Made by a program: the position numbers and the translations under genes
Shown here: piece after piece, positions 1 to 64,000 of the stretch
How the letters are laid out: the number at the start of each line of letters is the position of its first letter
How positions within the stretch are numbered: the stretch's first letter is position 1
Notes under the pieces: model-generated
What the model was told of the DNA's origin: nothing
The model's database searches: none
What the model saw: the letters and a program-made list of their open reading frames with translations, nothing else
Source: Acidobacteriota bacterium
GTDB taxonomy: Bacteria; Acidobacteriota; Vicinamibacteria; Vicinamibacterales; SCN-69-37
Assembly (NCBI GenBank): GCA_020853395.1
Contig: JADYYY010000003.1
Coordinates: 1-64,000, forward strand
Reading direction: 5' to 3'
Length of the DNA: 64,000 nucleotides

Positions 1-852
1 GCTCTCACTCCCATCGATCCCCACGACCCGATCATCCTGGACACCGACCGCGAACCGCTGACCACGCGCGCCATGGACCTGCTGACGCCCATCGGCAAGG
101 GGCAGCGCGGCCTCATCGTGGCGCCGCCGCGGACGGGCAAGACGATGCTTCTGCAGAGCATCGCGCAGTCGATCACGACCAATCACCCGGAGGTGTATCT
201 CATCGTCCTCCTGATCGACGAGCGCCCTGAAGAAGTGACGGACATGCAGCGGTCGGTGCGCGGCGAGGTCATCTCGTCCACGTTCGACGAGCCGGCGCAG
301 CGTCACGTGCAGGTGGCCGAGATGGTTATCGAGAAGGCGAAGCGCCTCGTCGAGCACAAGAAGGATGTCGTGATTCTTCTGGACTCGATCACGCGTCTTG
401 CTCGTGCCTACAACACCGTGGCGCCGCCGTCGGGCAAGGTCCTGTCAGGCGGTCTCGATTCGAACGCCCTTCAGAAGCCGAAGCGCTTCTTCGGCGCGGC
501 CCGCAACATCGAAGAGGGCGGTTCGGTGACCATCATGGCGACGGCGCTCATCGACACCGGCTCGCGCATGGACGACGTGATCTTCGAAGAGTTCAAGGGC
601 ACGGGCAACATGGAGATCCACCTCGATCGCAAGCTGGTGGACAAGCGCGTGTTCCCGGCCATCGACATCATCAAGAGCGGCACCCGCAAGGAAGAGCTGC
701 TCATCCCGAAGGACGACCTCAACCGCATCTGGGTGCTCCGCAAGGTGCTCACGCCGCTGTCGCCGGTCGAGGCGATGGAGCTGCTGCTCGACAAGATGAG
801 CAAGACGAAGAGCAACAGCGAGTTCCTCGCGGCGATGCAGAAGATGGGATAG
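1..852 (+). CDS. rho: Transcription termination factor Rho, C-terminal part (5' end outside window)
   Basis: Rho is the hexameric RNA-dependent ATPase that ends transcription of untranslated RNA. The reading frame is open from base 1 and already inside the protein, so the N-terminal RNA-binding domain lies outside the window. Visible landmarks are the [17 protein letters not shown] stretch and the P-loop APPRTGKT, followed by the Walker B region [16 protein letters not shown] and the Q/R-loop region with [20 protein letters not shown]. The protein ends normally in a TAG stop. It is convergent with the next gene, with only 7 bp between the stops and no obvious terminator hairpin. Confidence 0.97.
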
Positions 853-859
853 CGGGGGA

Positions 860-2323
860 TCAGGGGACTCGCAGGTAGAGCGCGAATTCCCAGCCGCCGG
901 GCGTCCTCGCGACCGGGAGTCTCCAGAGCGAGCTGCCTGGCCCGAACCGATCCTCCTGCAGCGCGTAGCCGGCCAGGGCTCCAGGCTGCTGCTGGCCGGT
1001 CTTGGCCTGCTGCTGCACCACGAACCGCCGGAGCGGATCTCTCCCGATGATCCCGACGGCGGCCGAGTCGTCCGCGGCGAGCCACAGCCCTCCCGAGATG
1101 GACAGCTCGTCGGCTGGAAGCGCCCGCAGCCTGCGACGGACGTCGTCGTACGTCACGGCCGTCGATCTGTACTGGCCGGCCAGCAGTGCCGCGGTCCGGA
1201 CGGCGCCCGCGACCGGCGGCATGAGCGCCAGCAGGAGCACCAGTTCCCCGACGCGGCGTCGCGGCGCCGAGAGCGCGAGCGCGGCGAGCAGCGGCATCCA
1301 GACGATCGCGTTGTAGGAGGCCTCGGATTTCAGGAGCGCGGTCCGCGCCAGGCCAGCGGCGAACAGCGTGACGCTCGCGGCTGCAACGACGCGCCGCGAC
1401 ATCGACAGCGAGGCGAGACGCTGAACCACGATGTTCAGCGCGCCGCCGGCCAGCAGCACCATCGTCAACCCCAGCAGCGGCAATTCGGCCGCCGTCACCC
1501 ACGTCGTCAGGATGCCCTGACCGAGCGGCAAGCTGAAGTTGATGGCGGCATGGCGCCTGACTCCTGCGATCCAATCCGCGATCGGATAGGGATATGCGAT
1601 CACGGCGATTGCGGCGCCGGCGGCCCATCCGAGAGCTGCTGCGGCACCGTCGCGCGCGATCGATCCCGTGCGGCGCGATGTCAGGACGGCCGCGACGAGC
1701 AGCGGCAGGGCGAGGGCACCGCACGCCGGGCTGGTGACGAGCAGGAGGGCGGCGGCCGCACCAGCCGCCGCGGCGCCGGTGGGGCCGGGGCGTATGCGCC
1801 ACACGAGCACCGCGGCGCTGACGAGCACCAGCGCGAGCGGTTCGGGGCGGCCGTGTGTCGCCAGCGAGCAGGCGAGCATCGCGATCGGCGCCGCCAGCCC
1901 GAGGATGCGCGCCGTGGCGGGACGGATGTCCGCGGCCATGAGCAGGGCGAGCGCGCCGACGACGGCGGCGAGCAGGTGAATCAGGTACGCGGCCCAGACG
2001 GTCGCGATCGGGCCGCCGCCGAGCCAGCGGCCCACGGTGCCGGCGACGAGCGCATAGGTGAAGCCGTGGTAGATGAGTCGGCGTCCGCCAGGACCGTCGA
2101 TCGTATCGTTGAGCGGCGGAAGCCAGACCGGGTTGATCAGGCCGCGTCCTCGGCTCCACTCGACCGCTGCCGGAAAGTACGCCGGGCCGTCGCCATCGAT
2201 GAGCGGCCACGTGCTGGCTGCCGCGAGCGCGCAATACGCCGCACAGAGTGCGACGCCGAGCGCGAACGACGCCCGCCAGGGCCGCGCATCGCGTCCGATC
2301 AGAGCGGCGCCCCGCGGCGGCAC
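860..2323 (-). CDS. Multi-pass membrane protein, glycosyltransferase-39-like
   Basis: This 487-residue protein has about ten hydrophobic segments. An early acidic loop after the first segment ([12 protein letters not shown], near residue 40) resembles the catalytic acidic loop of GT-C / ArnT-like transferases that use lipid-linked sugars. The C-terminal 100 residues look soluble. I cannot name a substrate. The start used is a GTG. The gene lies 41 bp downstream of ftsH on the same strand and may be the last gene of the heat-shock unit or an independent gene. The GT-C assignment rests on topology and one loop only. Confidence 0.65.
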
Positions 2324-2364
2324 GTCAGGCCGGTGTCGAGGTCATCGGTCGAGGACGCGGAAGC

Positions 2365-4259
2365 TCAACTCACGTGGCCTTCCGCGTAGTCGGCCGTCTG
2401 GGCGGGCTCGCCGGCCGGCGGCACGACCGCCGCGCTCTCGAGCAGCGCGCGCAGTTCGTCGCCTTCGATGACTTCTTTGTCGAGCAACCGTTCGGCGACG
2501 GCGTCGAGCGACGTTCGGTGCGTTGTCAGCAGCCGGTGGGCCGTTTGCTCGGCTTCGGTAATCAACCGCTTCACCTCGGCGTCGATCACGCGCGCCGTGT
2601 CTTCGGCGTACACGCCGCGCTCCGGCATGAAGGGCGTTTCCAGGAAGCTGCTCCGGCGACGGCCCTCGTGGTTCACCGGGCCGACCGCGTCGCTCATGCC
2701 GAGCTCGGTCACCATCGCGCGCGCGATGTCGGTGGCACGGAGCAGATCGTTCTGATCGCCGGTCGACACTTCGCCGAAGATGATGATCTCGGCCGTGCGG
2801 CCGCCGAGCAGGACGGCCAGCTCGTTCCGCAGCTCGGCCTTGGTGCGAAGGTAGCGGTCTTCGGTCGGCAGGTGCATCGTGTAGCCGAGCGCGCCGAATC
2901 CGCGGCCGACGATCGACACCTTGTGCACCGGATCCATGCCCGGCAGCAGCGTGCCGACGAGCGCGTGTCCCACCTCGTGATAGGCGATGATGCGCCGCAT
3001 CCGCGGGCTCATCGCCCGCTTCTTCTCGAGCCCCGCGACGACGCGCTCGATCGCCTCGTCGAAGTCATGGCGGTCGACGGCCGTCTTGTCGCGGCGCGCG
3101 GCGAGCAGCGCGGCTTCGTTCACCAGGTTGGCGAGGTCGGCGCCCGAGAAGCCGGCCGTGCGGATGGCGATGTGGCCGAAATCCACCGACTCGGCGAGCT
3201 TCACCTCCCGCGCGTGGATGCGGAGGATCGCTTCGCGCCCCTTGATGTCCGGCTTGTCGACGAGCACCTGCCGATCGAAGCGGCCTGGGCGGAGCAGCGC
3301 CGGGTCGAGCACCTCGGGGCGATTGGTCGCCGCCATGATGATGACGCCCTTCTTCGAATCGAAGCCGTCCATCTCGGCCAGCAACTGGTTGAGCGTCTGC
3401 TCGCGCTCTTCGTGTCCGCCCATCGGGGACTGCTGCCGCACCTTGCCGAGCGCGTCCAGCTCGTCGATGAAGACGATGCAGGGAGCTTTCTGATCGGCCT
3501 GGCGGAAGAGATCGCGGACGCGCGCGGCGCCGACGCCGACGAACATCTCCACGAATTCCGAGCCGCTCAGGATGAAGAACGGCACCTTCGCTTCGCCGGC
3601 GACCGCGCGCGCGAGCAGCGTCTTGCCGGTGCCTGGCGGGCCGACGAGCAGGACGCCCTTCGGGATCCGGCCGCCGATGGCCGTGTATTTGCTCGGGTTC
3701 TTCAGGAACTCGACGATCTCGCGCAGCTCTTGGGCGGCTTCGTCGACGCCCGCCACATCGGAGAAGCTCACCTTCACGTCGTCGTCCACGTAGACCTTCG
3801 CGCGGCTCCGCGCGAACGACATGATGCCCCCCTCGGCACCGCCCATGCGCCGGAAGAAGAACGTCCAGAGCGCGACGACCAGCAGGATGGGGAAGAGCCA
3901 GCTCAGCAGCTCGGCGACCCATTCGCTCTGCACCTCGCCCGAGTATCGCACCCGCCTCTCCTGGAGCTGCTCGGTCAGATTCGGATCCTCGACGCGGACG
4001 GTCGTGAACGACGTCTGCGTGCCGTCCGGATTCTGGTAGGTGCCGCGAATCGCGTCCTTGGTGATGCGGACGTCGGCGAGCCGGCCTTCCTCGAGCAGCG
4101 TCTTGAACTGGTAGTACTCCAGCGTTTCTCCGCGGCGCAGCAGCGTGGTCGCCAGGTTCGCGATCAGCAGCACGGCGACGAACGCCGCGCCGAACCAGAT
4201 CGGCGACAGCGGCCGGCCGAACGGTCCTCGTCGCGGGGGCTTGGCGGGGTTCTTGGACG

Positions 4260-4263
<4 letters not shown>
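2365..4263 (-). CDS. ftsH: ATP-dependent zinc metalloprotease FtsH
   Basis: FtsH is the membrane-anchored AAA+ protease that degrades misfolded or short-lived membrane and cytosolic proteins. The 632-residue protein has the full architecture: a membrane segment near residues 22-40, a periplasmic domain, a second membrane segment near 118-138, an AAA+ module with Walker A GPPGTGKT (208-215), Walker [11 protein letters not shown] (263-272) and the second region of homology (about 311-331), then the zinc site HEVGH (429-433) with third ligand D506. Its start codon overlaps the clpB stop by 4 bp (ATGA), which argues for translational coupling and co-expression with the HspR-controlled chaperone genes. 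ftsH as the distal gene of an hspR-clpB unit is less usual. Confidence 0.97.
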
Positions 4264-6863
<2,600 letters not shown>

Positions 6864-6901
6864 GACGACTAGGTCCTCAGCCCGGAGGGCGATCGAGCCG
6901 C

Positions 6902-7876
6902 TCAGCCCTGTTCCAGCTTGCGCAGCGCCTCGTAGTGGCGGCGCTGCTCGTTCGTGAGCCGCGTCGGAACGACGACGTCGACGGTGGCGTAGAGATCGCC
7001 GCGCTCGGCCGGGCTGCCGACGGTCGGCATGCCGTGGCCGCGTAGGCGGAACACCCGGCCGGATCCGGTCAGTTCGGGCACTTTGAGCCGCAGCGTGCTG
7101 CTCGCGATCGTCGGCACCTCGACCTCGCCGCCGAGCGCGGCCGTCGTGATCGGCACCGGGATGCGCGTGTAGAGATCCTGGCCCCGCCGTTCGAACCGCG
7201 GGTGGGGAAGCACGCGTACCGTCAGGAATAGATCGCCCGCCGCGCCGCCGGGCGGTGCGGCGCCGCCTTCGCCCGCCGCCCGGACGCGCGCGCCGTCCTT
7301 CGCCCCGGCGGGGATGCGCACGTCCACCGTCCGCGAGTGACCGTCCTGGCGGATGGAGATCCGCCGCGTCGCACCGCTGAAGGCCTCCTCGAGCGTCAGG
7401 TCGACCGTGGACTCGACGTCACGCCCGCGCGCCGATCGCGCACCGCGGCCGCGCCGGCCCGGTTCGGCCTGCCCGGCCTGAGCGCCGCCGAAGAACGTGT
7501 GAAAGAAATCCGAGAACGGATCCTGGTTGCCGAAGAGCTCGGCCATCTCTTCCGGCGTCATGGTGCGATAGCTCGCGCCCGCTCCGTGGTCGCCGCCGCC
7601 GAACGGGCCGGACCAGCCGCCGGCGTTCGGCGGCGGCGGCGCTTGCTCGTAGGCGCGCCAGTTCGCGCCGAGCTCGTCGTACTTGCGGCGCTTCTCCGGA
7701 TCGCCGAGCACTTCGTTGGCTTCGTTGACCTCCTTGAACTTCGCCTCGGCGACCTTGTCGCCGGGATTCAAGTCCGGATGGTACTTGCGGGCCAGCTTGC
7801 GGTACGCCCGCTTGATTTCCGCATCCGAGGCGGTCTTGCCGACGCCGAGCGTCGCGTAGTAATCCCTGAACTCCAT
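6902..7876 (-). CDS. DnaJ-family co-chaperone, class B (CbpA-like)
   Basis: A J-domain co-chaperone that stimulates DnaK ATPase. The J domain fills about residues 1-70 with the HPD motif in [11 protein letters not shown] Gly/Ala-rich linker follows, and two beta-rich substrate-binding domains fill the C-terminal half. The cysteine zinc-finger repeats (CxxCxGxG) of class A DnaJ are absent, so this is the CbpA/class B type. The ATG at 7876 (MEFRDYY) is chosen because the frame upstream of it gives no J-domain sequence; this gives 324 residues. It sits 22 bp after hspR and 38 bp before clpB. Confidence 0.95.
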
Positions 7877-7898
7877 AGTGTGTCGTCGCGGCCGTGTT

Positions 7899-8300
7899 CT
7901 ACGGCGTGGAACTCGACGCGTCCTCCAGCCCCAGGATGCGAAACAGCTCGTCGAGCTCGCGTGCGAGCCGGTCGTGCAGATCGCGCAGCGAGTCCTGCCG
8001 CGTTTCGGCGACGAGCGGACGGAGCCGGTGCGCCACGTCGGCAATCGAGAGCAGGCGCCGCACGCCAGCCAGGTTGACGCCCGCGTCGTCCACGAGCGCC
8101 TTGATCAGCCGCAGCCGTTCCAGCTCGTCGCGGCGGTAGACCCGCATGCTCCCCAGCGTGCGGAGCGGCTGCACCAGGCCCAGGCGTTCGTACTTGCGAA
8201 GCGTCTGCGGGTGCATCTGCAGCAGTTCGGCGGCGCTGCTGATCAAGTACATCTCGATCGGCGTGTCGGCCGGCGGACGTGCTCGTTTTCCCCGTGCCAC
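7899..8300 (-). CDS. hspR: MerR-family heat-shock repressor HspR
   Basis: HspR represses chaperone genes by binding HAIR operators, with DnaK as co-repressor in actinobacteria. The 133-residue protein carries the MerR-type winged helix with the characteristic [15 protein letters not shown] segment near residues 29-43, followed by a helical C-terminal part. The start is GTG at 8300. It is first gene of the unit hspR-dnaJ-clpB-ftsH. A sigma-70-like promoter directly upstream puts the transcription start on the GTG, and a HAIR-like half site overlaps its -10 box, which fits autorepression. Family assignment is firm; the control model is inferred. Confidence 0.93.
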
Positions 8301-8301
8301 A

Positions 8302-8308
8302 ACTCAAG
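8302..8308 (-). promoter_or_regulatory. HAIR-like half operator (CTTGAGT)
   Basis: The minus strand reads CTTGAGT, which equals one arm of the HAIR inverted repeat (CTTGAGT-N7-ACTCAAG) bound by HspR. It overlaps the -10 box and start region of hspR. The second arm is not present at the expected spacing on either side, so this may be a half site or a diverged operator. Confidence 0.4.
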
Positions 8309-8335
8309 TGTAGACATTGATACGGGTCATGGCAA
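8307..8335 (-). promoter_or_regulatory. Putative hspR promoter giving a leaderless transcript
   Basis: On the minus strand, TTGCCA (8335-8330) and TACACT (8312-8307) are separated by 17 bp, matching 5/6 and 4/6 of the sigma-70 consensus. Transcription would start about 7 bp further, at the first base of the hspR GTG (8300), so the mRNA would have no leader. No Shine-Dalgarno sequence fits in the remaining space, which agrees with this. Confidence 0.55.
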
Positions 8336-8374
8336 CTGTGCCTGGCTTCCGATTTGTCTTCGCCCCAGCCCGGC

Positions 8375-8403
8375 TTAACGCTACCGTTGGGAGCGTCGAT
8401 AAA
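8375..8403 (+). promoter_or_regulatory. Weak candidate promoter for the NusG-like gene
   Basis: TTAACG (8375-8380) and GATAAA (8398-8403) are 17 bp apart, each matching 4/6 of the sigma-70 consensus. The predicted start near 8410 leaves a leader of roughly 23 nt before the ATG at 8433. No good Shine-Dalgarno is visible. It lies divergent to the hspR promoter. Confidence 0.3.
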
Positions 8404-8432
8404 TTGATACAGGCGTTGCGCCTCGGATTCTC

Positions 8433-8993
8433 ATGGCTCCCCCGGTACTGCTCGATTCACGACCCCTGGCGCTCGCATCGCCCCGGCCGCTCCCGCCGGA
8501 CGACGACGTGCCCTGGTTTGCAGTGTGGACCCGCTCGCGGCACGAAGCGCGAGTCCTGATCCAGCTCGAGCGGAAAGGCCTCGAGGCGTTCCTGCCCACG
8601 ATTGCCCGCTGGAGCCGCTGGAAGGATCGCAAGAAGCGGATCGATTTTCCGCTGTTTCCCGGCTACTGCTTCGTGCGGGTCGACCCTCGCCACACCCTGC
8701 CGGTGCTGAAGTGTGCCGGCGTCGTGAGGCTGGTGTCGTTCGAGGGCCGGCCGGCCCCGGTGCCCGCGGCCCAGGTCGAGAGCATCCGATCGCTCGTCAC
8801 GAGCGACCTCAAGTACGATCCCTGTCCCCTCATCCACGAAGGCGACGTCGTCGAGGTCGTCAGCGGGCCGTTGCGTGGCGTCACTGGCCGGCTCGACCGC
8901 AAGGGTGCGCGCGCCCGCCTCGTGCTGAACGTCGACCTCGTGGGGCAGGCGGTCAGCGTCGAGGTGGATGCGGCCGACGTGCGCGCGGCCTGA
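8433..8993 (+). CDS. Specialised NusG paralogue (UpxY/LoaP/RfaH-like antiterminator)
   Basis: NusG paralogues of this class travel with RNA polymerase and allow it to cross terminators inside long polysaccharide operons. The 186-residue protein has an extended N-terminus, an NGN domain with PWFAVWTRSRHEARV (about residues 27-41), the FLPTIARWSRWKDRKK and FPGYCFVRVD segments, and a C-terminal KOW domain with GDVVEVVSGPLRGVTG (about 138-153). The housekeeping nusG is normally next to secE/rpl genes, which are absent here. The gene is the first gene of the EPS locus, which fits a dedicated elongation factor. Only the family and the context are direct evidence; the target is inferred. Confidence 0.88.
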   Translation: MAPPVLLDSRPLALASPRPLPPDDDVPWFAVWTRSRHEARVLIQLERKGLEAFLPTIARWSRWKDRKKRIDFPLFPGYCFVRVDPRHTLPVLKCAGVVRLVSFEGRPAPVPAAQVESIRSLVTSDLKYDPCPLIHEGDVVEVVSGPLRGVTGRLDRKGARARLVLNVDLVGQAVSVEVDAADVRAA

Positions 8994-9062
8994 AGAATCC
9001 TCTCCATCGGCCGATTCCGAGACTGTCGAGTCCGTATCGGATCCGTCACGGCTGTATGGCTA

Positions 9063-9091
9063 TTGACACCGATGGGCCTCCCCGATACCCT
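9063..9091 (+). promoter_or_regulatory. Candidate sigma-70 promoter of the EPS operon
   Basis: A perfect TTGACA (9063-9068) is followed after 17 bp by TACCCT (9086-9091), which keeps the key T-A----T positions of a -10 box. Transcription would start near 9098, leaving a leader of about 240 nt before the lipoprotein gene at 9341. Confidence 0.45.
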
Positions 9092-9162
9092 GACGTTCCT
9101 TCAGGGCCGGAGGACCATCTCCTGGCATCCGGACTGCACTCGGTCGCTCATCGCCGAGCGAC
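9088..9162 (+). other. Cluster of three hairpins in the EPS operon leader
   Basis: Three inverted repeats follow one another: CCCTGA/TCAGGG (9088-9093 with 9101-9106), CCGGA/TCCGG (9107-9111 with 9128-9132, holding an inner GGA/TCC pair), and GTCGCTC/GAGCGAC (9143-9149 with 9156-9162, loop of 6). None is followed by a T-run, so they are not plain terminators. The first overlaps the -10 box of the candidate promoter and would be in RNA only if transcription comes from further upstream. They could be recognition elements for the NusG paralogue. The remaining leader (9163-9340) shows nothing I recognise. Confidence 0.4.
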
Positions 9163-9340
9163 GGTCATCGTGTCGTAGGGCGATCGCCTTCTCCTTCACC
9201 TCGCTGTAAGTGACGGGGCGAAGCTGTATCTGAGGCCGGCCCGACGCCCGCGCTTGCCAACCGCCGCGACGAGCCGGACGCGTTCAGGCCTCCGGCCAGG
9301 CTCCTGAGCAACTGCGCAACATCAACTGAGCAACGAGATC

Positions 9341-9964
9341 ATGCGTTCGATTCACGGCTGCCTGGCTCCGGCCTCGTTCGCCGGCCTGCTTTGCCTCGGT
9401 GTGGGCGCGGCGGGCTGTCAGTCTCCGTCGGCTGCCGCGAACGACGCGATCAAGACGGAGTCCGTGTACAACCGCCAGACGGGCCGGCTCGAGCAGCTCA
9501 AGGCCGACACCGACGGAAACGGCACGCTCGACGCGACCGCGCACCTCGACGGCACCGCGCTGAAAGACATCGAGATCGATCGCGACGGCGATGGCCTGCC
9601 GGACCGGTGGGAGTACTACGGCCCAGGGACATCCGGCGCGGGTGCCGCGGCCAACAAGTTCGATCGGTGGGCGGTGATCCTTCGCGCCGAGGAAGCGTCC
9701 CGGCCCGATGCTCCGCGCACCCGGCGCGAGCACTACGATCGCGGCATCCTGCAGCGGGTCGAAGAGGACACCGACCTCGACGGACGCATGGACAAGTGGG
9801 AGTTCTACACGCGGGGCGATCTGAGCCGCGTGGAACTCGACCTTTCGGGCAAGGGCGTTGCCGACCGCAGGCTCATCTATGGGCCGACCGGCGACGTCAT
9901 CCGGATCGAGCGCGACCGTCGCGGTGACGGGCATTTCGAGCCCATGGAGGAGCCTCGCCCGTGA
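9341..9964 (+). CDS. Lipoprotein with Asp-rich calcium-loop-like repeats
   Basis: This 207-residue protein starts with a signal peptide ending in a lipobox-like GAAGC near residue 26, so it is probably lipid-anchored. The mature part contains at least three acidic loops of the DxDxDG type (DTDGNGTLD, DRDGDGLPD, DTDLDGRMD) each followed by a W-E-Y/F-type segment, similar to thrombospondin-3 or EF-hand-like calcium loops. No enzyme family is recognisable. The stop overlaps the GTG of the following regulator by 4 bp, so the two are translationally coupled. A role in envelope or EPS sensing is a guess from position. Confidence 0.75.
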   Translation: MRSIHGCLAPASFAGLLCLGVGAAGCQSPSAAANDAIKTESVYNRQTGRLEQLKADTDGNGTLDATAHLDGTALKDIEIDRDGDGLPDRWEYYGPGTSGAGAAANKFDRWAVILRAEEASRPDAPRTRREHYDRGILQRVEEDTDLDGRMDKWEFYTRGDLSRVELDLSGKGVADRRLIYGPTGDVIRIERDRRGDGHFEPMEEPRP

Positions 9965-11397
9965 GTCTGGCGACGACCACGACGACGACGGACATGGGAG
10001 CGCGGCGCGCGGGCGGCAGCGGCACCGTGCTCTACGTGCAGGCGCCCCACGAGTCGGGAGCGTTGGGCGAGCTGCTCGGCACCTGCGGGTTGCCGATCGA
10101 GATCGTCATGGATCCCGGCGCGGCCGTTCGTGCCATCCGCCGTCCGGACATCGTGGTCGCGATCGTCCACCTCGCGGACGAACGCCACGGCATCGGCGTC
10201 ATCAGGGCGCTGCGTGCGCAGGTACCGCACCTGCCGATCGCGGCGCTGATGGATCCGGCGCGGCCGCTCGTGGCGGCCGACGCCGTTCGTGCCGGCGTGA
10301 GCGACCTGCTCGCGTTGCCGCTCGATGCGCACGATCTCGGGGCCGTCGTGGCCAACGCGCTCGACCGCGCGAGCGTCGGCCTTTCGACGGGCGATCCGCC
10401 GATTCCTCCGGCCAGAGACGTGGTGGTCGCGAACTCCTCGGCGATGCGCGCGACCGTCGAGCAGGTTCGCGCGTCCGCTCCGGGCGCGCGCGGCGTCGTG
10501 ATTCTCGGCGAGCCCGGCACGGGCCGATCCCTCGTGGCCCGCGTCCTCCACAACCGCAGCGAGCGGGCTGGGCAGCCCTTCGTGGCCGTCGACTGCCGTG
10601 CCGGGTCGCTCGCCGAACTGGAGATGAGGCTCTTCGGCCTCGCCGATCGGCGACCCTCCGGGCCGGAGCGCCGCGCGACGGAGCGCATCAGCAAGACCGG
10701 CGCCGTCTATCGGGCCAGCAGCGGCACGCTGTTCCTGCAGCACGTCGTCGAGGCGCCGTCCCGCGTCCAAGCCAGGCTCGCGCGACTTCTGCGCGATCGG
10801 GAAGCGACGCTGCACGACGAGCGCACGCTCGTCGAGATTGACCTTCGCCCCATGGCGTCGATGGACGCCGGGCCCGATCGCGAGGCCGACGAGCGCGTGC
10901 GCCGCGACCTGTTCGAACGGCTTGCGCAGACGCAGATCGAGGTGCCGCCGTTCCGCCGCCGGCGCGAGGACGTCCCGCTCGTCGCGACGTGGATGCTGCA
11001 CGAGCTGTGTGAGCGCCAGGGCGTCGCGCCGAAGGCGTTCAGCCGCGCGGCGCTCGTGACGCTGGCGGCGCTTCCATGGCCCGGCAACGGTCCCGAGCTC
11101 ATGGCGCTGCTGTCGGCTGTCGTCGCCTCGCTCGCCAAGCCGGTGATCCAGCTCGAGGATCTGCTGGAGCACGTGCGCCTCGACGGGCTCACGGCGCGCG
11201 TCGAGACCGGTGGCACGCTTCGGGACGCGCGGCAGCGCTTCGAACGCGAGTGGATCAGCTCGGTGCTGATCAAGCACCACGGCAGGGTGGGCGAGGCCGC
11301 GCGGGCCCTCGGGATCCAGCGGACGAATCTTTACAGAAAGGTACGCCAGCTCAAGGTCGCGAGGACGCTGCTGGCGCCGCGGAAGACAAGTCTGTGA
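9961..11397 (+). CDS. Degenerate NtrC-type regulator (receiver-like + AAA+ + Fis HTH)
   Basis: The 478-residue protein has the layout of a sigma-54 activator: a receiver-like domain (about 20-130), an AAA+ domain (about 150-400) and a Fis-type helix-turn-helix (about 435-470, RTNLYRKVRQL). Key residues are lost. Walker A reads GEPGTGRS (183-190, Lys to Arg at 189). Walker B reads GTLFLQHV (255-262), with Gln-His in place of Asp-Glu. The GAFTGA loop that touches sigma-54 is missing, and no acceptor aspartate is visible in the receiver. Fold markers such as WPGNGPEL remain. It probably binds DNA but neither hydrolyses ATP normally nor remodels sigma-54. It starts on a GTG overlapping the lipoprotein stop and likely controls the EPS genes. 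Confidence 0.85.
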   Translation: MSLATTTTTTDMGARRAGGSGTVLYVQAPHESGALGELLGTCGLPIEIVMDPGAAVRAIRRPDIVVAIVHLADERHGIGVIRALRAQVPHLPIAALMDPARPLVAADAVRAGVSDLLALPLDAHDLGAVVANALDRASVGLSTGDPPIPPARDVVVANSSAMRATVEQVRASAPGARGVVILGEPGTGRSLVARVLHNRSERAGQPFVAVDCRAGSLAELEMRLFGLADRRPSGPERRATERISKTGAVYRASSGTLFLQHVVEAPSRVQARLARLLRDREATLHDERTLVEIDLRPMASMDAGPDREADERVRRDLFERLAQTQIEVPPFRRRREDVPLVATWMLHELCERQGVAPKAFSRAALVTLAALPWPGNGPELMALLSAVVASLAKPVIQLEDLLEHVRLDGLTARVETGGTLRDARQRFEREWISSVLIKHHGRVGEAARALGIQRTNLYRKVRQLKVARTLLAPRKTSL

Positions 11398-11533
11398 CCA
11401 GCGCGGCGTCGTGTATCACCCGCGCCACAGTAATTTGCGGCGCGCGCCGCGCGCGCGCTTGACTCCACTCGTGCGGTCCTCGATGATGGCCTTGCGGATC
11501 GTTCCTGCGGGACGACCGGAAACGACAGGACAC

Positions 11534-11974
11534 ATGGCGATCAAACGAACGTTGACGTTGATGCTGGCCGTTGCCCTCGCGGCCGGGGCTGCCGGCCCGC
11601 TCGTGGCGCAGTCGGCCCAGAACGCGGGTGTGATCGGCGGCACCGCCACCGACAAGGCGAAGGCGCCGTACTCGGACTACAGCGTCCGCCTGCGCAGCGC
11701 GGATTCCCGCGCCATTCTCAGGACCGGCGCGCTCGACGCGCAGGGGCAATTCAGTTTCAGCGGTCTTGCGCTCTCGCAGCCCTACTTGGTCGAGCTGTTC
11801 GACGCCAAGGCCAACAAGGTGATCTGCACCGAGGGGCCGTTCGCGCTGACGGCGCAGGCGACCAGCCGGACCGACGTCAACATCGACTGCGGCAAGAACC
11901 CGATGGCGTGGCTGCTGGCCAGTGCCGCCGGCGCGGCGTTGTTGGCGGCAACGGTCCAGAGCTCGAGCCAGTAG
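11534..11974 (+). CDS. Small secreted protein with a Cna-B-like fold, EPS locus
   Basis: The ATG at 11534 (MAIKRTLTLML) is used because it is preceded by AGGA at a good distance and starts a clear signal peptide (cleavage near VAQS); this gives 146 residues. The middle part (SVRLRSADSRAILRTG, then GQFSFSGLALSQPYLVELFD) resembles the carboxypeptidase-regulatory / Cna-B-like sandwich found in surface proteins. Two cysteines are present. The C-terminus has a hydrophobic stretch (MAWLLASAAGAALLAA). The function is unknown; position suggests an envelope accessory of EPS export. Confidence 0.7.
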   Translation: MAIKRTLTLMLAVALAAGAAGPLVAQSAQNAGVIGGTATDKAKAPYSDYSVRLRSADSRAILRTGALDAQGQFSFSGLALSQPYLVELFDAKANKVICTEGPFALTAQATSRTDVNIDCGKNPMAWLLASAAGAALLAATVQSSSQ

Positions 11975-12088
11975 ACAGGTTCTCGTGCACGGCAGCCGCG
12001 GGCCCACGGCCCGCGGCTGGTGTCGTTCGCCCTGCCACGTTCCGCCGTGCCGGACCTCGAATCCGGCGGTGACCTCGAAAGACATCTC

Positions 12089-13318
12089 GTGATTCGCGCC
12101 CTCGTCCGTGTTGGCGTGCCGCTTGCGGTTGTAGCCGTGGTGTCTATGCCTGCGACCGCGCAGGTCGCAGAACCGCCTGCCGCCTCCTCCGCGCCGTCCG
12201 AGGCGCTCGTCCGCTGGGGGCCGCTGTCGCTGCAGCCGAGGATTCGGCTCACCAACCTCGGCGTGGACACCAACGTCCTCAACAGCGCGGCCGCGGCGGC
12301 GCCGGCGCGCGACACGACCGCAACGCTCGTTCCCTCGCTCGAGACGTCGCTGCGCGTCGGCCGCACCGTGACGACCGGCACGACATCGGCGGAGATGGTC
12401 TACTTCCAGCGGTTTCGGACCCAACGCTCGTTCGCCGTCAGCCAGGAAGGACGGGTCGACGTGCTGCTGGCGCGCCTCACGCCGTTCGCGACGGCCGGCC
12501 GGGTCGTGACGCACCAGCGCCCAACGCTCGAGATCGATCAACGCGTCGAGCAGACGCGTGAGTCGCTCGGCGGCGGCGCCCGCGTCCGTCTCAGCGCGCG
12601 CACGGCCCTCACGCTCGTCCACGAACGCCAGCACGTGCGTTTCGACGACGGTGTCGACGACACGTTCGGCGCGCTCCTCGATCGTCGGATCACGCGCACG
12701 GCTGCGGCGATGAACGTGGATGTGACGCCGCTGACGTCGCTCGTCATTCGGGGAGAGTCGCAGCAGGATCGGTTCGACCGAGCCGCCGTGCGCGACAGCG
12801 ACAGCACGGCGATGCTGGCGGGCTTCGAGTTGAAGCCGTTCGCGCTCATCAGCGGCGTCGCGATGGTTGGCTATCGGCGCGTCGAGGCCCGAGATGCGCT
12901 GATGCCCGACTTCGCGGGCGTCGTTGCGAACGTCAACGCTTCCTATGTCTTGCGGGAGACGACGCTGGTCGCGGTGACGGCCGGGCGCGGCGTCGAGTAC
13001 TCCATCCAGAGCGAGGAGCCGTACTACGTCTCGACCGGCGGGACGGTGACGATCCGGCAGGCGCTCCGCCGGTGGGATGTGCTCGCACGGGCGGGGCGGC
13101 ACACCCTGCGCTATCGCGCACTGGAGGTCGCCGATGTCGCGGTGCGGCAAGGGAGCCGTCTCGACCGGCACGTTCTCTACGGAGCCGGCACGGGCGTCCG
13201 CCTCGGGACGTCGGCGCGAGTCGGTGTCGAGATCGCCTACGAACGGCGGGTATCGCCGGTCGCTTCTCGGCAGTATCACGGGTATCGAGCTGGGGGAACA
13301 GTGACGTATGGGTACTGA
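12089..13318 (+). CDS. Outer-membrane beta-barrel protein of the EPS locus
   Basis: A GTG at 12089 gives a 409-residue protein beginning with a typical signal peptide (cleavage after PATAQ). The same frame stays open upstream to 12020, but that extension lacks signal character. The mature part is rich in alternating hydrophobic/polar strands and ends in an aromatic residue (GTVTYGY), the classical C-terminal barrel signature. Similar barrels occur next to wza/wzc genes in EPS loci, where they may form or assist the outer-membrane pore. It overlaps the start of the next gene by 11 bp. Confidence 0.75.
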   Translation: MIRALVRVGVPLAVVAVVSMPATAQVAEPPAASSAPSEALVRWGPLSLQPRIRLTNLGVDTNVLNSAAAAAPARDTTATLVPSLETSLRVGRTVTTGTTSAEMVYFQRFRTQRSFAVSQEGRVDVLLARLTPFATAGRVVTHQRPTLEIDQRVEQTRESLGGGARVRLSARTALTLVHERQHVRFDDGVDDTFGALLDRRITRTAAAMNVDVTPLTSLVIRGESQQDRFDRAAVRDSDSTAMLAGFELKPFALISGVAMVGYRRVEARDALMPDFAGVVANVNASYVLRETTLVAVTAGRGVEYSIQSEEPYYVSTGGTVTIRQALRRWDVLARAGRHTLRYRALEVADVAVRQGSRLDRHVLYGAGTGVRLGTSARVGVEIAYERRVSPVASRQYHGYRAGGTVTYGY

Positions 13319-14126
13319 TCGTTGCCGCCGTCTCGTGCTGACGAGCGCGCTCGGCCTCTGGCTGGCCGCCGCCGTCACCGCACAGCAGGCGGCGTTCACC
13401 ATCGCGCCGCGCGATCAACTGAAGATCAGCGTGTGGAACGGCGGCGCCGCCGAGGATCTCTACTCGGGCACGTTCCCGGTGGACGCCGACGGCGCGTTCG
13501 AATATCCGACGCTGGGCCGGCTCAAAGCCGCCGGCCTGACGCCGCGCCAACTCGAGGCCGACCTCAAGACCCGCCTGGAGAAGTACCTGGTCGGTCCGCA
13601 GGTCACGATCGAGCTGGAGCAGTCCACCACCAAGAAGGTCGTGATCAACGGCGAAGTGCGGTCGCCGGGCGCGTACCAGTTCGGCGGCGACATGACGCTG
13701 TTCGAGGTGCTGACGCGCGCCGGGTCGCTCACGGAGGACGCCGCCGAGGAAGCGGTCGTGCACCGCGCGGCGCCGGCGACCGGCGATCCCGAATCTCTGC
13801 GCGTCGATCTCGCGGACCTGTTGAGCGGCCGATCGATGAAGAACAACTTGGTCCTGCGCGACGGCGACATCGTCGTCGTGCCGAAGTCGGACCCGGTGTT
13901 CGTCACCGGGTTCGTGCACACGCAGGGGCCGATCCGCGTGAAGCGCGACACGACCGTCTTGCAGGCGCTCTCGATGGCCGGCGGGCTCACCGACCGCGGC
14001 ACGACGCGCGGCATCAGGATTCAGCGCCTCGTGGACGGCAAGAAGAAGGACATTCCCGTGAAGGACATCAACGCCGACGTCGTTCGGCCCGGCGACACGC
14101 TCGTCGTGCCGGCCCGGATCTTCTGA
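13308..14126 (+). CDS. Polysaccharide export protein, Wza-like
   Basis: Wza-type proteins form the outer-membrane and periplasmic channel for capsule or EPS. This 272-residue protein has a signal peptide, the polysaccharide export (PES) domain with FTIAPRDQLKISVWNG at about residues 30-45, followed by two SLBB domains (VVINGEVRSPGAYQF and VFVTGFVHTQGPIRV). It has no lipobox cysteine. It overlaps the barrel gene and precedes the Wzc-like gene by 3 bp, a standard order for EPS assembly genes. Confidence 0.93.
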   Translation: MGTDRCRRLVLTSALGLWLAAAVTAQQAAFTIAPRDQLKISVWNGGAAEDLYSGTFPVDADGAFEYPTLGRLKAAGLTPRQLEADLKTRLEKYLVGPQVTIELEQSTTKKVVINGEVRSPGAYQFGGDMTLFEVLTRAGSLTEDAAEEAVVHRAAPATGDPESLRVDLADLLSGRSMKNNLVLRDGDIVVVPKSDPVFVTGFVHTQGPIRVKRDTTVLQALSMAGGLTDRGTTRGIRIQRLVDGKKKDIPVKDINADVVRPGDTLVVPARIF

Positions 14127-14129
14127 GTC

Positions 14130-16331
14130 ATGCCGACAAGACCTGCGACCTCCTCGCGACCCCGCTCTTCGGCCACGACGCCGCGCGCGCGCGGCACGTT
14201 CCAGATCGCCGACTACCTGCGCGTGCTGCATCGGCGCCGCTGGACGGCGGGGCTGGCCTTCCTCGCGGTGTTCGTGTACGGCGCGTTCAGCACGTTGAAG
14301 AAGACGCCGATCTACGAAGCCACGGTCCAGTTGCTGATCGAGAAAGACACGCGCCGCGCGACCTCGATCGACTCGGTGCTCGAGCAGACGACGTCCTACT
14401 ATGACGAGGACTTCTACCAGACGCAGTATCGCGTCCTGCAGAGCCGGGCGCTGGCGGCGCGCGCCGTCCCAGAGCTTGGCCTCACGCCCGCGGCGCAGGT
14501 GCCGGTCGGCGACGCGCCAGGGCTGATCGAGCGCGTACGCGGCTGGATTGGCGCACCGAAGAAGATTCCGCCTCCGCCGCCCGATGAGAACACGGCGCTG
14601 TCCGGGGCGACGAGCGCGCTGCTCGGCGGGCTGACGGTCGCGCCCGTCCGGAACACCCACCTCGTGGATCTGAAGTATCGATCCGCCGATCCCGAGTTCG
14701 CCGCCCGCGCGGCGAACGAGATCGCCGATCAATACATCCAGCAGACGCTCGAGGCCAGGTTCGCCGCGTCGAAGGAAGCGGCCGACTACCTGACGGGACA
14801 GCTCGAGGAGCAGCGGAAGCGAGTGGCCGAGAGCGAGCGGGCGCTGCAGGACTATCAGGAACAGCACAACGCCGTGGGCGTCGACGATCGCCAGAACGTC
14901 ATCGTGCAGCGGCAGGCGAATCTCAACGCCGAGCTGACGAAGGCTCGCGTGGAGCGCATCGAGAAGGAACAGCTCTACAAGCAGCTCTCAACGCTGCAGG
15001 GCGACTGGGCCGCCCTCGAGACGTTCCCGCCGGTGATGAACAACGAGTTCGTCCAGACGCTGAAGAAGCAGCTCGATCAGGCGCGGCAGCAGAAGGGCCA
15101 GCTCGCGGCCCGCTACCGCGAGGGCGCACCGCAGATGGTGCAGATCGACGGGCAGATCCAATCGATCGAGGCCAAGATCCGGCTGGAGATCGAGAAGGTC
15201 GTGCAGTCGGTCAAGAACGACTATCTCGCCGCGCAGGGCCGCGAGCAGCAGTTCGGCCAGGCGCTGGCCTCGCAGACGGCCGAGGCCGTGCAACTGAACC
15301 GGAAGGGCGCCGAATACGCCGCGCTGAAGGACGAAGCGGCGAGCGCGCGGCGGTTGTACGAGACGCTCCTCCAGAAGGCGAACGAGACCGGCGTGTCGGG
15401 CGAGTTCAAGGGCACGAACATCAGGGTCGTCGACCGCGCCGAAGTGCCGCGCACGCCCGTGCTGCCGAACACGAAGCGCGATCTCATCGTGGCCGTGCTC
15501 ATGGGCCTCGGGCTCGCCGCCGGGCTGGCGTTCGGGTTCGAGTACCTCGACAGCCGCATTCGCACGCCCGACGAGATCAAGGAGCACCTCGGCCTGCCGT
15601 TCCTGGGACTGGTGCCGGCCATGCCGGCCGCGGACGGCATGGCGCCGCTGCTCTCCGACAACGCGCCGCCGAGCTTCGCCGAAGCCGTGCGGGCCGTGCG
15701 GACCGCGGTCGTCTTCTCGTCGGCGGAGGAAGGCGCGCGCACGGTCGTGGTGACGAGCACCGCGCCAGGCGAAGGCAAGACCTGCGTCTCGTCGAACCTG
15801 GCCGTGGCGCTCGCGCAGGCGGGGCAGCGGACGCTCGTCATCGACGGCGACATGCGCCGGCCGCGCATCCACGAGGTGTTCGACTGCCTGCAGGAACCGG
15901 GGCTGTCGAACGTGCTCGTCGGCACCACGGATCTGCGCGTCGCGACCTGCCGCACGTCGGTGCCCAACCTGTTCGTGCTCTCCGCGGGGCACATTCCGCC
16001 CAACCCGGCCGAGCTGCTCGGGTCCGCCAGATTCCACGAGATCATCGAGGAACTGCGCGGGCAGTTCGACTGGATCATCGTGGATGCGCCGCCCGTGATG
16101 GCCGTGACCGACGCCGTCGTCGTCGCGAACGCGGCGTGGGGCGTCGTGTTCGTGGTCGGCGCGGAGATGACGTCCCGGCGGCACGCGGCGGTCGCGATCG
16201 AGCAGCTCGCGGCGGCGCGCGCCTACTTCATCGGTGCCGTCCTCAATCGTGCCGACGTGCAGCGGCACGGCTACTACTACTCGACGTACTACCGGAAGGA
16301 CTACAAGCAGTCGTACGTGCAGACGCACTGA
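14130..16331 (+). CDS. Wzc-like polysaccharide co-polymerase with tyrosine-kinase domain
   Basis: The 733-residue protein joins a Wzz/PCP domain to a BY-kinase. Membrane segments lie near residue 45 and near 455-475 and flank a long periplasmic coiled-coil part. The cytoplasmic kinase has Walker A APGEGKT (about 546-552), Walker A' LVIDGDMRRP (about 570) and WIIVDAPPV. The C-terminus is a tyrosine cluster (HGYYYSTYYRKDYKQSY), the autophosphorylation tail. Cycles of phosphorylation control polymer length and export with Wza. It is the last gene before the terminator at 16392. Confidence 0.95.
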   Translation: MPTRPATSSRPRSSATTPRARGTFQIADYLRVLHRRRWTAGLAFLAVFVYGAFSTLKKTPIYEATVQLLIEKDTRRATSIDSVLEQTTSYYDEDFYQTQYRVLQSRALAARAVPELGLTPAAQVPVGDAPGLIERVRGWIGAPKKIPPPPPDENTALSGATSALLGGLTVAPVRNTHLVDLKYRSADPEFAARAANEIADQYIQQTLEARFAASKEAADYLTGQLEEQRKRVAESERALQDYQEQHNAVGVDDRQNVIVQRQANLNAELTKARVERIEKEQLYKQLSTLQGDWAALETFPPVMNNEFVQTLKKQLDQARQQKGQLAARYREGAPQMVQIDGQIQSIEAKIRLEIEKVVQSVKNDYLAAQGREQQFGQALASQTAEAVQLNRKGAEYAALKDEAASARRLYETLLQKANETGVSGEFKGTNIRVVDRAEVPRTPVLPNTKRDLIVAVLMGLGLAAGLAFGFEYLDSRIRTPDEIKEHLGLPFLGLVPAMPAADGMAPLLSDNAPPSFAEAVRAVRTAVVFSSAEEGARTVVVTSTAPGEGKTCVSSNLAVALAQAGQRTLVIDGDMRRPRIHEVFDCLQEPGLSNVLVGTTDLRVATCRTSVPNLFVLSAGHIPPNPAELLGSARFHEIIEELRGQFDWIIVDAPPVMAVTDAVVVANAAWGVVFVVGAEMTSRRHAAVAIEQLAAARAYFIGAVLNRADVQRHGYYYSTYYRKDYKQSYVQTH

Positions 16332-16391
16332 GGCGCGTGCGTCGCGCGCTGACGCCGCACCGCCTCGGTATCGTCCCACCGTGTGAGGTCA

Positions 16392-16425
16392 CGAGCCGGC
16401 CGGCAAGGCCGGCTCGTTCTCTTTC
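16392..16425 (+). terminator. Strong intrinsic terminator after the EPS assembly genes
   Basis: CGAGCCGGCC (16392-16401) pairs perfectly with GGCCGGCTCG (16407-16416) around a 5-base loop, followed by TTCTCTTT. It separates the regulator/export block from the glycosyltransferase array and would be a natural crossing point for an antiterminating NusG paralogue. Confidence 0.8.
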
Positions 16426-16490
16426 GTGTCCATCACTCATCGTCACGATCCACGGCGCGAGAGCCGCGCGGCGCGCGGCTTCCCCACACC

Positions 16491-17795
16491 ATGACGCGCG
16501 TGCTCGTGGGGACGTCGGCATACAACGCGCACGTCCAACACATGGCGCTCAGCCTGCACGAGCACGGGCGCCTGCTGGAGTACGTGACGAGCGGGTTGGA
16601 TTGCTTCGATCGAGGCCCGGCCCGGCTGGCGCGGCGCGCGCTCAGCGCGGCCGCGCCGGGGGTGAGCCGCGAGTTGGAGCGCCGCACGCCGCTCGTGCCC
16701 TGCGCGGCGGTGCGCACGCGTTGGCGTTGGGAGCTGCCGCGCGTGGCGGTCCGCCGGCTCGGGGCGCGGCGGCTCGAGGACTGGTGGTGGGAGCGGAGCG
16801 AGCGGGCGCTCGATCGGTACTGCGCGGCGCGCCTCGTCTCGTCCGACGCCGGCGCATTCCTCGGCGTGGAACATGGCGCGCTCGCCACCCTGGAAGCTGC
16901 TGCCCGTGCCCGCAAGCCGGGCATCGTCGCGTTCCTCAGCCCGCATCGCTGCGCGAGAGAACAGTGGGTCGAACCCGAATACGCGCACGACCCGTTGCTG
17001 CGAACGCCAGTCGATGCGGTGCTCGCCGCGCGCAACGCCCGTCGTGACGCCATCCGCGATGCCGAGGCTGCGGCGGCCGCCTGGATCGTCGCCGGATCGG
17101 CCTTCACGGCGCGGACGCTCGTCGCTGCCGGCGTGCCGGCCGAAAAGCTGCTCGTCGTCGCGCCCGGCGGCCCCGAGCCGATCGATCCGTCGGCCCTGCC
17201 GGCGTCGCCTCCGCGGACATGCCGGTTCCTGCACGTCGGCAACGCCGCCGTGCACAAAGGGACGCACCTGCTCCTGAAGGCATGGCGACAGGTGGCTCGT
17301 CCGGGCCTCGAGTTGCATCTCTACGGGCAGACGACGTTGCCAGCCGCCGTGCTCGCGAAGGCGAAGGCGGCGCCTGGGGGCGACGCGATCGTGGCGCACG
17401 GTGCGGTACCTGCTGCGACGCTGCCGGCGATCTATCGTGAGGCGAGCGTGCTGGTCTTTCCCACGCTCTGCGATGGGTTCGGGCTGGTCGTGGCGGAGGC
17501 GCTCGCCAACGGGCTGCCGGTGATCACGACGGCCAACGCGGGCGCTGCCGACCTGATCGTCGAGGGGCAGAACGGGTTCGTGATTCCCGCGGCGGACGTC
17601 GAGGCGCTCGCCGAGGCCCTGCGTTGGAGCGCCGACCATCCCGACGAGCTGTTCGCCATGCGCCGCTTCGCGCTGGCGTCCGCCGCGCGCCGGACATGGG
17701 CGGACTTCCGCGCGGACTTCTGGCGCACCGTCTCGCCGGCCATCGACAACTCCTCGTGCACGGTCCAGGCCGCGCGTATCAGGGCCTCGGCCTGA
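16491..17795 (+). CDS. Glycosyltransferase family 4
   Basis: The 434-residue protein (ATG 16491, MTRVLVGTSAYN) has a GT-B fold. The C-terminal half carries CRFLHVGNAAVHKG and the nucleotide-sugar site FPTLCDGFGLVVAEALANGLPVI, with the E-x7-E type pattern of GT4 enzymes. It most likely adds one sugar to the lipid-linked EPS repeat in the cytoplasm. The donor cannot be read from the sequence. It is the first gene after the terminator, 2 bp before the next transferase. Confidence 0.88.
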   Translation: MTRVLVGTSAYNAHVQHMALSLHEHGRLLEYVTSGLDCFDRGPARLARRALSAAAPGVSRELERRTPLVPCAAVRTRWRWELPRVAVRRLGARRLEDWWWERSERALDRYCAARLVSSDAGAFLGVEHGALATLEAAARARKPGIVAFLSPHRCAREQWVEPEYAHDPLLRTPVDAVLAARNARRDAIRDAEAAAAAWIVAGSAFTARTLVAAGVPAEKLLVVAPGGPEPIDPSALPASPPRTCRFLHVGNAAVHKGTHLLLKAWRQVARPGLELHLYGQTTLPAAVLAKAKAAPGGDAIVAHGAVPAATLPAIYREASVLVFPTLCDGFGLVVAEALANGLPVITTANAGAADLIVEGQNGFVIPAADVEALAEALRWSADHPDELFAMRRFALASAARRTWADFRADFWRTVSPAIDNSSCTVQAARIRASA

Positions 17796-17797
17796 CC

Positions 17798-19078
17798 ATG
17801 ACGAGTCGCCGCGTCTGCATCGTGACTCCCGCGTACCTCGCGTCGACGCCGCGCGTCGTCCGAGAAGCCGATGCTTTGGCGGCCGCCGGATACCGCGTGC
17901 GCGTTGTCTTCACGCAGGGACCGATCGAACGGCTCCGGGCGTTCGACGACGCGCTCATCGCGGAGAGGGCGTGGCGTGCCGACGCGTTCAAGTGGTCCGC
18001 GGATCGAGCCGCCGAGCGGCGAGCCTTTCAGTTGACGGGCGTTCGTCACCGCGTTGCACGCTGCCTGTCGCCCGGCCCCTTCGACCTGCCCGGACTCGCG
18101 GAGCGCGGGGAAGGGCGCATCTACCCCGAGTTGGCGCGGCTGGCCGCGCGTGAACCTGCCGATTTGTTCATCGGGCACTATCCCGCCGGTCTGGCGGCGG
18201 CGGCCTGGGCCGCTCGCCGGCACGCCGCACGGCTCGGATACGACGTCGAGGATTTGCACGCCGACATCGTGCCGGATGCGCCGGAATGGCAACGACCCCG
18301 CGCGCGGATCCTCACGGTGGAGCGTCGCTACGTGCCGGCGTGCGTGCACTTGACCGCCGCGTCAGGGCCGATGGCGGACGCGTTCGCGGCACGCTACGGA
18401 ACGGCGCGGCCCGTCGTGGTCCACAACTGTCATCCCTGGGCGGAACGCGCCGCGATGGACGGCCGCGTGATCGATCGCACGGGGGCCGAGTTGTCGCTGT
18501 TCTGGTTCTCGCAGACGATCGGGCAGGATCGTGGCATCCAGGATGCCATCCGTGCCATGGGTCGGGTTCGTCGCCTCGTGCAGATCCACCTTCGCGGCTC
18601 GATTGACGACGGGGTGCGACGGACGCTGCTCGAGGTGGCGAGCGCCGCGGGAGTCGGCGCGCGAGTCCATTTCCATCCGCCGTGTGCACCGCGCGATCTT
18701 CTGTCGCGTGCCGCCGAACACGACGTCGGGCTCGCCCTCGAAGTGGGCGACAGTCTGAACAAACGATTGACGGTGTCGAACAAGCTGTTTCTGTATCTCA
18801 CGGCGGGGCTCGCCGTGGCGGCCACGGACGTTCCGGGCCAGCAGGGCGTTGCCGACACCGTTCCGGCTGCCGTCGCGACGTACAGCGCAGGCGACATCGG
18901 CGCGCTCGGTCAGTTGCTGGACGGCTGGGCGTCCGATCCGGATCGGTTGTCCGCGGCAACGCGTGCGGCGCTCGACGCGGCGCGCACGCGGTGGAACATG
19001 GAAGCCGAAGCGGAGTCGCTCGTCCGGGCCGTCGGGCAGTGCTTCACGCCCGGCGTACCGGCGGCCGTTCATGCCTGA
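17798..19078 (+). CDS. Glycosyltransferase, GT4-like
   Basis: The ATG at 17798 (MTSRRVCIVTP) starts a 426-residue GT-B type protein; longer in-frame starts give no glycosyltransferase-like sequence. The N-terminal Rossmann half begins VCIVTPAYLASTPRVVREADAL. The C-terminal half has LSLFWFSQTIGQDRG and LTVSNKLFLYLTAGLAVAATD, the acceptor-independent donor-site pattern. Specificity is unknown. It ends inside the first codons of the next gene (8-bp overlap). Confidence 0.82.
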   Translation: MTSRRVCIVTPAYLASTPRVVREADALAAAGYRVRVVFTQGPIERLRAFDDALIAERAWRADAFKWSADRAAERRAFQLTGVRHRVARCLSPGPFDLPGLAERGEGRIYPELARLAAREPADLFIGHYPAGLAAAAWAARRHAARLGYDVEDLHADIVPDAPEWQRPRARILTVERRYVPACVHLTAASGPMADAFAARYGTARPVVVHNCHPWAERAAMDGRVIDRTGAELSLFWFSQTIGQDRGIQDAIRAMGRVRRLVQIHLRGSIDDGVRRTLLEVASAAGVGARVHFHPPCAPRDLLSRAAEHDVGLALEVGDSLNKRLTVSNKLFLYLTAGLAVAATDVPGQQGVADTVPAAVATYSAGDIGALGQLLDGWASDPDRLSAATRAALDAARTRWNMEAEAESLVRAVGQCFTPGVPAAVHA

Positions 19079-20399
19079 CGTGCGCAACGTCCTGCTGATC
19101 ACGCCGCACTTTCCGCCGGATGCGTCGGCCGCCGCGCATCGCGTGCGCCTGCTCGCGCCGTACCTGCCGAAGTACGGGTGGCAGCCCACGGTCCTCACTT
19201 GTCGTGAGGACGCGTACGAAGGCGCCCTCGATCCGGCGCTCGCGGCGTTCGTCCCGGCGTCGCTGCGCGTCGTGCGCGCGCCGGCGTGGCCGGTGCGATT
19301 GACCCGCTCGGTCGGCATCGGCGACCTGGGGCTGCGCAGTTTCGCCGGGCTGCGGCGCGCGGCGTCGGCGCTGTGCGCGAGCGAGCCGTTCGATGCGGCG
19401 TTCATCACGATCTTTCCGAGCTACACCGCGCTGCTCGGACCGTGGCTCACGCGCCGGTTCCGCGTCCCGTTCATCCTCGACTATCAGGATCCCTGGGTGA
19501 GCGCCTGGGGCGCGGAGGTGGGTGGGCGTCCCGACGGCGGCGTCGACGTGAAGAGCCGGCTCAGCCGGACGTTGGCGGGATGGCTCGAACCTCGCGTGGT
19601 GAAGGCCGCGGCCGCGATCACGGCCGTGTCAGCCGGCACGTTCGAGCCGGTGCTGCGCCGCAACCCCGACATCCAGCCGATCACCGAGGCGATCCCGCTC
19701 GGCGCCGAGCCGCAGGACTTTTGCCAGGAATGGTCCCCGCGTGTGGCGTTGCCCTTCGATCCGGCCGATGGGCAGCTCCATGTCTGTTATACGGGCACGA
19801 TGCTGCCGCTCGGCCGTGAAACGTTGCGGGCCGTGCTGGCTGCCGTCGCGCGCGTGCGCGACGAACGGCCGGCGCTCTACACGCGCCTGCGGCTGCACTT
19901 CATCGGGACGAGCAACCAGAGCGTCGCGGCCGAGACGTATCGCGTGCTGCCGATCGCGCGCGAACTGGGCGTCGCCGACGTGGTCGACGAACAGCCCGCG
20001 CGCCTGCCGTACTCGGCCATCGTGCAGGTGCAGCAGCATGCCGGTGCGCTGCTGGCGCTCGGCAGCAGCGAGCCGCACTACACCGCGAGCAAGATTTTTC
20101 CGTTGCTGCTGGCGCGGCGGCCCCTGCTCGCCGTCTATCACGAGGCCAGCACGGTGGCCGACGTGCTCGGCGCGATCGGCCCATCGCGCGCCGTGGCGCT
20201 CGTCACGTATGGCGATGACGTGCGCGCGGCGGCGCGCATCGGGGCGATCTACGACCGGCTGCTCGAGGTGCTGGACGAGGCCGCGTCGCCGGGACCTGCG
20301 CGCATGGATCTCTCGGGGCTGGGCGACTACTGGGCCGAAGCGCTCGCCGGCCGCCTGGCGCGCGTGCTCGATCGGGTCGTCGACGCGAGGGCGGCGTGA
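19071..20399 (+). CDS. Glycosyltransferase, GT4-like
   Basis: The ATG at 19071 (MPDVRNVLLITPHFPPDAS) starts a 442-residue protein with the N-terminal pattern of WcaI/WbuB-type GT4 enzymes (ITPHFPPD). FILDYQDPWVSAWG and the C-terminal TASKIFPLLLARRPLLAVYHEAS segment support the GT-B fold. The 8-bp overlap with the previous gene and a 4-bp overlap with the next show strong coupling. The substrate is unknown. Confidence 0.83.
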   Translation: MPDVRNVLLITPHFPPDASAAAHRVRLLAPYLPKYGWQPTVLTCREDAYEGALDPALAAFVPASLRVVRAPAWPVRLTRSVGIGDLGLRSFAGLRRAASALCASEPFDAAFITIFPSYTALLGPWLTRRFRVPFILDYQDPWVSAWGAEVGGRPDGGVDVKSRLSRTLAGWLEPRVVKAAAAITAVSAGTFEPVLRRNPDIQPITEAIPLGAEPQDFCQEWSPRVALPFDPADGQLHVCYTGTMLPLGRETLRAVLAAVARVRDERPALYTRLRLHFIGTSNQSVAAETYRVLPIARELGVADVVDEQPARLPYSAIVQVQQHAGALLALGSSEPHYTASKIFPLLLARRPLLAVYHEASTVADVLGAIGPSRAVALVTYGDDVRAAARIGAIYDRLLEVLDEAASPGPARMDLSGLGDYWAEALAGRLARVLDRVVDARAA

Positions 20400-21664
20400 C
20401 GGCGATCGCCGCGCCCCTTCGCGTCGGCATCCTCGCGACGCATCCGATCCAGTACTACGCGCCGTGGTACCGAGCCCTCGATCGGTTGCTGGATCTCGAG
20501 GTGCTGTTCAGTCACCGCCAGACACCCGAAGGCCAGGCCCGCGCCGGTTTCGGCGTCGAGTTCGACTGGGATGTCCCGGTGCTCGACGGCTACCGACACA
20601 CGTTCCTGCGCAACGTCGCGCGCCGTCCTGACGTGGGGGCCTTCTGGGGCTGCAACACGCCGGACGTCGGCCGGATCATCGCGGCGCGGCGATTCGATGC
20701 CGTCATCGTCCATGGCTGGGCGACGTTGAGCTACTGGCAGGCGATGATCGCCTGCTGGCGCACCGGCACGCCGCTCATCGTCCGCGGCGATTCCACGCTG
20801 GCGATGCCGCGTCCCGGATGGTGGCGGGCGCTGAAGGCGCCTGCTTTTCGGCTGTTCATTCCCCGCTTCGACGCCTACCTCGTCGTCGGGGCGCGCGCGA
20901 AGGAGTACCTCACGCACTACGGGGCGCGTGACGATCGGTGCTTCGATGCGCCGCACGCGGTGGACAACGCGTTCTTCGCCGAGCGTGCCGACCGGCTTCG
21001 TGAGGATCGCGCCGGCCTCCGCCGCGCCTTCGGGTTGCCGGAAGACGGTGTCGTCCTGCTGTTCGCCGGCCGGCTGGTCGACATGAAGCAGCCGATGACG
21101 TTCGTCGAGGCCGTCGCCGGTCTGACGGCGCGCCACCGCGGCGTGGCGGCGCTCGTGGCGGGCGATGGCCCGCTGCGGGCGGCGCTCGAAGCACGCGTCG
21201 CCCGCGAAGCGTTGCCGATACGCGTTGCGGGGTTCCTGAACCAAACCGAGATGGCGCGCGCCTACGCGGCGGCCGATGTGCTGGTGCTGCCGTCCGACGG
21301 CCGCGAGACCTGGGGCCTCGTCGTCAACGAAGCGATGGCGTGCGGGCTGCCCGCGGTCGTGAGCGATCGCGTGGGGTGCGCGGCGGATCTGGTGCGTGCG
21401 GACGAGACGGGCGCGGTGTTCCGCTTCGGGTCCGTGTCGGACTTGACCAGACGCCTCGAGCCCATCGTGCTCGACGCGTCGTACCGCGATCGGTTGGGGC
21501 GACAGGCTCGCGCGCACATCGCGCGATGGGACGTCTCGATCGCCGCCGCCGGCACGGTGCAGGCCGTCCGCGTCGTACGCGCGCGGCGCGCCGGTGAGGC
21601 GTCGCGCTCGTCGGGGGCCGAGGTGACGGCGCACCAGGCGGCGCGAGGCAGGAGCTCGCGGTGA
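20396..21664 (+). CDS. Glycosyltransferase family 4
   Basis: The GTG at 20396 overlaps the previous stop (GTGA) and gives 422 residues. The protein opens RVGILATHPIQYYAPWYRAL, a pattern seen in GT4 enzymes of polysaccharide loci. The donor-binding half shows VVLLFAGRLVDMKQP and VLPSDGRETWGLVVNEAMACG. The last 30 residues are basic and low-complexity. It transfers an unknown sugar in EPS repeat assembly. Confidence 0.9.
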   Translation: MTAIAAPLRVGILATHPIQYYAPWYRALDRLLDLEVLFSHRQTPEGQARAGFGVEFDWDVPVLDGYRHTFLRNVARRPDVGAFWGCNTPDVGRIIAARRFDAVIVHGWATLSYWQAMIACWRTGTPLIVRGDSTLAMPRPGWWRALKAPAFRLFIPRFDAYLVVGARAKEYLTHYGARDDRCFDAPHAVDNAFFAERADRLREDRAGLRRAFGLPEDGVVLLFAGRLVDMKQPMTFVEAVAGLTARHRGVAALVAGDGPLRAALEARVAREALPIRVAGFLNQTEMARAYAAADVLVLPSDGRETWGLVVNEAMACGLPAVVSDRVGCAADLVRADETGAVFRFGSVSDLTRRLEPIVLDASYRDRLGRQARAHIARWDVSIAAAGTVQAVRVVRARRAGEASRSSGAEVTAHQAARGRSSR

Positions 21665-23016
21665 CCGATCTGGCGTACTGGGTCGCCATCTGGCTCGCGG
21701 CCGCCGCCTTCGTCGTCCTGCGGCACTGGCGGGTCCACCGCGGCGTCGGCCTCGTGCTCGGCTACGTCGTGAGCTTCGGGGCGCTGCACTGGCTCGCCTC
21801 GTCGTTCAACCTGCTGCCCTGGAATCGCCATCGCGCGGAGGACCTCGTGACCCTCGGCATGCGCGAGAGCGCGCTCGCGATGGTGATGTTCGCCGCCGGC
21901 GCGGAGATCGTGCTGCAGCTTCGACGCGCGCGGACCGGCTCCGCGAACGTCACGAGCGACGAGGGCATCGCCATCAACCATGGCGCGGTGAACTTCTACC
22001 TCGTCGCAGGCGTCGCGCTGCACGTCGTGCTGCTGCCGATCGCCCGCGGACTGCCGAGCGTGACGGCACTCGTGTCGACCGGATCCACGCTCATGGTCAC
22101 CGCCCTGGGCCTCAAGTGCTGGAACGCCTGGCACGAGCGCCGCTCGCTCGCCATGCTCGGCTGGCTCTTCGTCAGCGCCCTGCTGCCGTTCTTCACGGTG
22201 GCGACGCAAGGCTACCTGGGGTACGGACTCGCGGGAATGCTGATGGTGCTCGTGTTCCTCGCGGCGTTCTACGGACCGCGGCTGAAGCTCCTGGCGATCG
22301 CGGTGCTGTTCGCCTACACCGGGTTGTCGGTCTACGTCACCTACATGCGGGATCGCGCGTACATCCGGTCGGTGGTCTGGAGCGGCAGCAGCCTCGACGA
22401 TCGGCTGGCCAGCGTCGTCGACTCGGTGTCGCAGTTCGAGTGGTTCCAGATTCAGGACCCGCGACATCTGGCCCGCGTCGGCATCCGGCTGGATCAGAAC
22501 TTCCTGGTGGGATCGGCGGTCGCACGCGTCGACGCGCAGCAGGCCACGCTGGCGCACGGCGCGACGATGATCGAGGCGGTCTATGCGCTCCTGCCGCGCG
22601 CGCTCTGGCCCGAGAAGGCGATCGTGGCCGGCAGCGGCGATCTCGTCTCGACCTACACGGGATTCCGGTTCTCGGCCGACACGAGCGTGGGCGTGGGCCA
22701 GGTGCTCGAGTGCTACGTCAACTTCGGCACGGCGGGCGTGCTCGTGTCGTTCATGATCCTCGGCGCCTTGACGGCGGCCGCCGACGGCCGCGCGTTGCGC
22801 GCGCTGGCCGGCGGCGACATCCGCCGGTTCACGATGTGGTACGTCCCGGCCATTGCGCTGCTCAACGTCGGCGGGTCGTTCGTCGAGGCGACCTCGACGG
22901 CCGCCGCCGGACTGGTCATGGCCGCGCTCGTCGGCGGCTTGACCGTGCGGTTGTACGTGCCTCGGCCGATGCTCGGCGAGGCGGGCGCGCCAGAACCCGT
23001 GCGGGGCGCGCAATGA
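21661..23016 (+). CDS. Wzy-like polysaccharide polymerase (multi-pass membrane protein)
   Basis: The 451-residue protein has about ten membrane segments and a large periplasmic loop (about residues 235-340) that contains ALLPRALWPEKA, a signature-like stretch of O-antigen/EPS polymerases of the oligosaccharide repeat-unit type. Wzy joins repeat units on the periplasmic side of the inner membrane. It starts on GTG with a 4-bp overlap and ends with a 4-bp overlap to the next transferase. It is placed among transferases, as wzy genes usually are. Confidence 0.75.
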   Translation: MTDLAYWVAIWLAAAAFVVLRHWRVHRGVGLVLGYVVSFGALHWLASSFNLLPWNRHRAEDLVTLGMRESALAMVMFAAGAEIVLQLRRARTGSANVTSDEGIAINHGAVNFYLVAGVALHVVLLPIARGLPSVTALVSTGSTLMVTALGLKCWNAWHERRSLAMLGWLFVSALLPFFTVATQGYLGYGLAGMLMVLVFLAAFYGPRLKLLAIAVLFAYTGLSVYVTYMRDRAYIRSVVWSGSSLDDRLASVVDSVSQFEWFQIQDPRHLARVGIRLDQNFLVGSAVARVDAQQATLAHGATMIEAVYALLPRALWPEKAIVAGSGDLVSTYTGFRFSADTSVGVGQVLECYVNFGTAGVLVSFMILGALTAAADGRALRALAGGDIRRFTMWYVPAIALLNVGGSFVEATSTAAAGLVMAALVGGLTVRLYVPRPMLGEAGAPEPVRGAQ

Positions 23017-24134
23017 GCCGGGCGGCCTGCGCGGCCATCACCCTGGCGGAGACGGGCGGCGGCGTCGCGGCGGCCGCCAGGCTGATCTGGGGCGCGTTCG
23101 AATCCCGATGGGGGAGCGATGCGACCCTCGTCCTTTTGGATCCGCGCGCCGGCGGCGCGACGCCCGGCCTGGCGTCGCGCGTCTCGTTCGGCGCGAAGCT
23201 GATGGCGGCTCAAGCCCGTCACGCGACCGACTGGATTCTCTACACGCACTTGTCGCTCGCGCAGGTCCAGGACTTCGTCCCTGGCAGCATGCAGCGCCCG
23301 TACGCGGTGTTCCTGCACGGCATCGAGCTGTGGCGTCCGCTTCAACGCCGCCAGCGAGCCGCGCTCGAAGGCGCGCGATTGCTGGTGGCGAACTCCGCCT
23401 ACACGGCCGGCCGCGCGTCGGAGATGCACCCGTGGCTCGGTCCTGTAGCGGTGTCGGGGCTCGCGCTGCCGGAGACGGCGAGCGATGCGCAGCTCCAGAC
23501 GTCGCGCGAAGCATCTGCAGTGCCGTCGGTGCTGATCGTCGGACGCATGTCGTCGGCCGAGCGGTACAAGGGCCACGATCAGCTCATCGAAGCCTGGCCA
23601 GCCGTTCGGCGAGCCTGTCCCGACGCGCGGCTTGTGGTCGTCGGCGACGGCGACGATCGGCCGCGGCTGCAGGCCAAGGCGGCGGCGACGACGGTCTCGT
23701 CAGGCGCCATCGTGTTCACGGGATTCGTGGGCGCGGCGGAGCTTCGCGAGCTGTACCGTCAAGCGTGGATCTTCGCGATGCCCAGCCGGTGCGAGGGCTT
23801 CGGCCTCGTCTATCTCGAAGCCATGCGGCACGGCCTGCCGTGCATTGGGGCGATTCACGACGCGGCTCGCGAGGTCATCGATCCGGACGTGACCGGCGTG
23901 CTCGTCGACCAGGGCGACGTCTCCACCCTGGCTGCGCACGTGATCCGCCTGCTCGGAGACGACGCGCTGCGAGCGTCGATGGGGCGCGCGGGCCGGCGTC
24001 GAGTCCAGGAGCGCTTCAGCCGCGCACGCTTCGAATCACGTTTGATGTCGCTGGTCGACGAGGCGTTTGGCGCTTCTGCCGGCACACGCTCCTTCGTCGC
24101 CAGCGACGCGCCATGCCGGGAGACGACGCGGTGA
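23013..24134 (+). CDS. Glycosyltransferase family 4
   Basis: The ATG at 23013 overlaps the polymerase stop (ATGA) and gives 373 residues. The N-terminal part has AITLAETGGGVAAAARLIWG. The C-terminal part has VLIVGRMSSAERYKGHDQLI, VVVGDGDDRPRL and MPSRCEGFGLVYLEAMRHG, the textbook GT4 donor site. It acts in the cytoplasm on the growing repeat unit; the sugar is unknown. Confidence 0.93.
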   Translation: MSRAACAAITLAETGGGVAAAARLIWGAFESRWGSDATLVLLDPRAGGATPGLASRVSFGAKLMAAQARHATDWILYTHLSLAQVQDFVPGSMQRPYAVFLHGIELWRPLQRRQRAALEGARLLVANSAYTAGRASEMHPWLGPVAVSGLALPETASDAQLQTSREASAVPSVLIVGRMSSAERYKGHDQLIEAWPAVRRACPDARLVVVGDGDDRPRLQAKAAATTVSSGAIVFTGFVGAAELRELYRQAWIFAMPSRCEGFGLVYLEAMRHGLPCIGAIHDAAREVIDPDVTGVLVDQGDVSTLAAHVIRLLGDDALRASMGRAGRRRVQERFSRARFESRLMSLVDEAFGASAGTRSFVASDAPCRETTR

Positions 24135-25351
24135 GGCGGACCGTGCTGCACGTCATCCCGTCGGTCGCTCCCCGCGACGGCGGGCCGAGCGCTGCGGTGC
24201 TCGGCATGGGCCGCGCGCTCCGGACTCTGGGCTGGGACGCGCAGATCGCCACGACGGACGCGGACGGTCGCACGCGCCTGCCGGTGGACCTCGGCCGCAC
24301 GGTCGACCATCACGGCGTGCCGACGATCTTCTTCGCGCGGGCACTTGGTGTCGGATTCAAGTGGTCTCCGGCGTTGGCGCAGTGGCTGAGGCAGCACGTG
24401 ACCGACTACGACGTGGTGCACGTCCACGCGGTGTTCTCGCACTCGTCGATGGCTGCCGGCCGTGCCTGTCAGGCGGCCGCCGTGCCGTACCTGGTGCGTC
24501 CGCTCGGCACGCTGGATCCCTGGAGCCTCGGTCGCAAGGCCTGGCGAAAACGTCTGCTCATGGCAGGCGCGGGCCGGCGTCTGCTCCGCGGCGCGGCCGC
24601 GATGCACTACACGACCGATGAAGAAGGACGACTCGCCGAAACGGCGCTGCGCGGGCTGCCGCGGCCGATCGTCGTGCCGAACGGCGTGGACGACGAGTGG
24701 TTCCAGGTCGGTCCGGCCGGCGCGAACGTCACGCCGCGGCTCCTCTCGATGTCGCGGCTGGATCCGAAGAAGGGCATCGACCGGCTGATCGCCGCGTTCC
24801 ATTCCATCGCCGACGAGCCGCACGCGCGGGCCTGGCGCTTGACGATCGCCGGCGACGGCGAGCCGTCGTACGTCTCGACGCTGCGGGCGCTTGCGCGCGA
24901 CGGCGCCGGACGCGGCCGCATCGACTTTCCGGGGTGGGTTCACGGCCGGGACAAACGCGCGTTGCTCGCGGCGTCGGCACTGTTCGTCCTGGCGTCGCGG
25001 CAGGAGAATTTCGGGATTGCGGCCGCTGAAGCGCTCGCCGCCGGCCTGCCGGTCGTGCTGTCGGCCGGCGTGAACCTCGCGCACGACGTTCGCGCGGCCG
25101 GTGCCGGGTGGACGGCCGGCGAGACCACGGAGGCGCTGGCCGATGTGCTCAGCCTCGCGATGCGAGGCGGCGAGGAACGCCGGCGCCGCGGGGCGCGCGG
25201 ACGCCGCATGGCCGAGGCGTTTCGGTGGCCGGCGGTCGCGGCCGCGCTGGTAGACGCGTATGTCACCGCGGCGTCGCCGGACACACCCACGCGATCGGCG
25301 GCCGGGGTCGTGCAATCGCACGCCGAAACACCGGCGCACGGGCTGAGCTGA
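24131..25351 (+). CDS. Glycosyltransferase family 4
   Basis: I chose the GTG at 24131, which overlaps the previous stop, giving VRRTVLHVIPSVAPRDGGPS; an ATG at 24113 is also in frame. The 406-residue protein has VVHVHAVFSHSSMAAGR, PRLLSMSRLDPKKGIDRL and LASRQENFGIAAAEALAAGLPVV, which are clear GT4 landmarks. The stop overlaps the asnB start by one base (TGATG). Confidence 0.92.
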   Translation: MRRTVLHVIPSVAPRDGGPSAAVLGMGRALRTLGWDAQIATTDADGRTRLPVDLGRTVDHHGVPTIFFARALGVGFKWSPALAQWLRQHVTDYDVVHVHAVFSHSSMAAGRACQAAAVPYLVRPLGTLDPWSLGRKAWRKRLLMAGAGRRLLRGAAAMHYTTDEEGRLAETALRGLPRPIVVPNGVDDEWFQVGPAGANVTPRLLSMSRLDPKKGIDRLIAAFHSIADEPHARAWRLTIAGDGEPSYVSTLRALARDGAGRGRIDFPGWVHGRDKRALLAASALFVLASRQENFGIAAAEALAAGLPVVLSAGVNLAHDVRAAGAGWTAGETTEALADVLSLAMRGGEERRRRGARGRRMAEAFRWPAVAAALVDAYVTAASPDTPTRSAAGVVQSHAETPAHGLS

Positions 25352-27282
25352 TGTGCGGGATCGCGGGCGTCATGTGCTGGGGTGAACCGCCGAATCCGGC
25401 GTCCATCGGCACCGTCGAGCGCATGGTGGCCTCTCTCGGACATCGAGGACCTGACGGCCGTGGCGTCGCTGTATGCGCGGGCGATCTCGATCACCGTGGG
25501 CCCGGTCCGCAGGTCGTGTTCGGGCACACGCGGCTCGCCATCCTCGATCTGTCGGAGCGTGGCGCACAGCCGATGCGGAGCGCCGACCGCGACGTCTGGA
25601 TCACGTTCAACGGCGAGATCTACAACTTCGCCGACTTGCGCGCCGAGCTCGAGCGGGACGGCGCGCGCTTCCAGAGCCGCACCGACACCGAGGTGCTCCT
25701 GCGCGGCTACGAGCGCTGGGGTGAGGACGTGGTCTTGCGGCTGCGAGGGATGTTCGCCTTCGCGATCTGGAACGGCGAACGGCGGACGCTGCTCGTGGCG
25801 CGAGATCGGCTGGGCATCAAACCGCTGTACTTCCATCGTGGCGATCGTTGCCTGCTGTTCGCGTCGGAGATTCGCGCGTTGCTCGCGAGCGGACACGTGG
25901 CCCGCCAGCTCGACCGCACGGCGCTCGCGACCTTCCTGGCGTACCAGTCGGTGCCGCCGCCGCGCACGCTCGTCGAGGGCGTCGAGATGCTGCCGCCCGG
26001 CACGCTGCTTCGCGTGGACGGCGCGGGGCAGGTGGTCGAGCGTCAGTACTGGGACCTGCTCGATGGAGCGGTGACGTCACCGCAGCACGATGGCGACGTG
26101 GGGCGCGCCCGTCGCGAGGTTCGCCGGCGCCTGGCGGAAGCGGCCGCGCTGCACCTCGTGAGCGACGTGCCGGTCGGCGTGTTCCTGTCGGGAGGGATTG
26201 ATTCGAGCGCGCTCGTCGCCCTGACCCGCGAGGCCGGCCGCGTCCCGCACACGTTCTCCGTCATCCTGCCGGGCAGTGCCGAGGACGAGAGCCGGCACGC
26301 GAGGGTGGTCGCTCGCCGGTTCGGCGCGGTGCACGAAGAGATCTCGCTGTCGGGGCAGGACGTTCGCCGGCAAATCCCCGAGGCGCTCGCGAGCGTGGAC
26401 CACCCGAGCGGCGACGGGATCAACACGTTTGTCGTCGCGCGCGCGGTGCGCACGGCGGGCGTGACGGTGGCACTGTCGGGCCTGGGAGGCGACGAGGTGT
26501 TCGGCGGCTACCCGTCGTTCGCCCGCATGCGCCGCCTCGCCGCACTGGGGCCGCTGTGGAAGCACTCGCCGCCGCCGCTGCGCCGGCTCGCGGCCGCGGC
26601 CGTGCGCGCGATTGGTGGTGAGTCGGTGCCGTCGACGAAAGCCGCCGCGGTGCTCGAGACCGACGCGAGCCTGCCGCGCGCGTTTCCGATCACGCGTCAG
26701 GTGTTCGACGAGGCCACCCGTGCTCGGTTGCTCGGACGGAGCCGGCCCGACGCCGACGATCCGTATGTCGCCTTGCTCGAGGAGGCGGCGTCGCGTTGTC
26801 GCGACGTCGAGGCGATGAGCCTCGTGTCGTACGCCGAGTGCCGGACGTACATGCACGACGTGCTGCTCCGAGACGCCGATCAGATGAGCATGGCGCACGG
26901 CGTGGAGGTCAGGGTGCCGTTGCTCGATCATCCCCTCGTCGAGCACGTGGTCGGCCTGCCGGCGTCGGTGAAGCTCGTCGCGGGACGGTCGAAGCCGCTG
27001 CTCGTCGACGCGCTCGATGGTCTGCTGCCGCCCGAGATCACCGAACGGCCCAAGCAGGGTTTCGTGCTGCCGTTCGCGGACTGGATGCGCACCGATCTGC
27101 GGAGCCTGTGCGAGCACCATCTCGGGCGCGGCGGCCTCGGCGGCCGCGAGGCGCTGGTCGCCGGCGCCATCGAGGACGTCTGGCAGCGGTTTCTCGCACG
27201 GGATCGGTCGACGAGCTGGTCGCGCCCGTGGGCGCTGGTCGCGCTGAACGCCTGGATGGAGGCCTGTGGCATCGAGGCCTGA
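25351..27282 (+). CDS. asnB: Asparagine synthetase, glutamine-hydrolysing, EPS-associated
   Basis: The 643-residue protein begins MCGIAGVM, so the catalytic Cys2 of the glutaminase domain is intact (about residues 1-190). The synthetase domain carries the PPi loop LSGGIDSSAL near residue 280, LSGLGGDEVFGGY, and PLLDHPLVEHV. In polysaccharide loci AsnB-type enzymes often amidate a uronic acid of the repeat unit rather than make free asparagine; here that is inferred from position only. It is flanked by transferases and overlaps the next gene by 17 bp. Confidence 0.92.
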   Translation: MCGIAGVMCWGEPPNPASIGTVERMVASLGHRGPDGRGVAVCAGDLDHRGPGPQVVFGHTRLAILDLSERGAQPMRSADRDVWITFNGEIYNFADLRAELERDGARFQSRTDTEVLLRGYERWGEDVVLRLRGMFAFAIWNGERRTLLVARDRLGIKPLYFHRGDRCLLFASEIRALLASGHVARQLDRTALATFLAYQSVPPPRTLVEGVEMLPPGTLLRVDGAGQVVERQYWDLLDGAVTSPQHDGDVGRARREVRRRLAEAAALHLVSDVPVGVFLSGGIDSSALVALTREAGRVPHTFSVILPGSAEDESRHARVVARRFGAVHEEISLSGQDVRRQIPEALASVDHPSGDGINTFVVARAVRTAGVTVALSGLGGDEVFGGYPSFARMRRLAALGPLWKHSPPPLRRLAAAAVRAIGGESVPSTKAAAVLETDASLPRAFPITRQVFDEATRARLLGRSRPDADDPYVALLEEAASRCRDVEAMSLVSYAECRTYMHDVLLRDADQMSMAHGVEVRVPLLDHPLVEHVVGLPASVKLVAGRSKPLLVDALDGLLPPEITERPKQGFVLPFADWMRTDLRSLCEHHLGRGGLGGREALVAGAIEDVWQRFLARDRSTSWSRPWALVALNAWMEACGIEA

Positions 27283-28102
27283 CACGGGGCTGCTGGCTCA
27301 GGTCACGCCGCTCGTGTTGACCTACAACGAGGCGCCCAATCTCGATCGCACGCTCGCGATGCTCCAGTGGGCGGCCCGGATCGTGGTGGTCGACAGCGGC
27401 AGCGCGGACGGGACGCTCGAGATCTGCCGCCGCTATCCGGCGGTCGACGTGTTCGCGCGAGCGTTCGACGGGTTCGCCGCGCAGCGCAATTTCGGGCTGG
27501 ACCAGGTGCGCACGGCCTGGGTGCTGTCGCTCGACGCCGACTACGTCTTGACGCCGGAAGCGATCGAGGAACTGAGGACGCTCTTGCCCGACGAGCGCAC
27601 GACGGCCTACCACGCGAGGATGACGTACTGCGTGTTCGGCCGTCCGCTGCGCGGTTCGCTCTATCCGCCGCGCATCGTGCTGTTCCGCCGGGATCGCGCG
27701 CGGTACGTCCCCGACGGCCACAGTGAGCGGCTCGAGTTCACCGGCGCATCAGGGTGGCTGCGCGCCGGCGTGCGGCACGACGACCGCAAGCCGCTCGAAC
27801 GCTGGTGGGCCGACCAATGGCGGTACGCCTCGCAGGAGGCCCAGCACCTCCTCGACTCGCCGGCGCCGGCGCTGACGACGATCGATCGGATCCGCCGGCG
27901 AACACCGTTCGCGCCGGCCGTCGTGCTGGCGTACGGCCTGATCTGGCGCGGTCTGGCGTTCGATGGGTGGGCCGGGTGCTACTACCTCGCGCAGCGGATG
28001 CTCGCGGAACTGCTGCTGCTCGCCCAACTGGTCGACCGGCGGCTGCGTCCATCGAGTGCGGCCGTTGAGACGCCCGGCGATCGATACGGGAGGACACGAT
28101 GA
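27266..28102 (+). CDS. Glycosyltransferase family 2 (WaaE/KdtX-like)
   Basis: The 278-residue GT-A protein has VVVDSGSADGTLEICRRY and LSLDADYVLTPEA, the DXD-type donor site, in the layout of the WaaE/KdtX beta-glucosyltransferase group. The C-terminal half has WWADQWRYASQEAQHLL and a hydrophobic segment. It starts on a GTG inside asnB (17-bp overlap) and ends overlapping the ABC permease gene (ATGA). Confidence 0.9.
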   Translation: MASRPDTGLLAQVTPLVLTYNEAPNLDRTLAMLQWAARIVVVDSGSADGTLEICRRYPAVDVFARAFDGFAAQRNFGLDQVRTAWVLSLDADYVLTPEAIEELRTLLPDERTTAYHARMTYCVFGRPLRGSLYPPRIVLFRRDRARYVPDGHSERLEFTGASGWLRAGVRHDDRKPLERWWADQWRYASQEAQHLLDSPAPALTTIDRIRRRTPFAPAVVLAYGLIWRGLAFDGWAGCYYLAQRMLAELLLLAQLVDRRLRPSSAAVETPGDRYGRTR

Positions 28103-28968
28103 CGTCAGCGACCGGGATCGCGGAGCCGCTCGAGCGCGATGCGGAGATCGTCATCGAGCCGGGAGGCGCGATCCGTCACTACTGGCGCGATCTCTGGCAC
28201 TACCGCGAGCTCTTCTACATCCTCTCGTGGCGCGACGTGGCGGTGCGCTACAAGCAGACCGTCGCCGGCGCCGGATGGGCGGTCGTGCAGCCCTTCGTGA
28301 GCATGGTCATCATGAGCGTGATCTTCGGCAAGATCGCGGGGCTGCCGTCAGAGGGCCGTGCGCCGTACCCGCTGCTCGTGTTCGCCGGCATGCTGCCGTG
28401 GCAGTTCTTCTCGAATGCGCTCCTCGCCTCGAGCCAGAGCCTGGCGAGCAACGCGAACCTCGTGTCGAAGGTGTACTTCCCGCGGCTCATCGTGCCCGCG
28501 AGCCCGGTGCTCGTCTCGTTGATTGACTTCGCGGTCTCGGCCGTCGTGCTGGTGGCCATGATGGTCTGGTTCCAGTTCTGGCCGACCTGGCGCGTCGTCA
28601 CGCTGCCGGCGTTCGTCGGGCTCGCGATCGTCGCCGCATTCGGCCCCGCGCTGCTCATCTGTGCGATGACCGTGAAGTACCGCGATTTCCGCTTCGTGAT
28701 TCCGTTCCTGATGCAGTTCGGTCTGTACATCAGCCCGGTCGCCTACAGCAGCGCCGTCGTCCGCGAGCGCATCGGCGAGCCGCTGTTCCTCCTGTACGCC
28801 GTCAATCCCATGGTCGGCGTCATCGACGGGTTCCGCTGGGCCCTGGTAGGGCAGGGCGCGATCTTCTGGCCCGGGTTCCTGATCTCGAGCCTGTGCGCCG
28901 TCGTGATGTTCGTCGCCGGGCTTCGCTACTTCCGGACGACCGAGCGCACGTTCGCCGACCTCGTGTGA
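28099..28968 (+). CDS. ABC-2 polysaccharide exporter permease (Wzm/KpsM-like)
   Basis: The 289-residue protein has six predicted membrane helices, an N-terminal cytoplasmic part with YWRDLWHYRELFYILSWRD and the ABC-2 family stretch VRYKQTVAGAGWAVVQPF. Such permeases move undecaprenyl-linked glycans to the periplasm. The gene is 15 bp before its ATPase partner. The presence of this exporter together with a Wzy-like polymerase is unusual. Confidence 0.94.
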   Translation: MTSATGIAEPLERDAEIVIEPGGAIRHYWRDLWHYRELFYILSWRDVAVRYKQTVAGAGWAVVQPFVSMVIMSVIFGKIAGLPSEGRAPYPLLVFAGMLPWQFFSNALLASSQSLASNANLVSKVYFPRLIVPASPVLVSLIDFAVSAVVLVAMMVWFQFWPTWRVVTLPAFVGLAIVAAFGPALLICAMTVKYRDFRFVIPFLMQFGLYISPVAYSSAVVRERIGEPLFLLYAVNPMVGVIDGFRWALVGQGAIFWPGFLISSLCAVVMFVAGLRYFRTTERTFADLV

Positions 28969-28983
28969 CCGTCGCGATCCTCC

Positions 28984-30312
28984 ATGGCTGACATCGTCAT
29001 CAGCGCCGAGCGGTTGGGCAAACGCTACCGCATCCGCCACAACGCGGAGCGCAGCGAAGGCTTCCGGCACAAGGTGCAGACGGTCGCCACCGCGCCTCTC
29101 AGGTGGCTGAGATCGACGAAGGACGCCGGACGTGAGGGCACGATCGGCATGCCCGCCGTCGAGGACTTCTGGGCGCTGCGCGACGTGTCGTTCGACGTCC
29201 GGCGCGGCGAGGTCATGGGCATCGTCGGCCGAAACGGCGCGGGCAAGTCCACGCTGCTCAAGCTGCTCAGCCGCATCACGGAGCCCACCGAGGGGCGCGC
29301 CCGGATCCGAGGGCGTGTGGCGAGCCTGCTGGAGGTCGGCACGGGATTCCACCCGGAGCTGACCGGACGCGAGAACATCTTTCTCAACGGGACGATCCTC
29401 GGCATGTCGCGCCGGGAGATTCAGCAGCGCTTCGACGAGATCGTCGCCTTCGCCGAAATCGAGCGTTTCCTGGACACGCCCGTGAAGCGCTACAGCAGCG
29501 GCATGTATCTGCGGCTCGCCTTCGCCGTCGCGGCGCACCTCGAGCCCGAGATCCTCATCGTCGACGAGGTGTTGGCCGTCGGCGACGTCGCCTTCCAGAA
29601 GAAGTGCATGACGCGGATGGGAGACGTCGCCCGCGGCGGCCGGACGATCCTGCTCGTCAGCCACAGCCTGGCGGCGATCGAGTCGCTGTGCGCGTCGTGT
29701 CTCGTGATCGACAAGGGACGGTTGACCTATGCCGGTGCGGCGGCGACCGCCGTGCAGCGCTACCTGGCCCAGGAGACCGTGATGTCGGGCGAAGAAGTCG
29801 TGCTCGCCGGCCATCCCGGCCGGATTGCCGACTCGAGGCCGGCGATGCGCTCGGTGACGATCTGCAACGAGGCGGCGGAACCGTCGCGCGCCATCCGCAT
29901 GGGCGATCGCTGCTCGATCGCCGTGCGCTTCGCGCATGACGAGGCGATCGCTCCCGTGCTGAGCCTCGTCGTCCGCACGAGCGGCGGCATGGCGGTCTTC
30001 AGCGTCAACAGCCGGATCGTCAGTACAGGGGGCCCGGTGGCGCCGCGGGATCGTGGGGTCGTCACCGCCACGTTCGAGCGGCTTCCGTTGATGCCCGGCT
30101 CCTATCTCGTCGATTTGTTCTTCGGCGACGCGTACGCGGACTTCGACTGGATCGAGAGCGCCATCAGCTTCGACGTGCTCGAGGCCGACGTCTTCGGCAC
30201 CGGCAAGATCGCGCCGCGCGACGCGGGTGTCGTCTACTGCCCGGCGACGTTCTCGGTGACCAGCGACAGCGCCGACCGGGTGGCGGCGCTCGACATGATG
30301 GCGTCTGCCTGA
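28984..30312 (+). CDS. ABC polysaccharide exporter ATPase with glycan-binding C-terminal domain (Wzt-like)
   Basis: The 442-residue protein has an ABC domain with Walker A GRNGAGKST near residue 82-90, the signature region YSSGMYLRLAFAV and Walker B ILIVDEVLAVGD. An extra C-terminal beta-sandwich (about residues 270-430) matches the Wzt_C type, which in O9a/O8 systems recognises the modified end of the finished glycan. That predicts an end-capping or decorating reaction before export. The carbamoyltransferase or another decorating enzyme in the locus might supply it, but this is inference. Confidence 0.94.
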   Translation: MADIVISAERLGKRYRIRHNAERSEGFRHKVQTVATAPLRWLRSTKDAGREGTIGMPAVEDFWALRDVSFDVRRGEVMGIVGRNGAGKSTLLKLLSRITEPTEGRARIRGRVASLLEVGTGFHPELTGRENIFLNGTILGMSRREIQQRFDEIVAFAEIERFLDTPVKRYSSGMYLRLAFAVAAHLEPEILIVDEVLAVGDVAFQKKCMTRMGDVARGGRTILLVSHSLAAIESLCASCLVIDKGRLTYAGAAATAVQRYLAQETVMSGEEVVLAGHPGRIADSRPAMRSVTICNEAAEPSRAIRMGDRCSIAVRFAHDEAIAPVLSLVVRTSGGMAVFSVNSRIVSTGGPVAPRDRGVVTATFERLPLMPGSYLVDLFFGDAYADFDWIESAISFDVLEADVFGTGKIAPRDAGVVYCPATFSVTSDSADRVAALDMMASA

Positions 30313-30328
30313 AGGTTTGTCGACGATC

Positions 30329-31444
30329 GTGCGTCTTCTCATCGCCGAGCAGTGGCCGCGGTTCGCCGGCGGCTCCGAACGCATGAGCCTGTCGCTCGGG
30401 CGGCATGCTCGTGCACACGGCTGCGAGATCTGGCTGGCGTACGAGCAGCCGGGCGACATGCTCGCCGCCTACGAGCAGGCCGGCATCCGGACGATGGCGA
30501 TGCCGATCCGGCCGCTGGCGGCGCGCCGGCCCGGCGCGGCGTGGCGTGCTGTGCGCAGCCTGCGGCGGCTCGTGCGGCGTGAGCAGATCGACCTGGTCTT
30601 CACGTCGCAGGTGCCGCTCGTGCCGGCCTTGGCGGCCGCCGTGTTCGGCACTCGCGCGCGGACGGTCGTGCACCTCGGGCTCGTGTACGACTTTCCGTCG
30701 CCGATCTTCCAGCGAGGGATGCGGGCGATCGACCTGGGTATCGCGCCGTCCGATCACACGGCTGAAGGATGGCGCGCCCGCGGCTGGCCGGCCGGCACGT
30801 TGCAGGTGATCGAGAACGGGGTGGACATCATGACGTTCTCGCCAGGCGACGGGCGCGACGCGGCTCGGCGGCGGCTGGGGCTGCCGCCGGCGGTGCCGCT
30901 CGTCGCGTACGTGGGCAGGCTCACGGCCGCCAAGGGCGTCTTCACGCTGGCCGAAGCATTCGCCGCGTATCGGCGCCGCGGAGGCAGCGCGCGGCTGGTC
31001 TTCGCAGGGGCGGCGCCAGGCGACGAAGCGATGCAGCTTGCGGCGTTCGCCCATCAGGCCGGCATGGCGGATGACGTGTTGGCCGTCTGGCCTCCGCTGT
31101 CGACGCCCGAGGATCTCTATCGGGCCGCCGACCTCGTGGTCGTGCCGTCGGAGTGGGACGAGCCGTTCGGTCTCGCGCCGCTCGAAAGCGCGGCGTGCGG
31201 GACGCTGGCGATCGTGAGCGATCGCGGGCGCCTGCCGGACTTCGTGCGTGCCGTCGGGCCCTGTGCCGTGACCCGGGCGGGCGACGTCGACGACGTGAGC
31301 ACCTGCCTGCTGTACTGGCTGGCCGAACGCGAGCGGCGCGAGGCCGCCGCACAGCGTGTGCACGAGGACGTCGTCCGTCGATTCGGGTTCTCGGCGTGCG
31401 GCGACGCGTACCTCCAGGCATTCAGCCGCATGGTGGCGGCGTGA
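30329..31444 (+). CDS. Glycosyltransferase family 4
   Basis: The GTG at 30329 gives VRLLIAEQWPRFAGGSERMSL, a normal GT4 beginning with the glycine motif; a TTG at 30317 is in frame but only one base after its AAGG. The 371-residue protein has VPLVAYVGRLTAAKGVFTL, RLVFAGAAPGDEA and PSEWDEPFGLAPLESAACG. It is followed directly (4-bp overlap) by a GT2 gene. Confidence 0.9.
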   Translation: MRLLIAEQWPRFAGGSERMSLSLGRHARAHGCEIWLAYEQPGDMLAAYEQAGIRTMAMPIRPLAARRPGAAWRAVRSLRRLVRREQIDLVFTSQVPLVPALAAAVFGTRARTVVHLGLVYDFPSPIFQRGMRAIDLGIAPSDHTAEGWRARGWPAGTLQVIENGVDIMTFSPGDGRDAARRRLGLPPAVPLVAYVGRLTAAKGVFTLAEAFAAYRRRGGSARLVFAGAAPGDEAMQLAAFAHQAGMADDVLAVWPPLSTPEDLYRAADLVVVPSEWDEPFGLAPLESAACGTLAIVSDRGRLPDFVRAVGPCAVTRAGDVDDVSTCLLYWLAERERREAAAQRVHEDVVRRFGFSACGDAYLQAFSRMVAA

Positions 31445-32406
31445 CGGCCGTGCGTCGCGAGGTGTCGGTGCTGATCCCGGTTCGCAACGGCGAGCCGTTT
31501 CTCGCCGAGACGATCGAGGCCGCGCTGGCACAGACGCTGCCGCCGCTCGAGGTCATCGTGGTCGACGATGGATCGACGGACGGATCGAGAGAGGTGGCAG
31601 TGCGCTTCGCGCCGCGCGTGTCGGTGGTCTCCAACACCGCCGGTCGCGGCGCCAGCGCGGCCCGCACGTGTGCCTCCAGGCTCGCGCGCGGCGCGTACTT
31701 CCAGTACGTCGATGCCGATGATCTCCTGCACCCGCACGCGCTCGAGGCCCGCGTGAGCGCGCTCGAGGCGACCGGCGCGGCCGTGGCGATCAGCGACTGG
31801 CGGCGGCTCGTGCCGAGCGAGCGTGGATGGTGTGCGTCGAAGACCGAAGTGGGCGACCTCGCGAGCCTGGCGCCGCCGTGGGATCTGCGGGTGTTCGAAG
31901 GGTTCTGGGCTCCCCCCGCCGCGATCCTGTACCGGCGGAGCGTCTTCGAGGCCGTGGGGCAGTGGCACGACGGGCTGCCGGTGATCCAGGACGCGCGGTT
32001 TCTCTTCGATGCGGTGCGGCACGGAGCGCGGCCCGTGCACGTCCACGGCGTGGGCGCCGATTACCGGCAGCACGGCGCGGGAAGCCTCTCGTCGGCGAGC
32101 GCGTCGCGATTCTGGGGCGACGTCTATCGGAACGCGCTCGAGGTCGAGACCATGTGGCGTGAAACGAACGAGCTGGATGCGCCTCATCGCCGGGCGCTCG
32201 CCGACGCCTACGCGTTGTGCGCGCGGACGTCGGTCGCCGCGGATCAGGAGCTGTTCGCTCAGAGCTGCGCGGCGCTGCGGCGGTTCGCCGACCATCACCG
32301 CTCGCGGTTCGGTAGGGCAGCGGCGGCGCTGAGCGGGTGGTTCGGCGCCAGCGTGGCCCGGACCGTGCTGAACGCGGCCCGCCGGCGGGAGGCGCCACCG
32401 GCATGA
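31441..32406 (+). CDS. Glycosyltransferase family 2
   Basis: The GTG at 31441 overlaps the previous stop. The 321-residue GT-A protein shows VSVLIPVRNGEPFLAETI, VIVVDDGSTDGSREV and YFQYVDADDLLHPHALE (the DXD site), all in the first 110 residues. The remainder is helical and probably binds the acceptor. Specificity is unknown. Confidence 0.92.
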   Translation: MTAVRREVSVLIPVRNGEPFLAETIEAALAQTLPPLEVIVVDDGSTDGSREVAVRFAPRVSVVSNTAGRGASAARTCASRLARGAYFQYVDADDLLHPHALEARVSALEATGAAVAISDWRRLVPSERGWCASKTEVGDLASLAPPWDLRVFEGFWAPPAAILYRRSVFEAVGQWHDGLPVIQDARFLFDAVRHGARPVHVHGVGADYRQHGAGSLSSASASRFWGDVYRNALEVETMWRETNELDAPHRRALADAYALCARTSVAADQELFAQSCAALRRFADHHRSRFGRAAAALSGWFGASVARTVLNAARRREAPPA

Positions 32407-34154
32407 ACATCCTCGGGATCAACGCCTACCACGGCGATGTGTCAGCCGTGCTCGTGCGCGATGGGCAACTCGTTGCGGCGGTCGAGGAGGAGCGCTTTCG
32501 CCGCATCAAGCACGTGGCAGGCTTTCCGGCCGAGGCGATTCGGTCGTGTCTGGCGATGGGCGGCATCACGGGACGCGACGTCGCGCACGTCGCCGTGTCG
32601 CGCAACCCGAAGGCCAACCTCATCCGCAAGGGCTGGTTTGCGCTCACGCAGCGCCCCGGCGGTGCGCTGGTGAAGGACCGCGCCGCGAACTACCAGCGCG
32701 TCGCGCGCATTCCCGAGGCCGTGGCCGAAGCCCTGCACCTGCAGCCTGGCGACTGCCGGCCCGCCGTGCACTGGGTCGAGCACCATCCGTCGCACCTCGC
32801 CAGCACCTTCTTCGTCTCGCCGTTCGACGAGGCCGCGGTGTGCGCGATCGACGGCTTCGGCGACTTCGTCAGCACGTCGTGGGCGGTCGGCCGTGGCGCC
32901 AGGCTCGACGTTCGCCACCGCGTCTGCTTTCCGCACTCGCTGGGGTTGCTCTACCTCGCCATCACGCAGTACCTGGGATTCACGAAGTACGGCGACGAGT
33001 TCAAGGTCATGGGCCTCGCGCCGTACGGCGCCCCTGATTTCACCCGCGAGATTCGCGAGCTGATTCGCCTGCAGCCCCGCGGACGGTTCGAGCTCGACCT
33101 CTCCTACTTCCAGCACTGGACCGGCGAGGCGGCGATGACGTGGGACGAGGGCGAGCCGGTCATCGGGCGAGTGTTCACCGAGCGGCTCGAGGCGCTGCTC
33201 GGCCCGGCCCGCAGCGCGGCCGAACCGGTGACGCCGCGGCACGAGGCCATCGCGGCCTCGTTGCAGGTCGTCTTCGAGGACGCCGTCTTCCACGTGCTCG
33301 ACGCCGTGCACGCCGACACCGGGCTGACGCGCCTCTGTCTGGCGGGCGGCTGTGCGATGAACAGCGTGGCCAACGGCCGGATTCGCGAGCGCACGCCGTT
33401 TCGCGAGGTCTACATCCAACCGGCGTCCGGCGACAACGGCACGGCGCTCGGCGCGGCGTACTGGGTCTGGCATCAGGTGCTCGGCCAGCCACGTTCGTTC
33501 GTCATGACAGACGGCTACTGGGGGCCGTCGTTCGATGCCGCGGCCGTCGACGCCGCCCTCGCCGCGAGGCGCGCGGATCTCGACGCGCAGCGCTGCACGA
33601 TCCAGGTCATCGGCCGCGAAGACGACCTCTGCGCGTTCACCGCCGACCGTATCGCCGACGGCCTGGTGATCGGCTGGTTCCAGGGTGGGATGGAGTGGGG
33701 CGCGCGCGCGCTCGGCAATCGCAGCATCCTTGCCGATCCGCGGCGGGCAGACATGCGCGAGATCATCAACACGAAGATCAAGTTTCGCGAGAAGTTCCGG
33801 CCGTTCGCGCCGTCGGTGGCGATCGAAGCTCATCGGGACTACTTCGTCGGCGCCGTGCCCGACCCGTTCATGCTGCAGGTGTATCCCATTCGCCCCGAGA
33901 AGCGCGCGGTCGTGCCGGCGGTGACCCACGTGGACGGCAGCGGCCGGCTGCAAACGGTCAGCGAGGCGACGAACCCGCGCTACTGGCGATTGATCCGGGC
34001 ATTCGAGCGGCGCACGGGCGTGCCCATCGTCCTCAACACGTCGTTCAACGAGAACGAGCCCATCGTCCACCAGCCGGCGGAGGCGCTCGATTGCTTCCTG
34101 CGCACGCGCATGGACGTTCTCGTGCTGAACGATCGCGTCGTCACCAAGGGCTGA
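32403..34154 (+). CDS. Carbamoyltransferase (NodU/CmcH family)
   Basis: The 583-residue enzyme transfers carbamoyl from carbamoyl phosphate, through carbamoyl-AMP, to a hydroxyl group. The N-terminal Kae1-like domain has NILGINAYHGDVSAVLV, the metal-binding VEHHPSHLAST and LCLAGGCAMNSVANGRI. The C-terminal domain has WGARALGNRSILADPR and EKFRPFAPSV. In an EPS locus it most likely O-carbamoylates a sugar. It starts with a 4-bp overlap (ATGA) and lies 3 bp before a transferase gene. Confidence 0.94.
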   Translation: MNILGINAYHGDVSAVLVRDGQLVAAVEEERFRRIKHVAGFPAEAIRSCLAMGGITGRDVAHVAVSRNPKANLIRKGWFALTQRPGGALVKDRAANYQRVARIPEAVAEALHLQPGDCRPAVHWVEHHPSHLASTFFVSPFDEAAVCAIDGFGDFVSTSWAVGRGARLDVRHRVCFPHSLGLLYLAITQYLGFTKYGDEFKVMGLAPYGAPDFTREIRELIRLQPRGRFELDLSYFQHWTGEAAMTWDEGEPVIGRVFTERLEALLGPARSAAEPVTPRHEAIAASLQVVFEDAVFHVLDAVHADTGLTRLCLAGGCAMNSVANGRIRERTPFREVYIQPASGDNGTALGAAYWVWHQVLGQPRSFVMTDGYWGPSFDAAAVDAALAARRADLDAQRCTIQVIGREDDLCAFTADRIADGLVIGWFQGGMEWGARALGNRSILADPRRADMREIINTKIKFREKFRPFAPSVAIEAHRDYFVGAVPDPFMLQVYPIRPEKRAVVPAVTHVDGSGRLQTVSEATNPRYWRLIRAFERRTGVPIVLNTSFNENEPIVHQPAEALDCFLRTRMDVLVLNDRVVTKG

Positions 34155-34157
34155 CCG

Positions 34158-35420
34158 ATGCACGTCGTCTTCTTCAACCGATCGTTCTACCCGGATACGG
34201 CGGCGACCGGTCAGATTCTCACGGATCTCTGCGAAGACCTGGTCGCTCTGCACGGCTGCCGGGTGACCGTCGTGACAGGCGTTCCGTTGCTGCCGGCGCG
34301 CGATGCGGGACGGGCGCCGGCACGAGAGCGCTATCGCGGCATCGACATCCGGCGCGTTCGCGGCACCGCATGGTCGAAGCGACGCTTCATCGGACGGGCC
34401 ACCAACTACGTCACCTACTTCCTCTCCGCGTGCTGGGCCGGCCTGTGGCTCGATCGGCCGGATGTCGTCGTCGCGCTCACCGATCCGCCGATCATCGGGC
34501 TGGCGGGATGGTTCGCCGCGGCGCGGGCTCGCGCGCCGTTCGTCATGTCCTATCAGGATCTCTTTCCGGAGGTCACGATCCTCCTGAAGGACTTCCAGAG
34601 TCCCGCCGTCAACGCGATGCTCCAGACGGTCAACCGGTTTCTCTGCCAGCGCGCCACGCGCATCGTCGCGCTTGGCGAGACGATGCGTGCGCGGCTGATC
34701 GAGAACAAGGGCGCGCCGCCCGAGCGAACCGTGATCATTCCCAGCGGAGCGGACACGAAGGCGATCGTGCCGGGTCCGAAGCAGAACGCGTTCGCCGCCC
34801 GCCACGACCTGACCGGCAGCTTCGTCGTGATGCACTCGGGCAACCTCGGGTTGTCGCAGAGCCTCGAGACGCTGGTCGACGCGGCGGCGTGTCTCTGCGA
34901 CGTGCCGGACATCCGCATCGTGTTCCAGGGTGACGGCGTGATGAAGCCCGAGCTCGAGGCCAGAGCGCGCGCACTCGGGCTGACCAACGTGTTGTTCCTG
35001 CCGTTTCAGCCGAAGGAGACGCTCGGCGAGTCGTTCGCGGCCGCCGATCTGTTCGTCGTCTCTCTCCAAGCCGGCCTCGCCGGCTACATCGTGCCGAGCA
35101 AGCTGTACGGCATTCTCGCCGCCGGGCGGCCGTACGTGGCGGCGGTCGACGAGGCTTGTGAGGTCGCGGCGATCACGAGACGACACGGGTGCGGCGTGAT
35201 GGCGAGGCCAGGCGACGCTCGTGACCTCGCGGCGAAGATCCTGGACCTGTACCGCGACCGCGAGCGGCTCGAGCGCGCGGGGGCGAGCGCGCGAGCGGCG
35301 AGCCTCGAGTTCGATCGTACCGCGCAGGTGGCGAAGTACATGTCGCTCTTCACGTCGCTGGCCCGTCCGGACGGACTGTCGATTCCGGGTAAGATAGCGG
35401 CGACTTCCCAGACCGAATAA
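34158..35420 (+). CDS. Glycosyltransferase family 4 (WbuB-like)
   Basis: The 420-residue protein opens MHVVFFNRSFYPDTAATGQI, the start typical of the WbuB group that transfers amino sugars such as fucosamine. FVMSYQDLFPEV, FVVMHSGNLGLSQSLETL and VPSKLYGILAAGRPYVA are further matches. The sugar it uses remains a guess. After it comes a 27-bp gap with a strong AAGGAGG. Confidence 0.92.
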   Translation: MHVVFFNRSFYPDTAATGQILTDLCEDLVALHGCRVTVVTGVPLLPARDAGRAPARERYRGIDIRRVRGTAWSKRRFIGRATNYVTYFLSACWAGLWLDRPDVVVALTDPPIIGLAGWFAAARARAPFVMSYQDLFPEVTILLKDFQSPAVNAMLQTVNRFLCQRATRIVALGETMRARLIENKGAPPERTVIIPSGADTKAIVPGPKQNAFAARHDLTGSFVVMHSGNLGLSQSLETLVDAAACLCDVPDIRIVFQGDGVMKPELEARARALGLTNVLFLPFQPKETLGESFAAADLFVVSLQAGLAGYIVPSKLYGILAAGRPYVAAVDEACEVAAITRRHGCGVMARPGDARDLAAKILDLYRDRERLERAGASARAASLEFDRTAQVAKYMSLFTSLARPDGLSIPGKIAATSQTE

Positions 35421-35440
35421 GGAGGACTGGAGGTCAGGAG
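35419..35440 (+). promoter_or_regulatory. Double Shine-Dalgarno before the flavin oxidoreductase gene
   Basis: AAGGAGG at 35419-35425 is the strongest ribosome-binding sequence in the EPS array, but it lies 22 bp from the start. A second AGGAG at 35436-35440 is 7 bp before the GTG at 35448 and fixes that start. No start codon fits the first one. Confidence 0.5.
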
Positions 35441-35447
35441 ACGACAC

Positions 35448-36623
35448 GTGCACGATGTGGTGGTGGTGGGCGCGGGCCCCGCGGGCTCGGTCACGGCTCG
35501 CCGACTCGCCGAAGCCGGTCATCACGTGCTCATGCTCGAAGAGCACGGGACGCCGGGGCTGCCATCGCACTGCACGGGGTTGCTCGGCTTCGACGCGTTC
35601 GACGCGTTCGCGCTGCCGCGCGACGTGATTCTCGGCGAAGCGACGTCGGCGCGATTCTGGGGCACTGCAGGACACTCGGTGCTCGTGCGCAGCGATCGCG
35701 TGCGCGCGGCGGTGATCGATCGCGTCGCGCTCGACCGCGATCTGGCCGAGCGGGCCGGGCGAGCCGGCGTCGAGATTCGGACGAGCGCCCGGGCCGACCG
35801 GATCGACGTGGGCCCTCGATCCGTCACCGTCGCCATTCGCGACGGGCACGCCGTCACCGCGCGCGTCGCCGTTCTGGCGTGCGGCGCGAACTATCGGTTC
35901 CACAAGGCGCTGCAGCTCGGCGTTCCGCCGGTCTTCCTGCAGAGCGTGCAGCTCGAGACGCCGTTTCCGGAGGCTGGCAGCGTCGAGGTGCGGTTCGGCC
36001 GGAATCTGGCGCCCGCAGGTTTCGGCTGGCTGGTTCCACTCCAGCGGGCTGGTCGCTGGCACGCGCGGATCGGCCTCATGAGCCAGACTCGCAGCCGTGA
36101 GCGCTTCGCTGCGCTCGTTGGCGCGCTGTGCGAGCGGGCCGGGCTGGATCCGGCGGACATGCCGGAGCCGCGAATGAAGATGCTGCCGCTCGCGCCGATC
36201 TCGCGCACCTACGCGGATCGCGTGCTGGCGGTCGGTGACGCGGCCGGTCTCGTGAAGCCCACGACCGGCGGCGGCATCTTCTACGCCATGGTCAGCGGAG
36301 CGCTTGCGGCGGACGTGTTGTCCGTCGCGCTCGGCCGTGACCGCCTGGACGCCGGCGCGCTGCGCGCGTACGAATCGAGCTGGCGTCGCGAGCTGGGCCG
36401 GGAAATCCGCGCCGGGCTCGCGTTCCGCCGCATCGTCTCGGGCCTGAGCGACGAGTCGATCGACGCCCTCATCGAGCTGAGCCGCGTGGATGGCGTCGTG
36501 CCGCTGCTCCAGAAGACCGCGTCGTTCAACTGGCACCGCAAGGCGGCCGTGGCGCTTCTGAAACATCCGGCCGTCCGCAGGATCGTGCTGAAGTCCTGGC
36601 GGGAATCGGTCAGCTTGGGCTGA
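35448..36623 (+). CDS. FAD-dependent oxidoreductase, geranylgeranyl-reductase-like
   Basis: The 391-residue flavoprotein begins with the dinucleotide fold VVVVGAGPAGSVTARRLAEAG and contains VLAVGDAAGLVKPTTGGGIFYAM, the second FAD signature of the geranylgeranyl reductase / FixC group. That group reduces isoprenoid double bonds or hydroxylates small molecules. In this locus it could act on the lipid carrier or on a sugar, but nothing in the sequence decides this. It starts on GTG. Confidence 0.82.
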   Translation: MHDVVVVGAGPAGSVTARRLAEAGHHVLMLEEHGTPGLPSHCTGLLGFDAFDAFALPRDVILGEATSARFWGTAGHSVLVRSDRVRAAVIDRVALDRDLAERAGRAGVEIRTSARADRIDVGPRSVTVAIRDGHAVTARVAVLACGANYRFHKALQLGVPPVFLQSVQLETPFPEAGSVEVRFGRNLAPAGFGWLVPLQRAGRWHARIGLMSQTRSRERFAALVGALCERAGLDPADMPEPRMKMLPLAPISRTYADRVLAVGDAAGLVKPTTGGGIFYAMVSGALAADVLSVALGRDRLDAGALRAYESSWRRELGREIRAGLAFRRIVSGLSDESIDALIELSRVDGVVPLLQKTASFNWHRKAAVALLKHPAVRRIVLKSWRESVSLG

Positions 36624-36643
36624 ATCGTCCGTCCACAATCTTC

Positions 36644-37747
36644 GTGCAGATGCTCGATCCGATCGCGGCCGTGCTGCGAGGCGATCCGTCCGGTGCGTTG
36701 GCTCTGGCGCCGCTCGACGCTGCGGAGGTCTGCGTGACGGCGAGGGCGCACGGTGTCTTGCCTCTGCTCGCCGACGCGCTCGCGGACTCGGAGATGGCGT
36801 CGATGCGGCGGGCGCTGGACGAAGCCGATCGTCCGCATGCCTGCCTCGACATGACGCGCGAGCAGCGGCTCCGCGAGCTGCTCGCGGCCTTCGACTCCGC
36901 CGGTGCGCCGGCGCTCTTGATGAAAGGTGCGGCGCTGGCCTATACGCACTACCCGCGCCCGGATCTGCGGCCGCGAATCGATACCGACGTGCTGGTCCGT
37001 CCGGCGGACCGCTCACGCGCCGAGGCCGCCTTGCGCGAGCAGGGCTACCGCGCCGTGGCCCAGGTGTCGGGTGACCTCGTCACGTCCCAGGCGGCGTTCA
37101 GCCGCGAGGAAGACGGCGTCAGCGTCCACACGGTGGACCTCCACTGGCAGATCGCCAATCCGCGCGTGTTCGCCGGCGTGCTCACGTTCGACGACGTGGC
37201 GGCGAACGCCGTGCCGGTGGCGGCCCTGGGGCCGTCCGCCCGCGCGCTCGGCGACGTGCATGCGCTGCTGCTCGCCTGCGTCCATCGCGTCGCGCACCAT
37301 GCGGCGTCCGACCGCTTGATTTGGATCTACGACGTGCACCTCATCGCATCGCGCTTGACCGACTCCGGCTGGCGCGCGCTCGCCGTGCTGGCGGATGCGC
37401 GCGGCGTCTCGCTGATTTGCCGACGGAGCCTCGAGCGAGCCGCGGCGTTGTTCGAGACGCCGGTACCTGCGCACGTCTGGGCCGATCCGCGCCTGGATCC
37501 CGCGACCCATCTGAATGAGTCGAGCGCCGGGTTCCTGACGACCACGAAAGGGCAGTGGCGGATCTTCTTGTCCGACGTGGCCGCGCTGACTCGCTGGCGC
37601 GATCGCGCGCACCTCGTGCGGGAGCACCTGTTTCCGCCTCCGGACTACATGAAGCGCGTGTACGCGCCGGCGAGCAGGGCGCCGCTCGGCTGGCTGTACG
37701 CCCAACGCGCCTGGCGCGGCGCGCGCAGATGGATGGCCCGGAGCTGA
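36644..37747 (+). CDS. Nucleotidyltransferase family protein (PF14907-like)
   Basis: The 367-residue protein shows the nucleotidyltransferase core ALLMKGAALAYTHYPRPDLR followed by RIDTDVLV, where the two aspartates match the metal-binding D-x-D of this fold. Members occur in polysaccharide loci and also in lasso-peptide clusters, where they are tailoring enzymes of uncertain chemistry. The start is GTG 36644 or ATG 36650, two codons later. It overlaps the next gene by 19 bp. Its role here could belong to either neighbouring system. Confidence 0.72.
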   Translation: MQMLDPIAAVLRGDPSGALALAPLDAAEVCVTARAHGVLPLLADALADSEMASMRRALDEADRPHACLDMTREQRLRELLAAFDSAGAPALLMKGAALAYTHYPRPDLRPRIDTDVLVRPADRSRAEAALREQGYRAVAQVSGDLVTSQAAFSREEDGVSVHTVDLHWQIANPRVFAGVLTFDDVAANAVPVAALGPSARALGDVHALLLACVHRVAHHAASDRLIWIYDVHLIASRLTDSGWRALAVLADARGVSLICRRSLERAAALFETPVPAHVWADPRLDPATHLNESSAGFLTTTKGQWRIFLSDVAALTRWRDRAHLVREHLFPPPDYMKRVYAPASRAPLGWLYAQRAWRGARRWMARS

Positions 37748-39147
37748 TCGTGGGGCGCCTCGATCGCTGGCTCGTCGCGTTGCTCGCGTGGGCCGCCCTC
37801 TCGTTCGGCGGCGTGTACGCCTGGGGCTACTGGTCGATCTCGCTCTGGGCCGCGGCGCTCGCCGTGTGGATCATCATGGCGACACGGGCGTGGCAGGACC
37901 AGGCCGTCCGCCTGATGGCCGCGAGCCTGGCCATCGTCGCCGCGACGATGCTCCTGCAGATCGTGCCGCTGCCTCGGAGCGTGTTCCTCGCGATCAGCCC
38001 GGCGGCGGACGCGATCCTGCGCGAGCTGGACGTCCAATACCTCATCCAGCCGCCGCCCTGGCACCCGCTGTCGGTGGCGCCCGCGTCCACCGCCACGGCC
38101 CTCGCGGTCTTCGTCGCGCTCTCGCTCTTGATGGTCGCGCTGACGCATGCGATGGCGCGGGTCGATCTGGACCGGCTCGTGGTCGGCATCACGGCGCTCG
38201 GCGCGGCGCTCGCCGTGTTCGCCGTGATGCAGCGCGCGGCGGACGTGCGCAGCGACGACGTTCAGCAGTGGAAGCTCGTCTATGGATTCTGGAAACCGGA
38301 GCAGGCGGGCGACGTGTTCGGGCCGTTCATCAACCGCAATCATTTCGCCGGCTGGATGCTCATGGCTGTACCGCTGGCGCTCGGCTATTCGTGCGCCGTC
38401 CTCGAGTCGGCCGGCCTTTCGGCGCACGACGGCTGGCGACGCTGGCTGCGATGGACGATGCGCCCTGCGGCGAGCCGGTTCATGACGTTGGCGCTCGCGG
38501 TCCTGGCGATGGGAGCGGCGCTCACCGCGAGCGGATCGCGGTCGGGCATGGCCAGCTTCGCGGTGGCGGTCGCCGTCCTGGCCGCTTTCGTCGCGATGCG
38601 TTTGGGACGGCGCCGTTTACGCACGGTGGCGGTCGCGTACCTGATGATCCTCCTCGTCGGCGCCATCGCCTGGGCTGGCGCCGGTCAAGCGGCGCATCGC
38701 TTCTCGCTCGCCTCGACCGACGCTGCCGGACGGTTGGCCGCCTGGCGCGACACGCTGCGCATCGTCCGCGACTTCCCGCTGTCGGGCACCGGCATCGGTG
38801 GGTATGGCCGAGCCATGCTCGTCTATCAGACCGCCGGCCGCGACACGTTCTACGCGCAGGCGCACAACGATTACCTCCAACTGGCGGCGGAAGGTGGCCT
38901 GCTCGTCGGCGCGCCGGCCGCCGCGTGCCTGGTGGCGCTCGTCGGCCGGATCCGCGCACGGATCGCCGGTCGCGGCGACCGCGCCGACGTCTATTGGATT
39001 CGGGCCGGTGCCATCGCTGGCCTCGCTGGCATCGCATCGCAGTCCCTCATGGATTTCAGCCTGCAGCTCGCGGGAAACGCCGTGCTCTTCGTCGTGCTCG
39101 TGTCCATCGCGCTTCACCGACCGTCTGCTCATGCGGCTCGCGTTTGA
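37729..39147 (+). CDS. O-antigen ligase / polymerase family membrane protein
   Basis: The 472-residue protein (ATG 37729; a GTG at 37750 is an alternative) has about eleven membrane segments and the Wzy_C/WaaL signature: INRNHFAGWMLM, LSGTGIGGYG and AQAHNDYLQLAAEGG in the large periplasmic loop. Such proteins join a lipid-linked glycan to lipid A, protein or another glycan. It is the second polymerase-type protein of the locus besides the one at 21661. It overlaps the next gene by 17 bp. Confidence 0.88.
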   Translation: MDGPELIVGRLDRWLVALLAWAALSFGGVYAWGYWSISLWAAALAVWIIMATRAWQDQAVRLMAASLAIVAATMLLQIVPLPRSVFLAISPAADAILRELDVQYLIQPPPWHPLSVAPASTATALAVFVALSLLMVALTHAMARVDLDRLVVGITALGAALAVFAVMQRAADVRSDDVQQWKLVYGFWKPEQAGDVFGPFINRNHFAGWMLMAVPLALGYSCAVLESAGLSAHDGWRRWLRWTMRPAASRFMTLALAVLAMGAALTASGSRSGMASFAVAVAVLAAFVAMRLGRRRLRTVAVAYLMILLVGAIAWAGAGQAAHRFSLASTDAAGRLAAWRDTLRIVRDFPLSGTGIGGYGRAMLVYQTAGRDTFYAQAHNDYLQLAAEGGLLVGAPAAACLVALVGRIRARIAGRGDRADVYWIRAGAIAGLAGIASQSLMDFSLQLAGNAVLFVVLVSIALHRPSAHAARV

Positions 39148-39850
39148 TCTAGACGGCGTGCTCGCCGATCTGCACGGCGCCTACGCCCGGGCCGCGCGGG
39201 CCTTGTACCCGGATCTCGACCCGGCGGCGTTGGCGTCGCCGAGCACGGGAGCGTCCCCGCCCCCGGACGAGCGCGACACGCCGAAGGAAGCACCTGAGGT
39301 CGAAGTCGACAGCCGGCCGGCGCTGACGCGCCAGCAATCGCACCTCGTCTGGAAACACATGTGCGCGCAGCCGAACTTCTGGGAGACGCTCGACGAGATC
39401 GAGCCAGGCGCGGTGGCCCGGCTCTACGAGCTTTCCGCCGCGCGGCGCTGGGAAGTGATCTTCCTGACCAGCCGGCCGTTCGCGCCCGGTGACACGCTGC
39501 AGCGGCAGACGCAGCGCTGGCTCGAGCGCTGCGGGTTCCGGCTCCCGAGCGTCTTCATCGTCCAGCAGGCACGGGGCAGAATCGCCGATGCGCTCGAGCT
39601 GGACGTCGTCGTGGACGACCGTCCCGAAGGCTGTCTCGACGTCGTGCTCGAGTCCAAGGCGCGCGGCATCCTCGTGTGGCGCGGTGAGCCGTCGACCGTG
39701 CCGGGCTCGGCGAAGCGGCTCGGCATCGGCGTCGTGCCATCCGTGGCTACGTGCCTCGACGTGCTCGTGCGCGCAGACGACGAGACGGCCGACGACGGGT
39801 TGATGGCGCGGCTGCGGCGGCTGCTCGGCCTCAAGACGGCGAGGCCCTGA
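39131..39850 (+). CDS. HAD-like phosphatase / 5'-nucleotidase-type protein
   Basis: The ATG at 39131 gives 239 residues starting MRLAFDLDGVLADLH, the HAD motif I with both aspartates. FLTSRP is motif II and VVVDDRPEGC is motif IV. The protein is probably a small-molecule phosphatase. In this locus it may act on sugar phosphates, or it may be a neighbour without a sugar role. A charged, proline-rich insert (about residues 37-60) looks disordered. Confidence 0.8.
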   Translation: MRLAFDLDGVLADLHGAYARAARALYPDLDPAALASPSTGASPPPDERDTPKEAPEVEVDSRPALTRQQSHLVWKHMCAQPNFWETLDEIEPGAVARLYELSAARRWEVIFLTSRPFAPGDTLQRQTQRWLERCGFRLPSVFIVQQARGRIADALELDVVVDDRPEGCLDVVLESKARGILVWRGEPSTVPGSAKRLGIGVVPSVATCLDVLVRADDETADDGLMARLRRLLGLKTARP

Positions 39851-39852
39851 CC

Positions 39853-40536
39853 ATGGCGGCGACGAGCGACGTCGGGCACGAACGGCTGATCGCCACGGCG
39901 CTCTCCGCCGGTGCGCGTCCCTGGGACCGGGCGCTCAAGCGGGCATTCGACGTCGCACTCTCCGGCCTCGGACTGATCGCATCCTGGCCCGTCTGGATCC
40001 TCGCCGCGATCGCGATCAAGCTCGAGGACGGCGGGCCGGTCTTCTACGCGCAGCCGCGGGTCGGCCTCCATGGCCGAGTGTTTCGCGTCCTGAAGTTCCG
40101 CTCCATGATCCCGGACGCGGAAGCGCGCGTGGGCGCCCTCCAGGCGTCGGCGGGTGATCCGCGCGTGACGAGGATCGGCCGTCTGATGCGGGCGACGGCC
40201 ATCGACGAGCTGCCTCAGTTGCTCAGCATCTTCACCGGAGACATGAGCTTCGTCGGGCCTCGGGCGCTGCGGCCGGGAGAAATCGAAGTCGGATCGGCTG
40301 GCGAGCACGTGGCGCTCGAAGACGTGCCGGGCTTCGCGGTCCGGTGCCAGGTTCGCCCTGGACTCACTGGTCTTGCCCAGATCTTCGCGCCGCGGGATCT
40401 TCCGAGACGTCACAAGTTCCGATACGACCGTGTGTACATCCGGCGGCAGTCGTTCGCTCTCGACGTGCGTCTGGTGGCCGTGTCCTTCTGGATCAGCGCG
40501 CGCGGTGCCTGGGAGCGCCGTGGCCGGAAGTTCTGA
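39853..40536 (+). CDS. Initiating sugar-phosphate transferase (PglC-like, bacterial sugar transferase)
   Basis: This enzyme places the first sugar phosphate on undecaprenyl phosphate and so starts each EPS repeat. The ATG at 39853 gives 227 residues: one membrane segment with KRAFDVALSGLGLI, then the family blocks FRVLKFRSM, IDELPQLLSIFTGDMSFVGPR and RPGLTGLAQIF. It is the short, monotopic form without the four extra helices of WcaJ. It follows the HAD gene by 2 bp. Confidence 0.95.
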   Translation: MAATSDVGHERLIATALSAGARPWDRALKRAFDVALSGLGLIASWPVWILAAIAIKLEDGGPVFYAQPRVGLHGRVFRVLKFRSMIPDAEARVGALQASAGDPRVTRIGRLMRATAIDELPQLLSIFTGDMSFVGPRALRPGEIEVGSAGEHVALEDVPGFAVRCQVRPGLTGLAQIFAPRDLPRRHKFRYDRVYIRRQSFALDVRLVAVSFWISARGAWERRGRKF

Positions 40537-40556
40537 TCGCGTCTTCGGGTGAGGTC

Positions 40557-40883
40557 ATGACATTCCAGGATCGGCGGCAGTCGCCGCGCATCGCGATGCT
40601 CGACCGCCTGCACGGCCACGTGGCCGAACGGGACATGCCGCTCATGGTCCGCGAACTGAGCCTCGGCGGCATGAGCCTCGAGACACCGGTCGCGCTCGCG
40701 ATCGGCAGTGTGCACGAATTCCGTTTGACGCTCGGCGACGGGTCCACCGTGCTGCTTCGCGGCAGGGTGTTGCGGTCCTCGGACGTGTCCCCGGACGGCG
40801 CGGCGCCACGCTTCGTCTCCGGCATCCAGTTCGTCGGCGACGATGACGACTCGGTCGGCGGCCTGATCGACCGGCTCGCCTGA
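40557..40883 (+). CDS. PilZ-domain protein
   Basis: The ATG at 40557 preceded by GAGG gives 108 residues. The N-terminal DRRQSPRIAMLDRLHG has the RxxxR type start of PilZ domains, and VRELSLGGMSLETPV matches the (D/N)xSxxG block with Glu/Leu in the first position. PilZ proteins bind cyclic di-GMP, which commonly switches EPS production on. The first position of the second motif is not the usual D/N, so nucleotide binding should not be taken for granted. Confidence 0.82.
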   Translation: MTFQDRRQSPRIAMLDRLHGHVAERDMPLMVRELSLGGMSLETPVALAIGSVHEFRLTLGDGSTVLLRGRVLRSSDVSPDGAAPRFVSGIQFVGDDDDSVGGLIDRLA

Positions 40884-41342
40884 TCGGCCGCTCCCGCGCT
40901 TCCAGCCAGTCCCTTCCCGCACGCTGCTCGCGCCAGCGGCACACCGCTGCCGAGAGCGCTCACGCTCGGCCTTCCACCCGATCCATGCGCACACGCGCAC
41001 AAAACGGAGATGCTCGCCACGAATTCGAGATCGCGTCCGATCGCGGACGCGATAGTGGCGTGGTCGTCCGATGCGCCGGCGCCGCGTGCCCGCGCGGATG
41101 CGCGCCGACGAATCCGTCTGGTGCGGGCACGAATTCGAAACGTCGCGCGCGCATCGCGCGCGGCCGCGTCGTCGCCGCTGCGGGAGGAGCGTGCGATCGG
41201 GCGTGTTCAGGGAGATGCGAGACTTCGTTCGATTGGCATGCGCCGTGCCCTTGCCCTGCAGCGGCTGCGATTACAACGCACGCAGGGTGCGCCGTGACTC
41301 GACAGCCCTCAGGCCCGCAGGGCCGGAAAGCGGAACGCTGTC
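40884..41342. other. 459-bp stretch without a convincing gene
   Basis: The short frames here are compositionally poor. The stretch has hairpins at 40934-40949 (CAGCGG/CCGCTG), 41030-41053 (ATCGCGTCCG/CGGACGCGAT, loop ATCG) and 41145-41161 (CGCGCGC/GCGCGCG, loop ATC), and two copies of the 11-mer CACGAATTCGA at 41018-41028 and 41127-41137. The first hairpin may end the EPS transcript, though no T-run follows. Confidence 0.6.
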
Positions 41343-41846
41343 ATGGTCGCGCGTGTACTCGCCGGAGCCGCTCTCGTCGCTGTCGTGAGCATGCCATCGA
41401 CCGTTCATGCGCAGGACCTCGCGCACAGTGTGCCGTCCATCGCGTCGACGCTGGCGAGCGCGTTCGTCAATGCGCGCGCGGCCGAAGATCAGGTCGCCGC
41501 GCCGATCCTGCTGCGCCCGTCGGCGGGCACGTTCGAGACGCCTCGGCGCGGGGCGCTGACCCTGCGATCGATGTACATGGCGACCGCGGCCATGCAGATG
41601 CTCGACGTGCATTCGACGGTCAAGGCCCTGGATCGCGGCGGGGTGGAAGCCAATCCGCTCATGACCGGCCTGGTGCAGCATCGCGTCGCCTTCGTGGCCG
41701 CGAAAGCCAGCGTCGCGGCGCTGACGATCTACGCCGCGAAGCGCCTCGCGCGCAACAACCGCGTGGGGGCCATCGCGACCATGGTGGCGATGAACTCCGC
41801 CTACGCGATGATCGTGGCGAACAACTACCGGATCGCGCGGCGCTGA
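41343..41846 (+). CDS. Small membrane/exported protein, DUF5658-like
   Basis: The 167-residue protein starts with a signal peptide (cleavage near VHAQ). The second half has MQMLDVHSTVKALDRGGVEANPLM followed by two hydrophobic helices, a pattern seen in the DUF5658 group (aspartate, S/T, glycine, E-x-NP). Its biochemical role is unknown. It is followed by a strong hairpin terminator. Confidence 0.65.
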   Translation: MVARVLAGAALVAVVSMPSTVHAQDLAHSVPSIASTLASAFVNARAAEDQVAAPILLRPSAGTFETPRRGALTLRSMYMATAAMQMLDVHSTVKALDRGGVEANPLMTGLVQHRVAFVAAKASVAALTIYAAKRLARNNRVGAIATMVAMNSAYAMIVANNYRIARR

Positions 41847-41873
41847 CGCGCGCGTCTGACCCCCGCGCGCGGT

Positions 41874-41909
41874 CCAAGGGCCGGCCTTCGGGCCGGCCCT
41901 TGGCGTTTC
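41874..41909 (+). terminator. Hairpin terminator, 13-bp stem with TTCG loop
   Basis: CCAAGGGCCGGCC (41874-41886) pairs perfectly with GGCCGGCCCTTGG (41891-41903) around TTCG, followed by CGTTTCG. The T-run is short, but the stem is very stable. Confidence 0.7.
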
Positions 41910-41959
41910 GGATGACAGCGCGCCGAGTTTTCGGCGAAGATGACTGACCGTCACCCGCC

Positions 41960-42682
41960 GTGCCTTTCGATTTTGCCGCCAGCGATCTCGTCACCATCGC
42001 CCTGCTCATCGTCCTCGAAGGATTGCTCAGCGCGGACAACGCGCTCGTCATGGCGATCATGGTGCTGGGCCTGCCGCGCGAGCAGCACCAGAAGGCGCTG
42101 CGATACGGTCTGGTGGGCGGCTTCGCGTTCCGCATCATCGCGACGATCCTCGCGACGTACCTCATTCGCGTCGCATGGGTGAAGCTACTCGGCGGGTTGT
42201 ACCTCTTCTATCTGGCGTGGGCGCATTTCACGCAGAGGAGCGAGGGCCAAGGCCGGCACGAGCCGCCCAAGGCCAGGCCGGCCTTCGGGATGTCGGCCTT
42301 CTGGGCGACGATCGTGCGGGTCGAGCTCGTGAACCTGGCGTTCTCGGTCGATTCGATCCTGGTCGCGGTCGCGATGTCGCCAAAGATCTGGGTGGTCATC
42401 AGCGGCGGGATCCTGGGCATCATCGCGATGCGGCTCGTCGTCGGCCAGCTCATCGCGTTGATCGAACGCTATCCCGCGCTCGTCGACGGGGCATTCGTGA
42501 TCATCGCCTGGGTTGCCGTGAAGCTCGTGGTCGAGTACGGCCATCAGGTCGGCCTGATCCACTGGGAGATTCCCAAGGTCCTGTCGTTCGCGGTGATCTT
42601 CGTGATCTTCGGTGTGTCGTTCGCGTATGCGCGCCGCCAGCGGCGGCGCACGTTGCACGCATCCGACGCGCGGCCGGAGTGA
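41960..42682 (+). CDS. TerC-family membrane protein
   Basis: The 240-residue protein has seven or so membrane helices and the TerC hallmarks: LEGLLSADNALVMAIMVLGLP in the first helix pair and VELVNLAFSVDSILVAVAMSP in the middle, with conserved acidic residues in both. TerC relatives take part in metal (manganese) efflux or metalation of exported proteins. It starts on a GTG and is 88 bp upstream of the RiPP cluster on the same strand. Confidence 0.9.
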   Translation: MPFDFAASDLVTIALLIVLEGLLSADNALVMAIMVLGLPREQHQKALRYGLVGGFAFRIIATILATYLIRVAWVKLLGGLYLFYLAWAHFTQRSEGQGRHEPPKARPAFGMSAFWATIVRVELVNLAFSVDSILVAVAMSPKIWVVISGGILGIIAMRLVVGQLIALIERYPALVDGAFVIIAWVAVKLVVEYGHQVGLIHWEIPKVLSFAVIFVIFGVSFAYARRQRRRTLHASDARPE

Positions 42683-42770
42683 GCCGCGCGTTCCGGGCGC
42701 CGCGCCGGCTCGCCGGCCCGACATGCCGCGCCCGCTTGGCCGCTTCGGCGATTTGGTAACCTACGCTGCC

Positions 42771-43061
42771 GTGACCACAGAACCGCACGTCGGCGCGCGC
42801 GTGACGGTGCCGGCGCACGTCGTCGTCCGGATCATGCGCGACACGACCGTGCTGCTGAACAGCCGGACCGGCCGCTACTTCACGCTCGACGACGTCGGGA
42901 CGAGCGCGTGGAACCTGCTGGTGGTATCGCCGTCGCTCGGTGAAGCGTACGACGCGCTCCTGCGGGAGTACGACGTCGCGCCGGACGATCTGCGCCGCGA
43001 TCTCGACGCCCTCGTCGACCGGCTCGTCGTGGAGGGACTGCTGGAGCGTGTCGGTGCCTGA
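42771..43061 (+). CDS. PqqD-like RiPP recognition protein (lasso B1 type)
   Basis: PqqD-like proteins bind the leader of a precursor peptide and present it to the modifying enzymes. The GTG at 42771 gives 96 residues with VVVRIMRDTTVLLNSRTGRYFTLDDVGTSAWNLL in two blocks and DLDALVDRLVVEGLLERV, the complete winged-helix pattern. A longer frame from ATG 42723 adds residues without family character. A weak -10 (TAACCT, 42757) would place transcription start beside the GTG. It overlaps the B2 gene by 8 bp, the standard B1-B2 order of lasso clusters. Confidence 0.88.
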   Translation: MTTEPHVGARVTVPAHVVVRIMRDTTVLLNSRTGRYFTLDDVGTSAWNLLVVSPSLGEAYDALLREYDVAPDDLRRDLDALVDRLVVEGLLERVGA

Positions 43062-43536
43062 TGCTCAGTCGGCCGCGCAGCGGCGCGGACCGGCCTCGAC
43101 CTGGCGAGCGATGACGTGGGCCGATCGCGCGTTGCTGCTCCATGCCGGGCTGCTGATGCTCGCCGCGAGCGCGGTGCTGAAGATCGCGACGTTCAACCGC
43201 GTACACGAACGCCTCGCACGGTTCCGGCCGGCGCAATCGCCGCGGGCAGCCACCGCTGACGCCCACGGCGCGGAGCGGCTGGCCCGAATCGTCGACATGG
43301 CGTCGCGCCACGTACCGTTCGGCGGCGCCTGCCTACAGCGGTCGCTGGTTCTCTGGTGGCTGCTCCAGCGTCGCGGCATGCCTGGAGTCATTCGCGTCGG
43401 GGCTCGAAGGAGCGACGCCGGGTTCCATGCGCACGCCTGGGTGGAACTCGAGGGCCGGCCGCTCGGCGACAGCGATCGCCGCGCGGTGGACGAGTACCTG
43501 CCGATGCCGTGGCTGCCGGCGGACCGGCGGCGATGA
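43054..43536 (+). CDS. Lasso-peptide B2-type leader protease (transglutaminase-like)
   Basis: B2 proteins cut the leader off the precursor. The 160-residue protein (GTG 43054; ATG 43111 also in frame) has a helical, hydrophobic N-terminus, then the catalytic cysteine in GGACLQRSLVLWWLLQRRG and histidine in DAGFHAHAWVELEG, followed by an aspartate in PLGDSD. The Cys-His-Asp set matches Transglut_core3 proteins of lasso clusters. It ends with a 4-bp overlap to the methyltransferase. Confidence 0.9.
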   Translation: MPDAQSAAQRRGPASTWRAMTWADRALLLHAGLLMLAASAVLKIATFNRVHERLARFRPAQSPRAATADAHGAERLARIVDMASRHVPFGGACLQRSLVLWWLLQRRGMPGVIRVGARRSDAGFHAHAWVELEGRPLGDSDRRAVDEYLPMPWLPADRRR

Positions 43537-44654
43537 GCTACGCGGACGTGTCCAGCCACCGGCCGATGGCGCTCGACGCCGTCCGCAACGGCGCGTACGA
43601 GCGGGCGCTCGCGCGCGTCGTGACCCCCGACAGCGTGGTGCTCGACCTCGGCGCCGGCACGGGCGTGCTGGGGCTGATTGCAGCCCGGCTCGGTGCGCGG
43701 CGCGTCTTCCTGGTGGAGCCGGAAGACATCCTGCAGGTCGCCGAGGAGGTGGTGGCCGCCAATGGGCTGCAGGATCGGGTGACCTGCCTGCACGCGCGGA
43801 TCGAGGACGTGACGCTCCCCGAGCGCGCGGACGTCATCGTGTCCGTGATGACGGGCAACCTCGTCGTCACGGAAGATCTCTTGCCAGCGTTGCTTCACGC
43901 GCGCGACGCGATGCTCGCGCCGGGCGGCGTGTTGATTCCCGGCGCCGCCGCGCTGGAGGTTGCGCCGGTCTCGGTCCCGGCGCTGCACGACAAGCACGTG
44001 GCGGCCTGGTCCGTTCCTCAGTGCGGCGTGGATCTGGGCGCCGTACGGCCATATGCGACCAACACGCTGTACTTCGAACGAGACGCACTCCGGCAGGCGG
44101 ACTGGCTTTCGCCGCCACAGCGGCTGAAGACGATCGACTTCGGGCGCGACGACTACACGCCCGTGCACGCGGCCGTCGAGTACGAGATCGAGCGGCCCGG
44201 CGTCTGCCATGGCTGGGCCGGCTGGACGTGCCTGGCGATCGGCGATGACTGGCTGTCGACGTCACCGTTCGCCCCGGCCGTCCATTGGGCCGCGGCGTTT
44301 CTTCCGCTCGATCCGCCGCTGACGGTGGCCGCGGGCGATCGGCTCACGCTGGAGCTTGCTCGAGCTCCGCGCGGAGACTGGACCTGGGTGACGAGCACGT
44401 CCACTGAAACACAGCGGCATTCGACGCTGCTCGGAACGCCCATGACCTCGGCGACCCTTCGGCGCGCCTCGGTGCACTACCGTCCATCGCTGAACGCCGA
44501 CGGCCGCGCGCTGCTCGGCGTCCTCACGGCGTGTGACGGCAGGTCGGATGTCGCGGCGCTGGCGTCGGCGCTCCGGGCGGCACAGCCGGGCCGATGGGAC
44601 GTGGCGGACGCGATCGCGTTCGTGCAACGCGCGATCAAGAGCTTCGCGTCCTGA
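43533..44654 (+). CDS. SAM-dependent methyltransferase, PRMT-like, with PqqD-like C-terminal region
   Basis: The 373-residue protein has the class I SAM site VVLDLGAGTGVLGLIAARLGA (in two blocks) with LVEPEDILQ and a beta-barrel-like second half, the layout of protein arginine methyltransferases. The last ~60 residues (LNADGRALLGVLTACDGRSD and on) resemble a PqqD-type winged helix, which would let it bind the precursor leader directly. It sits inside the RiPP cluster by overlap (ATGA), so a peptide is the likely substrate. The methylated residue is unknown. Confidence 0.8.
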   Translation: MSYADVSSHRPMALDAVRNGAYERALARVVTPDSVVLDLGAGTGVLGLIAARLGARRVFLVEPEDILQVAEEVVAANGLQDRVTCLHARIEDVTLPERADVIVSVMTGNLVVTEDLLPALLHARDAMLAPGGVLIPGAAALEVAPVSVPALHDKHVAAWSVPQCGVDLGAVRPYATNTLYFERDALRQADWLSPPQRLKTIDFGRDDYTPVHAAVEYEIERPGVCHGWAGWTCLAIGDDWLSTSPFAPAVHWAAAFLPLDPPLTVAAGDRLTLELARAPRGDWTWVTSTSTETQRHSTLLGTPMTSATLRRASVHYRPSLNADGRALLGVLTACDGRSDVAALASALRAAQPGRWDVADAIAFVQRAIKSFAS

Positions 44655-44659
44655 CCCTC

Positions 44660-44950
44660 ATGACGCGTCCGCGCGATCGTCTCGCATTCGCTCCCGACGT
44701 CGTCTTCCAGCTCATCGGCGAGGATGCGCTGCTCTTGAAGCTCGATACCGAGGTGGTGTTCTCGCTCAATGCGACCGGGGCGCGCGTGGCCGAGCTCATC
44801 GGGCGCCACAGTCGTGCGGAGGCCATCGTCGCGGCGCTCGCCGAGGAATATGGGCTGTCACGCGAGGCGATTGCGCCCGACGTCACCGCCTTGCTCGACG
44901 CGCTCGCGGCGCGTGAGTTGATCACATGGCGACCGTCGGAAGACCCGTGA
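44660..44950 (+). CDS. Second PqqD-like RiPP recognition protein
   Basis: This 96-residue protein repeats the PqqD pattern: VVFQLIGEDALLLKLDTEVV, FSLNATGARVAELI and VTALLDALAARELI. It is clearly diverged from the first copy at 42771. The gene is 5 bp after the methyltransferase and overlaps the cyclase frame (GTGA), so it may serve the cyclase while the first copy serves the B2 protease, or the reverse. Two separate B1-type proteins in one lasso-type cluster are unusual. Confidence 0.87.
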   Translation: MTRPRDRLAFAPDVVFQLIGEDALLLKLDTEVVFSLNATGARVAELIGRHSRAEAIVAALAEEYGLSREAIAPDVTALLDALAARELITWRPSEDP

Positions 44951-46839
44951 TCGCCGCGCCGGCGGCCCCGGTGTCTCTGCCGCAGTGGTACGCCCGGGTC
45001 TCGTTCGACGTGCGTGACCGCGCGCATGCGTCGATGTCCGGCGTGCCGTGCCGCCACGCCGGACCGTTCACGGTGTATCGCCCGGAAACGGCTGAAGCGC
45101 TGCTGTGGGCGAACGGCACGCGCGCGCTGATCTTCGACGGGTATCTCTTCGACCGCGAGCGGACGGCACGGGAGCTCGGATGTGCAGAGCAGGCGTCCAA
45201 CGCGACGCTGGTATCCGCCGCATTCGATCGGCACGGCACGGGCGTCTTCGACGCGCTCGACGGCTGCTACGTCGCGGCGATCTGGGACGGCGAGACCGGA
45301 CGGCTGATCGCGGGGCACGATGCACTGGGACGCCATCCCGTGTTCTACGCCCGAACCGCTGACGCTCTCTGGCTGTCGTCGAACGTGCTGAGCCTGGCGG
45401 CGAGCGGTGCGGTGCCGGTCGAGCCCAACCGCGTGTCGCTGGCGTTGCTCGGCCTTCGCTATTGGCCCGAGGCGGGCGAGACGTTCTTCCAGGCCGTGCG
45501 CCGCGTTCGGCCAGGGCACTACCTCGTCGCGACGGCCGGCGGAACGCCGACCGAGCATCGACATTGGGATCCGCTGCCCGCTGACGACGAGCCGTGGTTG
45601 CCGGAAGCGCAGGTGCTCGACGAGTTCGAGCCGGCGCTGACCCGCGCCGTCGAGCGCTGCCTGAGCCTGACGCCACAGGGCATCATGCTGAGCGGCGGCG
45701 TCGACTCGGTGACGATTGCCGCGCTGGCCTGTGCGCACCTCCGCGCGCATGGGCAGCCGCCGCTCGTCGCCGTGTCGGGGCGCACCGGCGGCCCGTTGTC
45801 GTCGGAAGAGGTGATGCAGTCGCGCGTGACGGCGGCGCTCGGCATGCCTCACGTGATCAGCACGACGCCTGAGTGGCGACGGGGCCGCGATCACGTCCGG
45901 CTCTCGCTCGACGTCACGCCGGAGCTGCCCTCGCCGTCGAACGTCTACTGGGTGGGGACGTACACGGGCTTCTACCGCCGGACGGCCGCCGATGGTCTCC
46001 GCGTGCTCCTGACCGGATCGGGAGGCGACAACTGGCTCAGCGTTGGCGACGCGCACGCCGCGGATCTGCTCGCTCGTGGCCGTGGCGTCCAGTTGTACAG
46101 GTTCCTGCGATCGGACATGACGACGGGCGGTGCGGCCCTGAACGAGGTGCTCTATCGCCGGCTGTGGGCGTTCGGCATCCGCCCGCACGTCGACGTGTGG
46201 TGGGCGAGGCTGGCTCCCGCGCGCAAGCGGCGTTATCACCGTCGTCGATGGGAGGAGCGGTTGCCCGCCTGGCTGGCGCCGGATCGCGAGCTACGTGAGG
46301 ACGTGATCGAGCGGTTGCTCGCGCGCCGGACGCCGGCGCTCGCGGCGGATGGACGCGCGCCACGGAGCCACTACCGTCACGCCCTGCGGTCCTACGCCAA
46401 TCCCTACATGCACCACGAGAACGAGACGGCGTTTCACGTCGACGCGCTCTGCGGCGTGCGGCTGCTGAGCCCGTATCACGACAAACGCCTCGTATCGTTC
46501 TTCAATCGCATCGCACCCGCGACGCTCGTGCACGGCACCCGGTACAAGGGATTGCTGCGACCCGTGGTCGCACGGCACCTTCCATCCCTGGGCCTCGATC
46601 GCCAGCGGAAGGACTATCCGGCGGATCACGCCGCAGAGGAACTCGCCGCGCTGCGGTCGTCAATCACCGCGGTCTGGCCTGATTACCAATTTGACATCCT
46701 CGCAGGGCTCGGGGTCGTCGACGCTTCGCGCCTGTCGGCCGAGCGCGGAGCGTTTCACCGCGCCGGTTTCGACGGGCTTGCCCGAATGTACGGCCTGCTG
46801 AGCGCCGAGCGGTGGCTGCAGGCTCGCTCGAATTCGTAA
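44947..46839 (+). CDS. Asparagine-synthetase-like cyclase (lasso C type)
   Basis: Lasso cyclases adenylate an Asp/Glu side chain of the core and close it on the N-terminal amine. The 630-residue protein (GTG 44947 overlapping pqqD; ATG 44926 also in frame) has both asparagine-synthetase domains, but the N-terminal Met-Cys is missing, so the glutaminase half is inactive as in known lasso C proteins. The ATP-pyrophosphatase loop LSGGVDSVTI is intact near residue 248, as is LLTGSGGDNWLS. The contrast with the intact AsnB at 25351 is clear. Confidence 0.9.
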   Translation: MIAAPAAPVSLPQWYARVSFDVRDRAHASMSGVPCRHAGPFTVYRPETAEALLWANGTRALIFDGYLFDRERTARELGCAEQASNATLVSAAFDRHGTGVFDALDGCYVAAIWDGETGRLIAGHDALGRHPVFYARTADALWLSSNVLSLAASGAVPVEPNRVSLALLGLRYWPEAGETFFQAVRRVRPGHYLVATAGGTPTEHRHWDPLPADDEPWLPEAQVLDEFEPALTRAVERCLSLTPQGIMLSGGVDSVTIAALACAHLRAHGQPPLVAVSGRTGGPLSSEEVMQSRVTAALGMPHVISTTPEWRRGRDHVRLSLDVTPELPSPSNVYWVGTYTGFYRRTAADGLRVLLTGSGGDNWLSVGDAHAADLLARGRGVQLYRFLRSDMTTGGAALNEVLYRRLWAFGIRPHVDVWWARLAPARKRRYHRRRWEERLPAWLAPDRELREDVIERLLARRTPALAADGRAPRSHYRHALRSYANPYMHHENETAFHVDALCGVRLLSPYHDKRLVSFFNRIAPATLVHGTRYKGLLRPVVARHLPSLGLDRQRKDYPADHAAEELAALRSSITAVWPDYQFDILAGLGVVDASRLSAERGAFHRAGFDGLARMYGLLSAERWLQARSNS

Positions 46840-46915
46840 TCCGACGTCGGTCGGCCGCGCGTGGCAGGCGCATCGTCGTGTCGTGTTCGCGGCCTGTCGC
46901 GCGACGTATCTGTGG

Positions 46916-46921
46916 TACAAC
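46916..46921 (+). promoter_or_regulatory. Extended -10 candidate in front of the precursor gene
   Basis: TACAAC at 46916-46921 preceded by TG one base upstream forms an extended -10 box. No good -35 is visible. A start near 46928 would give the precursor and kinase their own transcript in addition to read-through from the cyclase. Confidence 0.35.
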
Positions 46922-46965
46922 TGCGGTGCCGGCTTGCCCTGTGGAGGCCGAGGAGGAGTCCGCGA

Positions 46966-47142
46966 ATGGACGCGAAGCGTGACGACAAGGCGGAGACGCC
47001 GGTGAGCAAGCGAGCGTGGCACAGCCCTCGGCTCGAGCAGTTGGGCAGCCTTCGCGATTTCGTGCGCGAAGGCAATGCATTCGGCAAGTCCGGTCCCGGA
47101 GCCGACGGCATGACGTCCGGCAACAACGAAGCGATGATGTAG
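46966..47142 (+). CDS. RiPP precursor peptide with lasso-type leader motif
   Basis: A 58-residue peptide with AGGAGG (46951-46956) 9 bp before its ATG. The leader carries W18-x-x-P21-x-L23-x-x-x-G27, matching the YxxPxLxxxG leader motif that PqqD-like proteins recognise, with Trp for Tyr. The usual Thr six residues later is Val33. The C-terminal part is Gly/Ser/Asn-rich. The only glycine-start ring of lasso size is G40 to D47 (8 residues), leaving an 11-residue tail ending Met-Met. It sits between the cyclase and the kinase. Precursor identity is well supported by context; the core boundaries are not. Confidence 0.75.
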   Translation: MDAKRDDKAETPVSKRAWHSPRLEQLGSLRDFVREGNAFGKSGPGADGMTSGNNEAMM

Positions 47143-47157
47143 TCACCGGGCTGCGGA

Positions 47158-48030
47158 ATGGAAGTGTGGGTCGAGCCAGTCATCGAATGGCAGGCTCGCT
47201 CGGATTCAGAGGCGCAGCACCGTGCGCTGGCCGCCTCGGGCGAACGGCTGGCCCGGTGGCCGCCCGCACCCAGCGACGACGGCCCGACCGATTGCTTCCG
47301 TCTCGGCCAGGAGTTCTGGATCTGGCAGACCGCTCTCGGAGGTCTTCGCTTCAGTCCCGATCATCCCTCGTGTTCGGCGTTCCCGTCGATTGACGTCGAT
47401 CGCTCGTGGTTCGAACATGTCGTGACGCGCAGTTGGCTGCCCGCCGTGTACCAGGTGTGGGGACGCCAGGTGCTGCACGCCAGCGCGGCGGTGCACGTGG
47501 AGACCGGCGACGTCGTGGCGTTTGCCGGGCCCAGTGGCGCGGGCAAGTCGACGTTGGCCTATGGGTTGGGGACGATGGCCGGATGGCGGCCGTTGACGGA
47601 CGACACCCTGGCGTTCTCCGTCATCGACGGCCGGATCCATCTGCATCCGCTCCCCAATCACGTGCGTCTCAGGCCGGCCAGCGCCGAGCACTTCGGCGTT
47701 CGAAACGACGTCGCTTCCCGAGTCCTTGCGTGGCCCGAGGGGCCGCTCGCCCTCGCGTGCGTCTACTTCCTGGAACCACACGAAGCGGACGGTCCGCTCG
47801 CCGAGCGTGATGCGCTCAGGGCGGGCGAGAGTTATCCGCAGCTCCTCGGTCAGGCCCACGCGTTCACGCTCGAGCTTCCCGATCAGAATCAGCGGCTGAT
47901 GCGCGATTACCTCACGCTGGCTGCTTCGGTGCCGATCGCGCGCCTTCGCTATCGGCGCGGATTCGCGGACCTCGAGCGCGTGCTCGATGTCGTCGCCCGG
48001 GCAGAGGCGGCGCGGAGGGCCGTGAGGTAG
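47158..48030 (+). CDS. HPr-kinase-like protein of the RiPP cluster
   Basis: The 290-residue protein has a central P-loop AFAGPSGAGKSTLAYGLG (Walker A about 124-132) followed by WRPLTDDTLAF, as in the HPr kinase/phosphorylase fold. The N-terminal HPr-K domain and HPr itself are absent. Relatives in lasso clusters (the paeninodin type) phosphorylate the C-terminal serine of the precursor; here the core ends in methionine, so another residue or product must be the target. It lies 15 bp after the precursor stop. Confidence 0.82.
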   Translation: MEVWVEPVIEWQARSDSEAQHRALAASGERLARWPPAPSDDGPTDCFRLGQEFWIWQTALGGLRFSPDHPSCSAFPSIDVDRSWFEHVVTRSWLPAVYQVWGRQVLHASAAVHVETGDVVAFAGPSGAGKSTLAYGLGTMAGWRPLTDDTLAFSVIDGRIHLHPLPNHVRLRPASAEHFGVRNDVASRVLAWPEGPLALACVYFLEPHEADGPLAERDALRAGESYPQLLGQAHAFTLELPDQNQRLMRDYLTLAASVPIARLRYRRGFADLERVLDVVARAEAARRAVR

Positions 48031-48187
48031 TCGCAAGATACCTGCGAGCACGTCACGAGACGCGGCCCCGGTCTCGGCATGGACGCTGACCTGACGTGAC
48101 ATCGCGCCGAGCTGGGGATCGAGGCGCGAGCGCGTTCGCGCCGCTGGATTCGTCGAGCCGCGCGTCTCCCGGCATAGGATCACCACG

Positions 48188-48940
48188 ATGGCTCGACGCA
48201 TCCTTGTGACGAACGACGACGGCTATTTCTCTCCGGGGATTCACGCGCTCGCCGAGGCTCTCGCCACGCTCGGCGAGGTGACGATCGTGGCGCCGCACAA
48301 CGAGGCCAGCGCGGTCGGGCACGCGCTCACGCTGCGACGGCCGTTGCGCATCGAAGACATGGGCGGACGCGTCTACTCGGTCGACGGCACGCCGACCGAT
48401 TGCGTCAACCTTGGCATCCACGAGGTGCTCGGCGCGTCGCCCGACCTCGTCGTGTCCGGCATCAACAAAGGGCTGAACGTCGGCGACGACGTGACCTATT
48501 CGGGCACGGTGGCGGGTGCGCTGGAAGCCGCACTGCTCGGCCATCAAGCGCTCGCCGTATCGCTCGAGTTCACCGCTGGCCCGTGGAACTTCGCGCCCGC
48601 CGCGCGCCTGGCGGCCGGCGTCGCGCGCGAGTTGCTGGCCTCGCCGTTGCCGTCGCGGACGTTTCTCAATCTCAACGTGCCGCAGGGCGAGCCCCGAGGT
48701 CTGCGCGTGACCGTGCAGGCGGTGCGCAATCATCTGACCAAGATCGATCGCCGTGTGGATCCGCGCGGGCGGCCGTACTTCTGGATCGAGGAAGCGCTCG
48801 ACGAATGGCAGCCGCACGACCGGTCAGACTATCAGGCGATTCGGGACGGGTTCGCGTCGTTGACGCCGCTGCAGCCCGATCTGACCGGGTTCACGACCCT
48901 GCCGATGGTCGAGGCTCTGGCGGCGCGGTGGTTGGGGTAA
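48188..48940 (+). CDS. surE: 5'/3'-nucleotidase SurE
   Basis: SurE is a metal-dependent phosphatase of nucleoside monophosphates and short polyphosphates. The 250-residue protein has the metal-binding start RILVTNDDGYFSPGI, GTPTDCVNLGI and VSGINKGLNVGDDVTYSGTV (two blocks), all diagnostic. It follows the RiPP cluster after 157 bp without visible terminator, and precedes tRNA-Pro by 14 bp. Confidence 0.97.
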   Translation: MARRILVTNDDGYFSPGIHALAEALATLGEVTIVAPHNEASAVGHALTLRRPLRIEDMGGRVYSVDGTPTDCVNLGIHEVLGASPDLVVSGINKGLNVGDDVTYSGTVAGALEAALLGHQALAVSLEFTAGPWNFAPAARLAAGVARELLASPLPSRTFLNLNVPQGEPRGLRVTVQAVRNHLTKIDRRVDPRGRPYFWIEEALDEWQPHDRSDYQAIRDGFASLTPLQPDLTGFTTLPMVEALAARWLG

Positions 48941-48954
48941 GATAGGCGGATTGT

Positions 48955-49031
48955 CGGGGCGTGGCTCAGCCTGGTAGAGCACTCGGTTCGGGACCGAGGG
49001 GTCGGTGGTTCAAATCCACTCGCCCCGACCA
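48955..49031 (+). tRNA. tRNA-Pro, anticodon CGG
   Basis: The 77-nt gene has an acceptor stem CGGGGCG/CGCCCCG, D-arm with AGCCTGGTAGAGC, anticodon stem CTCGG/CCGAG around the loop TTCGGGA (anticodon CGG, codon CCG), T-arm GGTTCAAATCC and an encoded CCA end. A TAAGAT box at 48938-48943, inside the end of surE, could be its -10. Confidence 0.97.
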
Positions 49032-49068
49032 GAAATCGTAAACGCATTCGCGGCGCTCATCGCGCTGA

Positions 49069-49107
49069 AACGGGCGTTCGGCAGAGCCGAACGCCCGTTC
49101 GCGTTTC
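49069..49107 (+). terminator. Intrinsic terminator after tRNA-Pro
   Basis: AACGGGCGTTCGGC (49069-49082) pairs perfectly with GCCGAACGCCCGTT (49086-49099) around AGA, followed by CGCGTTTC. The symmetric stem could also work for transcription from the other side. Confidence 0.72.
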
Positions 49108-49245
49108 GGGCAGCCACGCCGGCCTCGGAGGCTCGCATCGACGGAGTCGGGGCGCATCACACGATCCGCATCGACGCGACGTGCTCGGTCGCGCCTCGGC
49201 GGGTGTTCGCTCTGCGCTGCAGCCACTGCGATATATTGCTCACTC

Positions 49246-50016
49246 GTGACTACTCGAAGCCCGCAGCTCATGACGCTCTGGACGGGTGTGGCGCTCGCAG
49301 TCCTCTGCCTTGTCGGTGCCGCGTCGGCTGGAGCGCAGCAGAGCCGCTGCGCGGACTGCCACTTCGTGCGCCCGGACGCTCCGGCCGCCGATCACCTCTC
49401 CGAGTGGGACCGCTCCGCGCACAGCCGCAACAACGTCGGGTGCGAGAAGTGCCACGGCGGAGATGCGACGACGTTCGAATCGCTGGCGGCCCATCGTGGC
49501 GTGCTGAACAGCGCCAATCCGGCCAGCCCTGTCAATCGACGCAATCTCTCGGCGACGTGCGGAACGTGTCACGCGGGGCCGTTCGTCGCGTTCCAGAAGA
49601 GCCAGCACTACGCGCTGCTGCAGAAGAACGATCTGCGGGTGCCCGTGTGCTCGACCTGTCACGGCAACGCCGGCCAGCGCCGTCCCTCGCCGCGCGCGCT
49701 CGAGACGCAGTGCGCGCAGTGTCATGGGCCGAACGGGATCGCACCGCGGTCCGAACGCGCCGAAGCGGCGCGCTCGCTCTACGAGATGGTGCACGAGACG
49801 CGCGACCTGATGAAGACGGCGCGCGCCATGATCAATCGCGTCACCGTGCAGCCGAGGCGCACTCAGCTCGACCAGGCGTACCAGCAGGCGGAAGTGCCGC
49901 TGATCGAGGCGACGCAGGCCGGCCACCAGTTCGTCTTCGACGACTTGAAGGAACGGCTGTCGGTGGCCCGGCAGCGGCTCGAAGCGTTGCTCGGGATGCT
50001 CGCCAACCCCAAGTAG
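49246..50016 (+). CDS. Secreted pentaheme cytochrome c
   Basis: The 256-residue protein has a signal peptide (cleavage near AGAQQ) and five CxxCH heme sites: CADCH, CEKCH, CGTCH, CSTCH and CAQCH, all in the first 170 residues. Extra histidines (DRSAH, KSQHY) may be distal ligands, as in cytochrome c554/NrfA-like folds. The last 80 residues are a helical part without heme. It probably transfers electrons in the periplasm; the partner is unknown. A TATATT at 49232-49237 would start transcription next to the GTG at 49246. Confidence 0.88.
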   Translation: MTTRSPQLMTLWTGVALAVLCLVGAASAGAQQSRCADCHFVRPDAPAADHLSEWDRSAHSRNNVGCEKCHGGDATTFESLAAHRGVLNSANPASPVNRRNLSATCGTCHAGPFVAFQKSQHYALLQKNDLRVPVCSTCHGNAGQRRPSPRALETQCAQCHGPNGIAPRSERAEAARSLYEMVHETRDLMKTARAMINRVTVQPRRTQLDQAYQQAEVPLIEATQAGHQFVFDDLKERLSVARQRLEALLGMLANPK

Positions 50017-50032
50017 ATCGCGCGGCCCGCTC

Positions 50033-51445
50033 TCAGCCGGCGAGCTGCGTCCAGACGTAGTAGGCCGCGACCGACGCCATTACGATCGTCGACACCCACA
50101 GGCCGATCGTCGTGAACCAGCCGGGCCGGATGTCGCTCGGCAGGCATGCGTGCCGGAGATAGATCGTGGCCAGGCCGATGACCGGCAGCATCAACGCCTG
50201 GGCGACGCCGCCGGCCACGACCATCTGGACGGGCGATTCGATGAGCCAGTAGAACACCGCGGGCGTCACGGTCAGCAGCCAGACGAACCGGCGGCGCCAG
50301 CGCCGGCGGCTCTCGCCGTCGTGGCGTTCGTAGGCGCCGAACAGCCGCATCAGGTCCGCGAACAGCCGTGAGTGGGCCGCGGTCGACGCGAACACGGTCC
50401 CGTAGAGCGTGATGACCGCGCCGGCGTAGAAGACCCACAGCGCCCAAGGGCCGAGCGTCTCGGTGTAGATGTTCGACAGCACGCGAATCATGTCGCTCGC
50501 CGCGGGCACGAGCCCCAGCCGGCCGAGCACGGCGGCGCCGAGCAGGTAGAACGAGACGGTCGCGAGCGTGTAAATCACGAGCGAACAGGCGATGTCGAGG
50601 TGCATCACGCGGATCCATCCGCGCGCGCGCCGCCGCCAGGCGTCGCTCCCGTCGCGCGGTCCGACGAAGCGCGCGTAGCCCTTCTCGACGCACCAGTACG
50701 GATACATGACGAGCTCGGTCGCGCCGACGCCCGTGATGCCGAAGACGGCAACGGCCGTCGCGAGGCCGGCGGCTGGCACCTCGAAGCTCAGCCCGGTGCC
50801 GATGTCATGGGACGTGAGCGCGCCCGGCCGGAGAAAGAGAACCGCGGCGGCGCAGACCGTCAGCAGCGTGAACAGCCCGACTTTGAGGATCGCGAAGCGC
50901 TCGATCCGGTCGTAGCCGCCGCCGAGCAACAGGGCCAACGTCATCACCAGGCAAAGGCCGACCCACGTGTTGACCGCGAGCGCCGGCACGAGCGTGTGCA
51001 GTACCTGCGCCACGCCGCCGAACATGCCGCCGATCTGCAGGAGCGTGAGCGTGACCATGATGGCCCACGCCCAGACGACCCAGGTCACCGCCAGCCGAGG
51101 GCCTGGCATCCGGTTGAACCCCTCCAGGCCCGTCTGGCCGGACGCGATCGTGAACCGCCCGAGCTCGGCCTGGACGACCGGCTTGATCGCGCAGCTCAGC
51201 AGGATCATCCAGAGGGCCGCGAATCCGACCTGCGCGCCCAAGGTCGTGGTCGCGACGAGCTCGCCGGATCCGACGATGGACGCGGCGAGCACCATGCCCG
51301 GGCCGATCCGCCGGAGCGAGGCGCCCACCGACGTCGGCGGCTCTTCGGTGCCCGCGGCGCTCAGGACGTACGGGTCATCGGGCCGGACCGGCGGGGCAGC
51401 GGTCCGCGGCGAGGCGAGCGGTGTCGCGTCCACGGGAGGGTCCAC
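50033..51445 (-). CDS. Divergent Nramp-family metal transporter
   Basis: The protein of 470 residues (GTG 51445; the frame stays open to 51517) has about eleven helices. The first helix reads GPGMVLAASIVGSGEL, where metal-transporting Nramps have DPGN. The sixth reads GVGATELVMYPYW, where they have a conserved MPH. Both canonical metal-binding motifs are therefore replaced, so the substrate may not be Mn/Fe. The long N-terminal tail is proline-rich. It is convergent with the cytochrome gene. Confidence 0.85.
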   Translation of the reverse strand: MDPPVDATPLASPRTAAPPVRPDDPYVLSAAGTEEPPTSVGASLRRIGPGMVLAASIVGSGELVATTTLGAQVGFAALWMILLSCAIKPVVQAELGRFTIASGQTGLEGFNRMPGPRLAVTWVVWAWAIMVTLTLLQIGGMFGGVAQVLHTLVPALAVNTWVGLCLVMTLALLLGGGYDRIERFAILKVGLFTLLTVCAAAVLFLRPGALTSHDIGTGLSFEVPAAGLATAVAVFGITGVGATELVMYPYWCVEKGYARFVGPRDGSDAWRRRARGWIRVMHLDIACSLVIYTLATVSFYLLGAAVLGRLGLVPAASDMIRVLSNIYTETLGPWALWVFYAGAVITLYGTVFASTAAHSRLFADLMRLFGAYERHDGESRRRWRRRFVWLLTVTPAVFYWLIESPVQMVVAGGVAQALMLPVIGLATIYLRHACLPSDIRPGWFTTIGLWVSTIVMASVAAYYVWTQLAG

Positions 51446-51618
51446 GATACACGAAACGCGACAAGGCGTGGGTTCGAGGAAATGCCCGAATTGATCGGAG
51501 AAATTCCGCGCGCACACCTTCCGGTCCGAACCGAGACACTGAGGCGCTCAGCCGTCGTGCCGGCATGGTTTCCGCAAGGAGGCAGGCAGCGAGGCCCGTC
51601 GCCCGCCGGGAGGCAGTC

Positions 51619-52737
51619 ATGAAACTCACGCTCAGCGTCATCAAAGCGGACATCGGCTCGATCGGCGGGCACATCGCCCCGTCCAGCCGTCTCGTCGACA
51701 CCGTGCGCGCCGTCGTGCGGGACCGGGCGCGCGGATTGATCCTCGATCACTACATCGGGTACACCGGCGACGACATCGCCATCCTGATGACCCACACCCG
51801 GGGCGTCGGCGACGCCGACGTGCATCGCCTGGCCTGGGACGCCTTCGTCGCCGGCACGGCGACCGCGCGCGAGCAGGGGCTGTACGGCGCCGGTCAGGAT
51901 CTGCTCAAGGACGCGTTCTCCGGCAACGTCCACGGGATGGGCCCCGCCGTCGCCGAGATGACGTTCGAGGAGCGGGCGAACGAGCCGTTCCTGTTCTTCG
52001 CGGCCGACAAGACCGATCCGGGCGCGTTCAACCTGCCGCTCTATCTCGCCTTCGCGGACCCGATGAACACGCCCGGGCTCATCCTGTCGCCTGGCATGTC
52101 CAAGGGCTTCCGGTTCGTGATCATGGACGTCAATCACACGGAGGGTGACCGGGTGATCGAGCTCGTGGCGCCCGAGGAGCTCTACGACATCGCCGCTCTG
52201 CTGCGCGATCCGGAGCGCTACGTCGTCGAGTCGATCTGGTCGCGTGCGACGGGGGAGCAGGCGGTGGCGGTCGCCACGTCGCGTCTCCACAACATCGCCG
52301 GGAAGTACACCGGCAAGGACGACCCAGTGATGTTGGTGCGCGTGCAGATGCACTTCCCGGCGACCGGTGAGGTGCTCGCGCCCTATGCGATCGGCCACTT
52401 CGTCGGGGGTGGGATGCGCGGGTCGCATCAGGTGCCGCTCATGCCCGTTCCGCTGTCGACGGGCACGAGCTACTTCGACGGCCCGCCGCTCGTCAGTTGC
52501 GCGGCATTCGCGGAGCATGGTGGCGTGCTCACCGAGCCGCTCGACGCGTTCGCCCATCCGTTCTGGGACGAGGTGCGCGCCCGGGTCGCGGGCAAGGCGA
52601 TGGAGATGCGCCGACAGGGTTTCGTGGGCACCGCGATGCTTCCCATGTTCGAGCTGGAGTACACCGGCATCGTCGACAAGCTCGCGCAGCTCGAGGGGCG
52701 GTTCATCGTGCGCCAGGAGCGCCTCGTGACGGCGTGA
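51619..52737 (+). CDS. Fructose-1,6-bisphosphate aldolase/phosphatase (archaeal type)
   Basis: This bifunctional gluconeogenic enzyme condenses triose phosphates and dephosphorylates the product. The 372-residue protein (ATG 51619 after GGGAGG) starts MKLTLSVIKADIGSIGGH, carries AADKTDPGAFNLPLYLAFADP, and has HNIAGKYTGKDDPVM with the tyrosine/lysine active-site region. It is most common in archaea and thermophilic or deep-branching bacteria. It is divergent from the Nramp gene. Confidence 0.94.
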   Translation: MKLTLSVIKADIGSIGGHIAPSSRLVDTVRAVVRDRARGLILDHYIGYTGDDIAILMTHTRGVGDADVHRLAWDAFVAGTATAREQGLYGAGQDLLKDAFSGNVHGMGPAVAEMTFEERANEPFLFFAADKTDPGAFNLPLYLAFADPMNTPGLILSPGMSKGFRFVIMDVNHTEGDRVIELVAPEELYDIAALLRDPERYVVESIWSRATGEQAVAVATSRLHNIAGKYTGKDDPVMLVRVQMHFPATGEVLAPYAIGHFVGGGMRGSHQVPLMPVPLSTGTSYFDGPPLVSCAAFAEHGGVLTEPLDAFAHPFWDEVRARVAGKAMEMRRQGFVGTAMLPMFELEYTGIVDKLAQLEGRFIVRQERLVTA

Positions 52738-52870
52738 GCGTGAGGTCGCGCGCGGCCGCGGTGCGCGCCGTTCCGTGATACTTTGAACGGCTGCACGGCG
52801 CCGGCGCGCGCGGCCCGGGGCCGCATCGGAGCAGGGCGGTCGTGCGCGACCTCGGCTCTCTGGAGTGACG
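52738..52870. repeat. Long inverted repeat between the aldolase/phosphatase and SDR genes
   Basis: GAGGTCGCGCGCG (52742-52754) and CGTGCGCGACCTC (52841-52853) are inverted copies with 12 of 13 matches. They enclose nearly the whole gap, which also holds a GATACT -10-like box at 52777-52782. It could be a stem-loop leader or a paired operator. Confidence 0.4.
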
Positions 52871-53653
52871 ATGATTTCAGCAGACAGATTCTTCAGGCTC
52901 GACGGCAAAGTGGCGCTCGTGACCGGCGGATCGGGGGGCATCGGTTCGGCGGTCTGTGAAGGGCTCGGCGTCATGGGTGCGAAGGTGGCGGTTGCCGACG
53001 TGAACCGGGAGAAAGCGGCGGCGCTTGCCGACGAGTTGAAGGGGAAGGGCATCGAAGCGAGAGCGTGGGCGTTCAACGCGCTGTCCGGGGACGACACGCG
53101 CCGGATGGTGGACGAGGTCGCCAGCGGCTTCGGCCGGCTGGACATCCTCGTCAACACCGTCGGCGGACAGCGGGAGGAGACCGCGGACGATCTGACCGAA
53201 GAGAACTTCGATCACGTCATCGATCTCAATCTCAAGAGCGCGGCCTTTCAGGCGCAGGCGGCCGCCCGTCACATGATCACGGGCGGCAGCGGCGGCAAGC
53301 AGGTGCACTTCGGGTCGGTCCGCAGCCAGTTGGCGTTGCGCGGCCGCGGGTTCGTCGCCTACTGTGCGGCCAAGGGCGGGCTCGCCATCATGTGCCGCCA
53401 GTTGGCGTCGGACTGGGCGCCCCATCGCGTCAACGTCAACGTGCTGGCCCCGACGTTCGTCCGCACCGAACAGGTCGCGAAGTGGCTGAACGATCCGGAC
53501 TTCTACCGCAATCTCGTGGCGCGCATCCCGCTCGGCCGCGTGGCGGAGACCGACGACGTGGTCGGCGCCGTGCTGTTCCTCGTGGCGCCGGCCTCCGATT
53601 TCGTCACCGGCCACACGCTGTTTCTCGATGGCGGCGTGACGACGACCCAGTAG
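52871..53653 (+). CDS. Short-chain dehydrogenase/reductase
   Basis: The 260-residue classical SDR has the cofactor site VALVTGGSGGIGSAV, VADVNREK (aspartate suggests NAD), NTVGG and the catalytic VAYCAAKGG with serine in GSVRSQ. The end PASDFVTGHTLFLDGGV is typical. It resembles gluconate/deoxygluconate-type dehydrogenases, but substrate cannot be read. The ATG at 52871 is preferred because TGGAG fits it; a GTG lies two codons upstream. It heads a probable catabolic gene series. Confidence 0.9.
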   Translation: MISADRFFRLDGKVALVTGGSGGIGSAVCEGLGVMGAKVAVADVNREKAAALADELKGKGIEARAWAFNALSGDDTRRMVDEVASGFGRLDILVNTVGGQREETADDLTEENFDHVIDLNLKSAAFQAQAAARHMITGGSGGKQVHFGSVRSQLALRGRGFVAYCAAKGGLAIMCRQLASDWAPHRVNVNVLAPTFVRTEQVAKWLNDPDFYRNLVARIPLGRVAETDDVVGAVLFLVAPASDFVTGHTLFLDGGVTTTQ

Positions 53654-53905
53654 CATCGGGACATCGGATTATCGGGGCATCGGGGCATCGGGACATCGGC
53701 ATCGGATGCATCGGGCTATCGGGACATCGGGTTGTCGAGACATCGATGCTTCGAGGGCGAGTCCGGTGATCTGGTGCCCTGATGTGTCGAGCCGCGGCAA
53801 CCCGACGTCGCGATGCGCCGACGTGCCGATGCGCCGATGTTCTGATGTCCCGATGTCCCGATCCGATATCCCGACAATCCGATAATCCGATGGTCCGATG
53901 ATGAA
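53654..53905. repeat. Inverted pair of 8-bp tandem repeat arrays
   Basis: The left arm (53654-53746) is about eleven imperfect copies of ATCGGGAC. The right arm (about 53800-53905) is a similar number of copies of the reverse complement GTCCCGAT. The outer ends include a perfect 14-bp inverted match, CATCGGATTATCGG (53662-53675) with CCGATAATCCGATG (53879-53892). The two arms can fold into one very long hairpin around a ~55-bp centre. No coding frame or mobile gene is associated with it. Confidence 0.85.
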
Positions 53906-53920
53906 AGGGTTTGTTTCCGA

Positions 53921-54640
53921 ATGGCTCGCAGACTGATCGACCTCAGCATGCCGGTGCACAACGACATGATCGCGTTCCCGCGGGTCGTCCGGCCGTCCCT
54001 GGCGATGTACGAATCGTGGCGCGAGTTCGCCGAGCGGATTGGCGCGGCGAAGTACGGCGTCGACTGGCTCACCGCCAGCTACCTCGTCGTCCTCGGCGAT
54101 CACATCGGCACGCACATCGACTCGCTTCGGCACCTGCGCGACGATGCGCCTGGCCCGGAAGGGATTCCGCTGGACTACTGCTACGGGGACGGCGTGTGCC
54201 TCGATTTCCGGCACCTGCCGAAGGGCGCCGGCATCACCGTCAACGACATGAAGGCGGCCCTCGACAAGATCCGCTACACGATCAAGCCGCTCGACATCGT
54301 GCTCATCCACACGGGCGCCGGCGCGATTCAGGACACGCCCGCGTACGTCACCGATCAGGTCGGGATGACCGGCGAGGCCACGCACTGGCTGCTGGATCAG
54401 GGCGTCAAGGTTGCGGGAATCGACGCCATCACCTTCGACCCTCCGGTCTGGGCGATGTTCGAGCGCAAGCAGTTCTGGGAGGCGCACCGGGTGATGCTCG
54501 AGCGCGAGTACTACCACCTCGAGAACATGACGAACCTCGACAAGCTGCCGTCGCACGGCTTCAAGCTGAGCCTGTTCCCGGTGAAGTGGGTGAACACGAC
54601 CGCGGCGCCGGTCCGTGCCGTGGCTATCATTGAGGAATAG
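53921..54640 (+). CDS. Cyclase-family metal hydrolase (kynurenine-formamidase-like)
   Basis: The 239-residue protein has the family motif HIGTHIDSLRH (the HxGTHxDxxxH metal site) near residue 67-77, and begins RLIDLSMPVHNDM. The family hydrolyses amide or lactone-like bonds, for example N-formylkynurenine or isatin. No kynurenine genes are near; its neighbours suggest a sugar- or polyketide-like acid instead. The start is 15 bp after the repeat array. Confidence 0.9.
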   Translation: MARRLIDLSMPVHNDMIAFPRVVRPSLAMYESWREFAERIGAAKYGVDWLTASYLVVLGDHIGTHIDSLRHLRDDAPGPEGIPLDYCYGDGVCLDFRHLPKGAGITVNDMKAALDKIRYTIKPLDIVLIHTGAGAIQDTPAYVTDQVGMTGEATHWLLDQGVKVAGIDAITFDPPVWAMFERKQFWEAHRVMLEREYYHLENMTNLDKLPSHGFKLSLFPVKWVNTTAAPVRAVAIIEE

Positions 54641-54708
54641 GCGGGCTTCCGCGTCGGAGCCGCCGCGGATGTCCCAACGGTGCCGCCCATCCAGGTCCGC
54701 GGGCGGGA

Positions 54709-54737
54709 CTTGAGCCGGATTCTGGACCGCATATAAT
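54709..54737 (+). promoter_or_regulatory. Strong sigma-70 promoter before the transaldolase-like gene
   Basis: TTGAGC (54709-54714) and a perfect TATAAT (54732-54737) are exactly 17 bp apart. Transcription would start near 54744. An in-frame ATG at 54736 lies inside the -10 box and cannot be the start; the ATG at 54751 is therefore used, with a leader of only about 7 nt. Confidence 0.68.
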
Positions 54738-54750
54738 GCAGGCGTCGAAA

Positions 54751-55854
54751 ATGACAGCCCCGACCACCATCTACAAGAGCCGTCTGTACCAGATGACACA
54801 GACCACGCCGACGTGTCTGTGGAACGACTCGGCCTCGCTGCAGGAGCTGGCGTATTCGATCGAGCACGGCGGCGTCGGCGCCACGTGCAATCCGGTCATC
54901 GTCGTGGAGGTGCTGAAGAAGGAGATGCACCTCTGGCGCGATCGGATCACCGACCTCGTCCGAGACCTGCCGACTGCGAGCGAGGACGCCATCGCCTGGA
55001 CGCTCGTCGAGGAGATGTCGCAGCGGGCGGCCGAGCTGCTGATGCCGGTGTTCGAGCGTGAAGGCGGCCGCAACGGGCGCCTCTCGGTGCAGACGGATCC
55101 GCGCCTCTATCGCGACGCGGCGGCCATCGTCGAGCAGGCCGTGCGCTTCTCGCATCTGGCGCCCAACATCATCGTCAAGATTCCCGTCGTGAGCGCCGGC
55201 ATCGCGGCCATCGAGGAGGCCACGTATCGCGGCGTGAACATCAACGCGACGGTCTCGTTCTCGGTGCCGCAGGCGATCGCCGTGGCCGAGGCGTTCGAGC
55301 GCGGCCTCCGGCGCCGCGAGCGCGAGGGGCTCGACGTGTCGAGCTTCGGATCGGTTTGCACGATCATGGTCGGCCGGCTGGACGACTGGTTGAAGCTCGT
55401 CGCCGACAAGCGCGACATCAGCGTCGATCCAGGCGCGTTCGAGTGGGCCGGCGTCGCGGCGTTCAAGAAAGCCTATGCCCTCTACAAGGAGCGGGGCTAT
55501 CGGCTGCGCCTGCTGTCGGCCGCCTTCCGCAACCACATGCACTGGAGCGAGTTCATCGGCGGCGACGTCGTGATCTCGCCGCCGCACAAGTGGCAGGTCC
55601 GCTTCAACGCGAGCGACGTGGAAGTCGAGCGCCGGATCGACGTGCCGGTCGCGCCCGCCATCATGAGTGCCCTGATGAAGTTCGACGACTTCCGGCGCGC
55701 CTACGACGAGCACGGCATGACGGTGGAGGAGTTCGACACGTTCGGGCCCACCCGCCGTACGCTCCGGCAGTTCGTGGCGGCCTGTTACGACCTCAACGCC
55801 CAGATTCGGGAGTTCATGATCCCGAATCCCGACGACCTGAAGACGCCGAAGTAA
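54751..55854 (+). CDS. Transaldolase-family protein
   Basis: The 367-residue protein has a transaldolase-like barrel: an N-terminal LWNDSASLQEL and GGVGATCNPVIVVEVLK (in place of TSNPTI), and the Schiff-base lysine in NIIVKIPVVSAGI. VNINATVSFSVPQAI and SVCTIMVGRLDDWL follow. It is longer than the small fructose-6-phosphate aldolases. It may act on an unusual sugar phosphate in the surrounding catabolic set. The start at 54751 is set by the promoter. Confidence 0.85.
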   Translation: MTAPTTIYKSRLYQMTQTTPTCLWNDSASLQELAYSIEHGGVGATCNPVIVVEVLKKEMHLWRDRITDLVRDLPTASEDAIAWTLVEEMSQRAAELLMPVFEREGGRNGRLSVQTDPRLYRDAAAIVEQAVRFSHLAPNIIVKIPVVSAGIAAIEEATYRGVNINATVSFSVPQAIAVAEAFERGLRRREREGLDVSSFGSVCTIMVGRLDDWLKLVADKRDISVDPGAFEWAGVAAFKKAYALYKERGYRLRLLSAAFRNHMHWSEFIGGDVVISPPHKWQVRFNASDVEVERRIDVPVAPAIMSALMKFDDFRRAYDEHGMTVEEFDTFGPTRRTLRQFVAACYDLNAQIREFMIPNPDDLKTPK

Positions 55855-55939
55855 TCCGGGCTCATGGGACAGCGACCTCGGCTCCGGATGACCAGGCGCA
55901 CCTGACGCGGCCCCGCCGCTTCTGCCGGAGAGCGCTTCG

Positions 55940-57169
55940 ATGTCCACATATCTGAAGACCCGCCTCGCCCTGATGATGTTCATCCAGTACGTCATCTGGG
56001 GGGCGTGGTACGTCACGATCACGACCTACCTCACCCAGACGCTCCACTTCACCGGCACGCAGGCGGGGCTCGTCTTCTCGACGGTCTCGATTGCCTCGCT
56101 CGTCTCGCCGTTCTTCGTCGGCCTGGTGGCGGATCGGTTCTTCGCGACCGAGCGCGTGATGGCGTTCCTCTACGTGCTGTCGGCGGTGCTCGTCTACGGC
56201 GTCACCAAGGTCACGACGTTCCCGGCGGTGTTCGGGCTGATGCTGGCGTTCTGCCTCTGCTACTTCCCGACGGTCGCGCTGACCAATTCGATCACGATGC
56301 AGTCGCTGAAGGATCCGGGCCGCGACTTTCCTCCCATCCGGACCCTGGGCACGCTCGGCTTCATTGTCGTCGTCAGCGTGGTGAGCCTGTTCAAGTGGGA
56401 AGCGGACGCGATGCAGTTCACGCTGGCCGCCATCGCGGCCGTCGTCATGGCGATCTACAGCATCGCGGTGCTGCCGCACACGCCGCCGCCGGCGCGGGGC
56501 CAGCAGGTGACGTGGCAGCGCGCGATCGGTCTCGACACGCTCGGCATGATGAAGCAGTCGAGTTTCGCGGTCTTCATCGTGGCGTCGATCCTGGCGTGCA
56601 TCCCGCTCACGTTCTACTACTCGTTCGCGAATGCCTACCTCAACGACCTGCAGGTCAACAACGCCGGCTTCATGATGACGCTCGGCCAGTGGGCGGAGCT
56701 GGTCATGCTGCTGGCGATGCCGCTGATGTTCCGCTATGTGAGCATCAGGGGCGTGCTGCTGATCGGGTTGGCCTCGTGGGCGCTGCGGTACGTGCTGCTC
56801 GCCTACGGCAACCCGGATGCCGGCATCTGGATGTTCTACCTCGCGATCCTGCTGCACGGCGCCTGCTACGACTTCTTCTTCGTCGCCGGACAGCTCTACA
56901 CGGACCAGGAGGCGCCCGGCCACCTGCGCAGCAGCGCCCAGGGCTTCATCACGTTCGTCACCTACGGCATCGGGATGTACATCGGCTCGGTGCTGTCGGG
57001 CGTGGCGCGCGACTACTTCCCGACGTGGCAGTCGTTCTGGCTCAGCTCGGCGATCATGTCGGCCGCCATCATGCTGCTCGTGCTGCTCTTCTTCCGGACG
57101 ACGTCGATGATTCGCGCGAAGGAGAAGGGGCTGCCGGAAACCGAGCCGGCCACGATTCCGGGCGCGTAG
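55940..57169 (+). CDS. MFS permease, nucleoside:H+ symporter type (NupG-like)
   Basis: The 409-residue protein has twelve membrane helices and the NupG family stretches YLKTRLALMMFIQYVIWGAW and IRTLGTLGFIV, plus SSAQGFITFVTYGIGMYIG. Family members import nucleosides; several acidobacterial relatives sit beside sugar-catabolic genes and may carry other polyols or sugars. The gene is 85 bp after the transaldolase-like gene on the same strand. Confidence 0.9.
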   Translation: MSTYLKTRLALMMFIQYVIWGAWYVTITTYLTQTLHFTGTQAGLVFSTVSIASLVSPFFVGLVADRFFATERVMAFLYVLSAVLVYGVTKVTTFPAVFGLMLAFCLCYFPTVALTNSITMQSLKDPGRDFPPIRTLGTLGFIVVVSVVSLFKWEADAMQFTLAAIAAVVMAIYSIAVLPHTPPPARGQQVTWQRAIGLDTLGMMKQSSFAVFIVASILACIPLTFYYSFANAYLNDLQVNNAGFMMTLGQWAELVMLLAMPLMFRYVSIRGVLLIGLASWALRYVLLAYGNPDAGIWMFYLAILLHGACYDFFFVAGQLYTDQEAPGHLRSSAQGFITFVTYGIGMYIGSVLSGVARDYFPTWQSFWLSSAIMSAAIMLLVLLFFRTTSMIRAKEKGLPETEPATIPGA

Positions 57170-57341
57170 GCGCCGGTAAACGCCGGTCCGCCGGCACAGG
57201 TATTACGCAGCGCACATCAGAAGTGTGTACCGCCCCGCGATGGCGGGGAGGACGGCGCAACCGCGGCGAGCCGGCCGCCGGCGCGGGGCGTGGGGTGACG
57301 GGCCACGCCCGGCAGGGAATCCGTTCGTGGGAGACGCAGCC
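57170..57341 (+). other. Structured leader before the PQQ dehydrogenase gene
   Basis: Two hairpins are visible: CCCCGC/GCGGGG (57233-57238 with 57243-57248) and GGGCGTGG/CCACGCCC (57286-57293 with 57303-57310). No T-run follows either. I recognise no riboswitch family. Confidence 0.35.
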
Positions 57342-59720
57342 ATGGCATCGAGTCATCGACAGAACCAGTCCTCGGGCAGAGGACGCGCGAGGGCCAGCGC
57401 GCACGCCGTGTTCACGGTGCTGGCCGCGGCGTTGATCGCCGTCGTCACGGTGAGCGTCGGCTCGGCCGCACGGAGCGACAAGTGGTGGTGGGACAACCTC
57501 GCCGGCCCCGACAGCTCGAACTTCGTCGGCGCCGATCAGGTCACCAAGGCGAACGTGAGCCGGCTCGAGGTGGCGTGGTTCTACCCGTACGCCACCTCGG
57601 GTTTCAACCCGATCGCCGTGGACAACGTCATCTACACGGCCGCCCGCGGCAACGCGCTCGTCGCACTGGACGCGACGACGGGCAAGGAGATCTGGGTCCA
57701 CGACAACCTCGGCGGCGCGGCTCGCGGCATCAACTACTGGCAGAGCGACAACGGCAAGGACAAGCGGCTGATCTTCTGGATCAACAGCTTCATGCAGGAG
57801 ATCGACGCCGCAACCGGCAAGTCGATCACGTCGTTCGGCACGAACGGGTACGTGGATCTACGCGAAGGCCTGGCGCGCGCCGAGAACACCGGCGCGACGG
57901 TGGCATCGCGGAGCCCCGGCAAGGTCTGGAAGAACCTCATCATCCTGGGCTCGGCGCCCGGAGAAGCGTGGATCTCGCCGCCGGGTGACATCCGGGCCTA
58001 CGACGTCGTCACCGGCAAGCGGGTGTGGCAGTTCCACACGGTGCCGCTGCCCGGCGAGTTCGGCTATGAGACCTGGCCGAAGGACGCCTACAAGTACGTC
58101 GGCGGCGCGAACAACTGGGGGTCGATGGCGGTCGACGACGAGCGGGGCATCGTCTACATCCCGACCGGCTCGCCGACCTACGACTTCTACGGCGCCGATC
58201 GCCGCGGCACGAACCTCTTCGGCAACTGCCTGCTCGCGCTGGACGCGCGGACCGGCAAGCGTCTCTGGCACTTCCAGACCGTCCATCACGATCTCTGGGA
58301 CCTCGACAACGTCTCGGCTCCGCAGCTCGTGACGGTCCGCCACAACGGCCGCCGCGTCGACGCGGTGGCGCACGCTGGCAAGACCGGGTTCCTCTACGTG
58401 TTCGACCGTGTGACCGGCGAGCCGCTGTGGCCGATCGAAGAGCGGCCGGTGCCGCAGACCGACGTGCCGGGTGAGTACTCGCATCCGACGCAGCCGTTTC
58501 CGACGAAACCCGCGCCGTTCGGCAAGCAGAGCTTCACCGTGGACGACGTGAACCCGTGGCTCGTGACGCCGGAACAGTACGAAGACGTGAAGCAGCGCGT
58601 CGCGAAGGCGCGCAACGGTACCGGGCCGCAGGGGGGCCTCTTCATTCCGCCGGCGGTGGACCAGGAAACCGTGTCCATGCCCGGCAACCAGGGCGGATCC
58701 AACTGGGGAACGACGGCCGCCGACCCCGAGAAGGGCATGGTGTTCGTCGTCAACGTCAATCAGGTCGCGCTGCTGAAGCTCGTGGACGTGAGGACGTACA
58801 CCGGGCGTGGGGGCGGCGCCGGCGCGCTCATCGCGACCGGGGCGGCCGTGTTCCAGCAGAACTGCGCCGTGTGCCACGGCACCGATCTGAACGGCGCGAT
58901 GCCTGGCGTTCCGTCGCTCGTGGGCGTCTCGAACCGGATGGCGGAGGACGCGATCAAGGCGATCATCACCGGAGGCAAGGGGCTGATGCGGCCGTTCCCT
59001 GACCTGTCGCCTTCCGATCTCGATGCCGTCACGGCGTTCGTCAGCAATCCGACGGGCCGGGGCGGTGGCGCCGGGTTCGGGCGTGGCCGGGGCGGCGCGG
59101 CTCCGAGCCTGCCGCCAGGGCCCGTGGTGGCCAGCGGCGGTGTGCCGCTGCCTGCGCTGCCGCCGCGCGGCGGCGGCGGCCCCAGGTTCGGCGGTGCCGG
59201 GCCGACCGGCGGCGACGCCGCCTATCCGGGGGACGTGGAGAACGCACCGACCGTGCGCTACGCCAGCGGCTACAACGTGATGGCGCAGTACACGAAGCCG
59301 CCGTACACGACGCTGACGGCCTACGACCTCAATACCGGCGAGATCAAGTGGCAGGTCCCGAACGGCGACCACCCGCCGACGATCGCGCGCGGCGGTCCGA
59401 CGAACACCGGCGGGGTTGCGGCGCGCAACGGCGTTGTCGTCACGAAGGGCGGCCTCGTCTTCCATGCGGGCGGCGACGGCAAGATCCGGGCATATGACGA
59501 GCAGACCGGTGGCGTGCTCTGGACCGGCACGTTCACCGGCAGCACGAGCGGCGTACCCGTGGGGTACGAGGCGAAAGGGCGGCAGTACTTCGCGCTGATC
59601 GCGAGCCAGGGCGGCGGGCGTGGTGGCGGTGGAGGAGCGCGCGGCGGCGCCCCGGCGCCACCCGTGGATCCGAACACGCCGACCGGCCTCATCGCGTACG
59701 CGTTGCCGGTGCGGAAATAG
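57342..59720 (+). CDS. PQQ-dependent dehydrogenase with internal cytochrome c domain
   Basis: The 792-residue exported protein (ATG 57342 after GGGAG) has a membrane/signal segment and an eight-bladed PQQ propeller with tryptophan-docking repeats such as ALDATTGKEIW, ALDARTGKRLW and YDEQTGGVLWTG. A heme c domain with CAVCH (about residue 508) and the axial-methionine candidate in GLMRPFPDLS is inserted near residues 490-570, followed by a Gly-rich linker, before the last blades. It oxidises an alcohol or sugar in the periplasm and passes electrons through the heme. The substrate is unknown. Confidence 0.9.
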   Translation: MASSHRQNQSSGRGRARASAHAVFTVLAAALIAVVTVSVGSAARSDKWWWDNLAGPDSSNFVGADQVTKANVSRLEVAWFYPYATSGFNPIAVDNVIYTAARGNALVALDATTGKEIWVHDNLGGAARGINYWQSDNGKDKRLIFWINSFMQEIDAATGKSITSFGTNGYVDLREGLARAENTGATVASRSPGKVWKNLIILGSAPGEAWISPPGDIRAYDVVTGKRVWQFHTVPLPGEFGYETWPKDAYKYVGGANNWGSMAVDDERGIVYIPTGSPTYDFYGADRRGTNLFGNCLLALDARTGKRLWHFQTVHHDLWDLDNVSAPQLVTVRHNGRRVDAVAHAGKTGFLYVFDRVTGEPLWPIEERPVPQTDVPGEYSHPTQPFPTKPAPFGKQSFTVDDVNPWLVTPEQYEDVKQRVAKARNGTGPQGGLFIPPAVDQETVSMPGNQGGSNWGTTAADPEKGMVFVVNVNQVALLKLVDVRTYTGRGGGAGALIATGAAVFQQNCAVCHGTDLNGAMPGVPSLVGVSNRMAEDAIKAIITGGKGLMRPFPDLSPSDLDAVTAFVSNPTGRGGGAGFGRGRGGAAPSLPPGPVVASGGVPLPALPPRGGGGPRFGGAGPTGGDAAYPGDVENAPTVRYASGYNVMAQYTKPPYTTLTAYDLNTGEIKWQVPNGDHPPTIARGGPTNTGGVAARNGVVVTKGGLVFHAGGDGKIRAYDEQTGGVLWTGTFTGSTSGVPVGYEAKGRQYFALIASQGGGRGGGGGARGGAPAPPVDPNTPTGLIAYALPVRK

Positions 59721-59759
59721 GACGGCGCCAGGCGGCGCCATCGCCTGAAGGAGGCGAGC

Positions 59760-61724
59760 ATGAGAAGCAAAGTGTTCACGAGTGCCGGGCTCGCGGTCGT
59801 GCTGGTGGCCGCGACGTCGGTGCCGATTGCGGGCACGCGGAGTACGTTCGTGCCCGACTGGACGTTCAAGGGATCGACGCTCGCCGGGTGGCAGGTGCTG
59901 GGCGATGCGAACTGGCAGGCCGTCAACGGCGAGCTCGTCGGCACGCCCAAGTCGCCGGGCGGCGGGTGGCTCGTGCTCGACAAGGGCCTGCAGGACGTCC
60001 AGTTCGGCGCGGACTTCAAGTGCGCGTCGGGCTGCAAGACGGGCGTGCTGCTCCGGGCCGAGAAGACGCCGACGGGCATGAAGGGCGTGTTCGTGTCGCT
60101 CGAGGAGGGCGCGCTGGGCTCCTACGCCGTGACCCTCGACGCGGCGGGCAAAGAGCTGACGCGTGAGAGGCTCGGCGCGGCCAACGGCATGATTCGATTC
60201 GCGCCGACCGCGCCGCCGGCGGGCCGCGAAGGCGGGCCGGCCGGGCCAGGCCGGGCCGGACGCGCGGGCGGAGCCGGGGCGCCGCCGGCTGCCGGGGCCG
60301 GAGGCCGCGGGCCATCGACCGTGACGAGCGTCGTGCCTCGTCCGTCCACGGCAATCAAGCCGAACGACTGGAACGACCTCGAGATCATCATCGACACGAC
60401 GCTGATCCGCCCGATCGCGAACACGGGGTACATCGGAGGCAGCGGCGCAGCGGTGAGCGAGGAGATGGGCCGGTTCGGTCCGATCGCGCTCTACGTCGGC
60501 GGCACCGGCGAGGTCAGGTTCCGCGACGTCTCCTACAAGGACGTGAACCTCAAGCGGTTCGTCAAGGAACAGGTCTCGCCGAATTACCGGATGCAACGGC
60601 TCACGCCGTTCCAGTACTCCTGGGCGCAGGCTGTCGCCGACGTCGACCGCGACGGGACGAACGACATCATCATCCCGCCGTTCGTCTTCCTCGGACCGGA
60701 CTACACGACGGCCCGCGAAGCGCTCTACGCCGCCGAAACGCTCAATCCGTCCACGGTGTACCCATCGGTCATGGTCGGCTTCGCCGGCGACTTCACGGGC
60801 GACGGGTGGGTGGACTTCCTGAGCACCAACGGCGGCCGGCTCTTCGTGAACCCGAAGGGCGAATCACGGCGCTGGGATGTCTACCCGAACGTGATCCCGG
60901 GCGGCGTCAGCGAGATCTGCATCATGAAGGACATCGACGGCGACGGGAAGCTCGAGCTCGTCCATGCCGGCGGCGGCGTGCTGCGCTACTCGAAGCCGGA
61001 TCCGGCCAACCCGACCGGTACATGGCTGTCGACGGTGATCAGCGAGCCCGGCTCCACGGGCGGCCACGGCATCGGGGCGGGCGACATCAACGGCGACGGC
61101 AAGATGGACATCCTGAACGCCTACGGATGGTGGGAGCAGCCGGCGTCGGGGCAAGGTCTCTGGGCGTTCCATCCGGAGGCGTTCTCTCGCTGGACCGGCC
61201 GCGCCAGCGAAGGCGCCGGCGAGATGGGCGTCTACGACGTGAACGGCGACAAGCTGAACGACGTCGTCACGGTGCTGCAGGCCCACGGCTTCGGCCTCGC
61301 CTGGTTCGAGCAGAAGCGCGATCCGTCCGGGAAAATCTCGTTCGTGCGCCACATGATTGCCGACGATTTCGCTTCGAAGAACGCCGGTGGCGTCACGCTG
61401 TCGGAGCCGCATGGGTCCACGTTCGCCGACATGACCGGCGACGGCGTCCCGGACTTCATCGTGGGCAAGCGGCTCTTCTCGCACCACGAGGGCTTCCTGG
61501 ATCCCGATCCCTACGGCCCGCCGGTGCTCTACGTGTTCAAGACGGTGCGCAATCCGAAGGCGCCCGGCGGGGCCGAGTTCGTGCCCGAACTGGTGCACAA
61601 CCAGTCGGGTGCGGGATCGATGCTGACGGCTGTCGACATCAACAAGGACGGCGCCAACGACGTCGTCACCTCTGGCGTGATGGGAGCGTTCGTGTTCTTC
61701 GGCAAGGCGCCGGTCAAGAAGTAG
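59760..61724 (+). CDS. DUF1080 (3-keto-disaccharide hydrolase-like) domain joined to FG-GAP/VCBS repeats
   Basis: The 654-residue secreted protein has a signal peptide and an N-terminal DUF1080-like sandwich (about residues 30-270) interrupted by a Gly/Ala/Pro-rich insert near 155-190. The C-terminal half holds FG-GAP/VCBS calcium loops: DVDRDGTNDIIIP, DIDGDGKLELV, DINGDGKMDIL, DVNGDKLNDVV and DINKDGANDVV. DUF1080 enzymes hydrolyse 3-keto-glycosides made by dehydrogenases. It follows the PQQ dehydrogenase by 39 bp, so the two probably work on the same sugar. Confidence 0.82.
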   Translation: MRSKVFTSAGLAVVLVAATSVPIAGTRSTFVPDWTFKGSTLAGWQVLGDANWQAVNGELVGTPKSPGGGWLVLDKGLQDVQFGADFKCASGCKTGVLLRAEKTPTGMKGVFVSLEEGALGSYAVTLDAAGKELTRERLGAANGMIRFAPTAPPAGREGGPAGPGRAGRAGGAGAPPAAGAGGRGPSTVTSVVPRPSTAIKPNDWNDLEIIIDTTLIRPIANTGYIGGSGAAVSEEMGRFGPIALYVGGTGEVRFRDVSYKDVNLKRFVKEQVSPNYRMQRLTPFQYSWAQAVADVDRDGTNDIIIPPFVFLGPDYTTAREALYAAETLNPSTVYPSVMVGFAGDFTGDGWVDFLSTNGGRLFVNPKGESRRWDVYPNVIPGGVSEICIMKDIDGDGKLELVHAGGGVLRYSKPDPANPTGTWLSTVISEPGSTGGHGIGAGDINGDGKMDILNAYGWWEQPASGQGLWAFHPEAFSRWTGRASEGAGEMGVYDVNGDKLNDVVTVLQAHGFGLAWFEQKRDPSGKISFVRHMIADDFASKNAGGVTLSEPHGSTFADMTGDGVPDFIVGKRLFSHHEGFLDPDPYGPPVLYVFKTVRNPKAPGGAEFVPELVHNQSGAGSMLTAVDINKDGANDVVTSGVMGAFVFFGKAPVKK

Positions 61725-61755
61725 GCGTCAGGCAGACGACGCTCGACGGGCAAAT

Positions 61756-61796
61756 CGACGCCGGCCTGCTGGTGCAGGCCGGCGTCGTCGTGTTTG
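61756..61796. terminator. Bidirectional hairpin terminator
   Basis: CGACGCCGGCCTG (61756-61768) pairs perfectly with CAGGCCGGCGTCG (61775-61787), followed by TCGTGTTTG. It lies between convergent genes (DUF1080/VCBS and the TonB receptor) and may serve both. Confidence 0.68.
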
Positions 61797-61826
61797 CCGC
61801 GTGTCCTTCGTCGCCGGCGCGCCGGG

Positions 61827-63644
61827 TCAGTGGAGCGTCACGCCGGCCGTCACCCACCGCCCCGGCATCGCGACGCCGACGATTTCGTGATAGGTCTCGT
61901 TCAGGAGGTTCGACCCATCGACGAAGACGTCGGCTCTCGCGAAGCGGCGCGTGACGCGTGCGCCGACGAGACCGTACGCCTGGCCATCGAAACGGCGCCG
62001 ATGGTCGACGTTCAGGGCAACCCTGAACGTCTGGCCGATCGGCAGCGACAGGGAGCCGCCGATCTGATGGCGGGCGTACTCCAGGACGTACTTGGACTGC
62101 AGCGTCAAGGCCGGCGCGTCCACGTGCAGCCCCGCGTACGACAGGCGAACCATGCCGGAGCCCCAGCGTTTCGCGAGGCTGGTTTCCACGCCGGTGGCGG
62201 CCACGTCACGAACATTCGTCGATCGCCACTTGTCGGCCGGCGACGGCCGCAGCCAATCGATCACGTTCCGATCCCAGCGGCGGAACGGCGTCACGGTCCA
62301 GGTCCATCCGAGAGATGACCATTCGACGCCGCTGTCGAGCGACCAGCTCGTTTCCGGCGTGAGCGTGGGCGTGCCGAGATTCGCCGGATCGCTGTAGTAC
62401 AGCTCGGTGAACGTCGGAATCCTGAAGCCGCGGCTCGCCGACGCGTTCAGCCGGAGCGACGAGGTTGCCTGGGTCGACACGGCAATGGAGGGATTGAGGC
62501 TGCGTCCGAACGTCGAGTACGCGTCCAGCCGAAGTCCGCCGTGTACGAGCGAGCGGGCGCCGGCCGGTATCGACACGTCGCCGAAGACGCTCGTGCGCGA
62601 GTAGGCATGGTCGCCGAGGTTGGAGGACGCGATCCAGTCGTGGCCGAACGACACGCCGGCGGTGGCGCGCCGGCCATCGGCGAACGCGCGGGTGACGGTG
62701 GCCGCAGCGTCGGCACCGTCGCTGTGGTGCCGGTTCTCCGCGAAGCCTGGACGTGCGATGTCCCACAGGAAATGGTCGTGATGATCCCTCGCCGACGCGC
62801 GTACTTCCGTGATCAGCGAGCCATGCACGTGCTGCCACTGGGCCGATGCGAGCGTCTGGTCCGTCCACTCCTTGGACGGGGAGTCGCCGTAGAACCCGTT
62901 CGCGCCGAAGGCTCGCCGGGCATGCCGCACGTCGAGGGTCAGCGTGGGCGTTACGGCGGCCCGCAGCGATGCGCCGCCCTGGACGAAATCGCGATCGAAC
63001 ATGAAGCCGCCACTGCGATTACCCCAGCCCCCGAGCGTCCATCCAGACGGCAGCCAGCGGCCCGAGAGCGATCCCGAGGCGGACGCGTAGCCATACTGGC
63101 CGCCCTCGACCGTCAGGCCCGCGTGCGCATCCTGCCGGCTGATGATGTTGATCGTGCCGCCCAGTGCATCGGCCCCGTGCACGGCCGATCCGGCGCCGTA
63201 GAGGACTTCGATCCGATCGATGCCGTCGATCGTCAGCGGCACCTCGCCGTTGTGATGTCCCGTCTGGCTGTCGTTGAGGCGCACGCCGTCCAGCAGCACG
63301 AGGTTCTGCCCGAACGTCGAGCCGCGGACGGAGAAATCGGTCTGCACGCCCTTCGGCCCGCGCGCGCGCGGATCCACGGCGGGCAGCAGTCTGAGGGCAT
63401 CGATGACGGAGGTGACGCCGATGCGCTCCAGGTCTTCGCGCGTGAGGATGGCGATCGTTCTCGGGACCGACAGCAGCGGAAGCGCGTCGATCGACGCCGT
63501 GACGAAGACGTCCTGGGAGATGCGGAGTTGGGGCGTCGGGCTGTGGCCCTGGGCCCAGGCTGTCCCGGCGACCGCCACGCTCGCCATCGCCGCGGCCAAC
63601 GCGCGGATCGCGGCGCGGTTCGACCTTGTCGACTGCGCTGACAC
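61827..63644 (-). CDS. TonB-dependent outer-membrane receptor (BtuB-like)
   Basis: The 605-residue protein has a signal peptide, a plug domain with VFVTASIDALPLLSVPRTI, DALRLLPAVDPR, FSVRGSTFGQNLVLLDGVRLND and IEVLYGAGSAVHGADALGGTINII, then a 22-strand-type barrel ending GRWVTAGVTLH. It resembles the short BtuB/siderophore class. It imports a ligand with TonB energy. The upstream 100 bp shows no cobalamin riboswitch, so B12 is not proven. It starts on GTG after GGAGG and is divergent from the acylphosphatase gene. Confidence 0.92.
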   Translation of the reverse strand: MSAQSTRSNRAAIRALAAAMASVAVAGTAWAQGHSPTPQLRISQDVFVTASIDALPLLSVPRTIAILTREDLERIGVTSVIDALRLLPAVDPRARGPKGVQTDFSVRGSTFGQNLVLLDGVRLNDSQTGHHNGEVPLTIDGIDRIEVLYGAGSAVHGADALGGTINIISRQDAHAGLTVEGGQYGYASASGSLSGRWLPSGWTLGGWGNRSGGFMFDRDFVQGGASLRAAVTPTLTLDVRHARRAFGANGFYGDSPSKEWTDQTLASAQWQHVHGSLITEVRASARDHHDHFLWDIARPGFAENRHHSDGADAAATVTRAFADGRRATAGVSFGHDWIASSNLGDHAYSRTSVFGDVSIPAGARSLVHGGLRLDAYSTFGRSLNPSIAVSTQATSSLRLNASASRGFRIPTFTELYYSDPANLGTPTLTPETSWSLDSGVEWSSLGWTWTVTPFRRWDRNVIDWLRPSPADKWRSTNVRDVAATGVETSLAKRWGSGMVRLSYAGLHVDAPALTLQSKYVLEYARHQIGGSLSLPIGQTFRVALNVDHRRRFDGQAYGLVGARVTRRFARADVFVDGSNLLNETYHEIVGVAMPGRWVTAGVTLH

Positions 63645-63733
63645 GGATATCCTCCGGCGGGCTGGCTGGTCGGTCCCTCATCTGGGACGCCGCTTGCGCG
63701 CCAGCCGAGCAGTGTACCTCGCGGCGCTCTCGA

Positions 63734-63739
63734 TATACT
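63734..63739 (+). promoter_or_regulatory. -10 box of the acylphosphatase gene, leaderless arrangement
   Basis: TATACT ends 6 bp before the ATG at 63746, so transcription would start at the A of the start codon. No clear -35 is visible 16-18 bp upstream. The reverse strand offers TATATC at the same place for the TonB receptor gene. Confidence 0.35.
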
Positions 63740-63745
63740 CGTGCG

Positions 63746-64000
63746 ATGCTCGTGGCTCGTCGTCTCGAACTGAGCGGCCTGGTGCAGGGCGTCGGGTTCC
63801 GGTTCTTCGCGGTCGAAGCTGCGACGGCTGAAGGCCTCCGCGGCTGGGTCAGGAACCTCGTCGACGGCCGCGTCGAGGTGTTCGTCGAAGGCGACCGCGA
63901 TGCCGTCGTCCGATTCGAGGCCAAAATGCGCCGCGGGCCGGCGCGCGCGCGTGTCGATCGGGTGCGCGTCGATGAGGACGCGCCTTCGGGGCAGGCGGGG
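63746..64000 (+). CDS. Acylphosphatase (3' end outside window)
   Basis: Acylphosphatases cleave carboxyl-phosphate bonds. The 85 visible residues contain the catalytic arginine loop GLVQGVGFRFFAVEAA and the asparagine strand GWVRNLVDGRVEVFVEG, both diagnostic. The family is about 90-100 residues long, so only a few residues are missing. The frame is open to the last base of the window. Confidence 0.93.
   Translation, partial: MLVARRLELSGLVQGVGFRFFAVEAATAEGLRGWVRNLVDGRVEVFVEGDRDAVVRFEAKMRRGPARARVDRVRVDEDAPSGQAG

Follow-up and report, generated by a model that had tools for sequence, protein, structure and literature searches.

Gene content of the cluster

Does a cluster with the genes of a lasso-type pathway, and a precursor whose predicted core has no acidic residue at positions 7-9, encode a lasso peptide or a related product with a different ring? 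Such a cluster was identified in the window analyzed here, a stretch of 64,000 nucleotides from an Acidobacteriota genome. It comprises seven genes, all on the + strand. B1a (42771..43061, GTG start) encodes a PqqD-type RiPP recognition element (RRE; PqqD, PF05402, 57.4 bits), followed by the leader peptidase B2 (43054..43536, GTG start) and by MT (43533..44654), a methyltransferase of the PRMT fold with a C-terminal three-helix extension (Methyltransf_25 and PRMT_C). Further downstream are a second PqqD-type RRE, B1b (44660..44950; PF05402, 55.2 bits), the AsnB-like macrolactam synthetase C, which lacks Cys2 (44926..46839; Asn_synthase PF00733, 85.5 bits; GATase_7, 43 bits), the precursor A of 58 amino acids, read directly as an ORF (46966..47142), and the HprK-type peptide kinase K, with a P-loop carrying the lasso-kinase motif (47158..48030). 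Overlaps were found between B1a and B2 (8 nt), B2 and MT (4 nt), and B1b and C (25 nt), and gaps between MT and B1b (5 nt), C and A (126 nt), and A and K (15 nt). ORFs and profile matches thus confirmed the series of seven mostly overlapping genes given in the original prediction, and neither an exporter nor an isopeptidase was found within the cluster, as had been claimed for an ABC exporter and an isopeptidase.

Recognition elements, leader peptidase, and kinase

Among full-length relatives with solved structures, the lasso RRE TbiB1 was the best for both RREs (E 2.8e-8 for B1a and 1.4e-8 for B1b). B1a scored 46 bits with lasso_PqqD_Strm, below the cut-off of 70 of that model, and in a tree it was loosely associated with B1s from canonical clusters (low support); B1b grouped with the B1 of L002, an Anaerolineae genome (moderate support). 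The protein starting at 43054, B2, is a member of Transglut_core3 (PF13471, 80.5 bits), as had been supposed, and the only one in the genome, and a candidate Cys-His-Asp triad lies in GGACLQRS, FHAHAWVE, and LGDS. It also exceeded the cut-off of 33 of the NCBIfam model lasso_biosyn_B2 (NF033537, 82.1 bits). C scored 86 and 91 bits with two curated lasso cyclase models, whose cut-offs are 525 and 300. The homologies of B1, B2, C, and A agree with the lasso-type pathway originally proposed.

The motif H..G..G.GKS..DD was found in K as LHASA, FAGPSGAGKST, and TDD, as reported for BsfK, which bears out its description as an HPr-kinase-like protein. With the HprK-related kinase A model of the HPr-rel-A system (TIGR04352, HprK_rel_A), K reached 32.7 bits, far below the cut-off of 200. 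Kinases are known partners in lasso clusters, such as PadeK of paeninodin and BsfK (PMC9266682, PMC10368454), and BsfK phosphorylates a core Ser (PMC10368454).

A methyltransferase of the PRMT fold

The PRMT-like nature claimed for MT was supported by sequence (PRMT_C profile of Pfam, 36 bits; phmmer against PRMT6, E 1.5e-41) and by structure (AF2 model, pLDDT 91; Foldseek match to PRMT6, E 1.6e-27). MT shares with the type I PRMTs PRMT6 and CARM1 the fold, the SAM domain, the PRMT_C domain, and the HW of the THW loop, which it keeps. It differs from them in an additional C-terminal three-helix part and in the double-E loop SVMTGNLVVTED, at positions that we take to correspond to those of PRMT1, where Val replaces the first Glu (SVMTG) and the second Glu is kept. 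Since the first Glu of this arginine-binding loop is absent and the predicted core contains no Arg, arginine methylation was rejected as a candidate function, and MT is unlikely to be an arginine methyltransferase. The idea that the C-terminal extension is a third RRE was also rejected: aligned with the B1 set by hhalign, it gave no significant match (probability 3%), and nothing more than a bundle of three helices appears in the AF2 model. The methyltransferase was present in 33 of 193 genomes of the class, and about 25 of the 30 methyltransferase loci inspected carried other parts of such a cluster. A literature search for lasso peptides together with arginine methyltransferases found nothing on-topic.

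The cyclase and its clade

C starts with MATV and therefore has no Cys2, as originally noted. The SGG.DS and GxxGD-type motifs were invariant in the alignment, and the best Foldseek match of the AF2 model (pLDDT 88) was TsnB9, followed by beta-lactam and carbapenam synthetases and AsnB. A role of C in a lasso-type pathway is supported by the SGG.DS ATP motif, the fold resembling that of the amide-forming beta-lactam synthetases, and the missing Cys2. Phylogenetically, C belongs to a clade of ten members (clade I) with a support of 100/100.

A homology search of genome contigs for clade I returned L002 only, where the order B1-B2-MT-C-A-K is identical and a single B1 is present, so that the gene order is repeated in this Anaerolineae genome. 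Beyond the known members, none was found in 396 phylum-wide genomes or in 400 genomes of the phylum of L002, and plasmids contained only distant asparagine synthases. Homologous precursors adjoin the cyclase in L002, L033-L037, L039, and L040, and the conservation of the precursor beside the cyclase, named as a check in the original prediction, was observed directly 3' of C in all clade I relatives whose contig extends that far. Because the same genes and the precursor stand together in related genomes, their grouping is not a product of chance.

Precursor and a conserved Lys-Asp module

Gene A is closely preceded by the ribosome-binding site GAGGAGG. Its product has the leader motif WHSPRL...G...VR and the predicted core EGNAFGKSGPGADGMTSGNNEAMM, numbered in the standard way as set by W(-17). 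The acids of this core are at 1 (Glu), 13 (Asp), and 21 (Glu), so that Asp13 is the first downstream acid. With no acid at 7-9 in the predicted core and a leader Val instead of Thr at -2, a strict lasso identity is not established. Precedent for Ile/Val(-2) exists in lasso-type leaders (PMC10368454). In standard numbering, A also departs from the target rule of PadeK and BsfK, a Ser that is either the C-terminal residue or core residue 3: A ends in Met and has Asn as the third core residue, and Ser would take that place only with a core beginning at Gly6.

Related canonical precursors have an acid at 7-9 in 21 of 24 cases, and two precursors with T(-2), L099 and L110, have an acid at 10. A Lys followed by an acid 6-7 residues on was found in all nine clade I cores (9/9), as against 3/24 canonical cores, and this acid is Asp in all nine known clade I precursors. 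The Asp lies at 9, 11, 12, or 13 depending on the subgroup, and the Lys shifts with it. The leader pair [VL]-[QRK] is fixed at -2/-1 in all nine, and residue 1 of the core is variable (E, G, Q, T, A). Among 20,000 within-core shuffles, none reached nine cores with the Lys-acid pair (maximum seven), although the test overstates independence because few lineages contributed the nine precursors, and the span had been noticed before the test.

Proposed pathway and alternative ring closures

Starting from the gene set, the homologies, the clade, the conserved Lys-Asp module, and the genomic linkage, which are read in the sequences themselves, we infer each reaction of the following pathway from the homologies of B1, B2, C, and K and the fold of MT. 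We regard it as reasonably probable that the cluster encodes a lasso-type RiPP pathway in which the ring unit is Lys-x5/6-Asp (K7-D13) instead of residue 1 to 7-9. B1a and B1b would present the precursor after binding its leader (W-x2-P-x-L...G), K would phosphorylate a core Ser, probably Ser8 in GKSGPGAD, and MT would methylate the peptide at a residue that is probably not Arg. B2 would cleave behind Val(-2)-Arg(-1) to remove the leader, and C would adenylate Asp13 and close the macrolactam onto an upstream amine, for which the candidates are Gly6 or Lys7 after further trimming, Glu1, or a Lys side chain. As a first residue Glu1 would be unusual, and the scores of C under the lasso cyclase cut-offs and the lack of an acid at 7-9 likewise do not favor this pathway.

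Somewhat doubtful is a lasso peptide of the ordinary kind whose leader is longer, where B2 or a later aminopeptidase would leave Gly6 first and GKSGPGAD would form a G1-D8 ring with phospho-Ser3 as in BsfA. This segment resembles a canonical ring of eight residues, BsfA has Gly1, phospho-Ser3, and Asp8 (PMC10368454), and canonical relatives with x-K2-...-acid8 exist (TKGGNRAD, TKGSTAWE, and LKGTTQSE). However, the fixed residues at -2/-1 in the nine clade I leaders suggest a normal leader cut, and between relatives the register would need to change by 1, 3, or 5 residues. The distance to the leader would be irrelevant if C joined the side-chain amine of Lys7 to Asp13, so that the ring would lie inside the peptide and the N-terminal tail would stay free. 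The constant Lys-Asp span (6-7) at leader offsets of 2, 4, or 6 residues, the Lys in every clade I core, and the unconstrained residue 1 are consistent with such a side-chain macrolactam, which we nevertheless consider rather unlikely: conservation of the Lys could also reflect recognition or its own modification, and we know of no lasso C enzyme that closes its ring via a side-chain amine.

A normal cut followed by closure of the Glu1 alpha-amine onto Asp13, in a 13-residue and maybe unthreaded ring, would also fit the fixed -2/-1 residues, the separate clade of the clade I C proteins, and the acid at 10 in L099 and L110. This enlarged ring appears quite improbable, as its size would range from 9 to 13 among relatives, whereas reviews place the lasso ring acid at 7-9, and a change of one residue in ring size already lowers production (PMC9266682, PMC13352647). 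Finally, a PQQ dehydrogenase (57186) and an Asn-synthase homolog of the polysaccharide type (25060-27279) also lie in the window, and the locus might make no RiPP at all, with the PqqD-like proteins supplying PQQ synthesis for the dehydrogenase and C acting as a polysaccharide amidotransferase. This is very unlikely. With the PQQ-biosynthesis PqqD model TIGR03859, B1b stayed at 30.1 bits, below the cut-off of 46, B1a had no match, and PQQ biosynthesis was rejected as the role of B1a and B1b on these cut-offs; the kinship of both with TbiB1, the match of B2 to the lasso B2 model, and the recurrence of the precursor beside C likewise speak against it.

Polysaccharide neighborhood

The RiPP cluster adjoins an exopolysaccharide locus, a setting that the original prediction had overlooked, as it had candidate N and the lack of an acid at core positions 7-9. 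Candidate N, an NTP_transf_5 nucleotidyltransferase of the polysaccharide operon 5 kb upstream (36644..37747, + strand; PF14907, 135 bits at 36716-37453), is accompanied by Pfam matches to a Wzy_C O-antigen ligase, an NT5C-like phosphatase, and Bac_transf (37555..40536, + strand). Homologs of these linked genes were found near RiPP clusters in many relatives, and in L002 an NTP_transf_5 gene is adjacent to the cluster. In 17 of 20 RiPP-bearing genomes an NTP_transf_5 gene (about 0.3 expected), and in 15 of them the sugar-phosphate transferase Bac_transf (about 0.5 expected), lay no more than 16 kb from the RiPP genes. Both families also occur in polysaccharide loci by themselves, and the linkage is no proof of shared function. 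A literature search combining lasso peptide, exopolysaccharide, and nucleotidyltransferase returned nothing beyond an Aneurinibacillus genome paper.

As to the role of the polysaccharide genes, we infer that the peptide probably has a link to the cell-surface polysaccharide that the neighboring genes make, and its decoration with a sugar may depend on the NTP_transf_5 protein. It is conceivable, although unlikely, that C disregards the N terminus and joins the Lys side chain to the Asp 6-7 residues on, yielding a phosphorylated and methylated internal-ring peptide that acts with, or is attached to, this surface polysaccharide.

Comparison with known systems

The bsf cluster of Bradymonas sediminis (BsfA/B1/B2/C/D/K/N) shares with the present locus a split B1/B2, C, an HprK-type kinase of identical motif, Ile/Val at -2, a YxxPxL-type leader (WxxPxL here), and a predicted nucleotidyltransferase partner (PMC10368454). 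It differs in an ABC transporter, a single B1, the absence of a methyltransferase, and a BsfA core with Gly1 and Asp8 in the same numbering (PMC10368454). Similarly, the clusters of paeninodin (PadeK) and pseudomycoidin (PsmK, PsmN) combine lasso enzymes with a peptide kinase, and that of pseudomycoidin (psm) includes a nucleotidyltransferase associated with hexose attached to phospho-Ser (PMC9266682). In contrast to the present locus, no PRMT-fold enzyme was reported for either, and PadeK and PsmK act on a C-terminal Ser (PMC9266682), whereas A ends in Met. Methyltransferase genes also lie within the clusters of lassomycin (StspM) and lihuanodin (LihM), but the enzymes there are O-methyltransferases from different families (StspM-type, PIMT homologs; PMC9266682), and MT has a PRMT fold with a dimerisation barrel.

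The cluster is a variant of the phosphorylated lasso-type RiPPs, less unusual than first claimed. Of the gene combination described as no standard class, the kinase proved to be a known partner and the methyltransferase to be recurrent; only the second B1 appears to be unique, L002 having one.

If the ring is not formed from residue 1 to 7-9, the usual genome rule for lasso peptides overlooks clade I, and the C enzymes of this clade would widen the range of products of lasso-type enzymes. The class-wide link to genes for sugar-phosphate transferases and nucleotidyltransferases points to a possible role of phosphorylated lasso-type peptides at the cell surface.

Gene content of the biosynthetic cluster

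The locus is best read as encoding a phosphorylated variant of the lasso-type RiPP pathways. All seven predicted genes were found in place on the forward strand, mostly overlapping: B1a (42771-43061), B2 (43054-43536), the methyltransferase MT (43533-44654), B1b (44660-44950), C (44926-46839), the precursor A (46966-47142), and the kinase K (47158-48030). Family searches assigned B1a and B1b to the PqqD family (57 and 55 bits, respectively) and C to the AsnB type, without Cys2. The assignment of B2 to Transglut_core3, on which the original prediction depended, was confirmed at 80 bits; B2 is the only such protein in its genome and scored 82 bits against the NCBIfam lasso B2 model, for which the cut-off is 33. 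C retains the ATP motif, and structure comparison showed its fold to be similar to amide-forming beta-lactam synthetases. K is a P-loop kinase whose motif matches that published for BsfK of the Bradymonas sediminis bsf cluster, and it fell below every HprK-related cut-off in the curated model search. The PqqD-like genes have a PQQ-dependent dehydrogenase with a cytochrome c domain (57186-59717) some 9 kb away, which was weighed as an alternative reason for their presence and rejected.

Judging from these families, the B1 proteins would bind the leader, K would phosphorylate and MT methylate the peptide, and B2 would cleave the leader, while C would adenylate an acidic residue for subsequent attack by an amine.

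A recurrent PRMT-fold methyltransferase

MT is a PRMT-fold protein, matching PRMT6 both in sequence (E = 1.5e-41) and, through its AlphaFold model (pLDDT 91), in Foldseek (E = 1.6e-27). By the loop positions of PRMT1, the double-E loop has Val in place of its first Glu (SVMTG) and keeps its second, and the HW of the THW loop is also retained. Arginine methylation is unlikely, since the predicted core of the window precursor lacks Arg. The C-terminal extension is modeled as a three-helix bundle; comparison with RREs did not support kinship.

A search of 193 genomes from the window's class found the MT family in 33, and about 25 of 30 inspected loci carried a lasso-type kinase, C, B2, B1, or precursor within approximately 1.5 kb. 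MT is therefore a recurrent tailoring partner of lasso-type clusters and not a one-off. Many MT-bearing canonical clusters have Cys-Leu-terminated precursors (L083-L091, L093, and L096), where the dipeptide is possibly a processing or modification signal. Three tandem lasso-type precursors with a near-identical ring, SGGSTRxE, and a C-terminal CL occur in one cluster at locus L051 (G083:C63, 10031-10772). At locus L048 (G045:C54), the precursor TCGITTKATGNMLRVCL (~9192-9402) adjoins C, B2, MT, and K, with a second MT homolog in the region; its predicted core has no Asp or Glu, and close relatives show TTKD.

Clade I and the displaced acid

Among C homologues from whole-genome searches and one public collection, ten proteins formed a single clade (clade I, support 100/100), comprising the window C, that of an Anaerolineae genome (L002), and eight from genomes of the window's class. 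The order B1-B2-MT-(B1b)-C-A-K is common to the window and L002, while the eight same-class loci, where the contig permits reading, are ordered (B1)-C-A-K-B2 and lack MT. Of the gene combination originally considered unusual, the MT part recurs across the class, but the doubled PqqD is known only from the window, as L002 has a single B1. With weak support, B1b clustered with the L002 B1, and B1a with those of canonical clusters.

Core positions were anchored on the conserved W/Y at -17. An acid occurs at core 7-9, nearly always at 8, in 21 of the 24 precursors from related canonical clusters. Within clade I, the Asp is at 9 (L002, L035, L037), 11 (L036, L040), 12 (L033, L034, L039), or, in the window, 13. 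Because the window precursor has no acid at 7-9 under standard numbering, the locus should not be classed as a lasso peptide proper. First acids at 10, one past the textbook range, were seen in the Thr(-2) precursors of L099 and L110.

A Lys precedes the Asp by 6-7 residues in all nine clade I precursors. None of 20,000 within-core shuffles reached nine (maximum seven), a result to be read as evidence of a module and not as a probability, because the precursors share ancestry and the test was made only after the pattern had been noticed. Given the C tree, the offset of this pair from the leader has changed at least twice, with both residues shifting jointly.

The ring acceptor is likely Asp13, and three connectivities remain. 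A later core start at Gly6 would yield GKSGPGAD, matching the Gly1, Ser3, and Asp8 reported for BsfA; however, the -2/-1 pair is [VL][QRK] in all nine leaders and always stands equally far from the leader motif, which speaks for cleavage at the normal site. An Ile(-2) precursor was cleaved at the normal site in the BsfA study (PMC10368454). The others are a side-chain amide between Lys7 and Asp13 and a 13-residue ring beginning at Glu1. The constant Lys-Asp span favors a ring-forming unit that does not depend on the leader.

Linkage to polysaccharide genes

Upstream of the cluster lies a large exopolysaccharide locus (13308-41000) encoding Poly_export and a Wzc-like tyrosine autokinase (both at 13-16 kb), several glycosyltransferases, a Wzt-type ABC ATPase, a carbamoyltransferase, a geranylgeranyl-reductase-like protein, a full-length asparagine synthase (25060-27279), and an NT5C-like protein alongside Wzy_C and Bac_transf. 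An NTP_transf_5 gene is at 36.6 kb, and this Pfam family, to which we presume PsmN and BsfN to belong, adjoins B1 in L002. In 20 genomes picked solely for carrying the RiPP genes, a same-contig NTP_transf_5 gene stood no farther than 16 kb from them in 17 and a Bac_transf gene in 15 (0.3 and 0.5 expected, respectively). Because the genomes are related, chance probabilities calculated for these counts are no more than indicative; several misses fell on short contigs or at the ends of contigs. Both the pseudomycoidin (psm) and bsf clusters pair their kinase with nucleotidyltransferase genes, and PsmN has been linked to a hexose on phospho-Ser (PMC9266682).

The new features of the pathway are the PRMT-fold methyltransferase, the doubled RRE, the displaced acceptor with its conserved Lys-Asp module, and the class-wide polysaccharide-gene linkage, the last of which suggests that the peptides carry sugars or have a role at the cell surface.
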